A stretch of 64,000 nt of DNA from Isoetes taiwanensis (taxonomy: Eukaryota > Streptophyta > Lycopodiopsida > Isoetales > Isoetaceae): the NCBI GenBank assembly GCA_021234155.1, contig JAJEKV010000298.1, positions 248,001 through 312,000 of the forward strand, read 5' to 3'. A program made the translations under genes and the position numbers. The notes below the pieces were generated by a model, which was not told the origin of the DNA, did no database searches, and saw only the letters and a program-made list of their open reading frames with translations. This document shows, in pieces, positions 1 to 64,000 of the stretch (the stretch's first letter is position 1; each line of letters starts with the position of its first letter).

Positions 1-945
1 GGGATCACCACGGCGGATAAGCGTCGCATGGGTTATCACCACGGGGGGATCCGGAGGAGGGATCACGGCGGATAGCGCCACCAGATTATCAGCCCATTAG
101 GGGTGATCCCTGAGGAGGGGATCCGTCCGGGGGTGCCGGGGATCCCGGGAGGAGGGATCACCTCTATGGATGGCGGCCCGTTATCGTGCGCGGCGGGGTG
201 ATCCCCGAGGAGGGGATCCAAGGTCGGGGTGCCGGGGATCCCTGAGGAGGGGATCACACCTATGGATAGCGGCCGTAGATTATCGGGCCCATTAGGGGTG
301 ATCCGGGAGGAGGGGATCCGCAAGCCCCGGTGCCGGGGATCCCTGAGGAGGGGATCACCTCGGCGGATAGGGTCCCGGCCGTCAATTTCTGGGTCCGGGT
401 GACACAGGGTCCGGAAGGGTCAAAATTTTTTCACTACCGGGTGATCCCTGAGGAGGGGATCCGCTGTCCGGGGGCCCTGGGATCCCTGGGAGGAGGGGAT
501 CACCTCGGCGGATAGCGCCCCACCGTTATCACTACCAGCGGGTGATCCTGAGGAGGGGGATCCTCAAGGGTGGTGCGGGGATCCTGAGGAGGATCACCTC
601 GGCGGATAGCGTCCGCCCGTTATATCAGTCATTAGGTGATCCGGAGGAGGGGATCCGTCCGGGGTGCGGGATCGGGAGGAGGGGATCACCTCGGCGGGAT
701 ATCGTCCCACTGCTAATTAACTCATCGGCCGTGGGGATCCGGGAGGAGGGGATCGTGCGTGGATGATCCCGGGGATCTACGAGGAGCGGGCCACGTGATT
801 GCCGCGAGGGGTTTGGATGGCGGGGGATGCAGGCCGGGTGGCGTCTGCCGTACCCTCGAACGGGGTCTCCGAGCGGACCCCGTCGAGGGAGACCCGGGAT
901 CCCGGAGGCCGGTAAATTTATCTCCGGGATCACCGAATCAAGGGT
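1..945. repeat. GC-rich degenerate minisatellite
   Basis: A unit of roughly 90-105 bp repeats about eight times, each time opening with GGGATCACCTCGGCGGATAG or a variant (near 1, 59, 144, 249, 349, 497, 589 and 683). Each unit also holds two copies of a shorter motif of the form GATCC-TGAGGAGG-GGATC, so the array has an inner sub-repeat. Spacing is irregular and many copies differ by single-base gains or losses in G runs. Several overlapping open frames on both strands come from the repeat and show no protein family. The array continues to the left edge of the window, so its full length is unknown. It stops near 945, where the sequence becomes AT-rich. Confidence 0.85.
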
Positions 946-1689
946 AAAAGTATCCTTAACCTCTAAGTCCTCTCACCCACGATTCACATGTGAAATGACT
1001 AATAATAAATTCTAGCTACTAATTTAAAGATGTGACTTTACAAGATACAATTCCATATTAAAGCCTATAAAAATCCAAAAGTCTAGGTCACTTTTGGGAT
1101 GTGTGGCTCAAAAAATGCCCACGTATCCTACAACATCTCCAAATAAATGATTAGATAGTTTCTTAACAAAATAAAGTAAGCAAGTTGGCAACTTGTATTT
1201 CTTTAGATTTGACCATCAAATGTACCAATTAGCATTTCCTTTTGCTAGTTGCAATTATCAAAAGGCTGACCCCATGGGGCATATCAAACTAAACATTAGC
1301 TTGGTATAACAGGCACTATTCAAGTGCTACACTTCTAGCCTCTCACAATTAACAAGGCGCAAACCTCCAATTAATTTTTAAGATCACAAGACCTATGAGG
1401 ACCAAATAGCAAAGCTTTTGGACAAACTTATGCAGCGTTTATGGGGCTATAGCCGCTTAAGGCTATAGAGAGAGCAAGTAGTATTTTCTCTTCCAGAAAC
1501 CAGCCCGGTAATAATTTCCTTCCAGAATGAGCAAATTTCATATGTCTACACCCTTTCAAGGTGGTTCTAGAAGCTATTACTGGTTTGCACCAAAAATCCG
1601 ACAGTAGTTAAATTTTATATGGGACTGCTAGCACCACCTATTTGAGCACAGCCAGTAGCAACCTTGATATATATAGATATATATTATAT
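946..1689. other. AT-rich intergenic stretch, no gene seen
   Basis: No open frame with recognisable content. The only distinct feature is a TA-rich microsatellite at about 1664-1696. Confidence 0.6.
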
Positions 1690-3022
1690 ATATATAACCA
1701 CCCCGAAGGGTGGCGCATCCATCCAAGTACCAACGGCGAAAGAATATGCATCTAATCCTAAGGAAAACACCCCAAACCCCGGGTTCTACCCCCGATTCGG
1801 ACTCTGTGAGGATGGGTGGCGGCTCGGATCTCAAGAGATCGCCAGACGGTATAACCCGGCATTACCGGCATAGAACATCTGGGCTAGGGTTGTCCATTCC
1901 ATAAAGCCCCTCATGTACACTTTGCGGATCGGTCGATTCACGCTATGGTTTCGCTTATAGCCTTGGGAGACCTTGAGACTCAAGGTATCACCCTCGAGCC
2001 TACTCGGGGTTCATGATGCCCCGTCCAGATGAGGGGTCGGGGAAGTGTCCCCTTCGGGATCCAAGTGGTTCCATGGGTGAGCTAGAGAATACGTGCGCAT
2101 CGTGACCCATCATCGTGCGGACTTACTCACCCTAAATCTACTCAAAGTGCATGGTGCCCCATGCGATTATGAGACCCATGCAGGCCCCCACGTGACCCAG
2201 CCATCGAGGCCTAGCCCATTTGTAGGAGTCTCTGGGAGCCTTTTATGTTCATGCAAGATCCCCACCCCCACTTCACCAGCTGCGTCCCTTCTTTGGTGGT
2301 AAGCCATTCCATAGCATCTACTGACGGTGGTCTCTTGTACCTGGTTGCAACTAATGGGAAATACAGGGGATCAACCTAGGAGTATACTACTAACATGGCT
2401 CGGAGGTCTCTACCCCCATTAATTCCCCATTTCAGAATAATACTATGCAAAGAACTATCAATCCATCCCTTAAGAGCAAAACCAGAATCGGAGATAAAGA
2501 GAACTCACCTTTTGCAATCAAGGGTTAGTTCCTACAAGTAAAACACACAAAGAAACGAGAAGAAATAAACACTACAAGTGCCCACCGTGGGTAGCTACTC
2601 TAGAAATATCAAGCTACACTAACCACCCACCCGAGTTCTCTTTGGATCCGTTGTCATTTGGTGCTTCCATCTTCCCCGGACTTGGCGACTCTGGACCGGA
2701 CCAGTAAAGGTGTTTGGCAAGGTGGGTGCTGTTCTTTGCTCCCTCTTAATCGATTTTGGGAGTCAAGCGGGGCTAGGGGTCAAGTAGATGACCCAAATTG
2801 GAACTTCCCATGCTGGCCAATCGAAGTTAGGCGGTGTGGCCCCTAAATAGCCAATTAGTATTATTCAATTAATTGGATAATTATCCTTTAATGGTCAATT
2901 TAGCATAGCTAAATTAATCCCTTTTAGGTCAATGTCAAAATACCCCATGGTGGCGTACCTTTACTGGTGACGTGTCAGTATATTATTTATACGTATCCCG
3001 TATAAATACATGGAACGTCACA
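1690..3022 (-). mobile_element. Diverged Ty3/gypsy LTR, probably solo
   Basis: This stretch is related to the two LTRs at 59612-61072 and 61960-63560. It shares the CGAAGGGTGG block (about 1702), the GTCCATTCCATAAAGCCCCTC and CACTTTGCGGAT blocks (about 1890-1930), and the right terminus TGGAACGTCACA (3011-3022). Unlike those two, its right end is not followed by the purine tract seen there (TTCTCCCCACCTT on the plus strand), so it looks like a solo or truncated LTR. The left terminus TGTGACGT was not found, so the start is only the first clear similarity. Confidence 0.55.
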
Positions 3023-3599
3023 CATTCGGCCTTCTAAGGCATCGATGAGATCAGCTAGGTGCTGCTGCCTAGCATAAGAACAGCAGAAAAAACAGCACGA
3101 AAATGAAAAATGGACGAAAATTTGGTAACACAAAACGGAGAATATGGAGAATATGGAGAATGGAAAGGAAACAATAGAAAATGTATGGAAAATAAGGAGG
3201 GTGCACCACTTTATACAAGAAAATAATACAAAACAATGCTTCAAGATATCTTGCATGGGGGAAGAGGTCTCTGACACCATCTTCCCAGGGCTGCCACTAC
3301 CCTTGCTCCATGTGAGATTCTAGAGCCAAGAGGAGGAGAACAAGTCCCCTCAAGATATTTATAACTTTTTTGATAAATCTTGGCCATCCACTTGGCATGA
3401 TCTTGGCACTCCTTTTTTACACCTCATCAATCCTTTGTTTTTTGTCTTCTTCTTCTCCATAACCAAATTTGTCTTTTTGTTTAACAACTAACACAACTTA
3501 ATATGGGCCCTTGGATTCTAACAACACGCACAAATGAATCTGGACCCTTGATCTTTATCCCCCCCTTTAGACCTTGATAGTGTTCTTCTATGTTGACCC
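3023..3599. other. Intergenic, no gene seen
   Basis: A 97-codon minus-strand frame lies across 2987-3280 but overlaps the LTR end and is rich in Phe, Cys and Ile with no family resemblance. I treat it as chance. The rest is A/T-rich with short A and T runs. Confidence 0.5.
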
Positions 3600-3619
3600 C
3601 GATTTTGCCAAAAATCGGG

Positions 3620-3931
3620 TCAACTGTTCTGGATCAGCATTTGGGTAGCCATACTCTTGCTATCAAGAGACTTCTCCAAATGAGACCACATCTCCTTAAA
3701 CTCGGTAAAATGGTTGATTTCATGACCAATTGTTTCTTCAACCAATATTTTGACAAGAGCACAAGCTTTTTGGTTTATCCTGCCAGCATCTACTGACTTG
3801 GTGCTGATAAAATCTTCATCAAACACCGCTCCCATGTCACTAAATATTAAATAATTCACCATGAACCTCTTCCAAGTATGGTAATTATTATTAGTGAGCT
3901 TTGCATTTTGTGAGAGCTTGAATGGATCCAC
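3620..3931 (-). pseudogene. Ty1/copia Gag N-terminal fragment
   Basis: A 103-residue frame carries the copia Gag (UBN2/DUF4219-like) signature: an L-x-x-x-NYHTWKRFM stretch near residues 12-24, then a spaced helical region ending in EMWSHLEKSL (about residues 79-88). Gag of this family builds the virus-like particle of the retrotransposon. The start codon at 3931 follows the primer site by about 290 bp, a normal leader length. The frame ends where full Gag would continue to its zinc knuckle, so this is a truncated remnant. The family assignment rests on motif recognition alone. Confidence 0.7.
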
Positions 3932-4222
3932 GAATTTCTCCTGTTTTCAGCAGTTAAAAAGATGGTCGAGAAAATAAATTCTTCACCAAACAAAGCACCC
4001 ACCAGAAAAGTTGAATCTTGAATATTGTCGCCAAAAAAATCTTGAAAAACTCGAATCTCACACCAGAACTTGCTAGAAAATCTCTCTCCCAAAACACTTC
4101 CTTTAGGCCAAAAAGCAAGAAACTTGAGATTTTCCACCACCAAATCTCAGCCAAAGAACTTTTGGAAACGAATCCAATTTGGATGCTTCACCAATAGTTT
4201 GCTCCATTCTTCCCTTAAGAAA

Positions 4223-4235
4223 GCGTTTGATACCA
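4223..4235 (-). promoter_or_regulatory. tRNA primer-binding site of the copia fragment
   Basis: Read on the minus strand, TGGTATCAAACGC directly follows the LTR end. It resembles the plant initiator-methionine tRNA primer site (TGGTATCAGAGC). Its position immediately next to the LTR fixes the LTR boundary at 4236. Confidence 0.7.
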
Positions 4236-4479
4236 TGATAGAACTAGTGCAAAACCAGCATAAACCCCGCAAGATCAAATCAAGAGATAGAATAGAAGAA
4301 CAAGAACAACTCTATTGAGAAAAGCAATAGAATTACGACACGGATTTAAGGTCGGTGCTTAGTGCTGACAAAGTGCTGCCGTCTGTATACTTCATCACCT
4401 GCTCAGCACCTGCGTGCTAAGTGCTGAACCACTGCTGTTTCAGCACATTATGCTTAGTCAGCATATGTATATTCCAACA

Positions 4480-5684
4480 ATTTCTCTCCACAGATGCAGG
4501 TAACCTAAATAGTATAGTTCTCACAAAAGGCATGGAATGACTAGAATTCAACAGGATTTTCTAGGCCGCTCTAACTATATGCTCATTAATATGAGCACTG
4601 TTAGAAGGTATATCCACGAACTAGACAACGTAAAACTTTCAAATCTTATCATCCTATACAAAGTATATGTCAAGCTAGCAGTCAGCCTTCGATTGCCATG
4701 ATACTTAACAAAATGGGCAGCCCTGTTCAGCAAGTTCTTGTTGTCCAATACAACAAAGTTCTTTACATCACCAGCACTAAGTCCTTCCCTTTCTCAATTA
4801 TAGACTCATTAATGTTGTGAAGATGACACACATAATGGACTATTGCCAAATTCCTTCATGCAGTAACCTACCATGCCCTTGAAGCAGTGTAGCCTATTGA
4901 TCTTCGAGACTTTACATAAGGGCACAACTCCAGGAAGTTTTGGCAGGCCAATTCATATCCTTCTTGATGGCCTCATTCATAGCCCTAGCAGACTTGTAAC
5001 AGGCTCTAAGAATAGCCTAGCAATGCAAATAATCTACAAAAATGTCTCATTAGTGTCACTGCCCCTTCTAAGCACCTTCTAACACAGAAACAAATCATAG
5101 CATCATAGAAGCTTCTGGGACATCCTGGCCTGAGAGCCCCAATGTCACACTCACGTCAATAGCTCCCCAATCCTGACCCAAACCAGGCCTTAGAGATGAA
5201 CCTCCAATTTGCTATCCCTCCATCTCTGAACTACTCAAAGATGGGGGGTAGCCCTAGCTATTCCCTTACCATTTCTTGTTGCCTTTTTCAAAGACATGCT
5301 GCCCTTAACTAAACCTACAACCTAATAGCCGGAAAGAACCTGTACCTTAGGCGCTGCCGACAAAGGAAGGAGCCAACATAACAAATGGATTTGAGATGGG
5401 TTCCTCGCTTCGCAGCAGGAAAACCAAACATGGAAATCTAACACCTGCAGGTTGCAAGAAAAGAAACTCATCTGCAGTTCGGCCATATGTAGCAATCTAC
5501 GTGCCATACCATCCTCTTCGGGCAATGATACCTCTTGTGATTCGCATAAGGCAGGTTCACCGTCAAGGATTATGGTATTAAAAAAAAGGACCAACAAATA
5601 CCTTATAAAATCGTATGTAGTAAAAATACGGTTTGTGATATCGGTCACGTTATGGTTGTGGATTTCTTTCCATCCATTAACGGT
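4480..5684. other. Intergenic, nothing recognised
   Basis: No coding frame with family resemblance. A 215-codon minus frame (5322-5969) crosses the end of the DIRS element at 5685 and matches nothing I know, so I do not call it a gene. Confidence 0.5.
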
Positions 5685-5720
5685 CATTCCTAGGATGGGT
5701 CCTGATCTACACACAAGTGG
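5685..5720 (-). repeat. DIRS terminal split repeat Y (3' end of element)
   Basis: The 36 bp starting CATTCCTAGGATGGGTC match the internal copy at 6469-6504 with one difference (T for C). The similarity stops sharply on both sides, which sets the left boundary of the element. Confidence 0.75.
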
Positions 5721-6311
5721 CCTGGTGTTCTCATTGAGCTTTGGAAAAATTTTGAGTACAAAGAGCCCCCGTAGGGTGGATGAAACAATGCTTAATACTA
5801 TATGCCCGAAATATAGACAATCCTCGAGAGCATGTAACTGGCCAAGTTCGATTTGAGTCAAGGAGTCCGCCAAAGCCGAAAAATCGCCCCCCCATCGAAA
5901 GTGCAAATTGCTTGTTGTGGAGCCGACGTGAACGTTGCCCCCCGAAGTTGAGGAGTCCGTGGATCGCATACCCTGTCACCGAAAAAGGCTAATTAGAGGG
6001 AGAGAATCTGGAAAGAGAGAACCCATTAGTCGTTAGAAGTTCCATAGTAGGCGAGGAACGATGCCACAAGAGAGAGAAAAAAACAATCTCGAAGCCACGG
6101 TGGCTACGCCGGTAGAGAAAGCTGGTCGACCAACAGGAAAACATTACTAGGGATCGGCTTTGGTTGGTACGCACGGAGGAACAACATCGCCACGCCGAGA
6201 GAAGAAGAAAAATATCTATACACATGCCCCCAAGGACCCCAACAAACCTAAGGAACCCAACCGAACAAGTGAAAACTCTCATCCAATGAAGGACAAAAAG
6301 CGGGGAAGGGC

Positions 6312-6504
6312 GGGGAAGCTAGGTAGAGGTGCAAGCGACCAAAGCAAAGCCCAAGAGAACCGATGGCCAATAATGTGGAAAACCGATCTATAAGTAGGAG
6401 GGCGAGGAGATGGGGGGCGTCCCCATCCAGGAATGACGGTTCTATTGCTATCGCGAATAGAACCGTGGCATTCCTAGGATGGGTCCCGATCTACACACAA
6501 GTGG
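6312..6504 (-). repeat. DIRS internal X+Y split repeat with palindromic junction
   Basis: 6312-6468 repeats the right end of the element (13334-13488), and 6469-6504 repeats its left end (5685-5720). The junction lies in a 62-bp imperfect inverted repeat (6422-6483). Its core is an 11-bp arm ACGGTTCTATT (6436-6446), a 9-base spacer and the arm AATAGAACCGT (6456-6466). This layout resembles a tyrosine-recombinase crossover site, although no such role is shown here. Confidence 0.8.
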
Positions 6505-6521
6505 TCGAAAAGAAGAGGAAC

Positions 6522-7700
6522 CTACCTCAAAGACCCGGATGGCGAATTGAGGAGGCTCCCTGAATATCGGGTAGAATGTAGCGTGAGTGGGAAGCGAGCC
6601 AACGCCCATGAGAGCGGACAATGTCGAAGGGATGACGTGGCAGAATTTTGTGGTGGCACCGCAGCCCTACGGCCGCATGGGTGCCAAAATTGCTGAGGCT
6701 CCAAACCGATAAGACGCAGAGGGCCTCAAACCACCAAGAACGGCAAAGCAAAGATAAGACAAAGGGCGTGGAGGGACAAGGATGAGCGAAAAGAGAGGAC
6801 CTCCCCGAGGTGGGTCGAGAAAGCTAAAACAAAGAAGCGGACAATAGACGTTTGCAATAACATGACCGGGCAAAAGGGAAAGAATGTGCGGGCTATGAGG
6901 ACCTCCTGGCCAGCGGCAGACTGGTCGCACTTAGACTTGCGGATATGCAACTGGACGTAGTCGGGGGAAAAAGACAGGTCGCGCCAATTCAAGTGCAGTG
7001 CCTCAGAGATGCGGAGAAAACCAGCAAAGCGGATAGTGACAAGGCATGCTTTCATAAGGCTGCGCCAATCGGCTCTTGCGGGGGCGAGAAGGGAGATGAC
7101 CTGGCGGACGTGAGATGCGGTAAGAGGTAAATGCCGCCGTGAAGAAGTGTGGGTACGAGGAGCAGCTTGGCGGACCAAAGCAGGAAGGGGGGCCGAACAA
7201 GGAGACGGGAGGTTGACCAAGCTATGAAAGAAGGTAATTGGCGGCGAGCGCAATCCCTATAGAAGTAGGACTAACGATGGGTGGAAATCAAGGAGGAAAA
7301 GAATGCAAAGAACATGCAAAGAGGAAGGAGCAAGGACGAAGTCGCCGGAGAATGACACCAACGACGAAATTGTAGCCGGCGGAAGAATAAGCGAAAGCAA
7401 GGTCGAGGGTACGAGTGGAGTGGAGGACGATGCCATAGCCGAGGCAAAGAAGGGCAAAGAGGGACCGGTCGAAAAAGGCAAGATATCTGGAACAAGGGAT
7501 AAACAAGTGTTAATATCGCCTAACAAAAATAGGATAACATCACCATGTACTACTCTAAGCCATACCAAACCCGACCAACAACCCGGAAGCCAAACACAAG
7601 TTTAACAAACAATCAAGAACAACCTTATATTACGATAAAGATAAAACTCAGAGAAGAATCACGCCGGACCGTAAGAACGAGCGGCGGAGAAAAGACAATT
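6522..7700 (-). pseudogene. Tyrosine recombinase of the DIRS element (frameshifted)
   Basis: The enzyme would insert the circular DNA form into the genome by strand exchange through a tyrosine nucleophile. The frame at 7253-6726 holds the first catalytic box, TIRFAGFLRISEALHLNW (Arg near 7005), followed by a Lys-containing beta region. A shifted frame (about 6670-6560) holds a GTHA stretch, then RSHGRWLASHSRYI with the second-box His/Arg and the candidate nucleophile Tyr near 6575. The residues between GTHA and HGRW look corrupted: the usual H-x-x-R of the second box cannot be read cleanly. The N-terminal core-binding part lies in shifted frames up to about 7700. Units 2 and 3 lack this gene, because the duplication breakpoint is at 8048. 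Confidence 0.75.
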
Positions 7701-8073
7701 TTAAGTATCGAAAAATCACAACGTAAGGCAAACAAAGCCGTGATGACGACGACGGAAACAAGGCGGAAGAAGGTGATGGGGAGTAAGGCATGGGAAAATT
7801 CATGAAAGAAAACTGCGTCTCGAACAAAAGATTGCCAAGTGGAGGAGTCAACAGCAAGCGCTGGCCACCAAGGGCGTAAGGCCATGAGAAAACAAGAAGT
7901 GTAAGGCGAAAGCCCGCGAAATGCGAAAGCATGATGCAAAACCCGGGAACCAAGGAAGGTGGAGGAAAGCAGAAGTTGTTGAACAAATGCCACTATAAGA
8001 AAGCGTCGCTGTGTGCGATCCGACGAGGGTAATAATCCTTGGTGTGCAAAAAACCGGGAGGGTGTTGGAAGGG

Positions 8074-8836
8074 CTAGCAAGCGATCCACATGATGAGGTC
8101 CCCAACGCCATCCAAGAGGCAAAAACTGAAGGAGACAGAGAGAAAATTGGCCAAAGGCCCGGATCTTGGAAAGATAATCAGCCCACTCATTCTCCAAGCG
8201 TGGAACCCAAACCGGATCCAATCAATATGGTGCCGATAGCAAAAAATTAGTACTTCCAAAAGAAAAATGAAGAATGTGAGATCGCGAACCGCCATTCCGC
8301 AATAAAAAGAACACATTCTCGATTGTCCCACGAAGCTATCACCCGTGAGTTAGTTAGCAACGACACACCGGGCCGGGATCTCGGAAAAGAGCAAAAAGTT
8401 CACGCCAAGTGGATGATTGGAGGCGGGCATCCGCCGAGAAGTCCCCGAAAAAGAAAGAAGTTCGTAACCCGACATGAAAGCCAACCACCCCATCCCTCAT
8501 CATCGGCATCAAAACCCAAGGTAGACCCGACCACGTATAGCGGCCACAAAGGGGCTCGCCGAACCGATAAATCGGGGTTTGCCAAAGCTGGACCTCCCCG
8601 CTTTGCAAGGGGAGATAGTAGAAGGGGTATCCCAAAGGTCGGCCGACGCAGATCAGCATGAAGGCCACAAGATAAGGCAAAGACAAAGATGACCCAAGAC
8701 CAAGCGTAGGGATTGGATAAAGCCAAGGAAACGCAATCAGCAGGAGTGACATTTTGGGAAGATATGAGAGAAGAGCACTGAGACGTAACCCGTTCCTTCT
8801 TAGCCCGAAATAATGAAAGAAAACCCTCATGAGCAT
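8074..8836 (-). pseudogene. RNase H domain of the DIRS element
   Basis: RNase H removes the RNA strand after reverse transcription. In the minus frame from 8836 the motif GFDADDEGWGGWL (about 8520-8480) gives the first acidic residue in the form usual for DIRS elements (D-A-S/D-D-x-GWGG). WRELFALF follows with the glutamate, and in another frame ENEWADYLSK (8200-8165) gives the last aspartate. Frames switch at least twice. No Dam-like methyltransferase domain, found in some DIRS1 elements, was seen. Confidence 0.75.
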
Positions 8837-8859
8837 CCACTATGAAACCTAAGAAGATT

Positions 8860-9400
8860 GTGCGATGGGGAGAGACGAAAACCGACACTTCTTCCAAGCT
8901 AGGAGAAAACCGCCCGCCAGAAGTCCGAAATGACGCGAATCTGCAGAAACTTCGGGACGGATGGGGCACAAGAATAGAATATCATCAACGAGGGTAGGCA
9001 ACGGATGCCCCCGACCTCGCCAAAACCGAACTATCCGTCCGACTAATTTGGTAAAGACAAAAGGGGCTGAAGCTAGACCAAAGGGGAGGACATTAAAGAC
9101 ATAGAACCACCATCAAGACCAAAACCCAAGAAAGTGCGATGAGGAGGCCGATCGCGGACATGGTGATAGCCGGATTTGAGGTCGACAAAGAAAGAGAAAG
9201 TCGCTGGGCAAACTCAAATGTGACAATAGTTCGAGGGACTCATACCGAAAAGGAGGGATAGTCAAGAAGGAGTTCGATAAGCGCAGATCCAAGATGACGC
9301 TAAATTTGTTTAGGCCTTTGGGGACGACCCCAAGGGGGAACGTAAGAAAGGACAGAGGAGGCGGGGAAGCGCACCCGTGGCGCAAGAGATCGGCTATAGC
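8860..9400 (-). pseudogene. Reverse transcriptase of the DIRS element (frameshifted)
   Basis: The motif FPLGVVPKGLNKFSVILDLR near 9345-9287 is the typical entry motif of DIRS/PAT reverse transcriptases. The catalytic aspartates lie near 9000-8970, where this copy reads LVDDILFL; unit 2 reads YVDDILFL. Between them, frames shift. The 295-codon open frame at 9113-10000 contains the first motif near its C-terminal end, and most of its N-terminal part is unrecognised. Compared with unit 2, part of the frame breakage here is likely consensus error. Confidence 0.75.
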
Positions 9401-10000
9401 AGAAAGTGAGCAAAGTCTAGGTGGGGCATTAACGGACGAAAGTGGTTTGAGGCGGCGAAAAGCAACAGCATCGGACACGTGGATGACCAAGGAAGGCGAT
9501 AACCAAATCAGATCCAACTCAACACTGCTGTGAGGAGCAAATGGATTGCCAAAAAGGAAGGGACGATGGAGGCGGTCCAGACTATAGTACTTGCCAGGCC
9601 AAATCATCCACCGGGAGGGTCGATGCCAAGATGAGGGATGACCGATGTGAACGGAGCACACATTCAAAAGAGGCCACAAACCGTAAGTAAACAACCTAGC
9701 AACAAATGGAAAAACATCAAACCAAGTAGGCAACGGGATCCATGTAGCACCATGCAAGCCTATAACCCCCTTGACGCCGAAGTTAAACCAACACAAGCTC
9801 AAACCTAAAACCTCGCAGTAAAAAAATATAACCCACATGCAACCTTTAACCCGGTGGAGAAAAATTCCACTAATACTAGAAAACTTTCGAGGCAAGCACA
9901 ACACATACTTAAACAACATTTCAAACCGCATGCCCCAATAATGGGGAAGGTACCGCCCCCAATTCATCCAACACCACCCCAACAATGATCCGACTATCAC

Positions 10001-10672
10001 TTAACACGCTAAAAACCATAAAATAATGGTAACCAACAAACTCAAACCTAAGAACAACAAACGTGAGCTAACAAAGAATGGGACGAGCCAACAACATTCA
10101 ATGAATACCATACATAATAGTGTTGCTTTAACCTCCAAACCAGAAAAATCAGGGGGGGAACATGAATCATGGACCGGGTCGAGGAAAAATGGAGTCTGGG
10201 CCGCACCAAAGGACCGGGGTGGAATCAAAAGTGGCAGAGGAGTGCTAGGAGATCCGGCATTAGCGCGAGCATGGCAAGTTTCAATACGATGGCCAAGACG
10301 ACCACAAAAAGTACAAAAAGGACGAGAACCGGATCTAGATGAAGAGAACTGGGACGGAGGCGCAGCAGAGAAGGAAGAGCCAGTGGAGGGAGCAGAGGGT
10401 TTTGAAGCAGAGGGGCGCCGATCACGGTGCATTTGCCGAGCTAGCTTCAATTTCCTGGAATCATCAGCAGATAAAGCGGGGCCCGCATGGTCATCAAAAT
10501 CCAAGGCGACATCATAGCCTTCGCGATCAGCAATAATCAAAAACTTCATCCTCTGCAGAGTGGCAGCCTTACCTTCCTCAATAATCAAGAATCGACGCAC
10601 CCGAGGGGACAAAGCCGCCAAATCGGGCATGAAGCTCCCTAATCTTGACTCCGCGGGCACAAAGGAACTCAT
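10001..10672 (-). pseudogene. Gag-like protein with CCHC zinc knuckle (DIRS element)
   Basis: The frame starts MSSFVPAESR at 10672. Residues 1-85 look globular, followed by a Ser/Pro/Ala-rich linker (about 86-118) and one CCHC knuckle with Cys120, Cys123, His128 and Cys133 (C-x2-C-x4-H-x4-C). Gag proteins with this knuckle bind the element RNA. Beyond residue 150 the frame becomes hydrophobic and low in information, and probably runs past the true end or across a frameshift. Units 2 and 3 carry the same start (about 25697 and 40750) with broken frames. Confidence 0.65.
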
Positions 10673-11439
10673 ATTGGTGGCGCTGACGATTCCCTCTTAA
10701 AGTTGGGGAACGTAATCGAGACGCCTCGCTCAACCTCCGGGCGAAGCACTTCAACCGCCATGCACGTAAGCGCCGGCAAGTGAAGACCGAAGGCTCAGAC
10801 TGCGCTTATCCGTGAGTCGGAGGGTTCCAGCAGCCTCGAGGCACCATATCCAAAGATGGAGAAGGAATGGATGGGCCCGCGGCCGGCTAAGGAATGGTTA
10901 AGCCCTATAGAAGGACTCACCGGGGCCGTGAGAAAAACCGGGGCGGAACCGGGGCAAAAGAAACGTAAGAGACAACCCGAGATGGACCTACCAACCCAAG
11001 TGAGAAGTCATGCTCGTGCATCCGGACAGAGGGATCGCGGGCATGGCAAAGTTCAACGTAGCGGCCAGAGGAGGTATGGAGGGCACCCAGTGCAATAGAA
11101 ATCGCAATGGCGCGCGGCACGCCGGACAAAGTGGGTAGAAGGGGCGGCATCGATAGTAACCCCGCTACCGTCGCTCGTAAAGAAGCCCGAGATGTGCCGG
11201 GAGAGCTCGACCGCCATGCTTTGAAAAAGTCTAGTAACAAACAAGTCGCGACGATTAGAACGAGACAAACAACAAACGATATAAAAGACATACAACGCAT
11301 GGGGAGAGAAAATAAAAAGGATGGACGATGCACCGGAACCATAACAACACAAACGTAGATATCGCCACAAACACACCGGGGAAAGACAACTAATGACCAC
11401 GAGACAAAACCTTAGCCTTAAAAAAATGCAAGGGAAAAT

Positions 11440-12085
11440 ATAGTCGAGGTGACCCTAGACGATATGAAAGATCCAAAAAGGTGATAACCGGGGAAACAAT
11501 GACCATAAAACCTAAATATGCGTGCAAAATACCAAATTTATAGAGCAAAAAATAAAAAATAACCATAGGGACGTTATAACCAATCATATGCCCAAGGAGA
11601 GAGCAAACTAAAGGTGAAAGCAATCATATGAAGAGATCCTAAAGGTGATGCTGGGGAAACAATGACCATAAAACCGGACATATGCAAGCAAACTATCAAA
11701 TTTATAGAGCAAAAATTAAAATAACCATGGGGTTGTTATAACCAATCATATGCCCAAGGAGAGAGCAAACTAAAGGTGAAAGCAATCATATGACGATCCT
11801 AAAAGTGATACTAGGGAAACAATGACCATAAAACTGGAAATATGCAAGCAAAATACCAAATTTATAGAGCAAAAAATAAAACAACCATGGGGTCGTTATA
11901 ACCAATCATATGCCCAAGGAGAGAGCAAACTAAAGGTGAAAGCAATCATATGAAAGATCCTAAAGGTGATACTAATGACCATAAACCGGAAATATGCAAG
12001 CAAAATACCAAATTTATAGAGCAAAAATAAAATAATCATGGGGTCGCTATAACCAATCATATGCCCAAGGAGAGAGCAAACTAGA
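11440..12085 (-). repeat. Four-copy 160-bp tandem repeat in the DIRS leader
   Basis: The block CAATCATATGCCCAAGGAG recurs at about 11581, 11743, 11903 and 12054, spaced 150-162 bp, with the rest of each unit also conserved. On the element strand it lies between the 5' terminal repeat and gag, in the untranslated leader. The same array is present in units 2 and 3. Confidence 0.8.
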
Positions 12086-13333
12086 GCCCATATAACAAAA
12101 AACGGACGACTACTACCGAACAAACATCATAAAGAACCCCTAGGAACAAGGGGTAATCACAAAATCATAGAGCTATCCAACGAACCTTGAAACGGAAAAA
12201 ACTCAAAAACAAACTTGAGAGAAGAGGAGAAGATAGGCAACGTCCAACGACAAAAAAGAGGAGCTAACGCCAGGAGAACCCGGTCTGGGCATCCCCGTAA
12301 AACAGGGGATCGAACCTGGTATCCCCCCATTAAAAGAAGGCGAGTATGGTGGGCGGCGGCGTGCCTAAACAATAAAAAACAGTAACCCTAAACAAACAAA
12401 AAAAAGGGGGTCGAAACCGAGGTGGTGATCGAGCTATAAAGCGCAAATAAAAAAAGAACAGAGGTAGAGAATCGGGCCGATAATAGAAAAGAGAACGAAC
12501 CGGCCCAGATTGAAGAAAATTTATCTTGAAGAATCGGCCCAAGGGAGAAAAGAACGTAACCGCCTATCTATGGTACACCCGAAGAAATTGATTAAATCTC
12601 TACTTAGCAGCGAATCAACCAGCCGATCGGACTGTGCCAGATCCGGCTCGATGCCCCAATCGCCAATCAATCCGGCAGACGGCAAACCGGGGCGATCTTG
12701 CTCGCTGTCGCGGGCTTATCAAACCAAAGGGATTTACTAAAAAATGCAGCCTGGTAATCGAACCAACAAACACGATAGGGATAATCGGCCGAACATAGGA
12801 AAAAGGAGGAGCTTAATCTAAGGATCTCAGGAAGCCATAACGCCCCGGCCGATTTATGCCGACGGACAAAACAGACGGTTGATGCCCCATCGCTAATCGA
12901 TCCGCGACGGCAAAACCGGGCAAAGTTTGCCCAAGCTGGCCGAGGGCCGATCAAACCAACAAAACAACCAGAGGAAACCGATCAAACCAACAAAAACAAA
13001 CGTAATAAACCGAAGAATAAACCGACAGAGAAAGAAACCACATAACGTAAAACGGTTCAATGCATAAAACCGGATAAAGCACCACGAGACTAACCAAGAC
13101 CGCCGCCGAAACTCACTTACTCGCAAAGATCCACGAGCGTGGCACATGGATTCAAGCAAAGGGAGAGATTAAACCGGTGAAAGAAAATAATGTGACTTAC
13201 CTTAGAGGATGCAAAGAACCGGACGCGGGAAGCGGTGTAGGGATGAAGAGCTTATCAGGCGCACCACCACAAGCTCGTCTTGGTGTGGATGAAGCTTGTC
13301 TTGGTGTGGATGGCTCTGGCTGGCGTGGGGTGC

Positions 13334-13488
13334 TGGGAAGCTAGGTAGAGGTGCAAGCGACCAAAGCAAAGCCCAAGAGAACGCCGATGGCCAATAATGT
13401 GGAAAACTGATCTATAAGTAGGAGGGCGAGGAGATGGGGCGCCCCATCCAGGAATGACGCCCTATTGCTATCGCGAATAGAACCGCGG
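13334..13488 (-). repeat. DIRS terminal split repeat X (5' end of element)
   Basis: About 155 bp starting GGGAAGCTAGGTAGAGGTGC, nearly identical to 6312-6468. It ends in the arm AATAGAACCG. Beyond about 13488 the sequence is the BTB upstream region, the same in all three units. Confidence 0.8.
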
Positions 13489-13501
13489 GCATAAGTTTGC
13501 A

Positions 13502-13508
13502 TATAAAA
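13502..13508 (+). promoter_or_regulatory. Possible TATA box upstream of the BTB gene
   Basis: TATAAAA lies about 350 bp before the BTB start codon and only some 14 bp from the end of the DIRS element. It is kept in all three units (near 28522 and 43629). This is a sequence match only; the transcription start is unknown. Confidence 0.3.
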
Positions 13509-13857
13509 ACAATCTCAACCGTGATTGTTTGACGAGATGTAGATCTCCAGGAACTATTCACTCATCTAGATGCATCCAAAATCGTCCAAAAGGCATATCT
13601 TGTGGACTATACTAATTCCTCACCCCACCCTAGGGCTTGCCCTTCAAGAATGAAATAGCAGTAACCAGTAGTATGATTAACTAATTCTCCCCTAAAAAAC
13701 CATTTTGGATTTATCCATTTAGATGTAGTCTCGATCTGCTGCAAACGACTTTATTCAAGTCGTCCGCTTCAAATGAACTGCATGCAAATTCAAATTCTCG
13801 ATTTGGGTACATGCAAATCAGATCAAAATCTAGAACCCAAAACTAGAAAAGGTTGGC

Positions 13858-14637
13858 ATGTCCATAAAAAATAGGCCTTTAATTTCTATTGTTAGGCCCG
13901 GAAAAGCATTTCTCTTTACGGCAAAAATGAATCGGAGGGCAGTATCTTCTTGCACAACGTCCAGAAAGTCTGAACAGGATGAATTTTCTACTTTAAATGC
14001 GGATCTCAGTGCAGATGTAGAAAAAAGAGCTCGGGAATTCTTAGAACTGGAACCCCTTTTTACAGATTTTGAAATTGAAACAGCAGATGGGAGCATTATT
14101 CAGGCAAATAGAGTCGTATTGGTGAACAGATCCCCTGTTTTTGCAGCAATGCTTCATCAGGAAATGGAAGAGAAAAAATTAGGAAGAATGAAGCTGTTAG
14201 ACGAAGACCCAATATCGGTGAAATCGTTTATATCTTTTCTGTATAAAGGAAAGATTTGCATGCAAGAAATGGAGCAGAATTGCAAGTCCCTTTTGAAGCT
14301 TGCTAACAAATACGGTGTTCAATTAATGAAGAGTGCATGCGAGGGATTTCTTTCCTGTAAGATAAATGATGATAACGTCTTAGAATTGCTGGAGCTTGCC
14401 AATGCAGCGAATGCAGACTGCTTGAAAGAATTTGCCTTACAGTACTTTGCAGTGCAACTCAAGAGGATCATGGAGAAACCACATTTTAACGAGCTAAAAG
14501 AGACTGATCCTAATTTTGTCATCAACATCTTTCACCAGATTTTGACAAGGCCAGACATCACTATTGGAATTCCCTATGATGTTCGGAAGATCAAATCTTT
14601 TGGGTCGCAACTATTCAAGCATGTCATTCTGGACTAG
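13858..14637 (+). CDS. BTB/POZ domain protein (unit 1, intact)
   Basis: An open frame of 259 codons. Residues 1-65 are a basic, Ser-rich leader. Residues about 68-165 form a BTB/POZ domain: FTDFEIETADGSIIQANRVV, then SPVFAAMLHQEMEE and the FISFLYKGKI helix. Residues about 170-230 look like a BACK-type helical region. Plant proteins of this shape usually act as substrate adaptors for Cullin-3 ubiquitin ligases, but no substrate-binding domain (MATH, Kelch or NPH3) is present, so the partner is unknown. The start at 13858 is the first Met; Met24 (13927) is an alternative. The gene converges on the SRPBCC gene. It is the only one of three copies with an uninterrupted frame. Confidence 0.8.
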   Translation: MSIKNRPLISIVRPGKAFLFTAKMNRRAVSSCTTSRKSEQDEFSTLNADLSADVEKRAREFLELEPLFTDFEIETADGSIIQANRVVLVNRSPVFAAMLHQEMEEKKLGRMKLLDEDPISVKSFISFLYKGKICMQEMEQNCKSLLKLANKYGVQLMKSACEGFLSCKINDDNVLELLELANAANADCLKEFALQYFAVQLKRIMEKPHFNELKETDPNFVINIFHQILTRPDITIGIPYDVRKIKSFGSQLFKHVILD

Positions 14638-15235
14638 GTACAAGCCATCTTCATTTTATGTTTTAATCTGTGAATCTGGTTTTATTCCAATCGAGGATTA
14701 AAACTGTATTCATTATTATAGAATTGTTCTTGTTCTTCTACTGATGTTTACTTTGTTGATTATTTTCTACGTTCAGTATGACACGCTCGTTTCCAAAAGT
14801 ATCTCAAGGTACAAATTCTATATGCTGTGAAACAGGTTACTAAACACATTCTAACAGTTTCTAAGTCCATAAGTTTCTTGTGTGGGTTGCAGAACGCACT
14901 CTTTTTCAATTAGAATGGGCTTCTTGTTTCTGCTGGTCAAAGGAAAATGGCTTAAAAGATCAAAGCAGAATTTTGACTTTGAGCACTCTGGTTCTTGCCT
15001 TATGCAAGAACATATTGTCGTGATGGCTGTCATTACTCATTTATTTTGGGATCTAGACCCCTCACTCGACCATGATCAATTTTATAATCCTTTACTTATT
15101 GGTAGTATTGATACTGTTTTCATTCATCTCTCAATGCTAAAACTGCATCATGCTCGAGAACACCGCAGACGCATCAAGGATCACTTATCATACTGTTGTA
15201 TGCTATACAATAATATACATGGATGACTCTCAAAA
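14638..15235. other. Intergenic between two convergent genes
   Basis: Holds the 3' flanks of the BTB gene and the SRPBCC gene. An open frame of 114 codons (14882-15226) shows no family and overlaps this flank, so it is not called. No polyadenylation signal stands out. Confidence 0.5.
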
Positions 15236-16707
15236 CTACAATCTAAATTTTGAAAGAGCCGCATCACGAATAGAAATTAAATTTCGTTGGATCTCTCGTG
15301 CCAATATACCTTCTACCAATCCTACAGGTAGCCAAAGTTTTGGTTGCACATCAACTACATAGGACAAACATGTTTCTGTGTTTGTAAATGTTGCATCCAT
15401 CTTCGGCTGCAAAACAAAATCAAAGCAGCAATTACCAACCAGAAATGCCTCGGAGGTAAAAAAATAATCAAATAACCTATTAATAATAAGTTGATAGCCA
15501 GAAATGCATTAATAAGCTGATAGCCAGAAATGCATTATAAGCAGAAGGAATTGGGTTACAAGATCTGTAGTTGAGATGCTTGCTGAAAGGGATAGTTGCT
15601 TGTTTAGGAGACACCCAAGAAATTCAGGTGAGAGAGATTATGTAGCTGCAATTGGTAATTTTATTCTGTGGACTATGAAGAATAGCTCTTTAGTTATAGT
15701 TTCCTGTTGCTCATGTTATAGTGGATGGAAAGCTAGTAGAGCTCCCAAACTTCCCACTATGTCTCTCCTTCACCAAACAAATCAATTATTTTATAGTGCA
15801 TTCCAGGGTAATGCTGAATATAGCTGGTAATTATCATGAGCTGTATTGCTACATGTAAAACCAAACTTTCTCCATGGCTTGCACTTCAAATGTATATCTA
15901 ATCAAAGTATACTACTAATTATTATTGTGTACGAATACATGCTGCAAATTCCTTATCATCAGTTAACAAAAGGAAGAATGTTGTCACATTCTACATTCTC
16001 AGCTCTTAATGCGTTCAATAGAATTCGTCAAGGTCAGTCACCAAGAAGAAAGATTGGGATGCTTAATCAGATTTGGCTAATTTTAATGCCAATCCAACTT
16101 ATACTGTAATGGGATCCATGGCACCCCATTGCCATTCCAATGATGTTGCATAATATAGATTGAAAATGTTCCTTTGATTGTGACCTACTGTCTTAAAAAC
16201 ATACTATTGTTTTGGCAAAAAGAAAACCTTTAACATACCTGTTCCAGACGCCAAGACCCCTTGAATATTTCAAAATCCCCTTCCATCATCTCAAAGTTGA
16301 TGGCACAATGTGTCTTATCATTTAATGCCTCTAGAGGAATCTCTGTTACGTTTACAATTCCCTTTGCTCTAAACTTGATGCCAAGTGCAAGGTTCTGCTC
16401 TCCAATCTAGTAACAATTTCCATCATAATAATGTTACTATCAGATTCCTAGGGTAAAAGAAAAGTTTAAAGCACACCAAGAAACGCGTTCCCCATCCGCC
16501 TTCTTTCCAAAGATCCGACACTCGCAAGGCTCTGAACAAAATTGGTGAGCTTCTCATAACTGTCAAAAGCTCCCAAACGATTTGCAGAGGAGACGCAATC
16601 TTAATGCCAATTAACTTTCTGCAGGGATTTATGACGTCTACTTGGCAGGTCATCAACACCATGACTTGCAGATGACTTTCATTGCTCTCTGCAAATTTTC
16701 TGAACAT
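15236..16707 (-). CDS. SRPBCC (polyketide cyclase/START-like) protein, three 3' exons, 5'-incomplete
   Basis: A spliced gene missed by simple ORF search. The exon ending near 16477 encodes SPLQIVWELLTDYEKLTNFV (read from unit 3; this copy is corrupted after LLT). An intron with GTGTGC donor follows. The exon 16406-16239 begins IGEQNLALGIKF and ends GSWRLEQ, with a CTAG acceptor and a CAG/GTATGT donor. The last exon, 15406-15236, contains LSYVVDVQPKLWLPVGLVEG and ends in TAG. All junctions are phase 0. The order matches plant SRPBCC proteins, many of them plastid-located, which bind hydrophobic ligands or, in the HCF145 group, stabilise plastid RNA. The N-terminal exons and any transit peptide are not visible upstream of about 16707. 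It may be a 5'-truncated copy. Confidence 0.75.
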
Positions 16708-16987
16708 AAAGGAGCTTCATCAACATCACCTACTCTTCAAAGAAGAAAGCTACAAGTTTTTTGCTTCCCATCTGCAGTCAACATATCACAATGCAGCTCT
16801 ACCTTCTCACCTCATGTTTTCTTGATGTTTCAAACTACTAGTGCTGGTCATAACTGTTTGAATTAGTCTTGTGACTAGAAACACTTGTTTTCTCCCCTTC
16901 ATTAGTCTGCTTTCTAATAGCAGAACAATGTATAGTTTTTATTAATTATTGGAAAAATATCTCTTACTCAAAAAAAAAAAAAGAAAA

Positions 16988-17673
16988 AGAATGCACATAT
17001 GAAATCTACCACACACACCATAGCATCTGCGACGCAGATGCATCCTGCCATATCTAGATAGTACATCGTCTAGAACCCCCCCACTGGTAGATTCAACGTA
17101 AGGGAGAAACTACAAGCACATAGAATCCTCGAAGCATCTGGGCTGTTGGTTAACACTTACCACCGTCCCATACCAGTGGCAAATGCAACCTCACCAATCT
17201 CCAAGGAATCCCTTAGATAAGCTAATCCAGTCATCTAGTAGTGTTGGCATAAAATCACGTATATAGATAGCAAGATAATAATACAAGATAACACATGTAT
17301 TCCTGCTAGCTATCAAACATCTTGCACATGACTCCATGTATTAGTAACATGCATAAGTAGTATCAAGTAAAGTGATCATAAAGCAAGGACTGACGGACTG
17401 CAAGAATACACATATAGAATCCACCACACACACCATAGCATTTGCCCCGCATATGCACCCTGCCATATCTAGATAGTACGTCGTCTAGACCCCCTCCCCC
17501 CAACTGGTGAATCCAATACAAGGGAGAAACTACAAATACATAGAATCCTCAGAGCATCTAAACTACTGGTTAACACTTACCATCGTCCCATACCAATGGC
17601 AAATGCAACCTCATCAGTCCCCAAAGAATCCGTTAGATAAGCCAATCCACGCATCTAGTAGTGCTGGCATAAA
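16988..17673. repeat. Two direct copies of a ~270-bp repeat (unit 1)
   Basis: 16988-17257 and 17403-17673 share most of their sequence, from AGAATGCACATATGAAATC to the ATCTAGTAGTGTTGGCATAAAA block. About 145 bp separates them. An A-run at about 16968-16981 directly precedes the first copy. Origin unknown. Confidence 0.75.
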
Positions 17674-17787
17674 ACTCCCTAAGACGAGTACTTACTGCAC
17701 TCATGTAAGTATCAAAGATACAAGCATAGAGCATAGATCCATACTGGATTTGTTGCTTTCACTAGACTATTGATATACACATGATAT

Positions 17788-18619
17788 TGTCCTATACCGA
17801 TACCATCCATCTACCTCACCAACACTCACAAGATTTCGATATGGACAAGCATAAGCTTATCCTTACAGAAGAATAAGTAGAGGCCGTTATTCAGTAGTAG
17901 AGATTGAACTGGCACTGCACTCGTAAAGAGCAGTCAGCAATATGGCTAAGGCTTCCCATACAGAGACACATGGAATCAAGGTAGTATGATCTGCCAATAG
18001 ATGACCATCACACCACCAGACTTATTTAAGGAGGTCTTAATTCTTTATATGCTAAATGCTTAAGGTCTGCATCTAGCACAAATCTTTAGCATGGAACTGA
18101 CAGTCGATTAGTCCATCACCATAAGGCTTACCAAGATTAAGCCCCAAAATGCACTGCAACTTTGCTTATGTCTAGTTCCTTATGCCAATTTCCTTCTCCT
18201 TGCCTCGAGTGCCTCTTTTCTTTTTCATCTAAGGTATTCTCGCTTCGACTCCCTTTGTAACTTGCAACCACCGCTTCTTAACTTGCACCCACTACCTCTT
18301 TATTATGTGCTCCCCGCCAACATGGCAATGCCATATAGCGCTTAATGGCAACATATCGACCGTTTGAAGTGTGTCCGGCAACCCAGTCCATTTTTATCAA
18401 CAGTTACGCTCCTATAAGCAAGCCTTGTTGTTGGTATGCTCCCGATATTTGAGTGCTTACCTTTTCATTATTAAAATAACCTTAAAGGTTATTAATGCCT
18501 TTTGTATTACTTTATAGGTAGAACATTAACCATAGCTTCTACATAAGCCATGTAATGTCTATCATTGTCTCAACCTTACAACCCCACATAGATTCTCAGA
18601 GTTCGAGGCCATATTTCAT
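17788..18619 (-). mobile_element. Ty3/gypsy LTR, larger part (unit 1), cut by LINE
   Basis: In unit 3 the LINE is flanked by a 9-bp duplication, and beyond its tail lie a purine tract and a gypsy integrase end. The sequence left of the LINE is therefore the rest of that LTR. Read on the minus strand the LTR begins TGTCC (58249 in unit 3). The matching end GGACA fits the TGTCC at 17788 on the plus strand. The left boundary is a suggestion from this 5-bp inverted end only. Confidence 0.45.
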
Positions 18620-18980
18620 ACTTCTTGTTATCCCTAGTCTAGGATCCGTTGGTGTCATGCCAGTACTCAACTAGAAGTAATGCAATCATAATTATTTTAA
18701 TGCCAAATTTAACACTGAAATACTTCAGGGAGGATGAGGCGCCAAGGTAAGCGCTAGGTAAGTTTGAATAGATGAACACAGGTGAACAGTAGATCTTGGC
18801 ACGGATGGGACAGATCAAAGGAAATGGTCCGACAGGGGGACCATTGCTCTGCCCAACAGGGGGGCCTCAGCAATAGTGGCCACAGGGACCCAAGGCAGGA
18901 CTGAACCGACAGGAGGTAATCAGAATAGTACGGGCTATGCAGCAGAATGGGCTGCCTTTTTTAATGGGCTGACATGAAAA

Positions 18981-20520
18981 ATGCAACATGAGATGATTGA
19001 CCTGATAAGGACAATATCTAAGGGAAAGGGTGGTCCAGTGGATCTTAAAGAACGGACCTTTTCGCAGAGAGGCTTAATCGGATCATTCCCGACAACCGAT
19101 GGGGCAAAAGAATCCAAACTCGGCTGTGTGGAGGAATACATTGTGCACGATGCAAGCAGAGTTAGTGCAACCAATTCTGGATCGAATCAATGAGGAACAG
19201 AAAGCTCTGCTTAGACATGGGGAAAGAAGGATACACCCAGAATTTAGAGGTATGTCTAAGCTAGCCCATTCTTATATTCTAAATAGATTAAAGGATCCGA
19301 AAGCAAGGTCGTGATTGGGCTGCCTTCGACATGAGGAAGTCAACTTAACCTTTCTCTAAATGAGCTCCTTAAAATAGATAAACAAAGTTGACATTGTGGG
19401 TATGTAATGGCTGGAATTTTTTTATAACGTAATGTGGGAAAATGGATGAAAAACCAGCCGACTAATCCCAAAAACCATGCATGCACAAAGTTCAACCTTC
19501 TTGGAGACTGGATACTTGATCCCAAAGTTATCATGAATCCGCTTACTAAAGATAATTGACACCGGTCAAAGATCCCTTAAAGAAAAATATGAATGGGAGT
19601 GCTCTGGAGGAAAGCTAAAAACAAAAACAAAGGGCTATTCAACAGGAAAGTGAACAGGCCACAGCTTCAAGAAAGAAAATCAGACAAGAATGGAAAAAGA
19701 AAACCCAGGATCTGAAATTGGTCAACCAGTTCAAGGTACTTGTAAGCCCACAAGGCCAGGAAGTGGATATTCAATCCATGGTTCCTATAAGTCCAAGTGG
19801 CCAAGGCAAAATCCAGAACCAAATACTTGCAACCCCGTAGGGATGTGGAGTTGACTCGATCATAACAAAAGAGACCTATAAGACCCGCTTTAAGAATTGG
19901 GATTCCAACCCCAAAGGCTTGTAACTCCAGTAGGCCAGGGAACTTGTTGTGAACAGATCAAGAGACCTTCAAGTCCTTCTAGCCAAGAATTGGGAATGGA
20001 TAAACTCAAAGGGAAGACTAAAGAAGATAAGGGTATCACTATCACACCAGCCCATGTACAGAGAAGAAATACAATAACCATTGAAGAAACTGATCTGCCA
20101 ACAATAAATGAATACCCTGAGTCCTCTGACTCGGATATTTCTGTTGGTGGAACTCTGTACCTAAAGCGAGAGGCCTCAAGAGGGAATATCTCCCTTATGA
20201 CACCAGCCCAGCTGAACTTTAATGATCCACCTGAAATGCATGATGTCTTGATGAAACTAATAGAGGCTGAAGAAAATGAGGGGGAGTTATCAAATCAAGA
20301 GTATAAATTCTTTACTAAGTCCCCAGTGGCCTGCACAGATGACAGTGATATAGGGGGGACAGAGGAAATCAAATTCACAGAAGACAGCTACATTGAGGGA
20401 TCATTTCCTGACAGCCTTGAGTCCCAAAGAGAACAGGAAACTCAGACATCATATGTCCCTTCTACAAGTAGGGAGGAAACAGAGGAGTTTTTCACTCCTC
20501 TTACAACTAAGAAGAAGTAG
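18981..20520 (+). pseudogene. LINE ORF1 (unit 1, frameshifted)
   Basis: Nucleic-acid-binding ORF1 candidate of the LINE. The frame is open at 18981-19193 and 19897-20520 but broken between by several small indels that unit 3 does not share. The C-terminal part is acidic (SSDSDIS and EAEENEGELSN stretches) and ends with a Lys-rich tail, TTKKK, before the stop. A region of about six 15-residue PxGQ repeats is best read in unit 3. I see no RRM or CCHC knuckle. Confidence 0.65.
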
Positions 20521-20574
20521 TGACAGTCCTGCCCTTAATCTGAGGGTTAGAGATTAGATAAAATATCCTGCCTG

Positions 20575-21549
20575 ATGAAAATTATTTCTTGGAATATGAG
20601 AGGTATAAAAGGACCTCTCAAGAGAAAAAGGGCCCTTATTGCCCTTAGAGAATTGAAAGCCAATATTCTTCTCCTCCAAGAACATAGGCTCCCCTCTTTT
20701 GAATCTGAAAGACTTGGAAGTTGGGTGGACCCAAATAGTGACTCAATTTGGACTGCTGCTGATGGAACTCGGGGTGGCACTTACACTATTTGGAGTGGAT
20801 TAAAATATCTATACAGATTCTGTCACAACTTGGGAAGATGGACAGTTGTGGTTCTTGAAATAGAAGGGAAACCAACTGCTATTCTTAATGTATATGCTTC
20901 TACAGATCCAACAGAAAGAGCAATTCAATGGACTCAAACGAATGAATGGATATCTAGAAATAGGCATATCCCAAACCTATTGCTAGCAGGAGACTTCAAT
21001 AACACTCCCAGCTGGGATCAGAAGCTGGGTAGAAGAATTAACATGAATAGGAAAGAGAAAACTGCTTGGGACCAATTTATGGTGCATTTCTGCCACATCC
21101 CACCTTCCTCCTCTAATGTCTATTCTTGGAGCAACAAAAGAAAAGGTGATAATAGAACTTATTGTTTGCTGGACAGATACTATATCTGCAACAAATCCCT
21201 GCCCTCATGGGATAATATGATTGTATCTAGTGATATTAGTTCATCAATATCTGACCACTTCCCACAGATATTAGAGAACTCAGATAGCTCCTCTAAGGGG
21301 GGCTCTAATATCCCTTTCAAATTGAACACTGAACTGCTGAAGATGAAATCTTTCTGCACTGCTTTCCAGGAGTTCTACAACAGTCTCCCTAAAGTCCATA
21401 GCAATTCATTCTTCAGTAAGATGAAGCAGGCCAAAGGTTGGATTAAATCATGGGGCAGAGAATGGTTCAGGAAAAGGAACATTAGGGTTTTTTTGAGATT
21501 AAAAAAGGGCCTTCAAAACATGCCAACTAAGCCAAATGAAGATAAATGA
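20575..21549 (+). pseudogene. LINE ORF2 endonuclease domain (unit 1)
   Basis: A 324-codon frame with an apurinic/apyrimidinic-type endonuclease that nicks target DNA for target-primed reverse transcription. Motifs in order: ISWNMRGI (residues 4-11), LLLQEHRL (the metal-binding Glu), LNVYAS, LLAGDFNNTP, and SISDHFPQI near residue 227 with the catalytic Asp-His pair. All are intact, making this the best-preserved endonuclease of the three. The last ~22 codons read into the inserted foldback element (from 21480), which ends the frame, so ORF2 is disrupted. The start lies 54 bp after the ORF1 stop. Confidence 0.8.
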
Positions 21550-22012
21550 ACTACCAATCGAAATCGAGTCGACGGGTCCGGGCCAAGAATGGTTAGGACT
21601 AACTCATCGATCATATTTTATAGCATAGCTATTGATAGAAAAGTCCAAATGAGCTCTCGTTTAGTGCAATAGATAGATCTCGTTGAGATCTTTCCAATCT
21701 TAGGTGATTTGCACATATTTTAACCACTTATGATTGTCAAAACTGCAAAAAATATGGTTTTTACCATTTTTTACTATCCTACGGGGCTAAAAGATATGCA
21801 AAACCACCCAAGGTTGGAAAGATCTATTGCACCAAACAAGAGCTCATTTGGACTTTTCTATCAACATTTATGCTAGAAAATGTGATCCAGTGAGTTAGTT
21901 ATAACTGCTTTTGGCCGATCGGATTACCGCCTGCTTTTCTCGATTGGTAGTTCATATAGCTTAGTCAGCAGTTCTTAGAAGGCCCTTTTATGATCTCAAA
22001 AAATCCCTAATG
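21480..22012. mobile_element. Foldback MITE inserted in LINE ORF2 (unit 1)
   Basis: 533 bp absent from the same site in unit 3 (51631). The ends are inverted copies: CATTAGGG...TTTGAGAT...GGGCCTTC on the left and GAAGGCCC...ATCTCAAA...CCCTAATG on the right. The inverted repeat continues inward for about 230 bp per arm (for example TTGATAGAAAAGTCCAAATGAGCTC on the left pairs with GAGCTCATTTGGACTTTTC on the right), so nearly the whole insert can fold on itself. No coding frame. The joins show no target-site duplication. Confidence 0.85.
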
Positions 22013-23084
22013 AGAATAGAAATATGATGTTTATAAACAGATGAAGGAGATTAGGACATCACTCTTTGCAGACAAAGATAATCAGGAACTTCAAAAACAG
22101 GAGCTAGAGTTGGAGAATAGAGTCAAACACATTGAGGAAGAGGAGGCCAAATCTCTGGCAATCAAGACCAGATGCAAACATATAAATTCAATGGACAAAG
22201 GAAGCTCAGCATATTTCTTTAGGGCAGCTAAGAACAAGATATGCAACAATGGTATTACAAAGGTCAAAATTTCACAGTGTGGTACATGTGGATATGCAAC
22301 AATGGTACTACAAAGGTCAAAACTTCAATGTGGTACTATAATTGACAAACGTAGGACATTGAAGGGTACTTCCACATGGAATACTCAACTATTTTTGACA
22401 AATACCAAGACAAGAGGATACACTCGTAACTTCTTCAAGGATATCCCCCAGCCTATCCAACCGATCAAGGAAGATGATCTTCTTTGCAATACCATCACAA
22501 AGAGAAAACTGGGACACTATTAAATCTCCGGGCAATAGAGAAGAGCCCGACCGGATGGATTCCTCCTCCAGAGTTCTACACTAAATTTTGGGAGATTATG
22601 ACGATGACCTTACTCTTTTTGTCCAAGGGGCATGGAAAGTTAATAAACCTGCTCCCCGCCATCAATGGCACATTGCTTTAATTCCTAAAGTGGAAAATCC
22701 AAGCTTTTAGGAGACTGGAGGCCAATTTCACTAACAAATACATCCTATAAGATCTTGGCCAAAATCTTGGCAAATAGACTATGCCCCTTCTCAAAAAGTA
22801 ATAAACCCTTGCCAATCGCTTTCCTCCCAACCAAGCATTTTGGACAATTAACTTGGGGCCTCAAGGGGAAACCGAACGACTCTCAAATCAAGGATGTATG
22901 TTGCTCAAACTTGATTTCAAACGCGCCTATGATACAATTAGTCGGGTAATTCCTTCAAAAGGCCATGAATCACATAGGCTTTTTCTAGAGAGAATATACA
23001 GAAAGTCCGGAGTTTTAATGCTACTACCGCCTCCAAAGATACTCATAAATGGAACCCCTACCAAACTTTTCAATGCAAGAGGGG
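22013..23084 (+). pseudogene. LINE reverse transcriptase, N-terminal part (unit 1)
   Basis: Resumes ORF2 after the foldback insertion: the helix ELQKQELELENRVKHIEEEE (frame from 22041), then the RT entry region in broken frames, including KLDFKRAYDTIS (frame from 22853). It is cut at the unit boundary before the catalytic YADD motif. From about 22270 onward it differs from unit 3 mostly at CAG/CTG sites. Confidence 0.7.
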
Positions 23085-23443
23085 AAAAACCGGGCAGAGG
23101 GTGTTGGAAGGGCTAGCAAAGCGATCCACATGATGAGGTCCCCAACGCCATCCAAGAGGCAAAAAATCAAGGAGACAGAGAAAATTCGCCAAAGGCCCTG
23201 GATCTTGGAAAGATAATCAGCCCACTTATTCTCCAAGCGTGGAACCCAAAACCGGATCCAATCAATATGGTGCCGATAGCAAAAAATTAGTACTTCCAAC
23301 AAAGAAAAAAATGAAGAACGTGAGATCGCGAACCGCCATTCCGCAATAAAAGAACACATTTCGATTGTCCCCACGAAGCTATCACCCGTGAGTTAGTTAG
23401 CAACCCAGACACACCGCCGCAGATCCGGAAAAGAGCAAAAAGT

Positions 23444-24869
23444 TCACGCCAAGTGGATGATTGAGGCGGCATCCGCCGAGAAGTCCCTAAAAAGAAAGAA
23501 GTTCGTAACCCGGGACGTGGAAAGCCAACCACCCCATCCCTCATCACGGGCATCAAAACCCAAGGTAGACTCGACTACGTAGGCGGCCACAAAGGGGCTC
23601 ACGAACCGATAAATCGGTTTGCCAAAGCCGGACCTCCCGCTTTGCAAGGGGAGATAGTAGAAGGGGGTATCCCAAAGGTCGGCCAGACGCAGATCAGCGA
23701 TGAAGGCCACAAGATAAGGCAAAGACAAAGATGACCCAAGACCAAGCGTAGGGGATTGATAAAGCCAAGGAAACGGGCAATCAAAGCGAGGAGTGACATT
23801 TTGGGAAGATAACAGAAGAAGAGCACGCAGAGACGTAACCCGTTCCTTCTTAGCCCGAGAAATAACGAAAGAAACCCTCATGAGCATCCACTATGAAACC
23901 TAAGAAGATTGCAGCGATGGGAGAGACGAAAACTAACACTTCTTCCAAGCTAGGAGAAAACCGCCCGCCGAAGTCCGAAATGACGCTAACCGCAGAAACT
24001 CGGACGGATCGCACAAGAATAGAATATCATCAACGTAGGGTAGGCAACGGATGCCCTGACCTCGCCAAAACCGAACTATCTGTCTGACTAATTTGGTAAA
24101 GACAAAGGGGGCTGAAGCTAGACCAAAGGGGAGGACATTAAAGACATAGAACTGACCATCAAGACCAAAACCCAAGAAAGCGATGAGGAGGCCGATCGCG
24201 GACATGGTGATAGCCGGATTTGAGGTCGACAAAGAAAGAGAAAGTCGCTGGGCAAACTCAAATGTGACAATAGTTCGAGGGACTCATACCGAAGGGGAGG
24301 GGATAGTCAAGAAGGAGTTCGGAGAAGCGCATCCAAGATGAGACTAAATTTGTTTAGGCCTTTGGGGACGACCCCAAGGGGAAACGTAAGAAAGGACGAG
24401 AGGAGATCGGGAAGCGGCACCTGGGCGCAAGAGATCGGCTATAGCAGAGTGAGCAAAGTCTAGGTGGGCAGACACGGACGAGTGGTTTGAGGCGGCGAAA
24501 GCAACAGACGGACACGTGGATGACCAAGGAAGGCGATAACCAAATCAGATCCAACTCAACACATTTGTGAGGAGCAAATGGATTGCCAAAAAGGAAGGGA
24601 CGATGGAGGCGGTCCAGACTATAGCAGCCAGAGGCCAAACCATCCCGGGGGAGGGTCGATGCCAAGATGAGGGATGACCATGTGAACGGAGCACATTCAA
24701 AAGAGGCCACAAACCGTGGTAAACAACCTAGCAACAAATGGAAAACATCAAACCAAGTAGGCAATGGGATCCATGTAGCACCATGCAAGTTTATAACCCT
24801 CAAGACGCCGAAGTTAAACCAACACAAGCTCAAACCTAAAACCCCGCACAAAATATAACCCACATGCAA
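23444..24869 (-). pseudogene. DIRS RT and RNase H (unit 2)
   Basis: Best view of the DIRS reverse transcriptase. The frame 24232-23933 carries LGFGLDGQFYVFNVLPFGLA, then SAPFVFTKLVRQ and the catalytic CLPYVDDILFL, in normal order and spacing for DIRS/PAT elements. The RT entry motif lies at the end of the frame 24869-24354. RNase H follows at 23887-23444 with LGFDARDEGWGGWL, and ENKWADYLSKI lies further on in the frame 23374-23024. Frames still shift between these blocks. Confidence 0.8.
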
Positions 24870-25049
24870 CCTTTAACCCGTGGAGAAAAAAAAATTCCAC
24901 CTAATACTAGAAAAACTTTCGAGGCAAGCACAATACATACTTAAACAACATTTCAAACCCATGCCCCACACTGTGGAAGGTACCGCCCCAATTCATCCAA
25001 CACCACCCCAACAATGATCCGACTATCACCTAACACGCTGTAACCATAA

Positions 25050-25700
25050 AATAATGGTAACCAACAAACTCAAACCTAAGAACAACAAACGTGAGCTAAC
25101 AAAGAATGGGACGAGCCAACAACATTCAATGAATACCATACATAATAGTGTTGCTTTAACCTCCAAACCAGAAAAATCGGGGAACATGAATCATGGACCG
25201 GTCGAGGAAAAAATGGAGTCGGGCCGGCACCAAAGGACCCGGGTGGAATCAAAAGTGGCGAGGAGTGCTAGGAGATCCCCAGATTAGCGCCGAAAGCATG
25301 GCAAGTTTCAATAATGATGGCCAAGACGACACCAAAAAGTACAAAAAGGACGAGAACCGGATCTAGATGAAGAGAACCGGACGGAGGCGCAAGCAGAGAA
25401 GGAAGAGCCGTGGAGGGAGCAGAGGGTTTTGAAGCAGAGGGGCCGATCACGGTGCATTTGCCGAAGCTAGCTTCAACTTCACGGAATCATCGCCAGATAA
25501 AGCGGCCCGCATGGTCATCAAAATCCAAGGCGACATCATAGCCTTCAGCGATCAGCAATAATCAAAAACTTCATCCTCCGCAGAAAGTGGCAGCCTTTAC
25601 CTTCCTCAATAATCAAGAATCCCATCGCACCCGAGGGGACAAAGTCACAAACGGCATGAAGCTCCCTAATCTTGACTCCGGGCACAAAGGAACTCATATT
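25050..25700 (-). pseudogene. DIRS gag (unit 2, frameshifted)
   Basis: The Met-Ser-Ser-Phe-Val-Pro start is at about 25697, but the following frame is broken within 100 bp by indels. The Ser/Pro-rich linker and the region of the zinc knuckle (about 25310-25400) are recognisable at DNA level by comparison with unit 1. Confidence 0.6.
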
Positions 25701-26449
25701 GGTGGTGCGGCGATTCCCTCTTAAAGTTGGGGAACGATCGAGACGCCTCGCTTCAACCTCCCGGCGGCACTTCAATCCGCCATGCACGTAAGGCCGGCGG
25801 GCGGTGAAGATCAAGGCTCAGACTGCGCTATCCGTATCGGAGGGTCCGCGAAGCAACCGAGGCACCATATCCAAAGATGGAGAAGGAATGGATGGGCCCG
25901 CTGGCCGGCAAGGAATGGTTAAGCCCCTATAGAAGGACCTCATTGGCGTAGAGAAAAACTGGGGGCGGAACTGGGGCAAAAGAAACAGAAGAGACAACCC
26001 GAGATGGACCGGCCGAACCCAAGTGAGAAGTCATGCTCGGCATCCGGACAGAGGGATCGCGAGGCATGGCGGTGTTCACCGTGTAGCCAGAGGAGTGTAT
26101 GGAGGGCACCTCGTGCAATAGAAATCGCACGGCGCGGCACGCCGGACAAAGCGGGTAGAAGGGGCGGTACCGATAGCAACCCGCCACCGGCTTGCGTCAG
26201 AAGAAGCCCGAGATGTGCCGGGAGAGCTCGACCGCCATGTCAGAAAAAAGTCTAGTAACAGCAAGTCGCACGCATTAGAACGAGACAAACAACAAACGAT
26301 AAAAGACATACAACGCATGGGGAGAGAAAAATAAAAAGGATGGACTATGCACGGAACCACAACAACACAAACGTAGATATCGCCACAACACACCGGGGAA
26401 AGACAACTAATGACCACGCAGACAAAAACCTTAGCAAATTTCTAGAAAA

Positions 26450-27090
26450 ATGCAAGGGAAAATATAGTGAGGTGACCCTAGACGATATGAAAGATCCAAA
26501 AGGTGATAATCTGGGAAACAATGACCATAAAACCGAAAATATGCAGCAAAATACCAAATTTATAGAGCAAAAATAAAATAACCATAGGGACGTTATAACC
26601 AATCATATGCCCAAGGAGAGAGCAAACTAAAGGTGAAAGCAATCATATGAAGAGATCCTAAAGGTGATGCTGGGGAAACAATGACCATAAAACCGGACAT
26701 ATGCAAGCAAACTATCAAATTTATAGAGCAAAAATTAAAATAACCATGGGGTTGTTATAACCAATCATATGCCCAAGGAGAGAGCAAACTAAAGGTGAAA
26801 GCAATCATATGACGATCCTAAAAAGTGATACTAGGAAACAATGACCATAAACTGGAAATATGCAAGCAAAATACCAAATTTATAGAGCAAAAATAAAAAC
26901 AACCATGGGGTCGTTATAACCAATCATATGCCCAAGGAGAGAAAACTAAAGGTGAAAGCAATCATATGAAAGATCCTAAAGGTGATACTAATGACCATAA
27001 AACCGGAAATATGCAAGCACAAAATACCAAATTTATAGAGCAAAAATAAAATAATCATGGGGTCGCTATAACCAATCATATGCCCAAGAG
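26450..27090 (-). repeat. Tandem repeat in the DIRS leader (unit 2)
   Basis: Counterpart of the four-copy 160-bp array in unit 1: CAATCATATGCCCAAG at about 26602, 26761, 26920 and 27074. Confidence 0.75.
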
Positions 27091-28885
27091 AGAGCAAACT
27101 AGAGCCCATATAACAAAAAAAAACGGACGACTACTACCGGAACAAACATCATAAAGAACCCCAGGAACAAGGGGTAATCACAAAATCATAGAGCTATCCA
27201 ACGAACCTTGAAACGGAAAAAAAAACTCAAAACAAACTTGAGAGAAGAGGAGAAGATAGTGAACTTGAGAGAAGAGGGAGAAGATAGGCAACGTCCAACG
27301 ACAAAGAGGAGCTAACGCCAGAGAACCCGGTCCGGCATCCCCAAAAAGCGGGGATCGAACCCGGTATCCCCCCATTAAAAGAAGGCTGAGGCTGGCGGGC
27401 GATGGCGGCGGCCGAAACAATAAAAACGTAAACCCTAAAAACAAACAAAAAGGGGGTAAACCGAGGTGGTGATCGAGCTATAAAGCTTGGCCGAAAGAAC
27501 AGAGGTAGAGAATCCACGATAATAGAAAAAGAGAACAGACCTACTCATTGAAGAAAATTTATCTTGAAGAATCTACTGAAGGAGAAAAAAACGCAACCGC
27601 CTATCTATGGTACACCTGAAGAAATTGGATTAAATCTCACGACTAGCACTTAGAACCAGCCTGATCGGACTGTGCCGATCCGGGCTCGATGCCCCACCGC
27701 CAATCAATCTGGCAGACGGCAAACCGGGCGGAGATCTTGCTCAAAGGGGTGTCAGGCTTATCAAACCAAAGGGATTTACCAAAAACAAAGCCCAAATAAT
27801 CGAACCAACAAACAATGATAGGGATAATCGCCGCAATGATAGGAAAAAGGAGGGCTTAACGGAAGGATCTCGGTGAAGCCATAACGCCCCGTCGATGTTG
27901 TCCGACAATCGAAAAAATCGGTTGATGCCCCACCGCTAATCGATCCGGCAGACAAGCAAAACCGGGGCAAGTTTGCCTAAGCTGCCGAGGGGTGATCAAA
28001 CCAACAAAAACAACCGAGGAAACCGATCAAACCAACAAAACAACTGCATTAAACCAAGAATAAACCGGACAGAGAAAGAAACCACATAATGTAAAACGTG
28101 TTCAATGCATAAAACCAGATAAAGCACCACGAGACTAACCAAGACCGGCTGCCGAACTCACTTACTCGCAAAGATCCACAGAGCGCGGCACATGGATTCA
28201 AGCAAAGGGGAGATTAAACCCAGAAAGAAAAAATAAGACTTACCTTAGAGGATGCAAAGAACCGGACGTGGAAAGGTGTAGGGATGAAGAGCGATCGGGG
28301 CGACCACCACAAGCTCGCCTTGGTGTGGATGAAGCTTGTCTTGGTGTGGATGGCTCGGCCGGCGTGGGCGTGGAAGCTTTAGGTAGAGGTGCAAGCTTGA
28401 CCAAAGCAAAGCCAAGAGAACGCCGTGTGGCCAATAATGTGAAAACTGATCTATAAGTAGGGCGACAGGAGATGGGCCCCCATCCAGAATGACAGTTCTA
28501 TTGCTATCGCAATAGAATGTGGCATAAGCTGCATATAAAAACAATCTCAACCGTGATTGTTTGACGAGATGTAGATCTCCAGGAACTATTCACTCATCTA
28601 GATGCATCCAAAATCGTCCAAAAGGCATATCTTGTGGACTATACTAATTCCTCACCCCACCTAGGGCTTGCCCTTCAAGAATGAAATAGCAGTAACCAGT
28701 AGTATGATTAACTAATTCTCCCTAAAAACCATTTTGGATTTATCCATTTAGATGTAGCTCGATCTGCTGCAAACGACTTTATTCAAGTCGTCCGCTTCAA
28801 ATGAACTGCATGCAAATTCAAATTCTCGATTTGGGTACATGCAAATCAGATCAAAATCTAGAACCCAAAACTAGAAAAGGTTGGC

Positions 28886-29669
28886 ATGTCCATAAAAAAA
28901 ATAGGCCTTTAATTTCTATTGTTAGCCCGGAAAAGCATTTCTCTTTACGGCAAAATGAATCGGAGGGCAGTATCTTCTTGCACAACGTCCAGAAAGTCTG
29001 AACAGGATGAATTTTCTAATTTAAATGCGGATCTCAGTGCAGATGTGTAAAAAAAGAGCTCGGGAATTTTAGAACTGGAACCCCTTTTACAGATTTTGAA
29101 ATTGAAACAGCAGATGGGAGCATTATTCAGGCAAATAGAGTCGTATTGGTGAACAGATCCCTGTTTTTGCAGCAATGCTTCATCAGGAAATGGAAGAGAA
29201 AAATTAGGAAGAATGAAGCTGTTAGACGAAGACCCAATATCGGTGAAATCGTTTATATCTTTTCTGTATAAAGGAAAGATTTGCATGCAAGAAATGGAGC
29301 AGAATTGCAAGTCCCTTTTTGAAGCTTTGCTAACAAACACGGTGTTCAATTAATGAAGAGTGCATGCGAGGGATTTCTTTTTCCTGTAAGATAAATGATG
29401 ATAACGTCTTAGAATTGCTGAGCTTGCCAATGCAGCGAATGCAGACTGCTTGAAAAAGAATTTGCCTTACAGTACTTTTGCAGTGCAAACTCAAGAGGAT
29501 CATGGAGAAACCACATTTTAACGAGCTAAAAGAGACTGATCCTAATTTTGTCATCAACATCTTCACCAGATTTTGACAAGGCCAGACATCACTATTGGAA
29601 TTCCCTATGATGTTCGGAAGATCAAATCTTTTTGGGTCGCAACCATTCAAGCATGTCATTCTGGACTAG
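28886..29669 (+). pseudogene. BTB/POZ protein copy (unit 2, many indels)
   Basis: Aligns along its whole length with the intact copy at 13858-14637 but has single-base gains and losses, many in homopolymers (for example an extended A run after the start codon and AAAAAG for AAAG). One change turns the GTAGAA of unit 1 into GTGTAAAA near 29046. No long frame survives. Since other regions of unit 2 show the same error style, real pseudogenisation and poor consensus cannot be separated here. Confidence 0.75.
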
Positions 29670-30265
29670 GTACAAGCCATCTTCATTTTATGTTTTAATC
29701 TGTGAATCTGGTTTTATTCCAATCGAGGATTAAAACTGTATTCATTATTATAGAATTGTTCTTGTTCTTCTACTGATGTTTACTTTGTTGATTATTTTCT
29801 ACGTTCAGTATGACACGCCTCGTTTCCAAAAGTATCTCAAGGTACAAATTCTATATGCTGTGAAACAGGTTACTAAACACATTCTAACAGTTTCTAAGTC
29901 CATAAGTTTCTTGTGGGTTGCAGAACGCACTCCTTTTCAATTAGAATGGGCTTGTTTCTGCTGGTCAAAGGAAAATGGCTTAAAAGATCAAAGCAGAATT
30001 TTGACTTTGAGCACTCTGGTTCTTGCCTTATGCAAGAACATATTGTCGTGATGGCTGTCATTACTCATTTTATTTTTGGGATCTAGACCCCTCACTCGAC
30101 CATGATCAATTTTATAATCCTTTACTTATTGGTAGTATTGATACTGTTTTCATTCATCTCTCAATGCTAAAACTGCATCATGCTCGAGAACACCGCAGAC
30201 GCATCAAGGATCACTTATCATACTGTTGTATGCTATACAATAATATACATGGATGACTCTCAAAA

Positions 30266-31750
30266 CTACAATCTAAATTTTGAAAGAGCCGCATCACGAA
30301 TAGAAATTAAATTTCGTTGGATCTCTCGTGCAATATACCTTCTACCAATCCTACAGGTAGCCAAAAGTTTTGGTTGCACATCAACTACATAGGACAAACA
30401 TGTTTTGTGTTTTTGTAAATGTTGCATCCATCTTCGGCTGCAAAACAAAATCAAAGCAGCAATTACCAACCAGAAATGCCTCGAGGTAAAAAAAAATAAT
30501 CAAATAACCTATTAATAATAAGTTGATAGCCAGAAATGCATTAATAAGCTGATAGCCAGAAATGCATTATAGCAGAAGGAATTGGGTTACAAGATCTGTA
30601 GTTGAGATGCTTGCTGAAAGGGATAGTTGCTTGTTTGGGAGACACCCAAGAAATTGGGTGAGAGAGAGATTATGTAGCTGCAATTGGTAATTTTATTCTG
30701 TGGACTATGAAGAATAGCTCTTTAGTTATAGTTTCCTCGTTGCTCATGTTATAGTGGATGGAAAGCTTAGTAGAGCTCCCAAACTTCCCACTATGTCTCT
30801 CCTTCACCAAACAAATCAATTATTTTATAGTGCATTCCCAGGGTAATGCTGAATATAGCTGGTAATTATCATGAGAGCCGTATTGCTACATGTAAAACCA
30901 AACTTTCTCCATGGCTTGCACTTCAAATGTATATCTAATCAAAGTATACTACTAATTATTATTGTGTACCTAATACATGCTGCAAATTCCTTATCATCAG
31001 TTAACAAAGGAAGAATGTTGTCACATTCTACATTCTCACTCTTAATGCGTTCAATAGAATTAGTCCCAAGGTCGTAGTCACCAAGAAGAAAGATTGGGAT
31101 GCTTAATCAGATTTGGCTAATTTTAATGCCAATCCAACTTATACTGTAATGGGATCCATGGCACCCCATTGCCATTCCAATGATGTTGCATAATATAGAT
31201 TGAAAAATGTTCCTTTGATTGTGACCTCTTTGCCTTAAAAACATACTATTGTTTTGGCAAAAGAAAACCTTAACATACCTGCTCCTGACGCCAAGACCCT
31301 GAATATTTCAAAATCCCCTTCCATCATCTCAAAGTTGATGGCACAATGTGTCTTATCATTTAATGCCTCTAGAGGAATCTTCATTACGTTTACAATTCCC
31401 TTTGCTCTCTAAACTTGATGCCAAGTGCAAGGTTAGCCTCTCAATCTAGTAACAATTTCCATCATAATAATGTTACTATGATTCCTAGGGTAAAAGAAAA
31501 GTTTAAAAGCACACCCGGAAGAAACGTTGCCCCATCCGCCTTCTTTTTCCAAAGATCCCGACACTCTGCCAAGGCTCCTAACAAAATTGGTGAGCTTCTC
31601 ATAACTGGCCAAAAGCTCCCCAAACGATTTGCGGAGGAGACTTAATCTTAATGCCAATTAACTTTCTTTAGGGGATTTATAGCGTCTACTTAGCGGTCAT
31701 CAACACCATGACTTCTGCAGATGACTTTCATTCATTGCTCTCTGCAAATT
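30266..31750 (-). pseudogene. SRPBCC gene copy (unit 2)
   Basis: Same exon layout as unit 1: last exon 30437-30266, middle exon about 31445-31279, upstream exon about 31730-31516. Splice sites are kept, but indels break the frames (for instance CTTTGGCTA is reduced to CTTTTGGCTA in the QPKLW region). The 5' end is again not found. Confidence 0.6.
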
Positions 31751-32037
31751 TTCCGAACATAAAGGAGCTTCATCAACATCACCTACTCTTCAGCAAGAAA
31801 GCTACAAGTTTTTGCTTCCCATCTACTTGATCAACATATCAATGCAGCTCTACCTTCTCACCTCATGTTTTTTGATGTTTCAAACTACTAGTGCTGGTCA
31901 TAACTGTTTGAATTAGTCTTGGACTAGAAACACTTGTTTTCTCCCCTTCATTAGTACGCTTTCTAATAAGCGAGACAATGTATAGTTTTTATTAATTATT
32001 GGAAAAATATCTCTTACTCAAAAAAAAAAAAAAGAAA

Positions 32038-32725
32038 AAGAATGCACATATGAAATCTACCACACACACCATAGCATCTGCGACGCAGATGCATCCTGCC
32101 ATATCTAGATAGTACATCGTCTAGAACCCCCCCACTGGTAGATTCAACGAAGGGAGAAACTACAAGCACATAGAATCCTCGAGCTATCCGGCTTTGGTTA
32201 ACACTCTTTACCACCGCCCCATACCAAAGGGTAAAATGCAGCCTCGCAATCTCCAAGGAATCCTTAGATAAGTTAATCCATCCATCTAGTAGTGTTGGCA
32301 TAAAATCACGTATATAGATAGCAAGATAATAATACAAGATAACACATGTATTCTCGCTAGCTATCAAACATCTTGCACATGACTCCATGTATTAGTAACA
32401 TGCATAAGTAGTATCAAGTAAAGTGATCATAAAGCAAGGACCCAGCGGACCGCAAGAATACACATATAGAATCCACCACACACACCATAGCATTTGCCCC
32501 CGATATGCACCCTTACATCTAGATAAAGCCGCCTAGACCCTCCCCCAACCGTGAATCCAATACAAGGAGAAACTACAAATACATAGAATCCTCGAGCATC
32601 TAAACCATTGGTTAACACTTACCATCGTCCCATACCAATGGGCAAAATGCAACCTCATCGGGTCCCCAAAGAACAGATTTAGATAAGCCAATCCACGCAT
32701 CTAGTAGTCTTTGGCATAAAACTCC
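32038..32725. repeat. Pair of ~270-bp direct repeats (unit 2)
   Basis: Counterpart of 16988-17673, with small indels. An A-run precedes the first copy here too. Confidence 0.7.
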
Positions 32726-32835
32726 CCTAAGACAGTACTTATCGTGACTCATGTAAGTATCAAAGATACAAGCATATATATAGATCCATCTTTGGATTTG
32801 TTGCTTTCACTAGACTATTGATATACACATGATAT

Positions 32836-33656
32836 TGTCCTATACCGATACCATCCATCTACCTCACCAACACTCTACAAGATTTTCGATATGGACAAGC
32901 ATAAGCTTATCCTTCCATAAGAATAAGTAGAGGCCGTTATTCAGTGGTAGAGATTGAACTGGCTGCACTTTCAGTAAAGAGCAAAGTAATATGGCTAAGG
33001 CTTCCCATCAGAGACATTACATGGAATCAAGGTAGTATGATCTCAATAGATGACCATCACACCACTGGACTTATTTAAGGAGGTCTTAATTCTTTATATG
33101 CTAAATGCTTAAGGTCCGCATCTAGCACAAATCTTTAGCATGGGCCCGTGATGATTAGTCCATCACCATAAGGCTTACCAAGATTAAGCCCCAAAATGCA
33201 CTGCAACTTTGCTTATGTCTAGTTCCTTATGCCAATTTCCTTCTCCTTGCCTCGAGTGCCTCTTTTCTTTTCATCTAAGGTATTCGCCTTTCGACTCCTT
33301 GTAACTTGCAACCACCGCTTAACTTGCACCCACTACCTCTTTATTATGGGCTCCGCCAACATGGCAATGCCATATAGCGGTTAATGGCAACATATCGACC
33401 GCTCGGGGGGTGTGCGGCAACCCGTGTCCATTTTTTATCGAATATTTACGCCTCCTATAGCGACTTGTTGGTGGCGTTCCGATATTTTGAGTGCTTACCT
33501 TTTCATTATTAAAATAACCTTAAAGGTTATTAATGCCTTTTGTATTACTTTATAGAGTAGAACATTAACCATAAACTACATAAGCCATGTAATGTCTATC
33601 ATTGTCTCAACCTTACAACCCCACATAGATTCTGGGAGTTCGAGGCCATATTTCAT
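32836..33656 (-). mobile_element. Ty3/gypsy LTR part (unit 2)
   Basis: Counterpart of 17788-18619, ending with the ATATTTCAT target sequence at 33648-33656, directly before the LINE. The left boundary is tentative. Confidence 0.45.
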
Positions 33657-34019
33657 ACTTCTTGTTATCCCTAGTCTAGGATCCGTTGGTGTCATGCGGT
33701 ACTCAACTAGAAGTATGCAATCATAATTATTTTAATGCCAAATTTAAAATACTGCTGAGGAGGATGAGAAACCAAGGTAAGCGTAGGTAAGTTTGAATAG
33801 ATGAACACGGTGAACATTAAGATCTTGGCGGATGGGGATGATCAAAGGAAATAATTAAAACGGGGACCATTGCTCATACAATGTGGGGGGCCTCAGCAAT
33901 AGTGGCCACGGGGACCCAAGGCGGGATGAACCGGCGGAGGTAATCAGGAATAGTACGGGCTATGTCACGCGAGAATGGGTTGCCTTTTTTTAAATAGGCT
34001 GACATGAAAAAATGCAACA

Positions 34020-35600
34020 TGAGATGATTGACACGATAAAGGACAATATCTAAGGGAAAGGGTGTCAGTGGATCTTAAAAACGGACCTTTTACCATAGGC
34101 AACCTGGATCATTCAGGCGGCGATGGGGAAAAAGAATCCAAACTTCGGTTCGCGGGGAGGAATCCCCAGGAACGCGGATGCAAAGCGAGAGTTAGTGCAA
34201 CCACCGGATCGAATCAATGAGAAACGAAAAGCTCGCTTAGACATGGGGAAAGAAGGATACACCTGAATTTAGAGGTATGTCTAAGCTAGCCCATTCTTAT
34301 ATTCTAAATAGATTAAAGGATCCGGAAAGCAAAGGTGTGATTGTTCGCCGACATGAGGAAGTCAACTTAACCTTTCTCGAAATGAGCTCCTTAAAATAGA
34401 TAAGCAGGTTGACATTGTGGGTATGTCTTGGCTGGAATTTCCTTTTTATAATGAGAATGTGGGAAAATGGATGAAAAACCGGTGACTAATAATCTGAAAA
34501 AACCATGCATGCACAAAGTTCAACCTTCTTGGAGACCCGGATACTTGGATCCCAAAGCTATCATGAATCCAGTTACCAAAGATAATTGGACACTTTGGTC
34601 AAAGATCCCGAGAAAAGAAAAAATAGGAATGGGAGTGCTGGGAGGGAAAGCTAAAAAAACAAAAACAAAGGGCTATTCAGCGAGGGAAAGTGAACAGGCC
34701 ACGACTTGAAAAGAAAAATCGGACAAGAATGGAAAAACCCGAAGGATCTGAAATTGGTCAACTGGGGTTCAAAGGTACTTGTAAGCCCACAAGGCCGGGA
34801 AGTGGATATTCAATCCATGTTTCCTATAAAGTCCAAGTGGCCAAGGCAAAATCCGGAAACCAAATACTTGCAACCCGGAAGGGCGGGGAGTTGACTCGAT
34901 CATAACAAGTGAACCTATAAGACCGGTTAATAAGAATTGGGATTCCAACCCCAAAGGCTTGTAACTCGGTGAAGGCCGAGGGGAACTTGTTGTGAAGCAG
35001 ATCAAAGAGACCTTCAAGTCCTTCTAGCCAAGAATTGGGAATGGATAAACTCAAAAGGGAAGACTAAAAGAAGATAAGGGTATCACTATCACACCAGCCC
35101 ATGTCTGGAGAAGAAATACAATAACCATTGAAGAACTGATGCGCCAACAATAAATGAATACCTGAGTCCTCGACTCGGATATTCTCATTGGTGGAACTCT
35201 GTACCTAAAGCGAGAGAGCCTCAAGAGGAATATCTCCCTTATGACACCAGCCAATTTGAACTTTAATGATCCACTGAAATGCATGATGTCTTGATGAAAC
35301 TAATAGAGGCTAAGAAAAAATGAGGGAGTTATCAAATCAAGAGTATAAATTCTTTACTAAGTCCCCGGTGGCTGCCGGATGGATGGCGGTGATATAGGGG
35401 GGACAGAGGAAATCAAATTCACAGAAGACAGCTACATTGAGGGATCATTTCCTGACAGCCTTGAGTCCCAAAGAGAACAGGAAACTCAGACATCATATGT
35501 CCCTTCTACAAGTAGGGAGGAAACAGAGGAGTTTTTCACTCCTCTTACAACTAAGAAGAAGTATCCTGTCCCCCTTGTCGAGGGGTTAGAGATTAGATAA
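34020..35600 (+). pseudogene. LINE ORF1 (unit 2, frameshifted)
   Basis: Broken into short frames. The C-terminal end (35379-35600) reads like the other copies up to TTKKK but then continues, because the stop codon TAG seen in units 1 and 3 is replaced by TAT through a local change after AAGAAG. That change sits at a stretch that reads TAGTGACAG in the other copies, again next to a CAG. Confidence 0.6.
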
Positions 35601-35611
35601 AATATCACACT

Positions 35612-36517
35612 TTGATGAAAATTATTTCTTGGAATATGAGAGGTATAAAAGGACCTCTCAAGAGAAAAAGGGCCCTTATTGCCCTTAGAGAATTGAAAGC
35701 CAATATTCTTCTCCTCCAAGAACATAGGCTCCCCTCTTTTGAATCTGAAAGACTTGGAAGTTGGGTGGACCCAAATAGTGACTCAATTTGGACTGCTGCT
35801 GATGGAACTCGGGGTGGCACTTACACTATTTGGAGTGGATTAAAATATCTATACAGATTCTGTCACAACTTGGGAAGATGGACAGTTGTGGTTCTTGAAA
35901 TAGAAGGGAAACCAAGCTGCTATTCTTAATGTATATGCTTCTCTGAGATCCAACGGAAAAGAGCAATTCAATGGACTCAAGCGAATGAATGGATATCTAG
36001 AAATAGGCATATCCCAAACCTATTGCTAGCGAGGAGACTTCAATAACACTCCAATTTGGGATCCCGAAAATTTTGGGTAGAAGAATTAACATGAATAGGA
36101 AAGAAAGCGCTTGGGACCAATTTATGGTGCATTTACGCCACATCCCACCTTCCTCCTCTAATGTCTATTCTTGGAGCAACAAAAGAAAAGGTGATAATAG
36201 AACTTATTGTTTGCTGGACAGATACTATATCTGCAACAAATCCCTGCCCTCATGGGATAATATGATTGTATCTAGTGATATTAGTTCATCAATATCTGAC
36301 CACTTCCGAGATATTAGAGAACTGAGATAAGCTCCTCTAAGGGGGCTCTAATATCCCTTTCAAATTGAACCTTTGAGCTTTGAAGATGAAATCTTTATTT
36401 GCTTTCAGGGAGTTCTACTTGATCTCCTAAAGTCCATAGCAATTCATTCTTCAGTAAGATGAAGCAGGCCAAAGGTTGGATTAAATCATGGGGCAGAGAA
36501 TGGTTCAGGAAAAGGAA
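35612..36517 (+). pseudogene. LINE ORF2 endonuclease (unit 2)
   Basis: The first 105 residues match unit 1; a frameshift at about 35914 (CCAAGCTGC for CCAACTGC) ends the frame. The remaining motifs (GDFN region about 36030-36060, SISDHF about 36285-36305) are readable in other frames. It is interrupted by the foldback element at 36518. Confidence 0.7.
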
Positions 36518-37034
36518 CATTAGGGTTTTTTTGAGATTAAAAAGGGCCTTCAAAACATGCCAACTAAGCCAAATGAAGATAAATGAACTACCAAGGAAAA
36601 CCAAGGCTGTGGGTCGGTCCAAAAGCAGTTATAACTAACTCACTGGATCATATTTTATAGCATAGCTATTGATAGAAAAGTCCAAATGAGCTCTCGTTTA
36701 GTGCAATAGATAGATCTCGTTGAGATCTTTCCAATCTTAGGTGATTTGCACATATTTTAACCACTTATGATTGTCAAAGCGCAAAAAATATGGTTTTACC
36801 ATTTTTACTATCCTCTGGGGCTAAAAGATATGCAAAACCACCCAAGGTTGGAAAGATCTATTGCACCAAACAAAGGCTCATTTGGAACACCTATCAACAT
36901 TTATGCTAGAAAATGTGATCCAAGTTACTGCTTATTTTCTTGGCTGGATTCGGTACGTTTTTTTCGATTGGTAGTTCTATAACTTAATCGCGATTCTTAG
37001 AAGGCCCTTTTATGATCTCAAAAAATCCCTAATG
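36518..37034. mobile_element. Foldback MITE in LINE (unit 2)
   Basis: Second copy of the insertion at 21480-22012, at the identical site and with identical end joins; 517 bp here because of small deletions. Confidence 0.85.
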
Positions 37035-38126
37035 AGAATAGAAATATGATGTTTATAAGCGGATGAAGGAGATTAGGACATCACTCTTTTTGGAGACAAA
37101 GATAATCGGGAACTTCAAAAAGCGAGGAGCTAGAGTTGGAGAATAGAGTCAAACACATTGAGGAAGGAGGCCAAATCTCGCGGCAATCAAGACCAGATGC
37201 AAAACATATAAATTCAATGGACAAAGGAAGCTCGACATATTTCTTTAGGGCAGCTAAGAACAAGATATGCAACAATGGTATTACAAAGGTCAAAATTTCA
37301 CGGGGTACACGAGGATATGCAACAATGGTACTACAAAGGTCAAAACTTCACGAGGGGTACTATAATTGACAAAGCGAGAAGGACATTGAAGGGTACTTCC
37401 ACATGGAATACTCAACTATTTTTGGCCGGTCGGCCGGTACAAGAGGATACACTCGGGGGAACTTCTTCAAGGATATCCCCGGCTATCCAGATCCCAAGGA
37501 AGATGATCTTCTTGCAATACCATCACAAAGAGAAATCTGGGACACTATTAAATCTCGGCAATAGAGAAGAGCGGGACCGGATGGATTCCCTCAGTTCTAC
37601 ACTAAATTTTGGGAGATTATGACGGATGACCTTACTCTTTTTGTCCAAGGGGCATGGAAAGCCAATAAAGCTGGCTCCACGCCATCAATCACCGGGCACA
37701 TTGCTTTAATTCCTAAAGTGGAAAATCCGAGCTTTAGGAGGCTGGAGGCCAATTTCACTAACAAATACATCCTATAAGATCTTGGCCAAAATCTTGGCAA
37801 ATAGACTATGCCCCTTACGCAAAAAAGTAATAAACCCTTGCCAATCACTGCTTTCCTCCCAACGGAAGCATTTTGGACAATTAACTTTGGGGCCTCTCGA
37901 AGGGTTGCCTTGGAGCAGAGACTCTCAAATCAAGGATGTATGTTGCTCAAACTTGATTTCAAGCGTGCCTATGATACAATTATTGGTAATTCCTTTAAAA
38001 GGCCATGAATCACATAGGCTTTTGAGGAGAGAATATCTGAGGGAAAGTACGGGTTTTAATGCTACAATTTGCCTCGGCATTACTCATAAATGGAACCCCT
38101 ACCAAACTTTTTCAATGCAAGAGGGG
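37035..38126 (+). pseudogene. LINE RT, N-terminal part (unit 2)
   Basis: Counterpart of 22013-23084. Fragments such as KLDFKRAYDTI are recognisable (frame from 37808). Cut at the junction with DIRS before the catalytic motif. Confidence 0.65.
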
Positions 38127-38425
38127 GAAAAGCTGGCGGGAGGGTGTTGGAAAGGGCTAGCAAAAGCGATCCACATGATGAGGTCCCTAGCGCTCATCCA
38201 AGAGGCAAAAACCTGAAGGAGGCAGAGAAAATTCGTCAAAGGCGGGATCTTGGAAAGATAATCAGCCCACTCATTCTCAAAGCGTGGAACCGGCCTGGAT
38301 CCAGCCCGAATATGGTGCTGAGATAGCAAAAAATTAGTACTTCAAACTGGCAAAAATGAAAACGGGGAGATCGCGAAACGCCGTGCGCAATAAAAAGAAC
38401 ACATTACGATTGTCCCCACGAGCTA

Positions 38426-39640
38426 TCACCGTGAGTTAGTTAGCAGCGAGACCTGCCATTTGCGGGATGGAAAAAGAGCAAAAAGTTCACGCCAAGTGGA
38501 TGATTGGAGGCGGGCATGCGGAGAAGTCCCGAGAAAAAGAAAGAAGTTGAACCTTGGGACGTGAAAGCCAACCACCCCATCCCTCATCAGTGGCATCAAA
38601 ACCCAGGTAGGCGACCACGGAAAGGCGGCCCCAAAGGGGCTCTGGTCGGTGATAAATCGGGGTTTTGCCAAAGTGGACCTCCTGTTTTGCAAGGGGAGAT
38701 AGTAGAAGGGGGTATCCCAAAGGTTGGCCAGGCTTGGAGTCGGCATGAAGGCCACAAGATAAAGGCAGCACAAAAAGATGACCCAAGACCAAGCGTAGGG
38801 ATTGGATAAAGCCAAGGAAGCGGGCAATCAGGCGGTGGTGACATTTTTGGGAAGATAAGAGAAGAGCGAGAGGCGGAGAACCCGTTCCTTCTTAGCAGAA
38901 ATAATGAAAAGAAACCCTCATGAGCATCCACTATGGAAACCTAAGAAGATTGTGCGATGGGAGAGCGAAACCGACACTTCTTCCAAGCTAGGAGAAAACC
39001 GGACTGCTTGCAAGTCCGGAAAATGGCGCGAATCTGGTAAAACTTCGGGCGTGACCGGCACAAGAATAGAATATCATCAGCGTAGGGTAGAGCAGCGGAT
39101 GCCCGACCTGTAAACCGAACTATACAATGTCGACTAATTTGGTAAAGACAAAGGGGCTGAAGCTAGACCAAAGGGAGGACATTAAAGACATAGAAGCTGA
39201 CCATCAAGACCAAAACCAAAAGAAAGTCTGATGAGGGAGGCGGATCGTGACATGGTGATAGCGGTTTGGGGTCGGCGGCAAAGAGAAAGTCGTTGGGCAA
39301 ACTCAAATGTGACAATAGTTCGAGGGACTCATACAGAAAGGAGGGATAGTCAAGAAGGAGTTAGGATAGCGCGAGATCCAAGATGAGACGAAATTTGTTT
39401 TAGGCCTTTGGGACTGACCCCAAGGGGAGCAGAAGAAAGGGCGAGAGGAGATCGGGAAGCGGCACACGGTCGCATAAAGATCGGCTATAGCTTGAGTGAG
39501 CAAAGTCTAGGTGGGCAGACACGGACCCAGTGGTTTGGGTGGCGAAAAAATGAGGCCGAGGACGTGGATGACCAAGGAAGGCGATAACCAAAGCTGTATC
39601 CAACTCAACACCTGTTGTGAGGAGCAAATGGATTGCCAAA
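38426..39640 (-). pseudogene. DIRS RT and RNase H (unit 3)
   Basis: Strongly frameshifted. Recognisable pieces are the SPWGQSQRPKTNFVSSW stretch (a shifted reading of the RT entry motif, 39503-39303) and LGFDATDEGWGGWL of RNase H (38792-38487). The RT catalytic region near 39120-39060 is too altered to read. Confidence 0.65.
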
Positions 39641-40239
39641 AAGGAAGGGGCGCATGGGGCGGTCCAGGACTATATAGCGAAGCCAAACCATCCATTTGGG
39701 GAGGGTCGATGCCAAGATGAGGGATGGCCAGATGTGAGCGGGCACATTACGAAAAGAGGCCACAAACTGTAAGTAAACAACCTAGCAACAAATGGAAAAC
39801 ATCAAACCAAGTAGGGCAATGGGATCCATGTAGCACCATGCAAGCCTATAACCCACCAGTTGAGTTAAACCAACACAAGCTCAAACCTAAAACCTGGCGT
39901 ACAAAATATAACCCATGCAACCTTTAACCCCGTGGAGAAAAAATTCCCGAATACTAGAAAAAAAACTTTCGAGGCAAGCACAACACATACTTAAACAACA
40001 TTTCAACCTGCATGCCCCACACGGGGGAAGGTACCCCCAATTCATCAACACCACCCCAACAATGATCGACTATCACCCTAACCGTTGTAACCATAAAATA
40101 ATGGTAACCAACAAACTCAAACCTAAGAACAACAAACGTGAGCTAACAAAGAATGGGACGAGCCAACAACATTCAATGAATACCATACATAATAGTGTTG
40201 CTTTAACCTCCAAACAGAGAAAAATCGAGGGGAACATGA

Positions 40240-40755
40240 ATCATGGATAGGGTCGAGAAAAAAATGGAGTCGGAGGCCGGCACCAAAGGACAGGGTGGAA
40301 TCAAAAAGTGGCGAGGAGGAGTGCTAGGAGATCCAGAGCATTAAGCGCGAGCATGGCAAAGTTTCAATCTGATGGCCAAGGCGACCACAAAAGTACAAAA
40401 AGGACGAGAAACCGGGATCTAGATGAAGAGAGCTGGGGCGAGGCCTTGTGCAAAGAAGGAAGAGCCGTGGAGGGAGCAGAGGTTTTTGAAGCCGAGGGAA
40501 TCACGGTGCATTGCCGAAACTAGCTTCAATTTCACGGAATCATCAGCCGAGATAAAAGCGGGGCCGCATGGTCATCAAAATCCAAAAGCGACATCATAGC
40601 CTTAGCGTCGGCAATAATCAAAAACTTCATCCCTGCGGAGTGGCGGCCTTACCTTCCTCAATAATCGAAAATCCCTATGGGGCAGAGGGAACAAAGGCAT
40701 CAAGCGGGCATGAAGCTCCGGAATCTTGACTCAGGTAACAAAGGGAACTCATATT
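40240..40755 (-). pseudogene. DIRS gag (unit 3)
   Basis: Matches gag of unit 1 at DNA level but with indels throughout; no frame longer than about 60 codons survives on the coding strand. Confidence 0.55.
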
Positions 40756-41519
40756 GGTGGCTGACGATTCCCTCTTAAAGTTGGGAGCAGGCCAAGGGCG
40801 CTTGGTTCAGACCTCTGGCGAAGCACTTCAAATCTGCTCATGCAAAGCGTCCGGAGTAAAGTGAAAGGCCCGAGAAGGCTCGTAGTACCACCATGTTTGG
40901 AGGATTACCCGGTATTTGAGGGCACCATATCAAAAAGATGGAGAAGGAATGGATGGGCCCGCAGATTGAGCAGGGAATGGTTAAGCCCTATAGAAGGACC
41001 TGCTGAAGCCAGAGAAAAACTGGGGAAGCGGGCCCGGGACAAAAAGAAGCGAAAGAGACAACCAGGATGGACCCGGTAGAACCTAAGTGGGAAGTCAGCA
41101 CCGTGCATCGGCAGGGGAGGGATCGCGGGCATGGCTGAGGAGTTCAAGCGAAGCGAACGAGAGGAGGTGTATGGAGGCACCTCGGGTGCAATAGAAATCG
41201 CAGCCGGCACGCGTGCACTGACAAGACGGTAGTGAGGGGGGTAGAAGAGTCTTGATATACCCAACTTTCTCAGTCGGGCTAAGCCAGAAAAGCTTGAGAT
41301 GTCTTTGGGAGGCCCTCGATCCGCCATCTTTTAAAAAAGTCTAATGTTAAGTCGCGACGCATTAGAACGAGACAAACAACAAAGCGAAAAAAGACATACA
41401 ACGATGGGGGAGAAAAATAAAAAGGATGGGCGATGATGCGGAACCACAACAACACAAACGTGATATCGTCACAACACACACGGGGAAAGACAACTAATGA
41501 CCACGAGACAAAACCTTAG

Positions 41520-42200
41520 CGACCTAGAAAAATGCAAGGGAAAATATAGTCGAGGTGACCCTAGGCGATATGAAAGATCCAAAAGGTGATCTTTGGGGAA
41601 ACAATGACCATAAAACCAGGAAATATCACGGGCAAAATACCAAATTTATAGAGCAAAAATAAAATAACCATAGGGACGTTATAACCAATCATATGCCCAA
41701 GGAGAGAGCAAACTAAAGGTGAAAGCAATCATATGAAGAGATCTAAAAAAAGGTGATCTTTGGGGAAACAATGACCATAAAACCGGACATATGCAAGCAA
41801 ACTATCAAATTTATAGAGCAAAAATTAAAATAACCATGGGGTTGTTATAACCAATCATATGCCCAAGGAGAGAGCAAACTAAAGGTGAAAGCAATCATAT
41901 GACGATCCTAAAAAGTGATACTAGGAAACAATGACCATAAAACTGGAAATATGCAAGCAAAATACCAAATTTATAGAGCAAAAAATAAAACAACCATGGG
42001 GTCGTTATAACCAATCATATGCCCAAGGAGAGAGCAAACTAAAGGTGAAAGCAATCATATGAAAGATCCTAAAGGTGATACTAATGACCATAAACATAAT
42101 AGGAAATATGCAAGCAAAATATCAAATTTATATAGCAAAAAATAAAATAACCATGGGGTTGTTATAACCAATCATATGCCCAAGGAGAGAGCAAACTAGA
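41520..42200 (-). repeat. Tandem repeat in the DIRS leader (unit 3)
   Basis: Counterpart of the 160-bp array, with CAATCATATGCCCAAGG at about 41686, 41850, 42012 and 42169. The last repeat differs slightly from that of units 1 and 2 (TAACCATGGGGTTGTT instead of TAATCATGGGGTCGCT). Confidence 0.75.
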
Positions 42201-43985
42201 GCCCATATAACAAAAAACGGACGACTACTACCGAACAAACATCATAAAGAACCCCTAGGAACAAGGGGTAATCACAAAATCATAGAGCTATCCAACGAAC
42301 CTTGAAACGGAAAAAACTCAAAACAAACTTCAAAACAAACTTGAGAGAAGAGGAGAAGATAGGCAACGTCCAACGACAAAAAGAGGAGCTAACGCCCGAG
42401 AGAACCGGTGCAGGGCATCCCCGTAAAAGCAGGGGATCGAACACAGTATCCCCATTAAAAAGAAGGCGGAGGCGGTGGCGATGGCGGTACGGGAAACAAT
42501 AAAAACAGAACCGAAACAAACAAAAAGGGGGTCTAAAAACACGAGGTGGTGATCGAGCCATAAAGCGGGGGCGAAAGAACAGAGGTAGAGAATCGGCCGG
42601 ATAATAGAAAAGAGAAACGAAATCGGCTGTATTGAAGAAAATTTATCTTGAAAAGAATGGCTGAAAGGAGAAAACGAAGTTTCCCGCCTATCTATGGTAC
42701 ACACAGGAAGAAATTGGATTAAATCTCTACGGCCTAGCAGGAACGGAACCATCCGGGACCGAGGGGCGGATCCGGTCGATGCCCCACTGCCAATCAACTG
42801 CGACGGCAAGCCGAGGGTAGATCTTGCTCCTGCGGTGCATAGGCGATCAAACCAAAGGGATTTTACCAAAAAATGCGAGGCCGAAATCTTGAACCAACAA
42901 ACCACGGATAGGGATAATCGGCGGAACATAGGAAAAAAGGAGGAGCGAGCGGAAGGATTCGTGAAGCCATAACGGCCCGGGCGATTTATCTTGTCGGACA
43001 AAAGCAGAGCCGGTTGATGCCCTACGCCAATCGATCTGGCGGGGGCAAACCCGGGGGCAATTTGCCCAAAGCGAGGGGCCGATCAAACCAACAAAACAAC
43101 CGGAGGAAACCGATCAAACCAACAAAACAAACTGAATAAGCCAGGAAGAATAAACCCAAGAAAGAGAAACCACATATGAAACGTGTTCAATGCATAAAAC
43201 CGGATAAAGCACCCACGAGACTAACCAAGACCGGCTGCCGAAAACTCACTTACTCGCGGCATCCGCGAGGCGTGGCACATGGATTCAAGCAAAGGGAGAG
43301 ATTAAAACCGTAAAAAGAAAATAACAGACTTACCTTAGAGGATCAAAGAAGGACGTGGAAGCGGTAGGGATGAAGAGCGTCGAGGCGACCACCACAAGCT
43401 CGTCTTGGTGTGGATGAAGCTTGTCTTGGTGTGGATGGCTCGGCCGGGTCAAGTCGGGGTGGGAAGCTAGGTAGAGGTGCAAGCGACCAAAGCAAAGCCC
43501 AAGAGAACGCCGATGGCCAATAATGTGGAAAACTGATCTATAAGTAGGAGGGCGAGGAGATGGGGCGTCCCCATCCAAGGAATGACGGTTCTATTGCTAT
43601 CGCAATAGAACCGTGGCATAAGCTGCATATAAAAAACAATCTCAACCGTGATTGTTTGACGAGATGTAGATCTCCAGGAACTATTCACTCATCTAGATGC
43701 ATCCAAAATCGTCCAAAAGGCATATCTTGTGGACTATACTAATTCCTCACCCCACCCTAGGGCTTGCCCTTCAAGAATGAAATAGCAGTAACCAGTAGTA
43801 TGATTAACTAATTCTCCCCTAAAAAACCATTTTGGATTTATCCATTTAGATGTAGCTCTCGATCTGCTGCAAACGACTTTATTCAAGTCGTCCGCTTCAA
43901 ATGAACTGCATGCAAATTCAAATTCTCGATTTGGGTACATGCAAATCAGATCAAAATCTAGAACCCAAAACTAGAAAAGGTTGGC

Positions 43986-44770
43986 ATGTCCATAAAAAAT
44001 AGGCCTTTAATTTCTATTGTTAGGCCCGGAAAAGCATTTCTCTTTACGGCAAAAATGAATCGGAGGGCAGTATCTTCTTGCACAACGTCCAGAAAGTCTG
44101 AACAGGATGAATTTTCTACTTTAAATGCGGATCTCAGTGCAGATGTAGAAAAAAGAGCTCGGGAATTCTTAGAACTGGAACCCCTTTTTACAGATTTTGA
44201 AATTGAAACAGCAGATGGGAGCATTATTCAGGCAAATAGAGTCGTATTGGTGAACAGATCCCCTGTTTTTGCAGCAATGCTTCATCAGGAAATGGAAGAG
44301 AAAAAATTAGGAAGAATGAAGCTGTTAGACGAAGACCCAATATCGGTGAAATCGTTTATATCTTTTCTGTATAAAGGAAAGATTTGCATGCAAGAAATGG
44401 AGCAGAATTGCAAGTCCCTTTTGAAGCTTGCTAACAAATACGGTGTTCAATTAATGAAGAGTGCATGCGAGGGATTTCTTTCCTGTAAGATAAATGATGA
44501 TAACGTCTTAGAATTGCTGGAGCTTGCCAATGCAGCGAATGCAGACTGCTTGAAAGAATTTGCCTTACAGTACTTTGCAGTGCAACTCAAGAGGATCATG
44601 GAGAAACCACATTTTAACGAGCTAAGCTAAAAGAGACTGATCCTAATTTTGTCATCAACATCTTTCACCAGATTTTGACAAGGCCAGACATCACTATTGG
44701 AATTCCCTATGATGTTCGGAAGATCAAATCTTTTGGGTCGCAACTATTCAAGCATGTCATTCTGGACTAG
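43986..44770 (+). pseudogene. BTB/POZ protein copy (unit 3, 5-bp duplication)
   Basis: Nearly identical to the intact copy until about 44622, where GAGCTAAGCTAAAAG replaces GAGCTAAAAG. The 5-bp duplication creates a stop at 44628-44630 after NELS, leaving 214 residues. That product would keep the whole BTB domain and most of the BACK-like helices but lose the last ~46 residues. The rest of the original frame continues unbroken to the old stop at 44768-44770. Since the surrounding sequence is clean, this change may be real. Confidence 0.75.
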
Positions 44771-45369
44771 GTACAAGCCATCTTCATTTTATGTTTTAAT
44801 CTGTGAATCTGGTTTTATTCCAATCGAGGATTAAAACTGTATTCATTATTATAGAATTGTTCTTGTTCTTCTACTGATGTTTACTTTGTTGATTATTTTC
44901 TACGTTCAGTATGACACGCTCGTTTCCAAAAGTATCTCAAGGTACAAATTCTATATGCTGTGAAACAGGTTACTAAACACATTCTAACAGTTTCTAAGTC
45001 CATAAGTTTCTTGTGTGGGTTGCAGAACGCACTCTTTTTCAATTAGAATGGGCTTCTTGTTTCTGCTGGTCAAAGGAAAATGGCTTAAAAGATCAAAGCA
45101 GAATTTTGACTTTGAGCACTCTGGTTCTTGCCTTATGCAAGAACATATTGTCGTGATGGCTGTCATTACTCATTTATTTTTGGGATCTAGACCCCTCACT
45201 CGACCATGATCAATTTTATAATCCTTTACTTATTGGTAGTATTGATACTGTTTTCATTCATCTCTCAATGCTAAAACTGCATCATGCTCGAGAACACCGC
45301 AGACGCATCAAGGATCACTTATCATACTGTTGTATGCTATACAATAATATACATGGATGACTCTCAAAA

Positions 45370-46843
45370 CTACAATCTAAATTTTGAAAGAGCCGCATCA
45401 CGAATAGAAATTAAATTTCGTTGGATCTCTCGTGCCAATATACCTTCTACCAATCCTACAGGTAGCCAAAGTTTTGGTTGCACATCAACTACATAGGACA
45501 AACATGTTTCTGTGTTTGTAAATGTTGCATCCATCTTCGGCTGCAAAACAAAATCAAAGCAGCAATTACCAACCAGAAATGCCTCGGAGGTAAAAAATAA
45601 TCAAATAACCTATTAATAATAAGCTGATAGCCAGAAATGCATTAATAAGCTGATAGCCAGAAATGCATTATAAGCAGAAGGAATTGGGTTACAAGATCTG
45701 TAGTTGAGATGCTTGCTGAAAGGGATAGTTGCTTGTTTAGGAGACACCCAAGAAATTCAGGTGAGAGAGATTATGTAGCTGCAATTGGTAATTTTATTCT
45801 GTGGACTATGAAGAATAGCTCTTTAGTTATAGTTTCCTGTTGCTCATGTTATAGTGGATGGAAAGCTAGTAGAGCTCCCAAACTTCCCACTATGTCTCTC
45901 CTTCACCAAACAAATCAATTATTTTATAGTGCATTCCAGGGTAATGCTGAATATAGCTGGTAATTATCATGAGCTGTATTGCTACATGTAAAACCAAACT
46001 TTCTCCATGGCTTGCACTTCAAATGTATATCTAATCAAAGTATACTACTAATTATTATTGTAATGCGAATACATGCTGCAAATTCCTTATCATCGAGTTA
46101 ACAAAAGGAAGAATGTTGTCACATTCTACATTCTCGACTCTTAATCGTTCAATAGAATTCGTCAAGGTCGGTCACCAAGAAGAAAGATTGGGATGCTTAA
46201 TCAGATTTGGCTAATTTTAATGCCAATCCAACTTATCTTGTAATGGGATCCATGGCACCCCATTGCCATTCCAATGATGTTGCATAATATAGATTGAAAA
46301 TGTTCCTTTGATTGTGACCTACTGTCTTAAAAACATACTATTGTTTTGGCAAAAGAAAACCTTTAACATACACATTTCCGGGCGCCAAGACCCCTTGAAT
46401 ATTTCAAAATCCCCTTCCATCATCTCAAAGTTGATGGCACAATGTGTCTTATCATTTAATGCCTCTAGAGGAATCTACATTACGTTTACAATTCCCTTTG
46501 CTCTAAACTTGATGCCAAGTGCAAGGTTACGCTCTCAATCTAGTAACAATTTCCATCATAATAATGTTACTATCAGATTCCTAGGGTAAAAGAAAAGTTT
46601 AAAGCACACCTGAAGAAACGTTGCCCCATCTGGCCTTCTTTCCAGCATCTGACACTCTGCAAGGCTCGGAACAAAATTGGTGAGCTTCTCATAATCTGTC
46701 AAAAGCTCCCAAACGATTTGCAGAGGAGACGCAATCTTAATGCCAATTAACTTTCTGCAGGGATTTATGACGTCTACTTGGCAGGTCATCAACACCATGA
46801 CTTGCAGATGACTTTCATTGCTCTCTGCAAATTTTCTGAACAT
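45370..46843 (-). CDS. SRPBCC (polyketide cyclase/START-like) gene copy, 5'-incomplete (unit 3)
   Basis: The best copy for the upstream exon (about 46840-46610): it reads through WELLTDYEKLTNFVPSLAEC and RRPDGATFLQ, then meets a CAG/GTGTGC donor. The middle exon is about 46539-46370, and the last exon is 45540-45370 with LSYVVDVQPKLWLPVGLVEG and a TAG stop. The middle exon has one in-frame TAG (NVM followed by stop, about 46478) where unit 1 reads NVTE (a CTCTGT/CTACAT difference at a CTG), and its donor CCTG is altered to CACA. Both could be consensus errors. Convergent with the BTB copy. Confidence 0.65.
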
Positions 46844-47125
46844 AAAGGAGCTTCATCAACATCACCTACTCTTCAGCAAGAAAGCTACAAGTTTTTTGCT
46901 TCCCATCTGCAGTCAACATATCACAATGCAGCTCTACCTTCTCACCTCATGTTTTCTTGATGTTTCAAACTACTAGTGCTGGTCATAACTGTTTGAATTA
47001 GTCTTGTGACTAGAAACACTTGTTTTCTCCCCTTCATTAGTCTGCTTTCTAATAGCAGAACAATGTATAGTTTTTATTAATTATTGGAAAAAATATCTCT
47101 TACTCTCAAAAAAAAAAAAAGAAAA

Positions 47126-47812
47126 AGAATGCACATATGAAATCTACCACACACACCATAGCATCTGCGACGCAGATGCATCCTGCCATATCTAGATAGT
47201 ACATCGTCTAGAACCCCCCCACTGGTAGATTCAACGTAAGGGAGAAACTACAAGCACATAGAATCCTCGAAGCATCTGGGCTGTTGGTTAACACTTACCA
47301 CCGTCCCATACCAGTGGCAAATGCAACCTCACCAATCTCCAAGGAATCCCTTAGATAAGCTAATCCAGTCATCTAGTAGTGTTGGCATAAAATCACGTAT
47401 ATAGATAGCAAGATAATAATACAAGATAACACATGTATTCCTGCTAGCTATCAAACATCTTGCACATGACTCCATGTATTAGTAACATGCATAAGTAGTA
47501 TCAAGTAAAGTGATCATAAAGCAAGGACTGACGGACTGCAAGAATACACATATAGAATCCACCACACACACCATAGCATTTGCCACGCATATGCACCCTG
47601 CCATATCTAGATAGTACGTCGTCTAGACCCCCTTCCCCCAACTGGTGAATCCAATACAAGGGAGAAACTACAAATACATAGAATCCTCAGAGCATCTAAA
47701 CTACTGGTTAACACTTACCATCGTCCCATACCAATGGCAAATGCAACCTCATCAGTCCCCAAAGAATCCGTTAGATAAGCCAATCCACGCATCTAGTAGT
47801 GCTGGCATAAAA
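47126..47812. repeat. Pair of ~270-bp direct repeats (unit 3)
   Basis: Counterpart of 16988-17673, almost identical to unit 1. Confidence 0.75.
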
Positions 47813-47923
47813 CTCCCTAAGACGAGTACTTACTGCACTCATGTAAGTATCAAAGATACAAGCATAGAGCATAGATCCATCTTGGATTTGTTGCTTTCAC
47901 TAGACTATTGATATACATGATAT

Positions 47924-48756
47924 TGTCCTATGGAGATACCATCCATCTACCTCACCAACACTCACAAGATTTCGATATGGACAAGCATAAGCTTATCCTT
48001 ACAGAAGAATAAGTAGAGGCCGTTATTCAGTAGTAGAGATTGAACCGCTTTGCACTTCGAAAAAAGCGGTCGGCCAATATGGCTAAGGCTTCCCATACAG
48101 AGACACATGGAATCAAGGTAGTATGATCTGCCAATAGATGACCATCACACCACCAGACTTATTTAAGGAGGTCTTAATTCTTTATATGCTAAATGCTTAA
48201 GGTCTGCATCTAGCACAAATCTTTAGCATGGAACTGACAGTCGATTAGTCCATCACCATAAGGCTTACCAAGATTAAGCCCCAAAATGCACTGCAACTTT
48301 GCTTATGTCTAGTTCCTTATGCCAATTTCCTTCTCCTTGCCTCGAGTGCCTCTTTTCTTTTTCATCTAAGGTATTCTGCCTTTCGACTCCCTTGTAACTT
48401 GCAACCACCGCTTCTTAACTTGCACCCACTACCTCTTTATTACAGGCTCCTGCCAACATGGCAATGCCATATAGCAGTTAATGGCAACATATCGATCTGT
48501 CGGAAGCAGGTCTGGCAACCCAGGTCCATTTTTTACTGAACAGTTACGCTCCTATAAGCAGCTTGTTGGTGGCGTTCCCGATATTTGGAGTGCTTACCTT
48601 TTCATTATTAAAATAACCTTAAAGGTTATTAATGCCTTTTGTATTACTTTATAGGTAGAACATTAACCATAGCTTCTACATAAGCCATGTAATGTCTATC
48701 ATTGTCTCAACCTTACAACCCCACATAGATTCTCAGAGTTCGAGGCCATATTTCAT
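47924..48756 (-). mobile_element. Ty3/gypsy 3' LTR, distal part, split by the LINE
   Basis: Together with 58192-58249 this forms one LTR of about 0.9 kb. The LINE lies inside it, flanked by ATATTTCAT on both sides (48748-48756 and 58183-58191). The outer end at 47924 is proposed from TGTCC, the inverse of the LTR start at 58249. Confidence 0.5.
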
Positions 48757-49117
48757 ACTTCTTGTTATCCCTAGTCTAGGATCCGTTGGTGTCATGCCAG
48801 TACTCAACTAGAAGTAATGCAATCATAATTATTTTAATGCCAAATTTAACACTGAAATACTTCAGGGAGGATGAGGCGCCAAGGTAAGCGCTAGGTAAGT
48901 TTGAATAGATGAACACAGGTGAACAGTAGATCTTGGCACGGATGGGACAGATCAAAGGAAATGGTCCGACAGGGGGACCATTGCTCTGCCCAACAGGGGG
49001 GCCTCAGCAATAGTGGCCACAGGGACCCAAGGCAGGACTGAACCGACAGGAGGTAATCAGAATAGTACGGGCTATGCAGCAGAATGGGCTGCCTTTTTTA
49101 ATGGGCTGACATGAAAA

Positions 49118-50662
49118 ATGCAACATGAGATGATTGACCTGATAAGGACAATATCTAAGGGAAAGGGTGGTCCAGTGGATCTTAAAGAACGGACCTTTTT
49201 CGCGGTAGGCGACTGGATCATTCCGACAGCGATGGGGCAAAGAATCCAAACTCGGTTGCAGGGAGGAATACGACAGGCACAGATGCAAGCAGAGTTAGTG
49301 CAACCAATTCTGGATCGAATCAATGAGGAACAGAAAGCTCTGCTTAGACATGGGGAAAGAAGGATACACCCAGAATTTAGAGGTATGTCTAAGCTAGCCC
49401 ATTCTTATATTCTAAATAGATTAAAGGATCTGGAAAGCAAGGCTGTGATTGGCTGCCTTCGACATGAGGAAGTCAACTTAACCTTTCTCAGAAATGAGCT
49501 CCTTAAAATAGATAAACAGGTTGACATTGTGGGTATGTACTGGCTGGAATTTCCTTTTTTTATAACAGAATGTGGGAAAATGGATGAAAAACCAGCTGAC
49601 TAATCCTGAAAAAACCATGCATGCACAAAGTTCAACCTTCTTGGAGACTGGATACTTGGATCCCAAAGCTATCATGAATCCAGTTACCAAAGATAATTGG
49701 ACACTGGTCAAAGATCCCAGAAAGAAAAATATGAATGGGAGTGCTCGGAGGAAAGCTAAAAAACAAAAACAAAGGGCTATTCAACAGGAAAGTGAACAGG
49801 CCACAGCTTCAAGAAAGAAAATCAGACAAGAATGGAAAAAGAAAACCCAGGATCTGAAATTGGTCAACCAGTTCAAGGTACTTGTAAGCCCACAAGGCCA
49901 GGAAGTGGATATTCAATCCATGGTTCCTATAAGTCCAAGTGGCCAAGGCAAAATCCAGAACCAAATACTTGCAACCCCAGAAGGACAGGGAGTTGACTCT
50001 GATCATAACAGTAGACCTATAAGACCAGTTGGCCAAGAATTGGGATTCCAACCCCAAAGGCTTGTAACTCCAGTAGGCCAGGGAACTTGTTGTGAACAGA
50101 TCAAGAGACCTTCAAGTCCTTCTAGCCAAGAATTGGGAATGGATAAACTCAAAGGGAAGACTAAAGAAGATAAGGGTATCACTATCACACCAGCCCATGT
50201 CTGGAGAAGAAATACAATAACCATTGAAGAAAACGATGCGCCAACAATAAATGAATACCCTGAGTCCTCTGACTCGGATATTTCTGTTGGTGGAACTCTG
50301 TACCTAAAGCGAGAGGCCTCAAGAGGGAATATCTCCCTTATGACACCAGCCCAGCTGAACTTTAATGATCCACCTGAAATGCATGATGTCTTGATGAAAC
50401 TAATAGAGGCTGAAGAAAATGAGGGGGAGTTATCAAATCAAGAGTATAAATTCTTTACTAAGTCCCGGTGGCCCGCGGAGATGACAGTGATATAGGGGGG
50501 ACAGAGGAAATCAAATTCACAGAAGACAGCTACATTGAGGGATCATTTCCTGACAGCCTTGAGTCCCAAAGAGAACAGGAAACTCAGACATCATATGTCC
50601 CTTCTACAAGTAGGGAGGAAACAGAGGAGTTTTTCACTCCTCTTACAACTAAGAAGAAGTAG
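49118..50662 (+). pseudogene. LINE ORF1 with PxGQ repeats (unit 3)
   Basis: Three overlapping frames (49118-49603, 49572-50495, 50468-50662) together give an ORF1 of about 510 residues. The N-terminal part is mixed helical. A Lys/Arg/Gln-rich segment (RRKAKKQKQRA) near 49750 could bind RNA. Then about six tandem 15-residue repeats of the type PxGQ(E/G) occupy 49885-50165. An acidic C-terminal part follows, ending in TTKKK. Frameshifts near 49560 and 50470 are next to a T run and a CAG-rich site respectively. I do not recognise an RRM or zinc knuckle. Confidence 0.7.
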
Positions 50663-50716
50663 TGACAGCCCTGCCCTTGTGTCGAGGGTTAGAGATTAGA
50701 TAAAATATCCTGCCTG

Positions 50717-53700
50717 ATGAAAATTATTTCTTGGAATATGAGAGGTATAAAAGGACCTCTCAAGAGAAAAAGGGCCCTTATTGCCCTTAGAGAATTGAAA
50801 GCCAATATTCTTCTCCTCCAAGAACATAGGCTCCCCTCTTTTGAATCTGAAAGACTTGGAAGTTGGGTGGACCCAAATAGTGACTCAATTTGGACTGCTG
50901 CTGATGGAACTCGGGGGGTGGCACTTACACTATTTGGAGTGGATTAAAATATCTATACAGATTCTGTCACAACTTGGGAAGATGGACAGTTGTGGTTCTT
51001 GAAATAGAAGGGAAACCAACTGCTATTCTTAATGTATATGCTTCTACAGATCCAACAGAAAGAGCAATTCAATGGACTCAAACGAATGAATGGATATCTA
51101 GAAATAGGCATATCCCAAACCTATTGCTAGCAGGAGACTTCAATAACACTCCCAGCTGGGATCAGAAGCTGGGTAGAAGAATTAACATGAATAGGAAAGA
51201 GAAAACTGCTTGGGACCAACTTATGGTGCATTTCTGCCACATCCCACCTTCCTCCTCTAATGTCTATTCTTGGAGCAACAAAAGAAAAGGTGATAATAGA
51301 ACTTATTGTTTGCTGGACAGATACTATATCTGCAACAAATCCCTGCCCTCATGGGATAATATGATTGTATCTAGTGATATTAGTTCATCAATATCTGACC
51401 ACTTCCCACAGATATTAGAGAACTCAGATAGCTCCTCTAAGGGGGGCTCTAATATCCCTTTCAAATTGAAACGAATGACTGGCGAAGATGAAATCTTCAA
51501 AACACTTGCTTTGCTTTCGGGGAGTTCTACAACAGTCTCCCTAAAGTCCATAGCAATTCATTCTTCAGTAAGATGAAGCAGGCCAAAGGTTGGATTAAAT
51601 CATGGGGCAGAGAATGGTTCAGGAAAAGGAAAGAATAGAAATATGATGTTTATAAACAGATGAAGGAGATTAGGACATCACTCTTTGCAGACAAAGATAA
51701 TCAGGAACTTCAAAAACAGGAGCTAGAGTTGGAGAATAGAGTCAAACACATTGAGGAAGAGGAGGCCAAATCTCTGGCAATCAAGACCAGATGCAAACAT
51801 ATAAATTCAATGGACAAAGGAAGCTCAGCATATTTCTTTAGGGCAGCTAAGAACAAGATATGCAACAATGGTATTACAAAGGTCAAAATTTCACAGGGTA
51901 CACAGGATATGCAACAATGGTACTACAAAGGTCAAAACTTCACAGGGTACTATAATTGACAAACAGAAGGACATTGAAGGGTACTTCCACATGGAATACT
52001 CAACTATTTTTGACAGTCAGCCAGTACAAGAGGATACACTCCAGAACTTCTTCAAGGATATCCCCCCCAGCTATCCAACCGATCAAGGAAGATGATCTTC
52101 TTGCAATACCATCACAAAGAGAAATCTGGGACACTATTAAATCTCTGGCAATAGAGAAGAGCCCGGGACCAGATGGATTCCCTCCAGAGTTCTACACTAA
52201 ATTTTGGGAGATTATGACGGATGACCTTACTCTTTTTGTCCAAGGGGCATGGAAAGCCAATAAACTGGCTCCTGCCATCAATGCAGGGCACATTGCTTTA
52301 ATTCCTAAAGTGGAAAATCCAGAAGCTTTAGGAGACTGGAGGCCAATTTCACTAACAAATACATCCTATAAGATCTTGGCCAAAATCTTGGCAAATAGAC
52401 TATGCCCCCTTCTGCAAAAAGTAATAAACCCTTGCCAATCTGCTTTCCTCCCAACCAGAAGCATTTTGGACAATTAACTTGGGGCCTCTGAAGGGTTGCA
52501 CTGGAACAGACTCTCAAATCAAGGATGTATGTTGCTCAAACTTGATTTCAAACGTGCCTATGATACAATTAGCTGGCAATTCCTTCAAAAGGCCATGAAT
52601 CACATAGGCTTTTCAGAGAGAATATACAGGAAAGTCTGGAGTTTTAATGCTACAGCTGCCTCAGCATTACTCATAAATGGAATCCCTACCAAACTTTTTC
52701 AATGCAAGAGGGGGGTAAGGCAAGGGTGCCCCCACCTTGGGCTTGCTCACCACCTACATGCTCAGAAAATGATCAATTGTCTCAATCTCCCAAAGGATCA
52801 GGGCAGCTTTGTCATCATGCAATATGCAGATGACACTTTTGTCTTTCTCAAAGATGGTGATCATAGTCTCAGACATTTCCTTGATGCTATGGACAGGTTT
52901 GGACAGGTTTCTGGGGTCTGGTTGAATAAAGATAAATGTGCAATTCTATTGGATGCACAGGTAAATAAGATGTTGGACATTTAGGTACTCAAGAAAGATG
53001 CTGCCACAAAAATCTTGGGCATACCTTTAGCACTCAATAGTACTATCCATGGCCTGTGGGAGCCTATTGTCACAAGAATCAAAAGGAAACTTTTGCAATA
53101 CCCTTCCTCCTTATCTCTGGCTGGAAGGATTGAGATTTCCAAAGCAAATAGAAATAGCAATCAGAAAGTTTATATGGCAGGGAAAGCATAAAGTGGCCTG
53201 GGCTGATCTCATCAAACCAAGAAAACTAGGAGGGCTCGGGTGTAAGGATTTATTTCTCCAAGCTCAAGCTCTTGCTGCAAAAATAATCTACAGAGCTATT
53301 TATGCAACTTCTCCCTCCCTAGCTTTGAAGTTAATAAGATATTGGGTGGAGGAATCCCACCCTGTTGGCAGCAAAACCCTAAAGCATTGCCTACCTGGTT
53401 CTGCCTTTTTTCAACTAGTTCCTTGCCCTAATACTTCCCCAACTATAAGGAGAATGTTGCAAGCCTAGAATCAGGCATATCTTTGCTACAGACCACCTGT
53501 GGTGGATGCTAGGTGCAAGGACATTAAAATATTCTGGCACCCTGACTTGGCCCCCCAAACAATTGGATATTTGGCTCTCCAACATCCACAGTACATGCAA
53601 TGGTTTATGGCAGGATACCAGTGCTTTGGGGATTTGAGATGTGAATATGACAGCAGATGGACTACCTGGAAGGAAATACAACAAAGAACAAAGGGTTCAG

Positions 53701-54371
53701 CTTTGGATAAAATGATTTTCAAAAAGATTATGGGATTGGTTAACATCTATGAGGATCTGGCAGCTGCCTCCAACAATTGGACTCTAAACAATAAGGAGAC
53801 CTATTTAGTCAAGGACATATACAATGCACTCCTGGGAAACACACAGTCAAGGGCATGTTCCCTATGGCCTTGTGATGAAAACACTTTAGCTTCAGTATGT
53901 GCTAAAGGCTAGAAGAACTATGGAGCACCAAAGATTAATACCTTCAGATGGCTCTTGTTGCATCAAAGTCTACAGACTAACCTCTCCAAATCCAAATATG
54001 ATAGTAATATCTCCAGTCTTTGCCCCCTTGGATGTGGAATGACAGAAGACTCGAACCATGTCTTTTTATGTTCAAAAATTGCTGAAATTTGGACATGGAC
54101 CTCACAATTCAACCTTGGGGCACCCGCAAATCTTCTTGAATTTCTAAATGGTAGCTCCAGGGTTGTAGACACTTGCAGAATATTAACATGTTGGATTATA
54201 TGGAAACATAGGAATCTGGTTGCCATTGAAAAGAAATCTATTAATCAGCATTGGATCAAAGCTAAACTTTTGAGTCTGATACAAGATACAACCACTGCCC
54301 ATAAAACTCTTAAAGGGGCTAAATATGACAAAGCTTGGGTTTCCAAGGTTTATATCACTTTTTTGTTCTAG
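50717..54371 (+). pseudogene. LINE ORF2: endonuclease, reverse transcriptase, zf-RVT (unit 3)
   Basis: Endonuclease motifs ISWNMRGI, AGDFNNTP and SISDHFPQI (50717-51430), with a 2-base insertion at about 50915 (a run of G). The RT domain runs from about 52090 to 53200: IEKSPGPDGFPPEFY, WRPISLTNTSYKILAKILAN, KLDFKRAYDTISW, GVRQGCP, and the catalytic QYADDTFVF near 52820. Then come the conserved FIWQGKHKVAWADL and PRKLGGLGCKDL of plant LINEs (about 53170-53260) and a zf-RVT tail with CPLGCGMTEDSNHVFLCSKI (about 54020-54080). An in-frame TAG (about 51634), a TAG at 52981 and further frameshifts break it. No RNase H follows. Confidence 0.85.
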
Positions 54372-55179
54372 TTCTAACAGATGTTAATGGTGTTCTTCAC
54401 AGATCATCAGAGGAGAATGTTGAAAGTGGGAGCCCCACCGAGATGCTCAGATTATCTGGTGGTAATTGAAGAGTTGTCAAGGACTATGGTTGCAGAAAAT
54501 ATGATTCTGCACAAGCAGGAAGTGATTCATGCCAGGGCAATTACAATAGCTTAAAGCCTATGTTTGTGGCCCACCACTGGCAAAAAAGGAAGGAAGCCCG
54601 AGTACTTATGATGATGGACTTCACCTCATACACTATCGAGGAGCTGGACGAAATGCTCAGTATCTTTGGTAACTCCACTGTAAACGATGTTTGAATTGAA
54701 ACACACTTATTTAAGAAGTGCGTTTGAAAGATTCCCTCAAAAAAATTAGAAATTTTTAAAAAGAGCAAAAAAATAGAGGCATTCAAGTTTTTTGGATATG
54801 ATTTTTGCAAAGCCGTCATGAAAACAACACTTTTGAAGAAAAATACTCTAAAAGCATAGGAAAAAAAAGGAAGCCATTTAGGGGGTCAAGCGAAATTTCC
54901 ACGAGCCATAGAATTTCCATTGCCAAAATACATGCAATTGAAGTAGGTTGTATTGCAAAGCGTGCATGAATACTCTCACCAGAAGTGAGAACACATTGTT
55001 TAAGCGTAAATAAATTCTTTAAACTTTTAAGAGAGAAGAAAGCATTCAAGTAAGTATTCATATTAAATAGTGTTACCAAAAGTTGTTACATAGCACTATC
55101 TGTATAAGGTCTTTAAATAACAGGGCATGTCACAGCCAATTTGCAGAGAATGTTTCAAGTAAAGAAATAGTCAGTAAGT

Positions 55180-55236
55180 GGTATAAATTTATACCGACAG
55201 TTGAAATGAAAACCCGCTTCGGTATAAATTTATACC
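55180..55236. repeat. Left subterminal palindromes
   Basis: Two perfect copies of GGTATAAATTTATACC at 55180-55195 and 55221-55236. Confidence 0.9.
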
Positions 55237-56053
55237 CTGTGTGTGGTGGGTCCACCAGTCCATAAGACTCTCATCACCTTGAGATTTTGTTTTCCTTGAT
55301 CTCCGGCCCGGCATCGTTCTTACGTATGCATTCATACGTATGCATTTGTTTGATAATTTGAAGTACTTCAGCCTGCTTGTATTGACCATAAATTGTAATA
55401 ATAGACGTCCAAGTCACAATGTCTTGATCTCAAAAACTAGAGTTGCCTCGTCCAAGCTTGATCTTAACAATTAGCCGACATTGTATTTAGCACTTTTTGG
55501 AGCTTGTGACGACAAAAAGAGCTTACCAAGAAACTACAATGGAAGAACCCTATTAAATCTTCTGTAGTTTTTATTAGAAAGGAACCTTAACCTTTTCTTA
55601 CAAAACCCAACACACATATTACTTTGAATCAAAAGAACATGTGATCGTTTTCAATTAGTGCCAACTCCTTGGCAGTTGCAGTGTTGCAGAACCTTGAATA
55701 AGCACATAACACATGGCAGTAACACTTTTGCAGATGGGCCATGCTTCCTTTTGGCATATGCGAAACTTCTCGTCCTGGATTGTACCATTGTGCCACAGTT
55801 GAGATGAAGGTTTACACTAGGATTGAGACCATTATTACACCTTAAGTAACTTTAGAGTTTTTGAAAGTAACAACATAGTTACATCGTTCTCAATCTCCTT
55901 GCGCATGTCTGTATAAGTGGAACCTTCTTGAATCTTCAAAAAGCCAATCTCACTTACGCTGCCAAGGTCTTTCTCCTGAAAAGTTAAAGCTATTTTTTGT
56001 TGATCCATTTCTCAATGGAATCTCTCTCCTACTGCAAGAACTAATGGAGCAGA

Positions 56054-56106
56054 GCTGAGATGAGAACTTTGTAAAAATTTACCTCGAGCAAAGTTCTCAT
56101 CTCAGC
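56054..56106. other. Perfect 18-bp hairpin inside the TIR transposon
   Basis: GCTGAGATGAGAACTTTG at 56054-56071 is followed, after 17 bases, by its exact reverse complement at 56089-56106. If transcribed it would form a strong stem-loop. No function is known to me. Confidence 0.8.
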
Positions 56107-56499
56107 AAGGCCTGGAAGGAGTTGGTGAAGATGGGGGTTTCAACTCAGGATACTGCATACCAAAGTTGGTTAATGAGATTCACACAATATACTCACTGAT
56201 AAACCACAATATGCACTCTTTCTTAAAATCAGAGCTGTTTTGTCAAAAAAATAGCTGGAAAATAGAGTCAACCAAGCTTGCTATTGCTCCGTGACTCCGA
56301 TTCTTGAGTCTCCACAAGGAGTTTTCAAACCTGTGTCATATTTGCATCTAATATCTGCCACTAATATCTGCATCTGTGAAATATTTGCAAAAAGAAACAT
56401 GCTTCGAATGGAGTAATGCTCCATGAACTAGTGCAAGGGAAAAAGAGATAGAAGCTTCTACACAGAATGCAGATCCGCGGTCCAAGATCCGAACACAGT

Positions 56500-56780
56500 G
56501 TATCAATATCCAAGATCAGAACATGTGTATCAATATCCAAGATCCGAACTTCTAAATCTGCCAGAAGAACATGTGCTACCAGAACTTGTGTGCTACCAGA
56601 ACTTGTGTGCTACCAGAAGAATCGGCTACAAAAACCTGTATGCCGACCCATTCAAAACACATTCAAAACCTGTGGAAACCTATTTGATCTGTGCGAAATA
56701 GAGAATCCATTCGACCTGTGGAAACCGAAACAACCTGTGAGAGCCCATTCGACGTGTGAAAACCTATTCCACATCTGAGA
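56500..56780. repeat. Short tandem repeats inside the TIR transposon
   Basis: TATCAATATCCAAGATC recurs at about 56509 and 56529, GTGTGCTACCAGAACTT recurs around 56570-56605, and a looser CCTGTGGAAACC/CATTCGAC repeat follows to 56780. The two frames here (56467-56778, 56498-56701) only reflect the repeats. Confidence 0.6.
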
Positions 56781-56970
56781 AAACTTGGACGAAGATGCTG
56801 GGCTGATTAAAACCCTAAAAAAAAACAAAAAAAATCTTCTTCAAAGCTTCTTCAGACTAAGAAACAAACCTTTTGCATCACTAAGAAACTGATGCCGCAC
56901 CAATAAAACACCTAAATCATTAGAGTATCACAACCCTAAAGTTTTCCCAACACACAGTTTTCCTAGCCTC

Positions 56971-57421
56971 GGTATAAATTTATACCGTCAAAAGCATCTG
57001 CCATGTTTTAGCCAGGCAAAAATCATGTTATATCCATGGAAGGTCAAGTTATAACCATAAATAAAATTCCGTTTACAAGAAATTTCTTGTGTTATTGAAT
57101 TTATAAGGAAATGTTTTTCAAGATAATGTATTGAATTTAAAAGGAAATGTTTTCAAGATCTCATGGTATAAATTTATACCGTGACTTCCTTTTAAAAAAT
57201 TTGGGGTATAAATTTATCTTGCTCTCGGCATTTTCATGTGGGGAGATGGTATAAACTTATACAGCTTGAGCTCACTGGCGGTATAAATTTATACCACTCG
57301 AGTTCTTTCCCTGGTATACGCTTGAGCTCACGTGGTAGAAATTTGAGCTCACGTGGTATAAATTTATACCGTTCGATAAATTCGTTGTATTGTTTGAACT
57401 CACCCGGTATAAATTTATACC
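56971..57421. repeat. Right subterminal palindrome cluster
   Basis: Perfect GGTATAAATTTATACC at 56971, 57165, 57280, 57355 and 57406. Altered copies lie at 57205 (GGTATAAATTTATCTT), 57249 (GGTATAAACTTATACA) and about 57354-57344 (GGTAGAAATTT). Several are preceded by TTGAGCTCACGTGG or a variant, giving a composite repeat of about 30 bp. Confidence 0.9.
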
Positions 57422-58191
57422 GTCCAATAACGTGGGGAACATTAAAGCTTTCGAACTAACACTAAAAAACACCTTTTATGAAACAACCATGTTGTATGAT
57501 TACCTGGCCATGTTGTATGATTACATTTTGGAGCAACTCTAAGGCGAAGCTAACAAGTTGCATGTTGTGACTCAAACGATACTGAGGTTAGCATGCGGGT
57601 TGCGGTTTCATTGATAGACAATGCTGAGGAACGTATACTCATTGGCAGAGGACACGAATAGCTCTAGTGACCATGGTCACAACATGTCAGACGACAACAT
57701 GCATTCCCTCAAAAATAGTACCTAAAATATTCAAATTGTCACACTTGTCACAAATTTACCTCGAAAAGGGGCCTTTTTGAGGGAATTTTAGGGAATCTTT
57801 CAAAGATTGCTTTTAAAGTGCGTTTGGAGCAAATAAGTGCGTTTCATTTTAAACTTTGTTTGTAGCTGATCTATCCCTGCAGGATCTTATCGAAGCAAAC
57901 AGTTAAACCTCAGACTTAACATTTAGCTATTCCAGAAATAGCTAAGCTTTTTTAGATTGCTCTGTTTTGGCTGATTCAGAATTTTCTATGCTGAATTATG
58001 AACACAGAAACTGGCAATCTGAATATGCTCTAAATCTAGCTATCTTAAAATCAGGTTGTACCTCCCCTATTATGGAGGATTTACTTTTTGTTATTAATAG
58101 GTCTCCTCTGGAGTCCTATTATATTTTGATGTATCTTTTCTAATTATGAATATAAACACCACCTTGCCTTAAAAAAAAAAAAATATTTCAT

Positions 58192-58249
58192 TACCCTAAT
58201 TAATTAAAACATATAAACTATACAAAAATGGTCTGTATAATATTGGACA
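58192..58249 (-). mobile_element. Ty3/gypsy 3' LTR, proximal part
   Basis: On the minus strand the LTR starts TGTCCAATATTATACAG at 58249, just after a purine-rich tract (58250-58268, reads GGGGGAGAGAGATCTAA). It is cut by the LINE at 58191 and continues at 48756. Confidence 0.6.
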
Positions 58250-58297
58250 TTAGATCTCTCTCCCCCTGGGATTTTGTCCTCAAGGATTAGCACCAGA

Positions 58298-58914
58298 CTA
58301 TATTGAGTCATGAAAAAACGAGTTCTCCATGTCGCCTCCGAGACAAGTCTGTTTCCATTTCACCAAAAATTTCATCTGGTCTCTCTGACGGATCCAAACC
58401 ATTTGGGAATTTAATATTCTTTCAGTGATAGGGATTCTATCCAACTCCACCACGTGTTCTTTAGAAGGCACAACCTTTACTGTTTTTTCAAGAGTTGGAT
58501 GTAACCAGCTCAGATAGAAAAATTGGATGAATGTCCATATTTGATGGCAGTTGCAACTTGACAACAACGTCGTCGTACTTTTTTCGGGTTAAAAAGGACC
58601 ACTGTATCTTAGAAGAGCTTTGGTTTCTTTCTTGCTAGCAATGGCAATACTGCCTTTTTTTTTCGATTTGCAGGAAAGACCACACAAAGATACACCAGCT
58701 GGTCTTCATATAGCTCGATCTGGATGCTAGATAATCTGGCATGTGCTCTTGCCCGATTCTTAGTTTGTCTCATATGCATCTGATACAACCCAAGTGTCAC
58801 ATCCATGCCTTCAAGCATACTTATTGCGACATCAATTTTCAGCCCATCAAAACCAAGTGATATCAGTTCTCTGGGAATTCTACCAGCACCCGAGCCAGCT
58901 CCAATCATGCCCAT
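58298..58914 (-). pseudogene. Ty3/gypsy integrase C-terminus with chromodomain (remnant)
   Basis: Two frames, 58914-58609 and 58567-58298, represent the end of a gypsy polyprotein. The first contains YQMHMRQTKNRARAHARL and EDQLVYLCVVF with KKKAV, matching the integrase C-terminal GPY/F region (usual form: AQNRMK...GDLVYLKL...). The second carries VELDRIPITERILNSQ and QMKFLVKWKQT, the chromodomain that guides integration. A frameshift separates them near 58590. The end of the frame lies about 40 bp before the purine tract, as expected. No RT or protease is visible upstream on this strand. Confidence 0.7.
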
Positions 58915-59611
58915 AGATCTCGCCCGACCTCTCCATCAGATACTGCAGCACCTTCCCTAGCAACAGTTGGAACCATGTTTTAGAGGATCTGATCTACGGT
59001 CACAATTACAAAGACATCTCTGCATATATCCCTGGAAAGCTGGGAAGAGGTTTAAGAGCTCTAGGCTTTCTAACAGAAGTAGTGTATTTTACTAGTGCCC
59101 CACAGCCACAGTCCCATTGGTAGTAGATGTGGTCATCCAGACTCTGCAAGCACACTTTCGGGCAGATGCCATGGTACAGACTGAGACACCACCATATGTG
59201 GATTTGGATGTGACATGCGTGGGGAGCGCCCGGACAACAGCAGCCGAGCGGATGCTAGCACTTCAAGCAGCACGCATGATGTAGGTTTAGAACCATCCAA
59301 TCACCCCTGATGCTTGAATTTATGCGTCATAAGGGTTCCAGAAACATGTTCCAACTCAGATACGGAGACAGACATACGTTTTTTTTATGAACACAATGCA
59401 TATCCGAAACTCCGAGGCCTTCACATCGTAGAGAGTAGCTTCTCAAAGGCGGGATTGGCCACGCCATCTTCTGGTGCATTTTTTGGCGTCACGGGATAGG
59501 CTTCATGTGCTATAGTATGGAAGTCACCTCACTGGCACGAACTTCTCTGTGCAAGAAGATCTCTCCCCAATGCAGCTAACCCGACGTCATGAAGAGCTAT
59601 GTAGGGTTCGA
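58915..59611. other. Unassigned, possibly decayed gypsy interior
   Basis: Would be upstream polyprotein sequence of the remnant at 58298-58914, but I cannot recognise integrase or RT motifs in any frame. Confidence 0.4.
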
Positions 59612-61072
59612 TGTGATGCCCACTGCTCGTATACGGTGCCTCGCACATATAGAACGGGAGTTCAATCCTCCTGTCAGTGCATAGCTAGGTCATCTACCTA
59701 TCATCAGGTGCTTGATGGTGGCAAGAGAATAGACGTGTGATTCGTCCCGTCTCCCTCGGGATCTACCTACCTACAGAAGCATATAAAATATAAGCACATA
59801 GCATCATATAAAATATATACCCACCTCGAAGGGTGGCTCACCATAACATAATATCTGAATATCAAATATCAGTAACATCAACAAAAAAAAGGAAATCCTA
59901 TGCAAGGCTCAAACTCATGGGGATCAACTGGCAGGTTGGGTCTCCAGAAGACAATGCAGACAGAATTCATGGCAAATGGATTGGGCTGGCATAAGAACAT
60001 GGCCGTTGGGTAGTCCACTCAATCCGCTCCTCTTGTGCATACTTTGTAGGTAGGTTGAATAGTATTGGGGTTGTGACTGTAGCCTGCTGGGTGCATAGTC
60101 AGAGGGACTACTCCTGGGTTGCATCTCCCCAGTCCTGATGAGGCAGGAGGGAATCACTCCCCTCCAGAAGGTCCACGTCAACTACAGGCGAGCTAGAAAG
60201 CCATTGCTCATTTATGACTTGAACCTCACTGAGGCGACCATCACCTAGGAGGTGTTGAGCCCATACTTTGCCCACACTCAATGGCAGACTATAGGCCTAG
60301 CCCACAACGTTTCTCGGCCGTCGTTACACACCAGAAGGATCAACTATAGCGGATAAGCCTTCCTTATCGGTCGGTCTAACCCCTCGCCACCCACAATGAG
60401 GCGGACTCCTAGGAACATCATCTACAAAGGCTCCGGGTTCCTACCCCCTTCCCAATACACAAGAGGTGCGCATGAGAGATAAACCATCATCATTCCATGA
60501 ACCTGAAAATGCAAAATAACTTCTAATCTATCTACCTAACATACATGGTTAGGCTCATTCGTTAGAAGCTGAGATTTGGGGATCCAGAGGTCTGCTAAGT
60601 CTAATCAAAGATGCAAACTAATATCGGTCAGGAAGCCCGATTACATGTCAGATCGATCACATACCAAATCCTTGGCTTGCTCCCAGTCCTCGGACAACGT
60701 CCATGTTATTGAGGTGGCTCGAGATGCTTGAGGCTTGGTGATCTGCTTGGGAAAGCGAGCTCCACAGATGCTGGCAGGTTGGAATGGATCTGTCGCAGGT
60801 GCAATGCGACCTCTGGAGGGGGGAATCTGAAAGGGACACTTATAGAGTTCCAGACTTCTTTTATCATGACACTTTTAGGGTTGGCAGCTAAAGGGTCATT
60901 TAGGGCTATTGCCACATGGCAGTGGTTATAGGCATATGTTAATGGTTCTAATGGTCATATTTCAGGATATATTTTGTATGGTTGCCGTGTACATATTGCT
61001 GGGTTGACATGTACTAGTGACGTGGAAGTACAATATGTCTATTTACAATGTATATTATGTTGGAACATCATA
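59612..61072 (-). mobile_element. Ty3/gypsy element A, 3' LTR
   Basis: A 1461-bp LTR. On the plus strand it begins TGTGATGCCCACTGCTC (59612) and ends TGGAACATCATA (61061-61072). Immediately right of it is the purine tract of the minus-strand element (plus strand TTCTCCCCACCTT, 61073-61085). It is homologous along its length to the LTR at 61960-63560. The terminal bases deviate from TGTGACGT/ACGTCACA, consistent with age. Confidence 0.75.
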
Positions 61073-61769
61073 TTCTCCCCACCTTGAGTTGATGCTATTC
61101 GGAGCACCATGTGTCTCCCCACTTGGAAACCTGCATGGTCCCTATCGGACTTGTTTGATGCATGCAATTATAAGAATTACTTTAAGGTAGCTATTATAAT
61201 TTCATCATTTTAATATCAAAGTTTTACAAAATTATAGTAAGGCGATTAATTAATGCCCTGCATATAATTAGAATCAAACAATTGCCAACATGTGAATGCT
61301 TCTTCTTCGCTTGTAGCACGCTGTGGCAGTCCAGGGGCTGCAAGTTCTTTCGCAATGCGACCTTCCTGCTGTTTTTGTCGTTCTATTGGCCTGCAGGTCC
61401 ACACTACGTAAGCATATTTATTACATATAAAGATGGTTATTAGGGAACCGTCCATTTAATTACATTTAATTAACTAAATGAATGCAAGCATTGTGTCCCG
61501 GCGTAGGAAGAGAATGCTTCTTCCATCCTGTGGAGACAAGCATCTTATCATGCCTAATATGATTTCTAATACCTACCTTTCATCACTCTTGGCGTGGAGG
61601 ATGGCTTCTTCCTTGTAATGGCCATAGACTAGAAGTATTTTCCTATCATGCATTATCATATATTATCTCTTATCTCTCCTGCTTGTCTACTCTTGTCCCA
61701 TTGGAGAGTGGATCTTAATGTACCTTACTCACCTATCGGTTCAATGTCGACTATTTTAGCGACAAGATG

Positions 61770-61959
61770 TCATTTACATTGCTCCATGAATTGTGGGTAC
61801 TGCTTCTTGAGATCTGATTGTAGTACCCACGTCGCGTCTACCATAGGTAAGTGCTTCTATTTGACTACGTATTGGAGAAATTGTGACCTTCTTGTTTTCT
61901 TGTAAGATCTATCAAGAAGGACTTCCGGAACAATCTCTAGTTGTTCATCGGTCATTTCT
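61770..61959 (-). pseudogene. Gypsy element A chromodomain, interrupted
   Basis: The minus frame reads EMTDEQLEIVPEVLLDRSYK, then QFLQYVVK, a TAG stop (61857-61859), and KHLPMVDATWVLQSDLKKQY up to TGA at 61770. The stop replaces the Trp codon of the usual VKWK motif through one base change (TGG to TAG). This is the chromodomain at the C-terminus of gypsy integrase. Its upstream part is cut at 61960 by insertion of element B. About 690 bp of 3' untranslated sequence separates its stop from the purine tract. Confidence 0.75.
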
Positions 61960-63560
61960 TGTGACGTCCCCTGCTTCATATACGATGCACCATCGTATTT
62001 GAAGAAAGAGCATTCCCTCTGACAGCCAACTGACATGGGCCATCCATCGGACTCCACTCCTAGTGGAATGAGCCAGCAAGGGAAGAGTGGATGTGTCATT
62101 CACCCGTCTCCCATCGGGTCGACCTATCTGCGGAAGCATGAATAAACAATGAGCACATAACACAATACAACAATACAATCACCTCGAAGGGTGAAACATC
62201 ATCTCCTCATCAATATAACAACATCAATATGTACACTAATAGTAAAAGGGAAATCCTACCCAGGGCTCAGACTCGAGGGGGTATGACTGCCGGCTTGGGC
62301 CTCCAGAAGTCATGGCAGACAGAATTCATGGCACATGGATTTGGCTGGCATAAGAACATGGCTAAGGGTAGTCCACTCCATCCGCCCCTCCTGTGCACAC
62401 TTTGCAGATTGGGTTGAAAAGTGTTGGGACGGACCGTAGAGCCTGCCGGTGCATAGCCCAAAGGTCTACTATTGGGTTGCATCTCCCCAGCCCTGATGAG
62501 GCGGTGAAGAGAGTCGCCTCTCCTCGAAACTTCCATGCCCAACACACGGGTGACTAGAGGGCCACCGCCCTTATTCGACTTGAACCCAATGGAGAGTGAC
62601 GATCACTCCACGGGGTGTCGAGCTCATGCCTTGCCCACACGCAGGTGGCAAGCCATTAAGCCTAGTCCACGGGATCCCCTGTAGGCTTGACACACCAGAG
62701 GGATCATTCTGTGTTGGGACAAGTATCCCATTGTTCGCGGGCCTAGCCCCTCAACCCACAACCGGTGGGCTCCGTGCAATGTGCCGCATAATTGGGAGCT
62801 AGTAGGCTACCTATGATCATCGCTACACAAGCTTTAGGCCTCTACCCCTTCCCAATACATGGAGGTCGTGAATGAAATACCAACATCATCACGTAACTGA
62901 AATGAAGAATATCATTTAATCTATCTATCTAAACATCCAGAGTTAGGTTCCTTTGTTAGAGCTTATGATCTCGGGATCTATAAGGCCTCTATGGCTGAAC
63001 TAACATACTAAACCAGCCTATTGCCTAGCCAAAAGGCGGATTTGCACAACAGAATGACTCAATACCTGGTCCTTGACCTGCTCCAAAGCCTCGGAATGCA
63101 TTCATGCCTCTGATCCTGCTGAAGACTGCTGCTACTCGATGATCGGTTGTGCAAAGACGGCTTTGCAGAGCCGAACAATGCGAAATGGGGTCTTGGCTTG
63201 GCCGAAATAGCTCAAGAGAACCCTAAATGCGAGAAGGGAAAGGAGCTCTATGAAAACCCTAAAATGCAAAGAGAAGAAAGGGTTTAGGGTTTAAGGGGAA
63301 GCCCTTTTATAGAAACCCTTAGGGTTAGGTTAGACATTGACCAAATGGGGTTTAGCCATTTGGCAATGGGGTCCATGGGGTTATTAATTGTGAATGTTTA
63401 TTTAACATGCACAATATTCGAAGTTGCCCCCCTAGGTGCAACTCTTGCCCCCTAGGTGCAACCTATTACGGCCACCAAGTACATGTCATCTATGACATGT
63501 ATGGGTGACGTAGCAGTATAATATACGTATTCGGGGCATATATTATGCTGGAACGTCACA
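61960..63560 (-). mobile_element. Ty3/gypsy element B, 3' LTR
   Basis: A 1601-bp LTR with perfect 8-bp inverted ends, TGTGACGT at 61960 and ACGTCACA ending at 63560. The purine tract AAGGTGGGGAGAA (read on the minus strand) is at 63573-63561, so the internal region lies to the right. The left flank is element A chromodomain, so B is nested in A. The open frames within (for example 62267-62545) are not protein families. Confidence 0.8.
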
Positions 63561-64000
63561 TTCTCCCCACCTTGACTTGATGCTGTCCTCAGTATAACGC
63601 GTCTCCCCACCTTGGAAACCTGCATACCCTGCAATACATTTGATGCATATAATTTTACGACACAATTACCCCAAGGTAATATTTAAGTTTTAATTTCTAT
63701 AACACATCCTTTTTGGGTTGCCCCTAGGGGGGCAAACCTCGTTTATGTGGGTTTGTGGGATATGCTGAGTATATGCTGGAATATACTCATATATGTTGAT
63801 GACCGCTATGGGGGCGTATGTGGGGCCAGTTATATCCCTCACCACTTGGAACGATCCGAGCAGGTGAAGGCCTTCTTGGCCCTGCACCGGGAGTGAAATC
63901 CACGGTCCCATATCGAGATCTTGCTCCAGAGACAAAGGCTTCCTTCCATTACAGAGGGGTGCTACTGGAACGTCACATTATTTACTTCCGAAGGTGGTGG
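63561..64000 (-). mobile_element. Gypsy element B, internal 3' end (continues past window)
   Basis: Starts with the purine tract and resembles 61073-61200 of element A. An 81-codon minus frame (63935-63690) may belong to the 3' untranslated region or the polyprotein end, but I recognise no domain. The element body and 5' LTR are outside the window. Confidence 0.55.

What the first reader, a model, noticed from the sequence alone, without database searches (positions are those of the whole stretch)
5685..13488. Complete tyrosine-recombinase retrotransposon with split direct repeats in a plant locus
Seen: minus-strand gag knuckle, DIRS-style RT and RNase H and a tyrosine recombinase (FLRISEAL, HGRW, SRYI), enclosed by X ... 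Y+X ... Y repeats. Known: DIRS/PAT/Ngaro elements replicate through a circle and use a tyrosine recombinase instead of an integrase. They are well described in amoebae, animals, fungi and green algae; I know of little on land plants. Inference: this is a PAT-type lineage that was recently active, since both split-repeat pairs are still nearly identical.
Basis: partly seen in the sequence, partly recalled or inferred. Interest (0 to 1): 0.75.

Follow-up and report, generated by a model that had tools for sequence, protein, structure and literature searches.

The report
Tyrosine-recombinase retrotransposon in a quillwort
This stretch holds a jumping gene that copies itself through RNA and inserts with a Cre-like recombinase, a type that reviews describe as missing from land plants, and the same plant genome holds many sister copies that look recently active.

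Summary
Confirmed. Window 5685-13488 (minus strand) is a PAT-type DIRS-order retrotransposon: A1 - gag - RT/RNase H/methyltransferase - tyrosine recombinase (YR) - B1A2 - B2. The window copy has broken frames and lies partly in a 15-kb tandem triplication whose copies differ by assembly-type noise, so its own repeats cannot date it. The host genome (1.658 Gb; by size Isoetes taiwanensis, a lycophyte) settles the case. It gave 40 scored places for the YR/B1A2 region and 106 RT matches. Of 30 YR loci chosen by Pfam score, 25 keep three catalytic motif blocks in one frame. One copy has identical A pairs (157/157) and B pairs (36/36). Copies end at A and B, at an AAT shared with the target, like the published 3-bp DIRS circular junction. 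Two points go beyond the textbook. The B|A joint is a strong two-stem hairpin of the same geometry but different sequence in three families. In 5 of 12 copies the right terminus carries that copy's own target sequence. Short forms fit recombination between two B|A sites. DIRS elements were reported absent from land plants (PMC9033089, PMC3266345), so this extends a known kind to a new host group.

The parts
13332..13488 (-).
   Evidence: direct repeat with 6310-6468; left end of other genomic copies lies here, preceded by unique flank + AAT
11473..12086 (-). leader tandem repeats, four copies of about 160 bp
   Evidence: also in L072 and in smaller number in L073
10004..10696 (-). gag-like frame with CCHC knuckle
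   Evidence: zf-CCHC_4 E 0.015, below cut-off
8852..9400 (-). reverse transcriptase, in several frames
   Evidence: RVT_1 4.2e-6 on 8852-9112; tblastn with DIRS-type pol of L001 and L003 about 2e-16 and of L002 1.5e-9
8156..8839 (-). RNase H region, weakly supported in this copy
   Evidence: alignment only: NEWADYLSK against NTSADALSR of L001, part of a match with E 0.036; no Pfam RNase H match in these pieces
7850..8150 (-). methyltransferase-like region
   Evidence: WGPHHVDR and WWPAL align to L001 pol, E 0.036; the same region of copy L072 gives Pfam Dam E 0.0077, below cut-off
6530..7570 (-). tyrosine recombinase, frame broken
   Evidence: Phage_integrase 6.5e-4; motifs; the same region of L072 is a 330-aa open frame with PF00589 9.3e-8
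6469..6504 (-).
   Evidence: 35 of 36 identical to 5685-5720
6310..6468 (-). A2, inner copy of A
6422..6483 (-). hairpin at the B1|A2 joint, candidate recombination site
   Evidence: opposite-strand self matches; DNA fold of 6425-6490 z -6.4
5685..5720 (-).
   Evidence: several genomic copies lose homology at 5683-5691
23085..28525 (-). truncated second copy in the tandem triplication
38137..43619 (-). truncated third copy in the tandem triplication

Best explanation
This is one copy of a PAT-type (split-direct-repeat) member of the DIRS order that has multiplied in the nuclear genome of a lycophyte (by assembly size Isoetes taiwanensis; inferred). Shown here: the repeat order, the protein domains, the positions of the ends, the spread over the genome, open frames in other copies, and an AAT at the joints. 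Inferred from the published model: an RNA running from A1 towards B2 is reverse transcribed, the internal B1A2 block templates closure of a cDNA circle with a B|A joint, and the YR recombines that joint with a chromosomal AAT, giving target-AAT|A1...B2-AAT|target without a regular target duplication. Also inferred: a circle with two B|A sites can recombine with itself, which would yield the A...B and A-x-B short forms seen in the genome.
For: Split repeats in order. Domains in better-assembled copies: PF00589 9.3e-8, RVT_1 1.4e-16, Dam 0.0077, zf-CCHC_4 0.032; YR model closest to Cre-loxP structures, Foldseek E 3.4e-11. RT 38.7% identical to DIRS-type L001 (E 3e-43) against 26.6-29.1% to the host's Gypsy RTs; tree split 100/100. 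40 places for YR+B1A2 (40 of 1703 candidates scored); 106 RT matches, 20 of 106 with a stop-free frame of at least 550 aa; 25 of 30 score-chosen YR loci with RxSE, HxxRRG and GRW..Y in one frame. L073: A 157/157, B 36/36 identical; L074: A 162/163, B 39/39. Left ends AAT in 15 of 18, 4 of 4 and, in family II, 7 of 9. B2 found in 22 of 24 loci, 14 of them ending exactly CCTAGGAAT. Short forms in 3 of 13 family II loci and one 892-bp A-x-B unit.
Against: No PAT, DIRS1, Ngaro or VIPER reference sequences were at hand, so the placement inside the DIRS order rests on anatomy. The AU test does not reject the element grouping with Gypsy (p 0.215). Several Pfam scores are below cut-off. The window copy itself has broken frames. 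Seven of 22 right ends are non-canonical and one more differs by a base. The host name is inferred from assembly size.
Confidence: 0.93

Rival explanations
1. An LTR (Gypsy-like) retrotransposon misread as DIRS, with a chance recombinase-like frame.
For: By sequence the RT is nearest to Ty3 among solved structures, and the AU test does not exclude grouping with Gypsy.
Against: No terminal LTR pair but split repeats; YR with catalytic motifs in many copies; no integrase (rve) match among the pieces scanned; RT clearly closer to DIRS-type L001 than to the host's Gypsy.
Confidence: 0.02
2. A Ngaro-type or DIRS1-type element instead of a PAT-type one.
For: Ngaro also has split direct repeats (PMC6681497, passages).
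Against: Ngaro and VIPER lack the methyltransferase (PMC3266345, passage), which is seen here weakly but consistently; DIRS1-like elements have inverted terminal repeats, and no inverted repeat pair was reported in 5000-14500.
Confidence: 0.05
3. A dead relic family: the repeats look alike only because of gene conversion, and nothing has moved for a long time.
For: The window copy is broken, and most copies in the DNA search are 74-93% identical to it.
Against: Copies with identical A and B pairs, long open RT frames in 20 of 106 matches and intact YR motif sets in 25 of 30 chosen loci; part of the window's damage is assembly noise.
Confidence: 0.1
4. The target-derived right ends are ordinary target-site duplications made by staggered breaks and repair, not traces of YR strand exchange.
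For: Tract length varies from about 5 to 15 bp, and the left ends are target-type where readable.
Against: The tract replaces the last bases of B at near-equal length instead of being added to them, and 7 of 12 copies have none.
Confidence: 0.4

Closest known systems
PAT-like elements of the DIRS order (chlorophyte, nematode and other families named in PMC3266345; definition in PMC6681497)
   Same: split direct repeats A1-ORFs-B1A2-B2; gag, RT/RNase H/MT and YR
   Different: host is a lycophyte; two-stem hairpin at the B|A joint and target-derived right ends (I saw no report of either in the passages read); no direct sequence comparison was possible
DIRS1-like elements
   Same: 3-bp circular junction, most often AAT, recombining with an identical genomic triplet (PMC3266345, passages)
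   Different: DIRS1-like elements have inverted terminal repeats and internal complementary regions; this one has direct repeats
Ngaro and VIPER elements
   Same: split direct repeats, YR
   Different: reported to lack the methyltransferase region (PMC3266345)
Cre and other tyrosine recombinases
   Same: fold of the modelled YR; R, H-x-x-R, W and Y motifs
   Different: about 19% identity; used for cDNA integration
Integron attC sites (recalled, from no call)
   Same: two stacked stems with an asymmetric bulge and an off-centre crossover, used by a tyrosine recombinase
   Different: no homology tested; single-strand use is not shown here

Membership tests
PAT-like (DIRS order) | split direct repeats in the order A1 ... 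B1A2 ... B2 | tested here: met
   window; L072-L075
PAT-like (DIRS order) | tyrosine recombinase with catalytic R, HxxR, W and Y | tested here: met
   25 of 30 score-chosen loci; PF00589 above cut-off in L072-L075; in the window copy only in pieces
PAT-like (DIRS order) | RT/RNase H of the DIRS type | tested here: inconclusive
   tree split 100/100 from Gypsy, but AU p 0.215 for the alternative and no PAT references; RNase H only by alignment
PAT-like (DIRS order) | methyltransferase region after RNase H | tested here: met
   Dam E 0.0077 in L072, below the curated cut-off; the same region of DIRS-type L001 gives Dam 0.0022
DIRS1-like | inverted terminal repeats | tested here: not met
   0 inverted repeat pairs in 5000-14500 at 25 nt or more
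Ngaro-like | no methyltransferase region | tested here: not met
   MT-like region present, weak scores
LTR retrotransposon | terminal LTRs and DDE integrase | tested here: not met
   repeat layout; no rve match in the 10 pieces or the 8 proteins
Integron attC-type folded site | recombination of a folded single strand | not testable with these tools
   only folding potential was computed

The most novel reading that the evidence does not exclude
The circle joint is used as a folded single strand: the B|A junction forms a two-stem hairpin like an integron attC site, and a Cre-fold YR exchanges one strand of it with an AAT in the chromosome; later repair leaves the target-derived tracts at the right end. 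This would be attC-like single-strand recombination in a eukaryotic retrotransposon lineage that survives in land plants.
Probability: 0.15. Interest if true: 0.82.

Novelty: new member of a known kind. Interest (0 to 1): 0.62.

Why it matters
A 2022 review of land-plant transposable elements leaves DIRS out because it had been found only in green algae (PMC9033089, passage), and a 274-genome survey found none in streptophytes (PMC3266345, passages). A vascular plant with several families, open frames and identical repeat pairs removes that absence and offers a plant in which YR retrotransposition could be watched. The well-marked ends (AAT joint, hairpin junction, target-derived tracts, short forms) make the integration step of the DIRS order directly testable. 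It also bears on the proposal that the plant ALOG domain came from a DIRS-type recombinase (PMC3537659, passages).

Tried and rejected
LTR origin: rejected on repeat layout, YR and RT distance, though the AU test alone would not exclude it. Ngaro and DIRS1 types: rejected on MT and lack of inverted termini. Chance repeats: rejected because the same ends recur in other copies. Reading all of the window's frameshifts as decay: set aside, because the three tandem copies differ unevenly, as expected of nanopore and gap-filled sequence (PMC8566536). An ALOG domain in the YR: no ALOG match in the Pfam scans at their thresholds. A simple heteroduplex model for the target tracts was weighed: symmetric mismatch repair should also give circle-type left ends, and none was clear among the 18 (L080, left of L047, has a B-like piece next to A1 that I could not explain).
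Full report
Observation. On the minus strand, window 13488 to 5685 reads: A1 (13488-13332), a leader with four tandem repeats of about 160 bp, a gag-like frame with a CCHC knuckle, RT, RNase H, a methyltransferase-like region, a tyrosine recombinase, B1 joined to A2 (6504-6310), and B2 (5720-5685). FLRISEAL, HGRW and SRYI are there. A DIRS-type RT pattern is found twice in the window and in none of 100 shuffles.

Surroundings. A unit of about 15.05 kb (8049-23084) recurs at 23085-38136 and from 38137 to about 52.7 kb. It runs from inside this element, through a BTB/BACK gene, into a LINE. Copies 2 and 3 therefore hold truncated elements without the YR end, B1A2 and B2. The three units differ unevenly. 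In the bin from 14000, copies 1 and 3 have no private substitutions (copy 3 has 5 gap columns) and copy 2 has 5 substitutions and 22 gap columns; in the four bins from 8000 to 11000, inside the element, copy 3 alone has 65-93 private substitutions per kb. That fits unpolished nanopore sequence better than decay. The assembly paper used ONT R9.4.1 reads, miniasm, racon and pilon, and two rounds of LR_Gapcloser with a pilon step between (PMC8566536, passages). Whether the triplication is real cannot be told from here.

Host. The Isoetes taiwanensis assembly is 1658.30 Mb in 204 scaffolds plus 909 contigs. The name is an inference from size. Window genes agree with a land plant: BTB/BACK_BPM_SPOP, LINE zf-RVT, Copia-type gag (below cut-off) and a polyketide-cyclase exon. 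Of the YR loci listed, most lie on scaffolds of 9-53 Mb and a few on small contigs, which argues against contamination as the general source, although the authors note that non-plant contigs had to be removed. The main text of that paper has no occurrence of 'DIRS'.

Genome-wide family. A 1001-bp query of the YR end plus B1A2 gave 64 matches in 40 scored places out of 1703 candidates; apart from the window itself they are 74-93% identical in the 39 other long matches. The RT of one copy (401 aa) gave 106 matches at 52-96% identity besides itself, 103 of 9041 candidates being scored; 20 of 106, counted by me from the table, have a stop-free frame of at least 550 aa. PF00589 gave 58 matches, 148 of 246 candidates scored. 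Of the 30 of those loci that were fetched, the best by score, 25 have RxSE, HxxRRG and GRW..Y in one frame. At least three sequence families exist: I (window), II (the L013-L041 group with a different junction; YRs 44-51% identical to L072) and III (L040; 42%). Copies with open frames exist; none is singled out here.

Domains. From better-assembled copies: PF00589 9.3e-8, Phage_int_SAM_4 1e-3, RVT_1 1.4e-16 and Dam 0.0077 in L072, zf-CCHC_4 0.032 in L075; SAM_4, Dam and zf-CCHC_4 are below their cut-offs. By sequence the RT is nearest to Ty3 among solved structures (E 9.6e-16), as expected where no DIRS structure is listed. The AlphaFold model of the YR (pLDDT 76.5, pTM 0.55, 21 rows) matches Cre-loxP structures best (E 3.4e-11, TM about 0.6, rmsd 6.6). 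It is a modest model whose C-terminal 40-50 residues, which hold W and Y, are poor.

Relatives and tree. A pattern scan of bacterial and archaeal genomes, using this element's own RT motif, returned three contaminant contigs with DIRS-type pol and YR: L001 and L003 (high GC, algal-looking, origin unknown) and L002 from a clam-symbiont assembly. They align to the window pieces over RT (E 2e-16 for L001 and L003, 1.5e-9 for L002) and weakly over RNase H/MT (E 0.036). The element's RT is 38.7% identical to L001 (E 3e-43) and 26.6-29.1% to the host's own Gypsy RTs (E 1e-15 to 1e-17). The unrooted tree separates the five DIRS-type rows from eight Gypsy rows at 100/100. Forcing the element with the Gypsy rows costs only 1.72 log units (AU p 0.215), so the tree alone does not settle the question.

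Ends. In L073, A1/A2 are 157/157 and B1/B2 36/36 identical; in L074, 162/163 and 39/39; L072 and L075 have A at 98.3% and 97.5% and B at 92.5% and 97.7%. In several copies (for example L043, L044, L045, L049, L064) homology to the window stops at 5683-5691; in others it stops earlier. Of 24 loci given, B2 was found in 22: 14 end exactly CCTAGGAAT, one differs by a base (L058), and seven are non-canonical. Of 18 left ends fetched, 15 have AAT directly before the element's G, two have ATT and one lacks it; three of the AAT cases and the one lacking it share a flank and are not independent. L072-L075 have AAT in 4 of 4. In family II, 20 A starts were fetched of 40 scored (1173 candidates): 9 are left ends, 7 with AAT and 2 with TAT, and 11 are B1|A2. 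The ATT and TAT cases suggest that the triplet at the left comes from the target. This matches the 3-bp circular junction, often AAT, of DIRS1-like elements, whose integration is described as making no target duplication (PMC3266345, passages).

Target-derived right ends. For 12 copies with both ends known, the last bases of B2 match the copy's own left flank in 5: L048 and L052 (11 bases), L063 (5), L065 (11 of 12, one mismatch) and L072 (15, five of which B shares anyway). The observed sum of positional matches was reached in 0 of 20,000 re-pairings, the summed run length in 1 of 20,000. L049 (left end without AATG) and L046 (no B2 found) were dropped before that count. By run length L065 does not rank its own partner first. 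A family II unit, L094/L114, shows the same: its right end GAGTCCTTT-ACTATAAT repeats its left flank ACTATAAT. Seven of the 12 have canonical ends, so this is a minority pattern.

Junction hairpin. The B1|A2 joint was found by pattern in 45 locus entries (some are the same genomic place fetched twice), 27 of them unique; each folds as two stacked stems with a small loop, with more or less perfect pairing. As DNA strands, z-scores are -14.1 (L024, family I), -7.65 (L017, II), -5.5 (L040, III) and -6.4 (window). Sequences differ between families while the geometry is kept; because the loci were picked by junction patterns, loci with decayed hairpins are under-represented. The outer stem needs B and A together, so it exists only at the joint. 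The crossover AAT lies beside the bulge, not at the centre of symmetry. That is my basis for the attC-like reading, which is recalled from the integron field and unproven; a palindromic duplex site is not excluded.

Short forms. In 3 of 13 family II loci B1 abuts unrelated DNA: L015 and L023 exactly after AAT, L020 after AAC. L094/L114 is an A-x-B unit of 892 bp, against 893 bp for A2-x-B2 in L019; L110/L121 is an A1...B1 form of about 0.95 kb with no room for the ORFs (2 of 9 left ends tested had a B in the stretch fetched). Both kinds are what recombination between the two B|A sites of one circle would give; truncated reverse transcription or deletion is an alternative.

Literature. PMC9033089 (passages): DIRS not counted among land-plant elements, found only in green algae until then. 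PMC3266345 (passages): undetected in streptophytes. Against full novelty: PMC6890710 (passage) lists 361 DIRS-labelled fragments (45 kb) in a fern, PMC13415678 (passage) assigns 8.26% of a conifer genome to DIRS, and PMC11630846 (passages) names DIRS as a class of plant retrotransposons; none of the passages seen shows element anatomy. PMC5890265 (passages) describes a charophyte Gypsy element with a DIRS-like repeat layout. Searches for DIRS with Isoetes (2 papers, listing only), DIRS with Selaginella (14, listing only), DIRS with fern genome (5, listing, some then opened), YR retrotransposon with palindrome (9, listing only) and integron attC with retrotransposon (1, listing only) showed no description of this element. 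Subscription journals, preprints and supplements were not searchable, so earlier mention is possible.

Verdict. A genuine and apparently recently active PAT-type retrotransposon family in a lycophyte; a known kind in a new host group, with unusually informative ends.

Noticed in passing
window 8049-52740: Tandem triplication of a 15-kb unit (element piece, BTB/BACK gene, LINE piece); either a real duplication or an assembly or gap-filling artefact.
   Followed up: partly
window 21480-22012 and 36518-37034: A foldback (self-complementary, about 73%) stretch of about 530 bp inside the LINE in tandem copies 1 and 2, absent from copy 3.
   Followed up: no
L039 1108-1809 (minus strand): A different tyrosine-recombinase frame (PF00589 5e-8) without the GRW motif, perhaps Crypton-like (from memory); other PF00589 matches that cover only profile positions from about 87 to 167 may be of the same kind.
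   Followed up: partly
L001, L002, L003: DIRS-type retrotransposon contigs inside bacterial genome assemblies: two metagenome bins and one clam symbiont, evidently eukaryotic contamination.
   Followed up: partly
L085, L090, L091, L093: Four element copies share one left flank, as if inserted in another repeat or duplicated together.
   Followed up: no
L080 (left end of L047): Left flank holds a B-like piece (GGGACCCAT) right beside A1: nested insertion or a multimer joint.
   Followed up: no
window 11473-12086: About 160-bp tandem repeats in the element's leader, varying in number between copies.
   Followed up: no
window 59720-60694 and 62080-63095; window 45-790: A 70%-identical direct repeat pair, and overlapping self-matches like a minisatellite; neither identified.
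   Followed up: no
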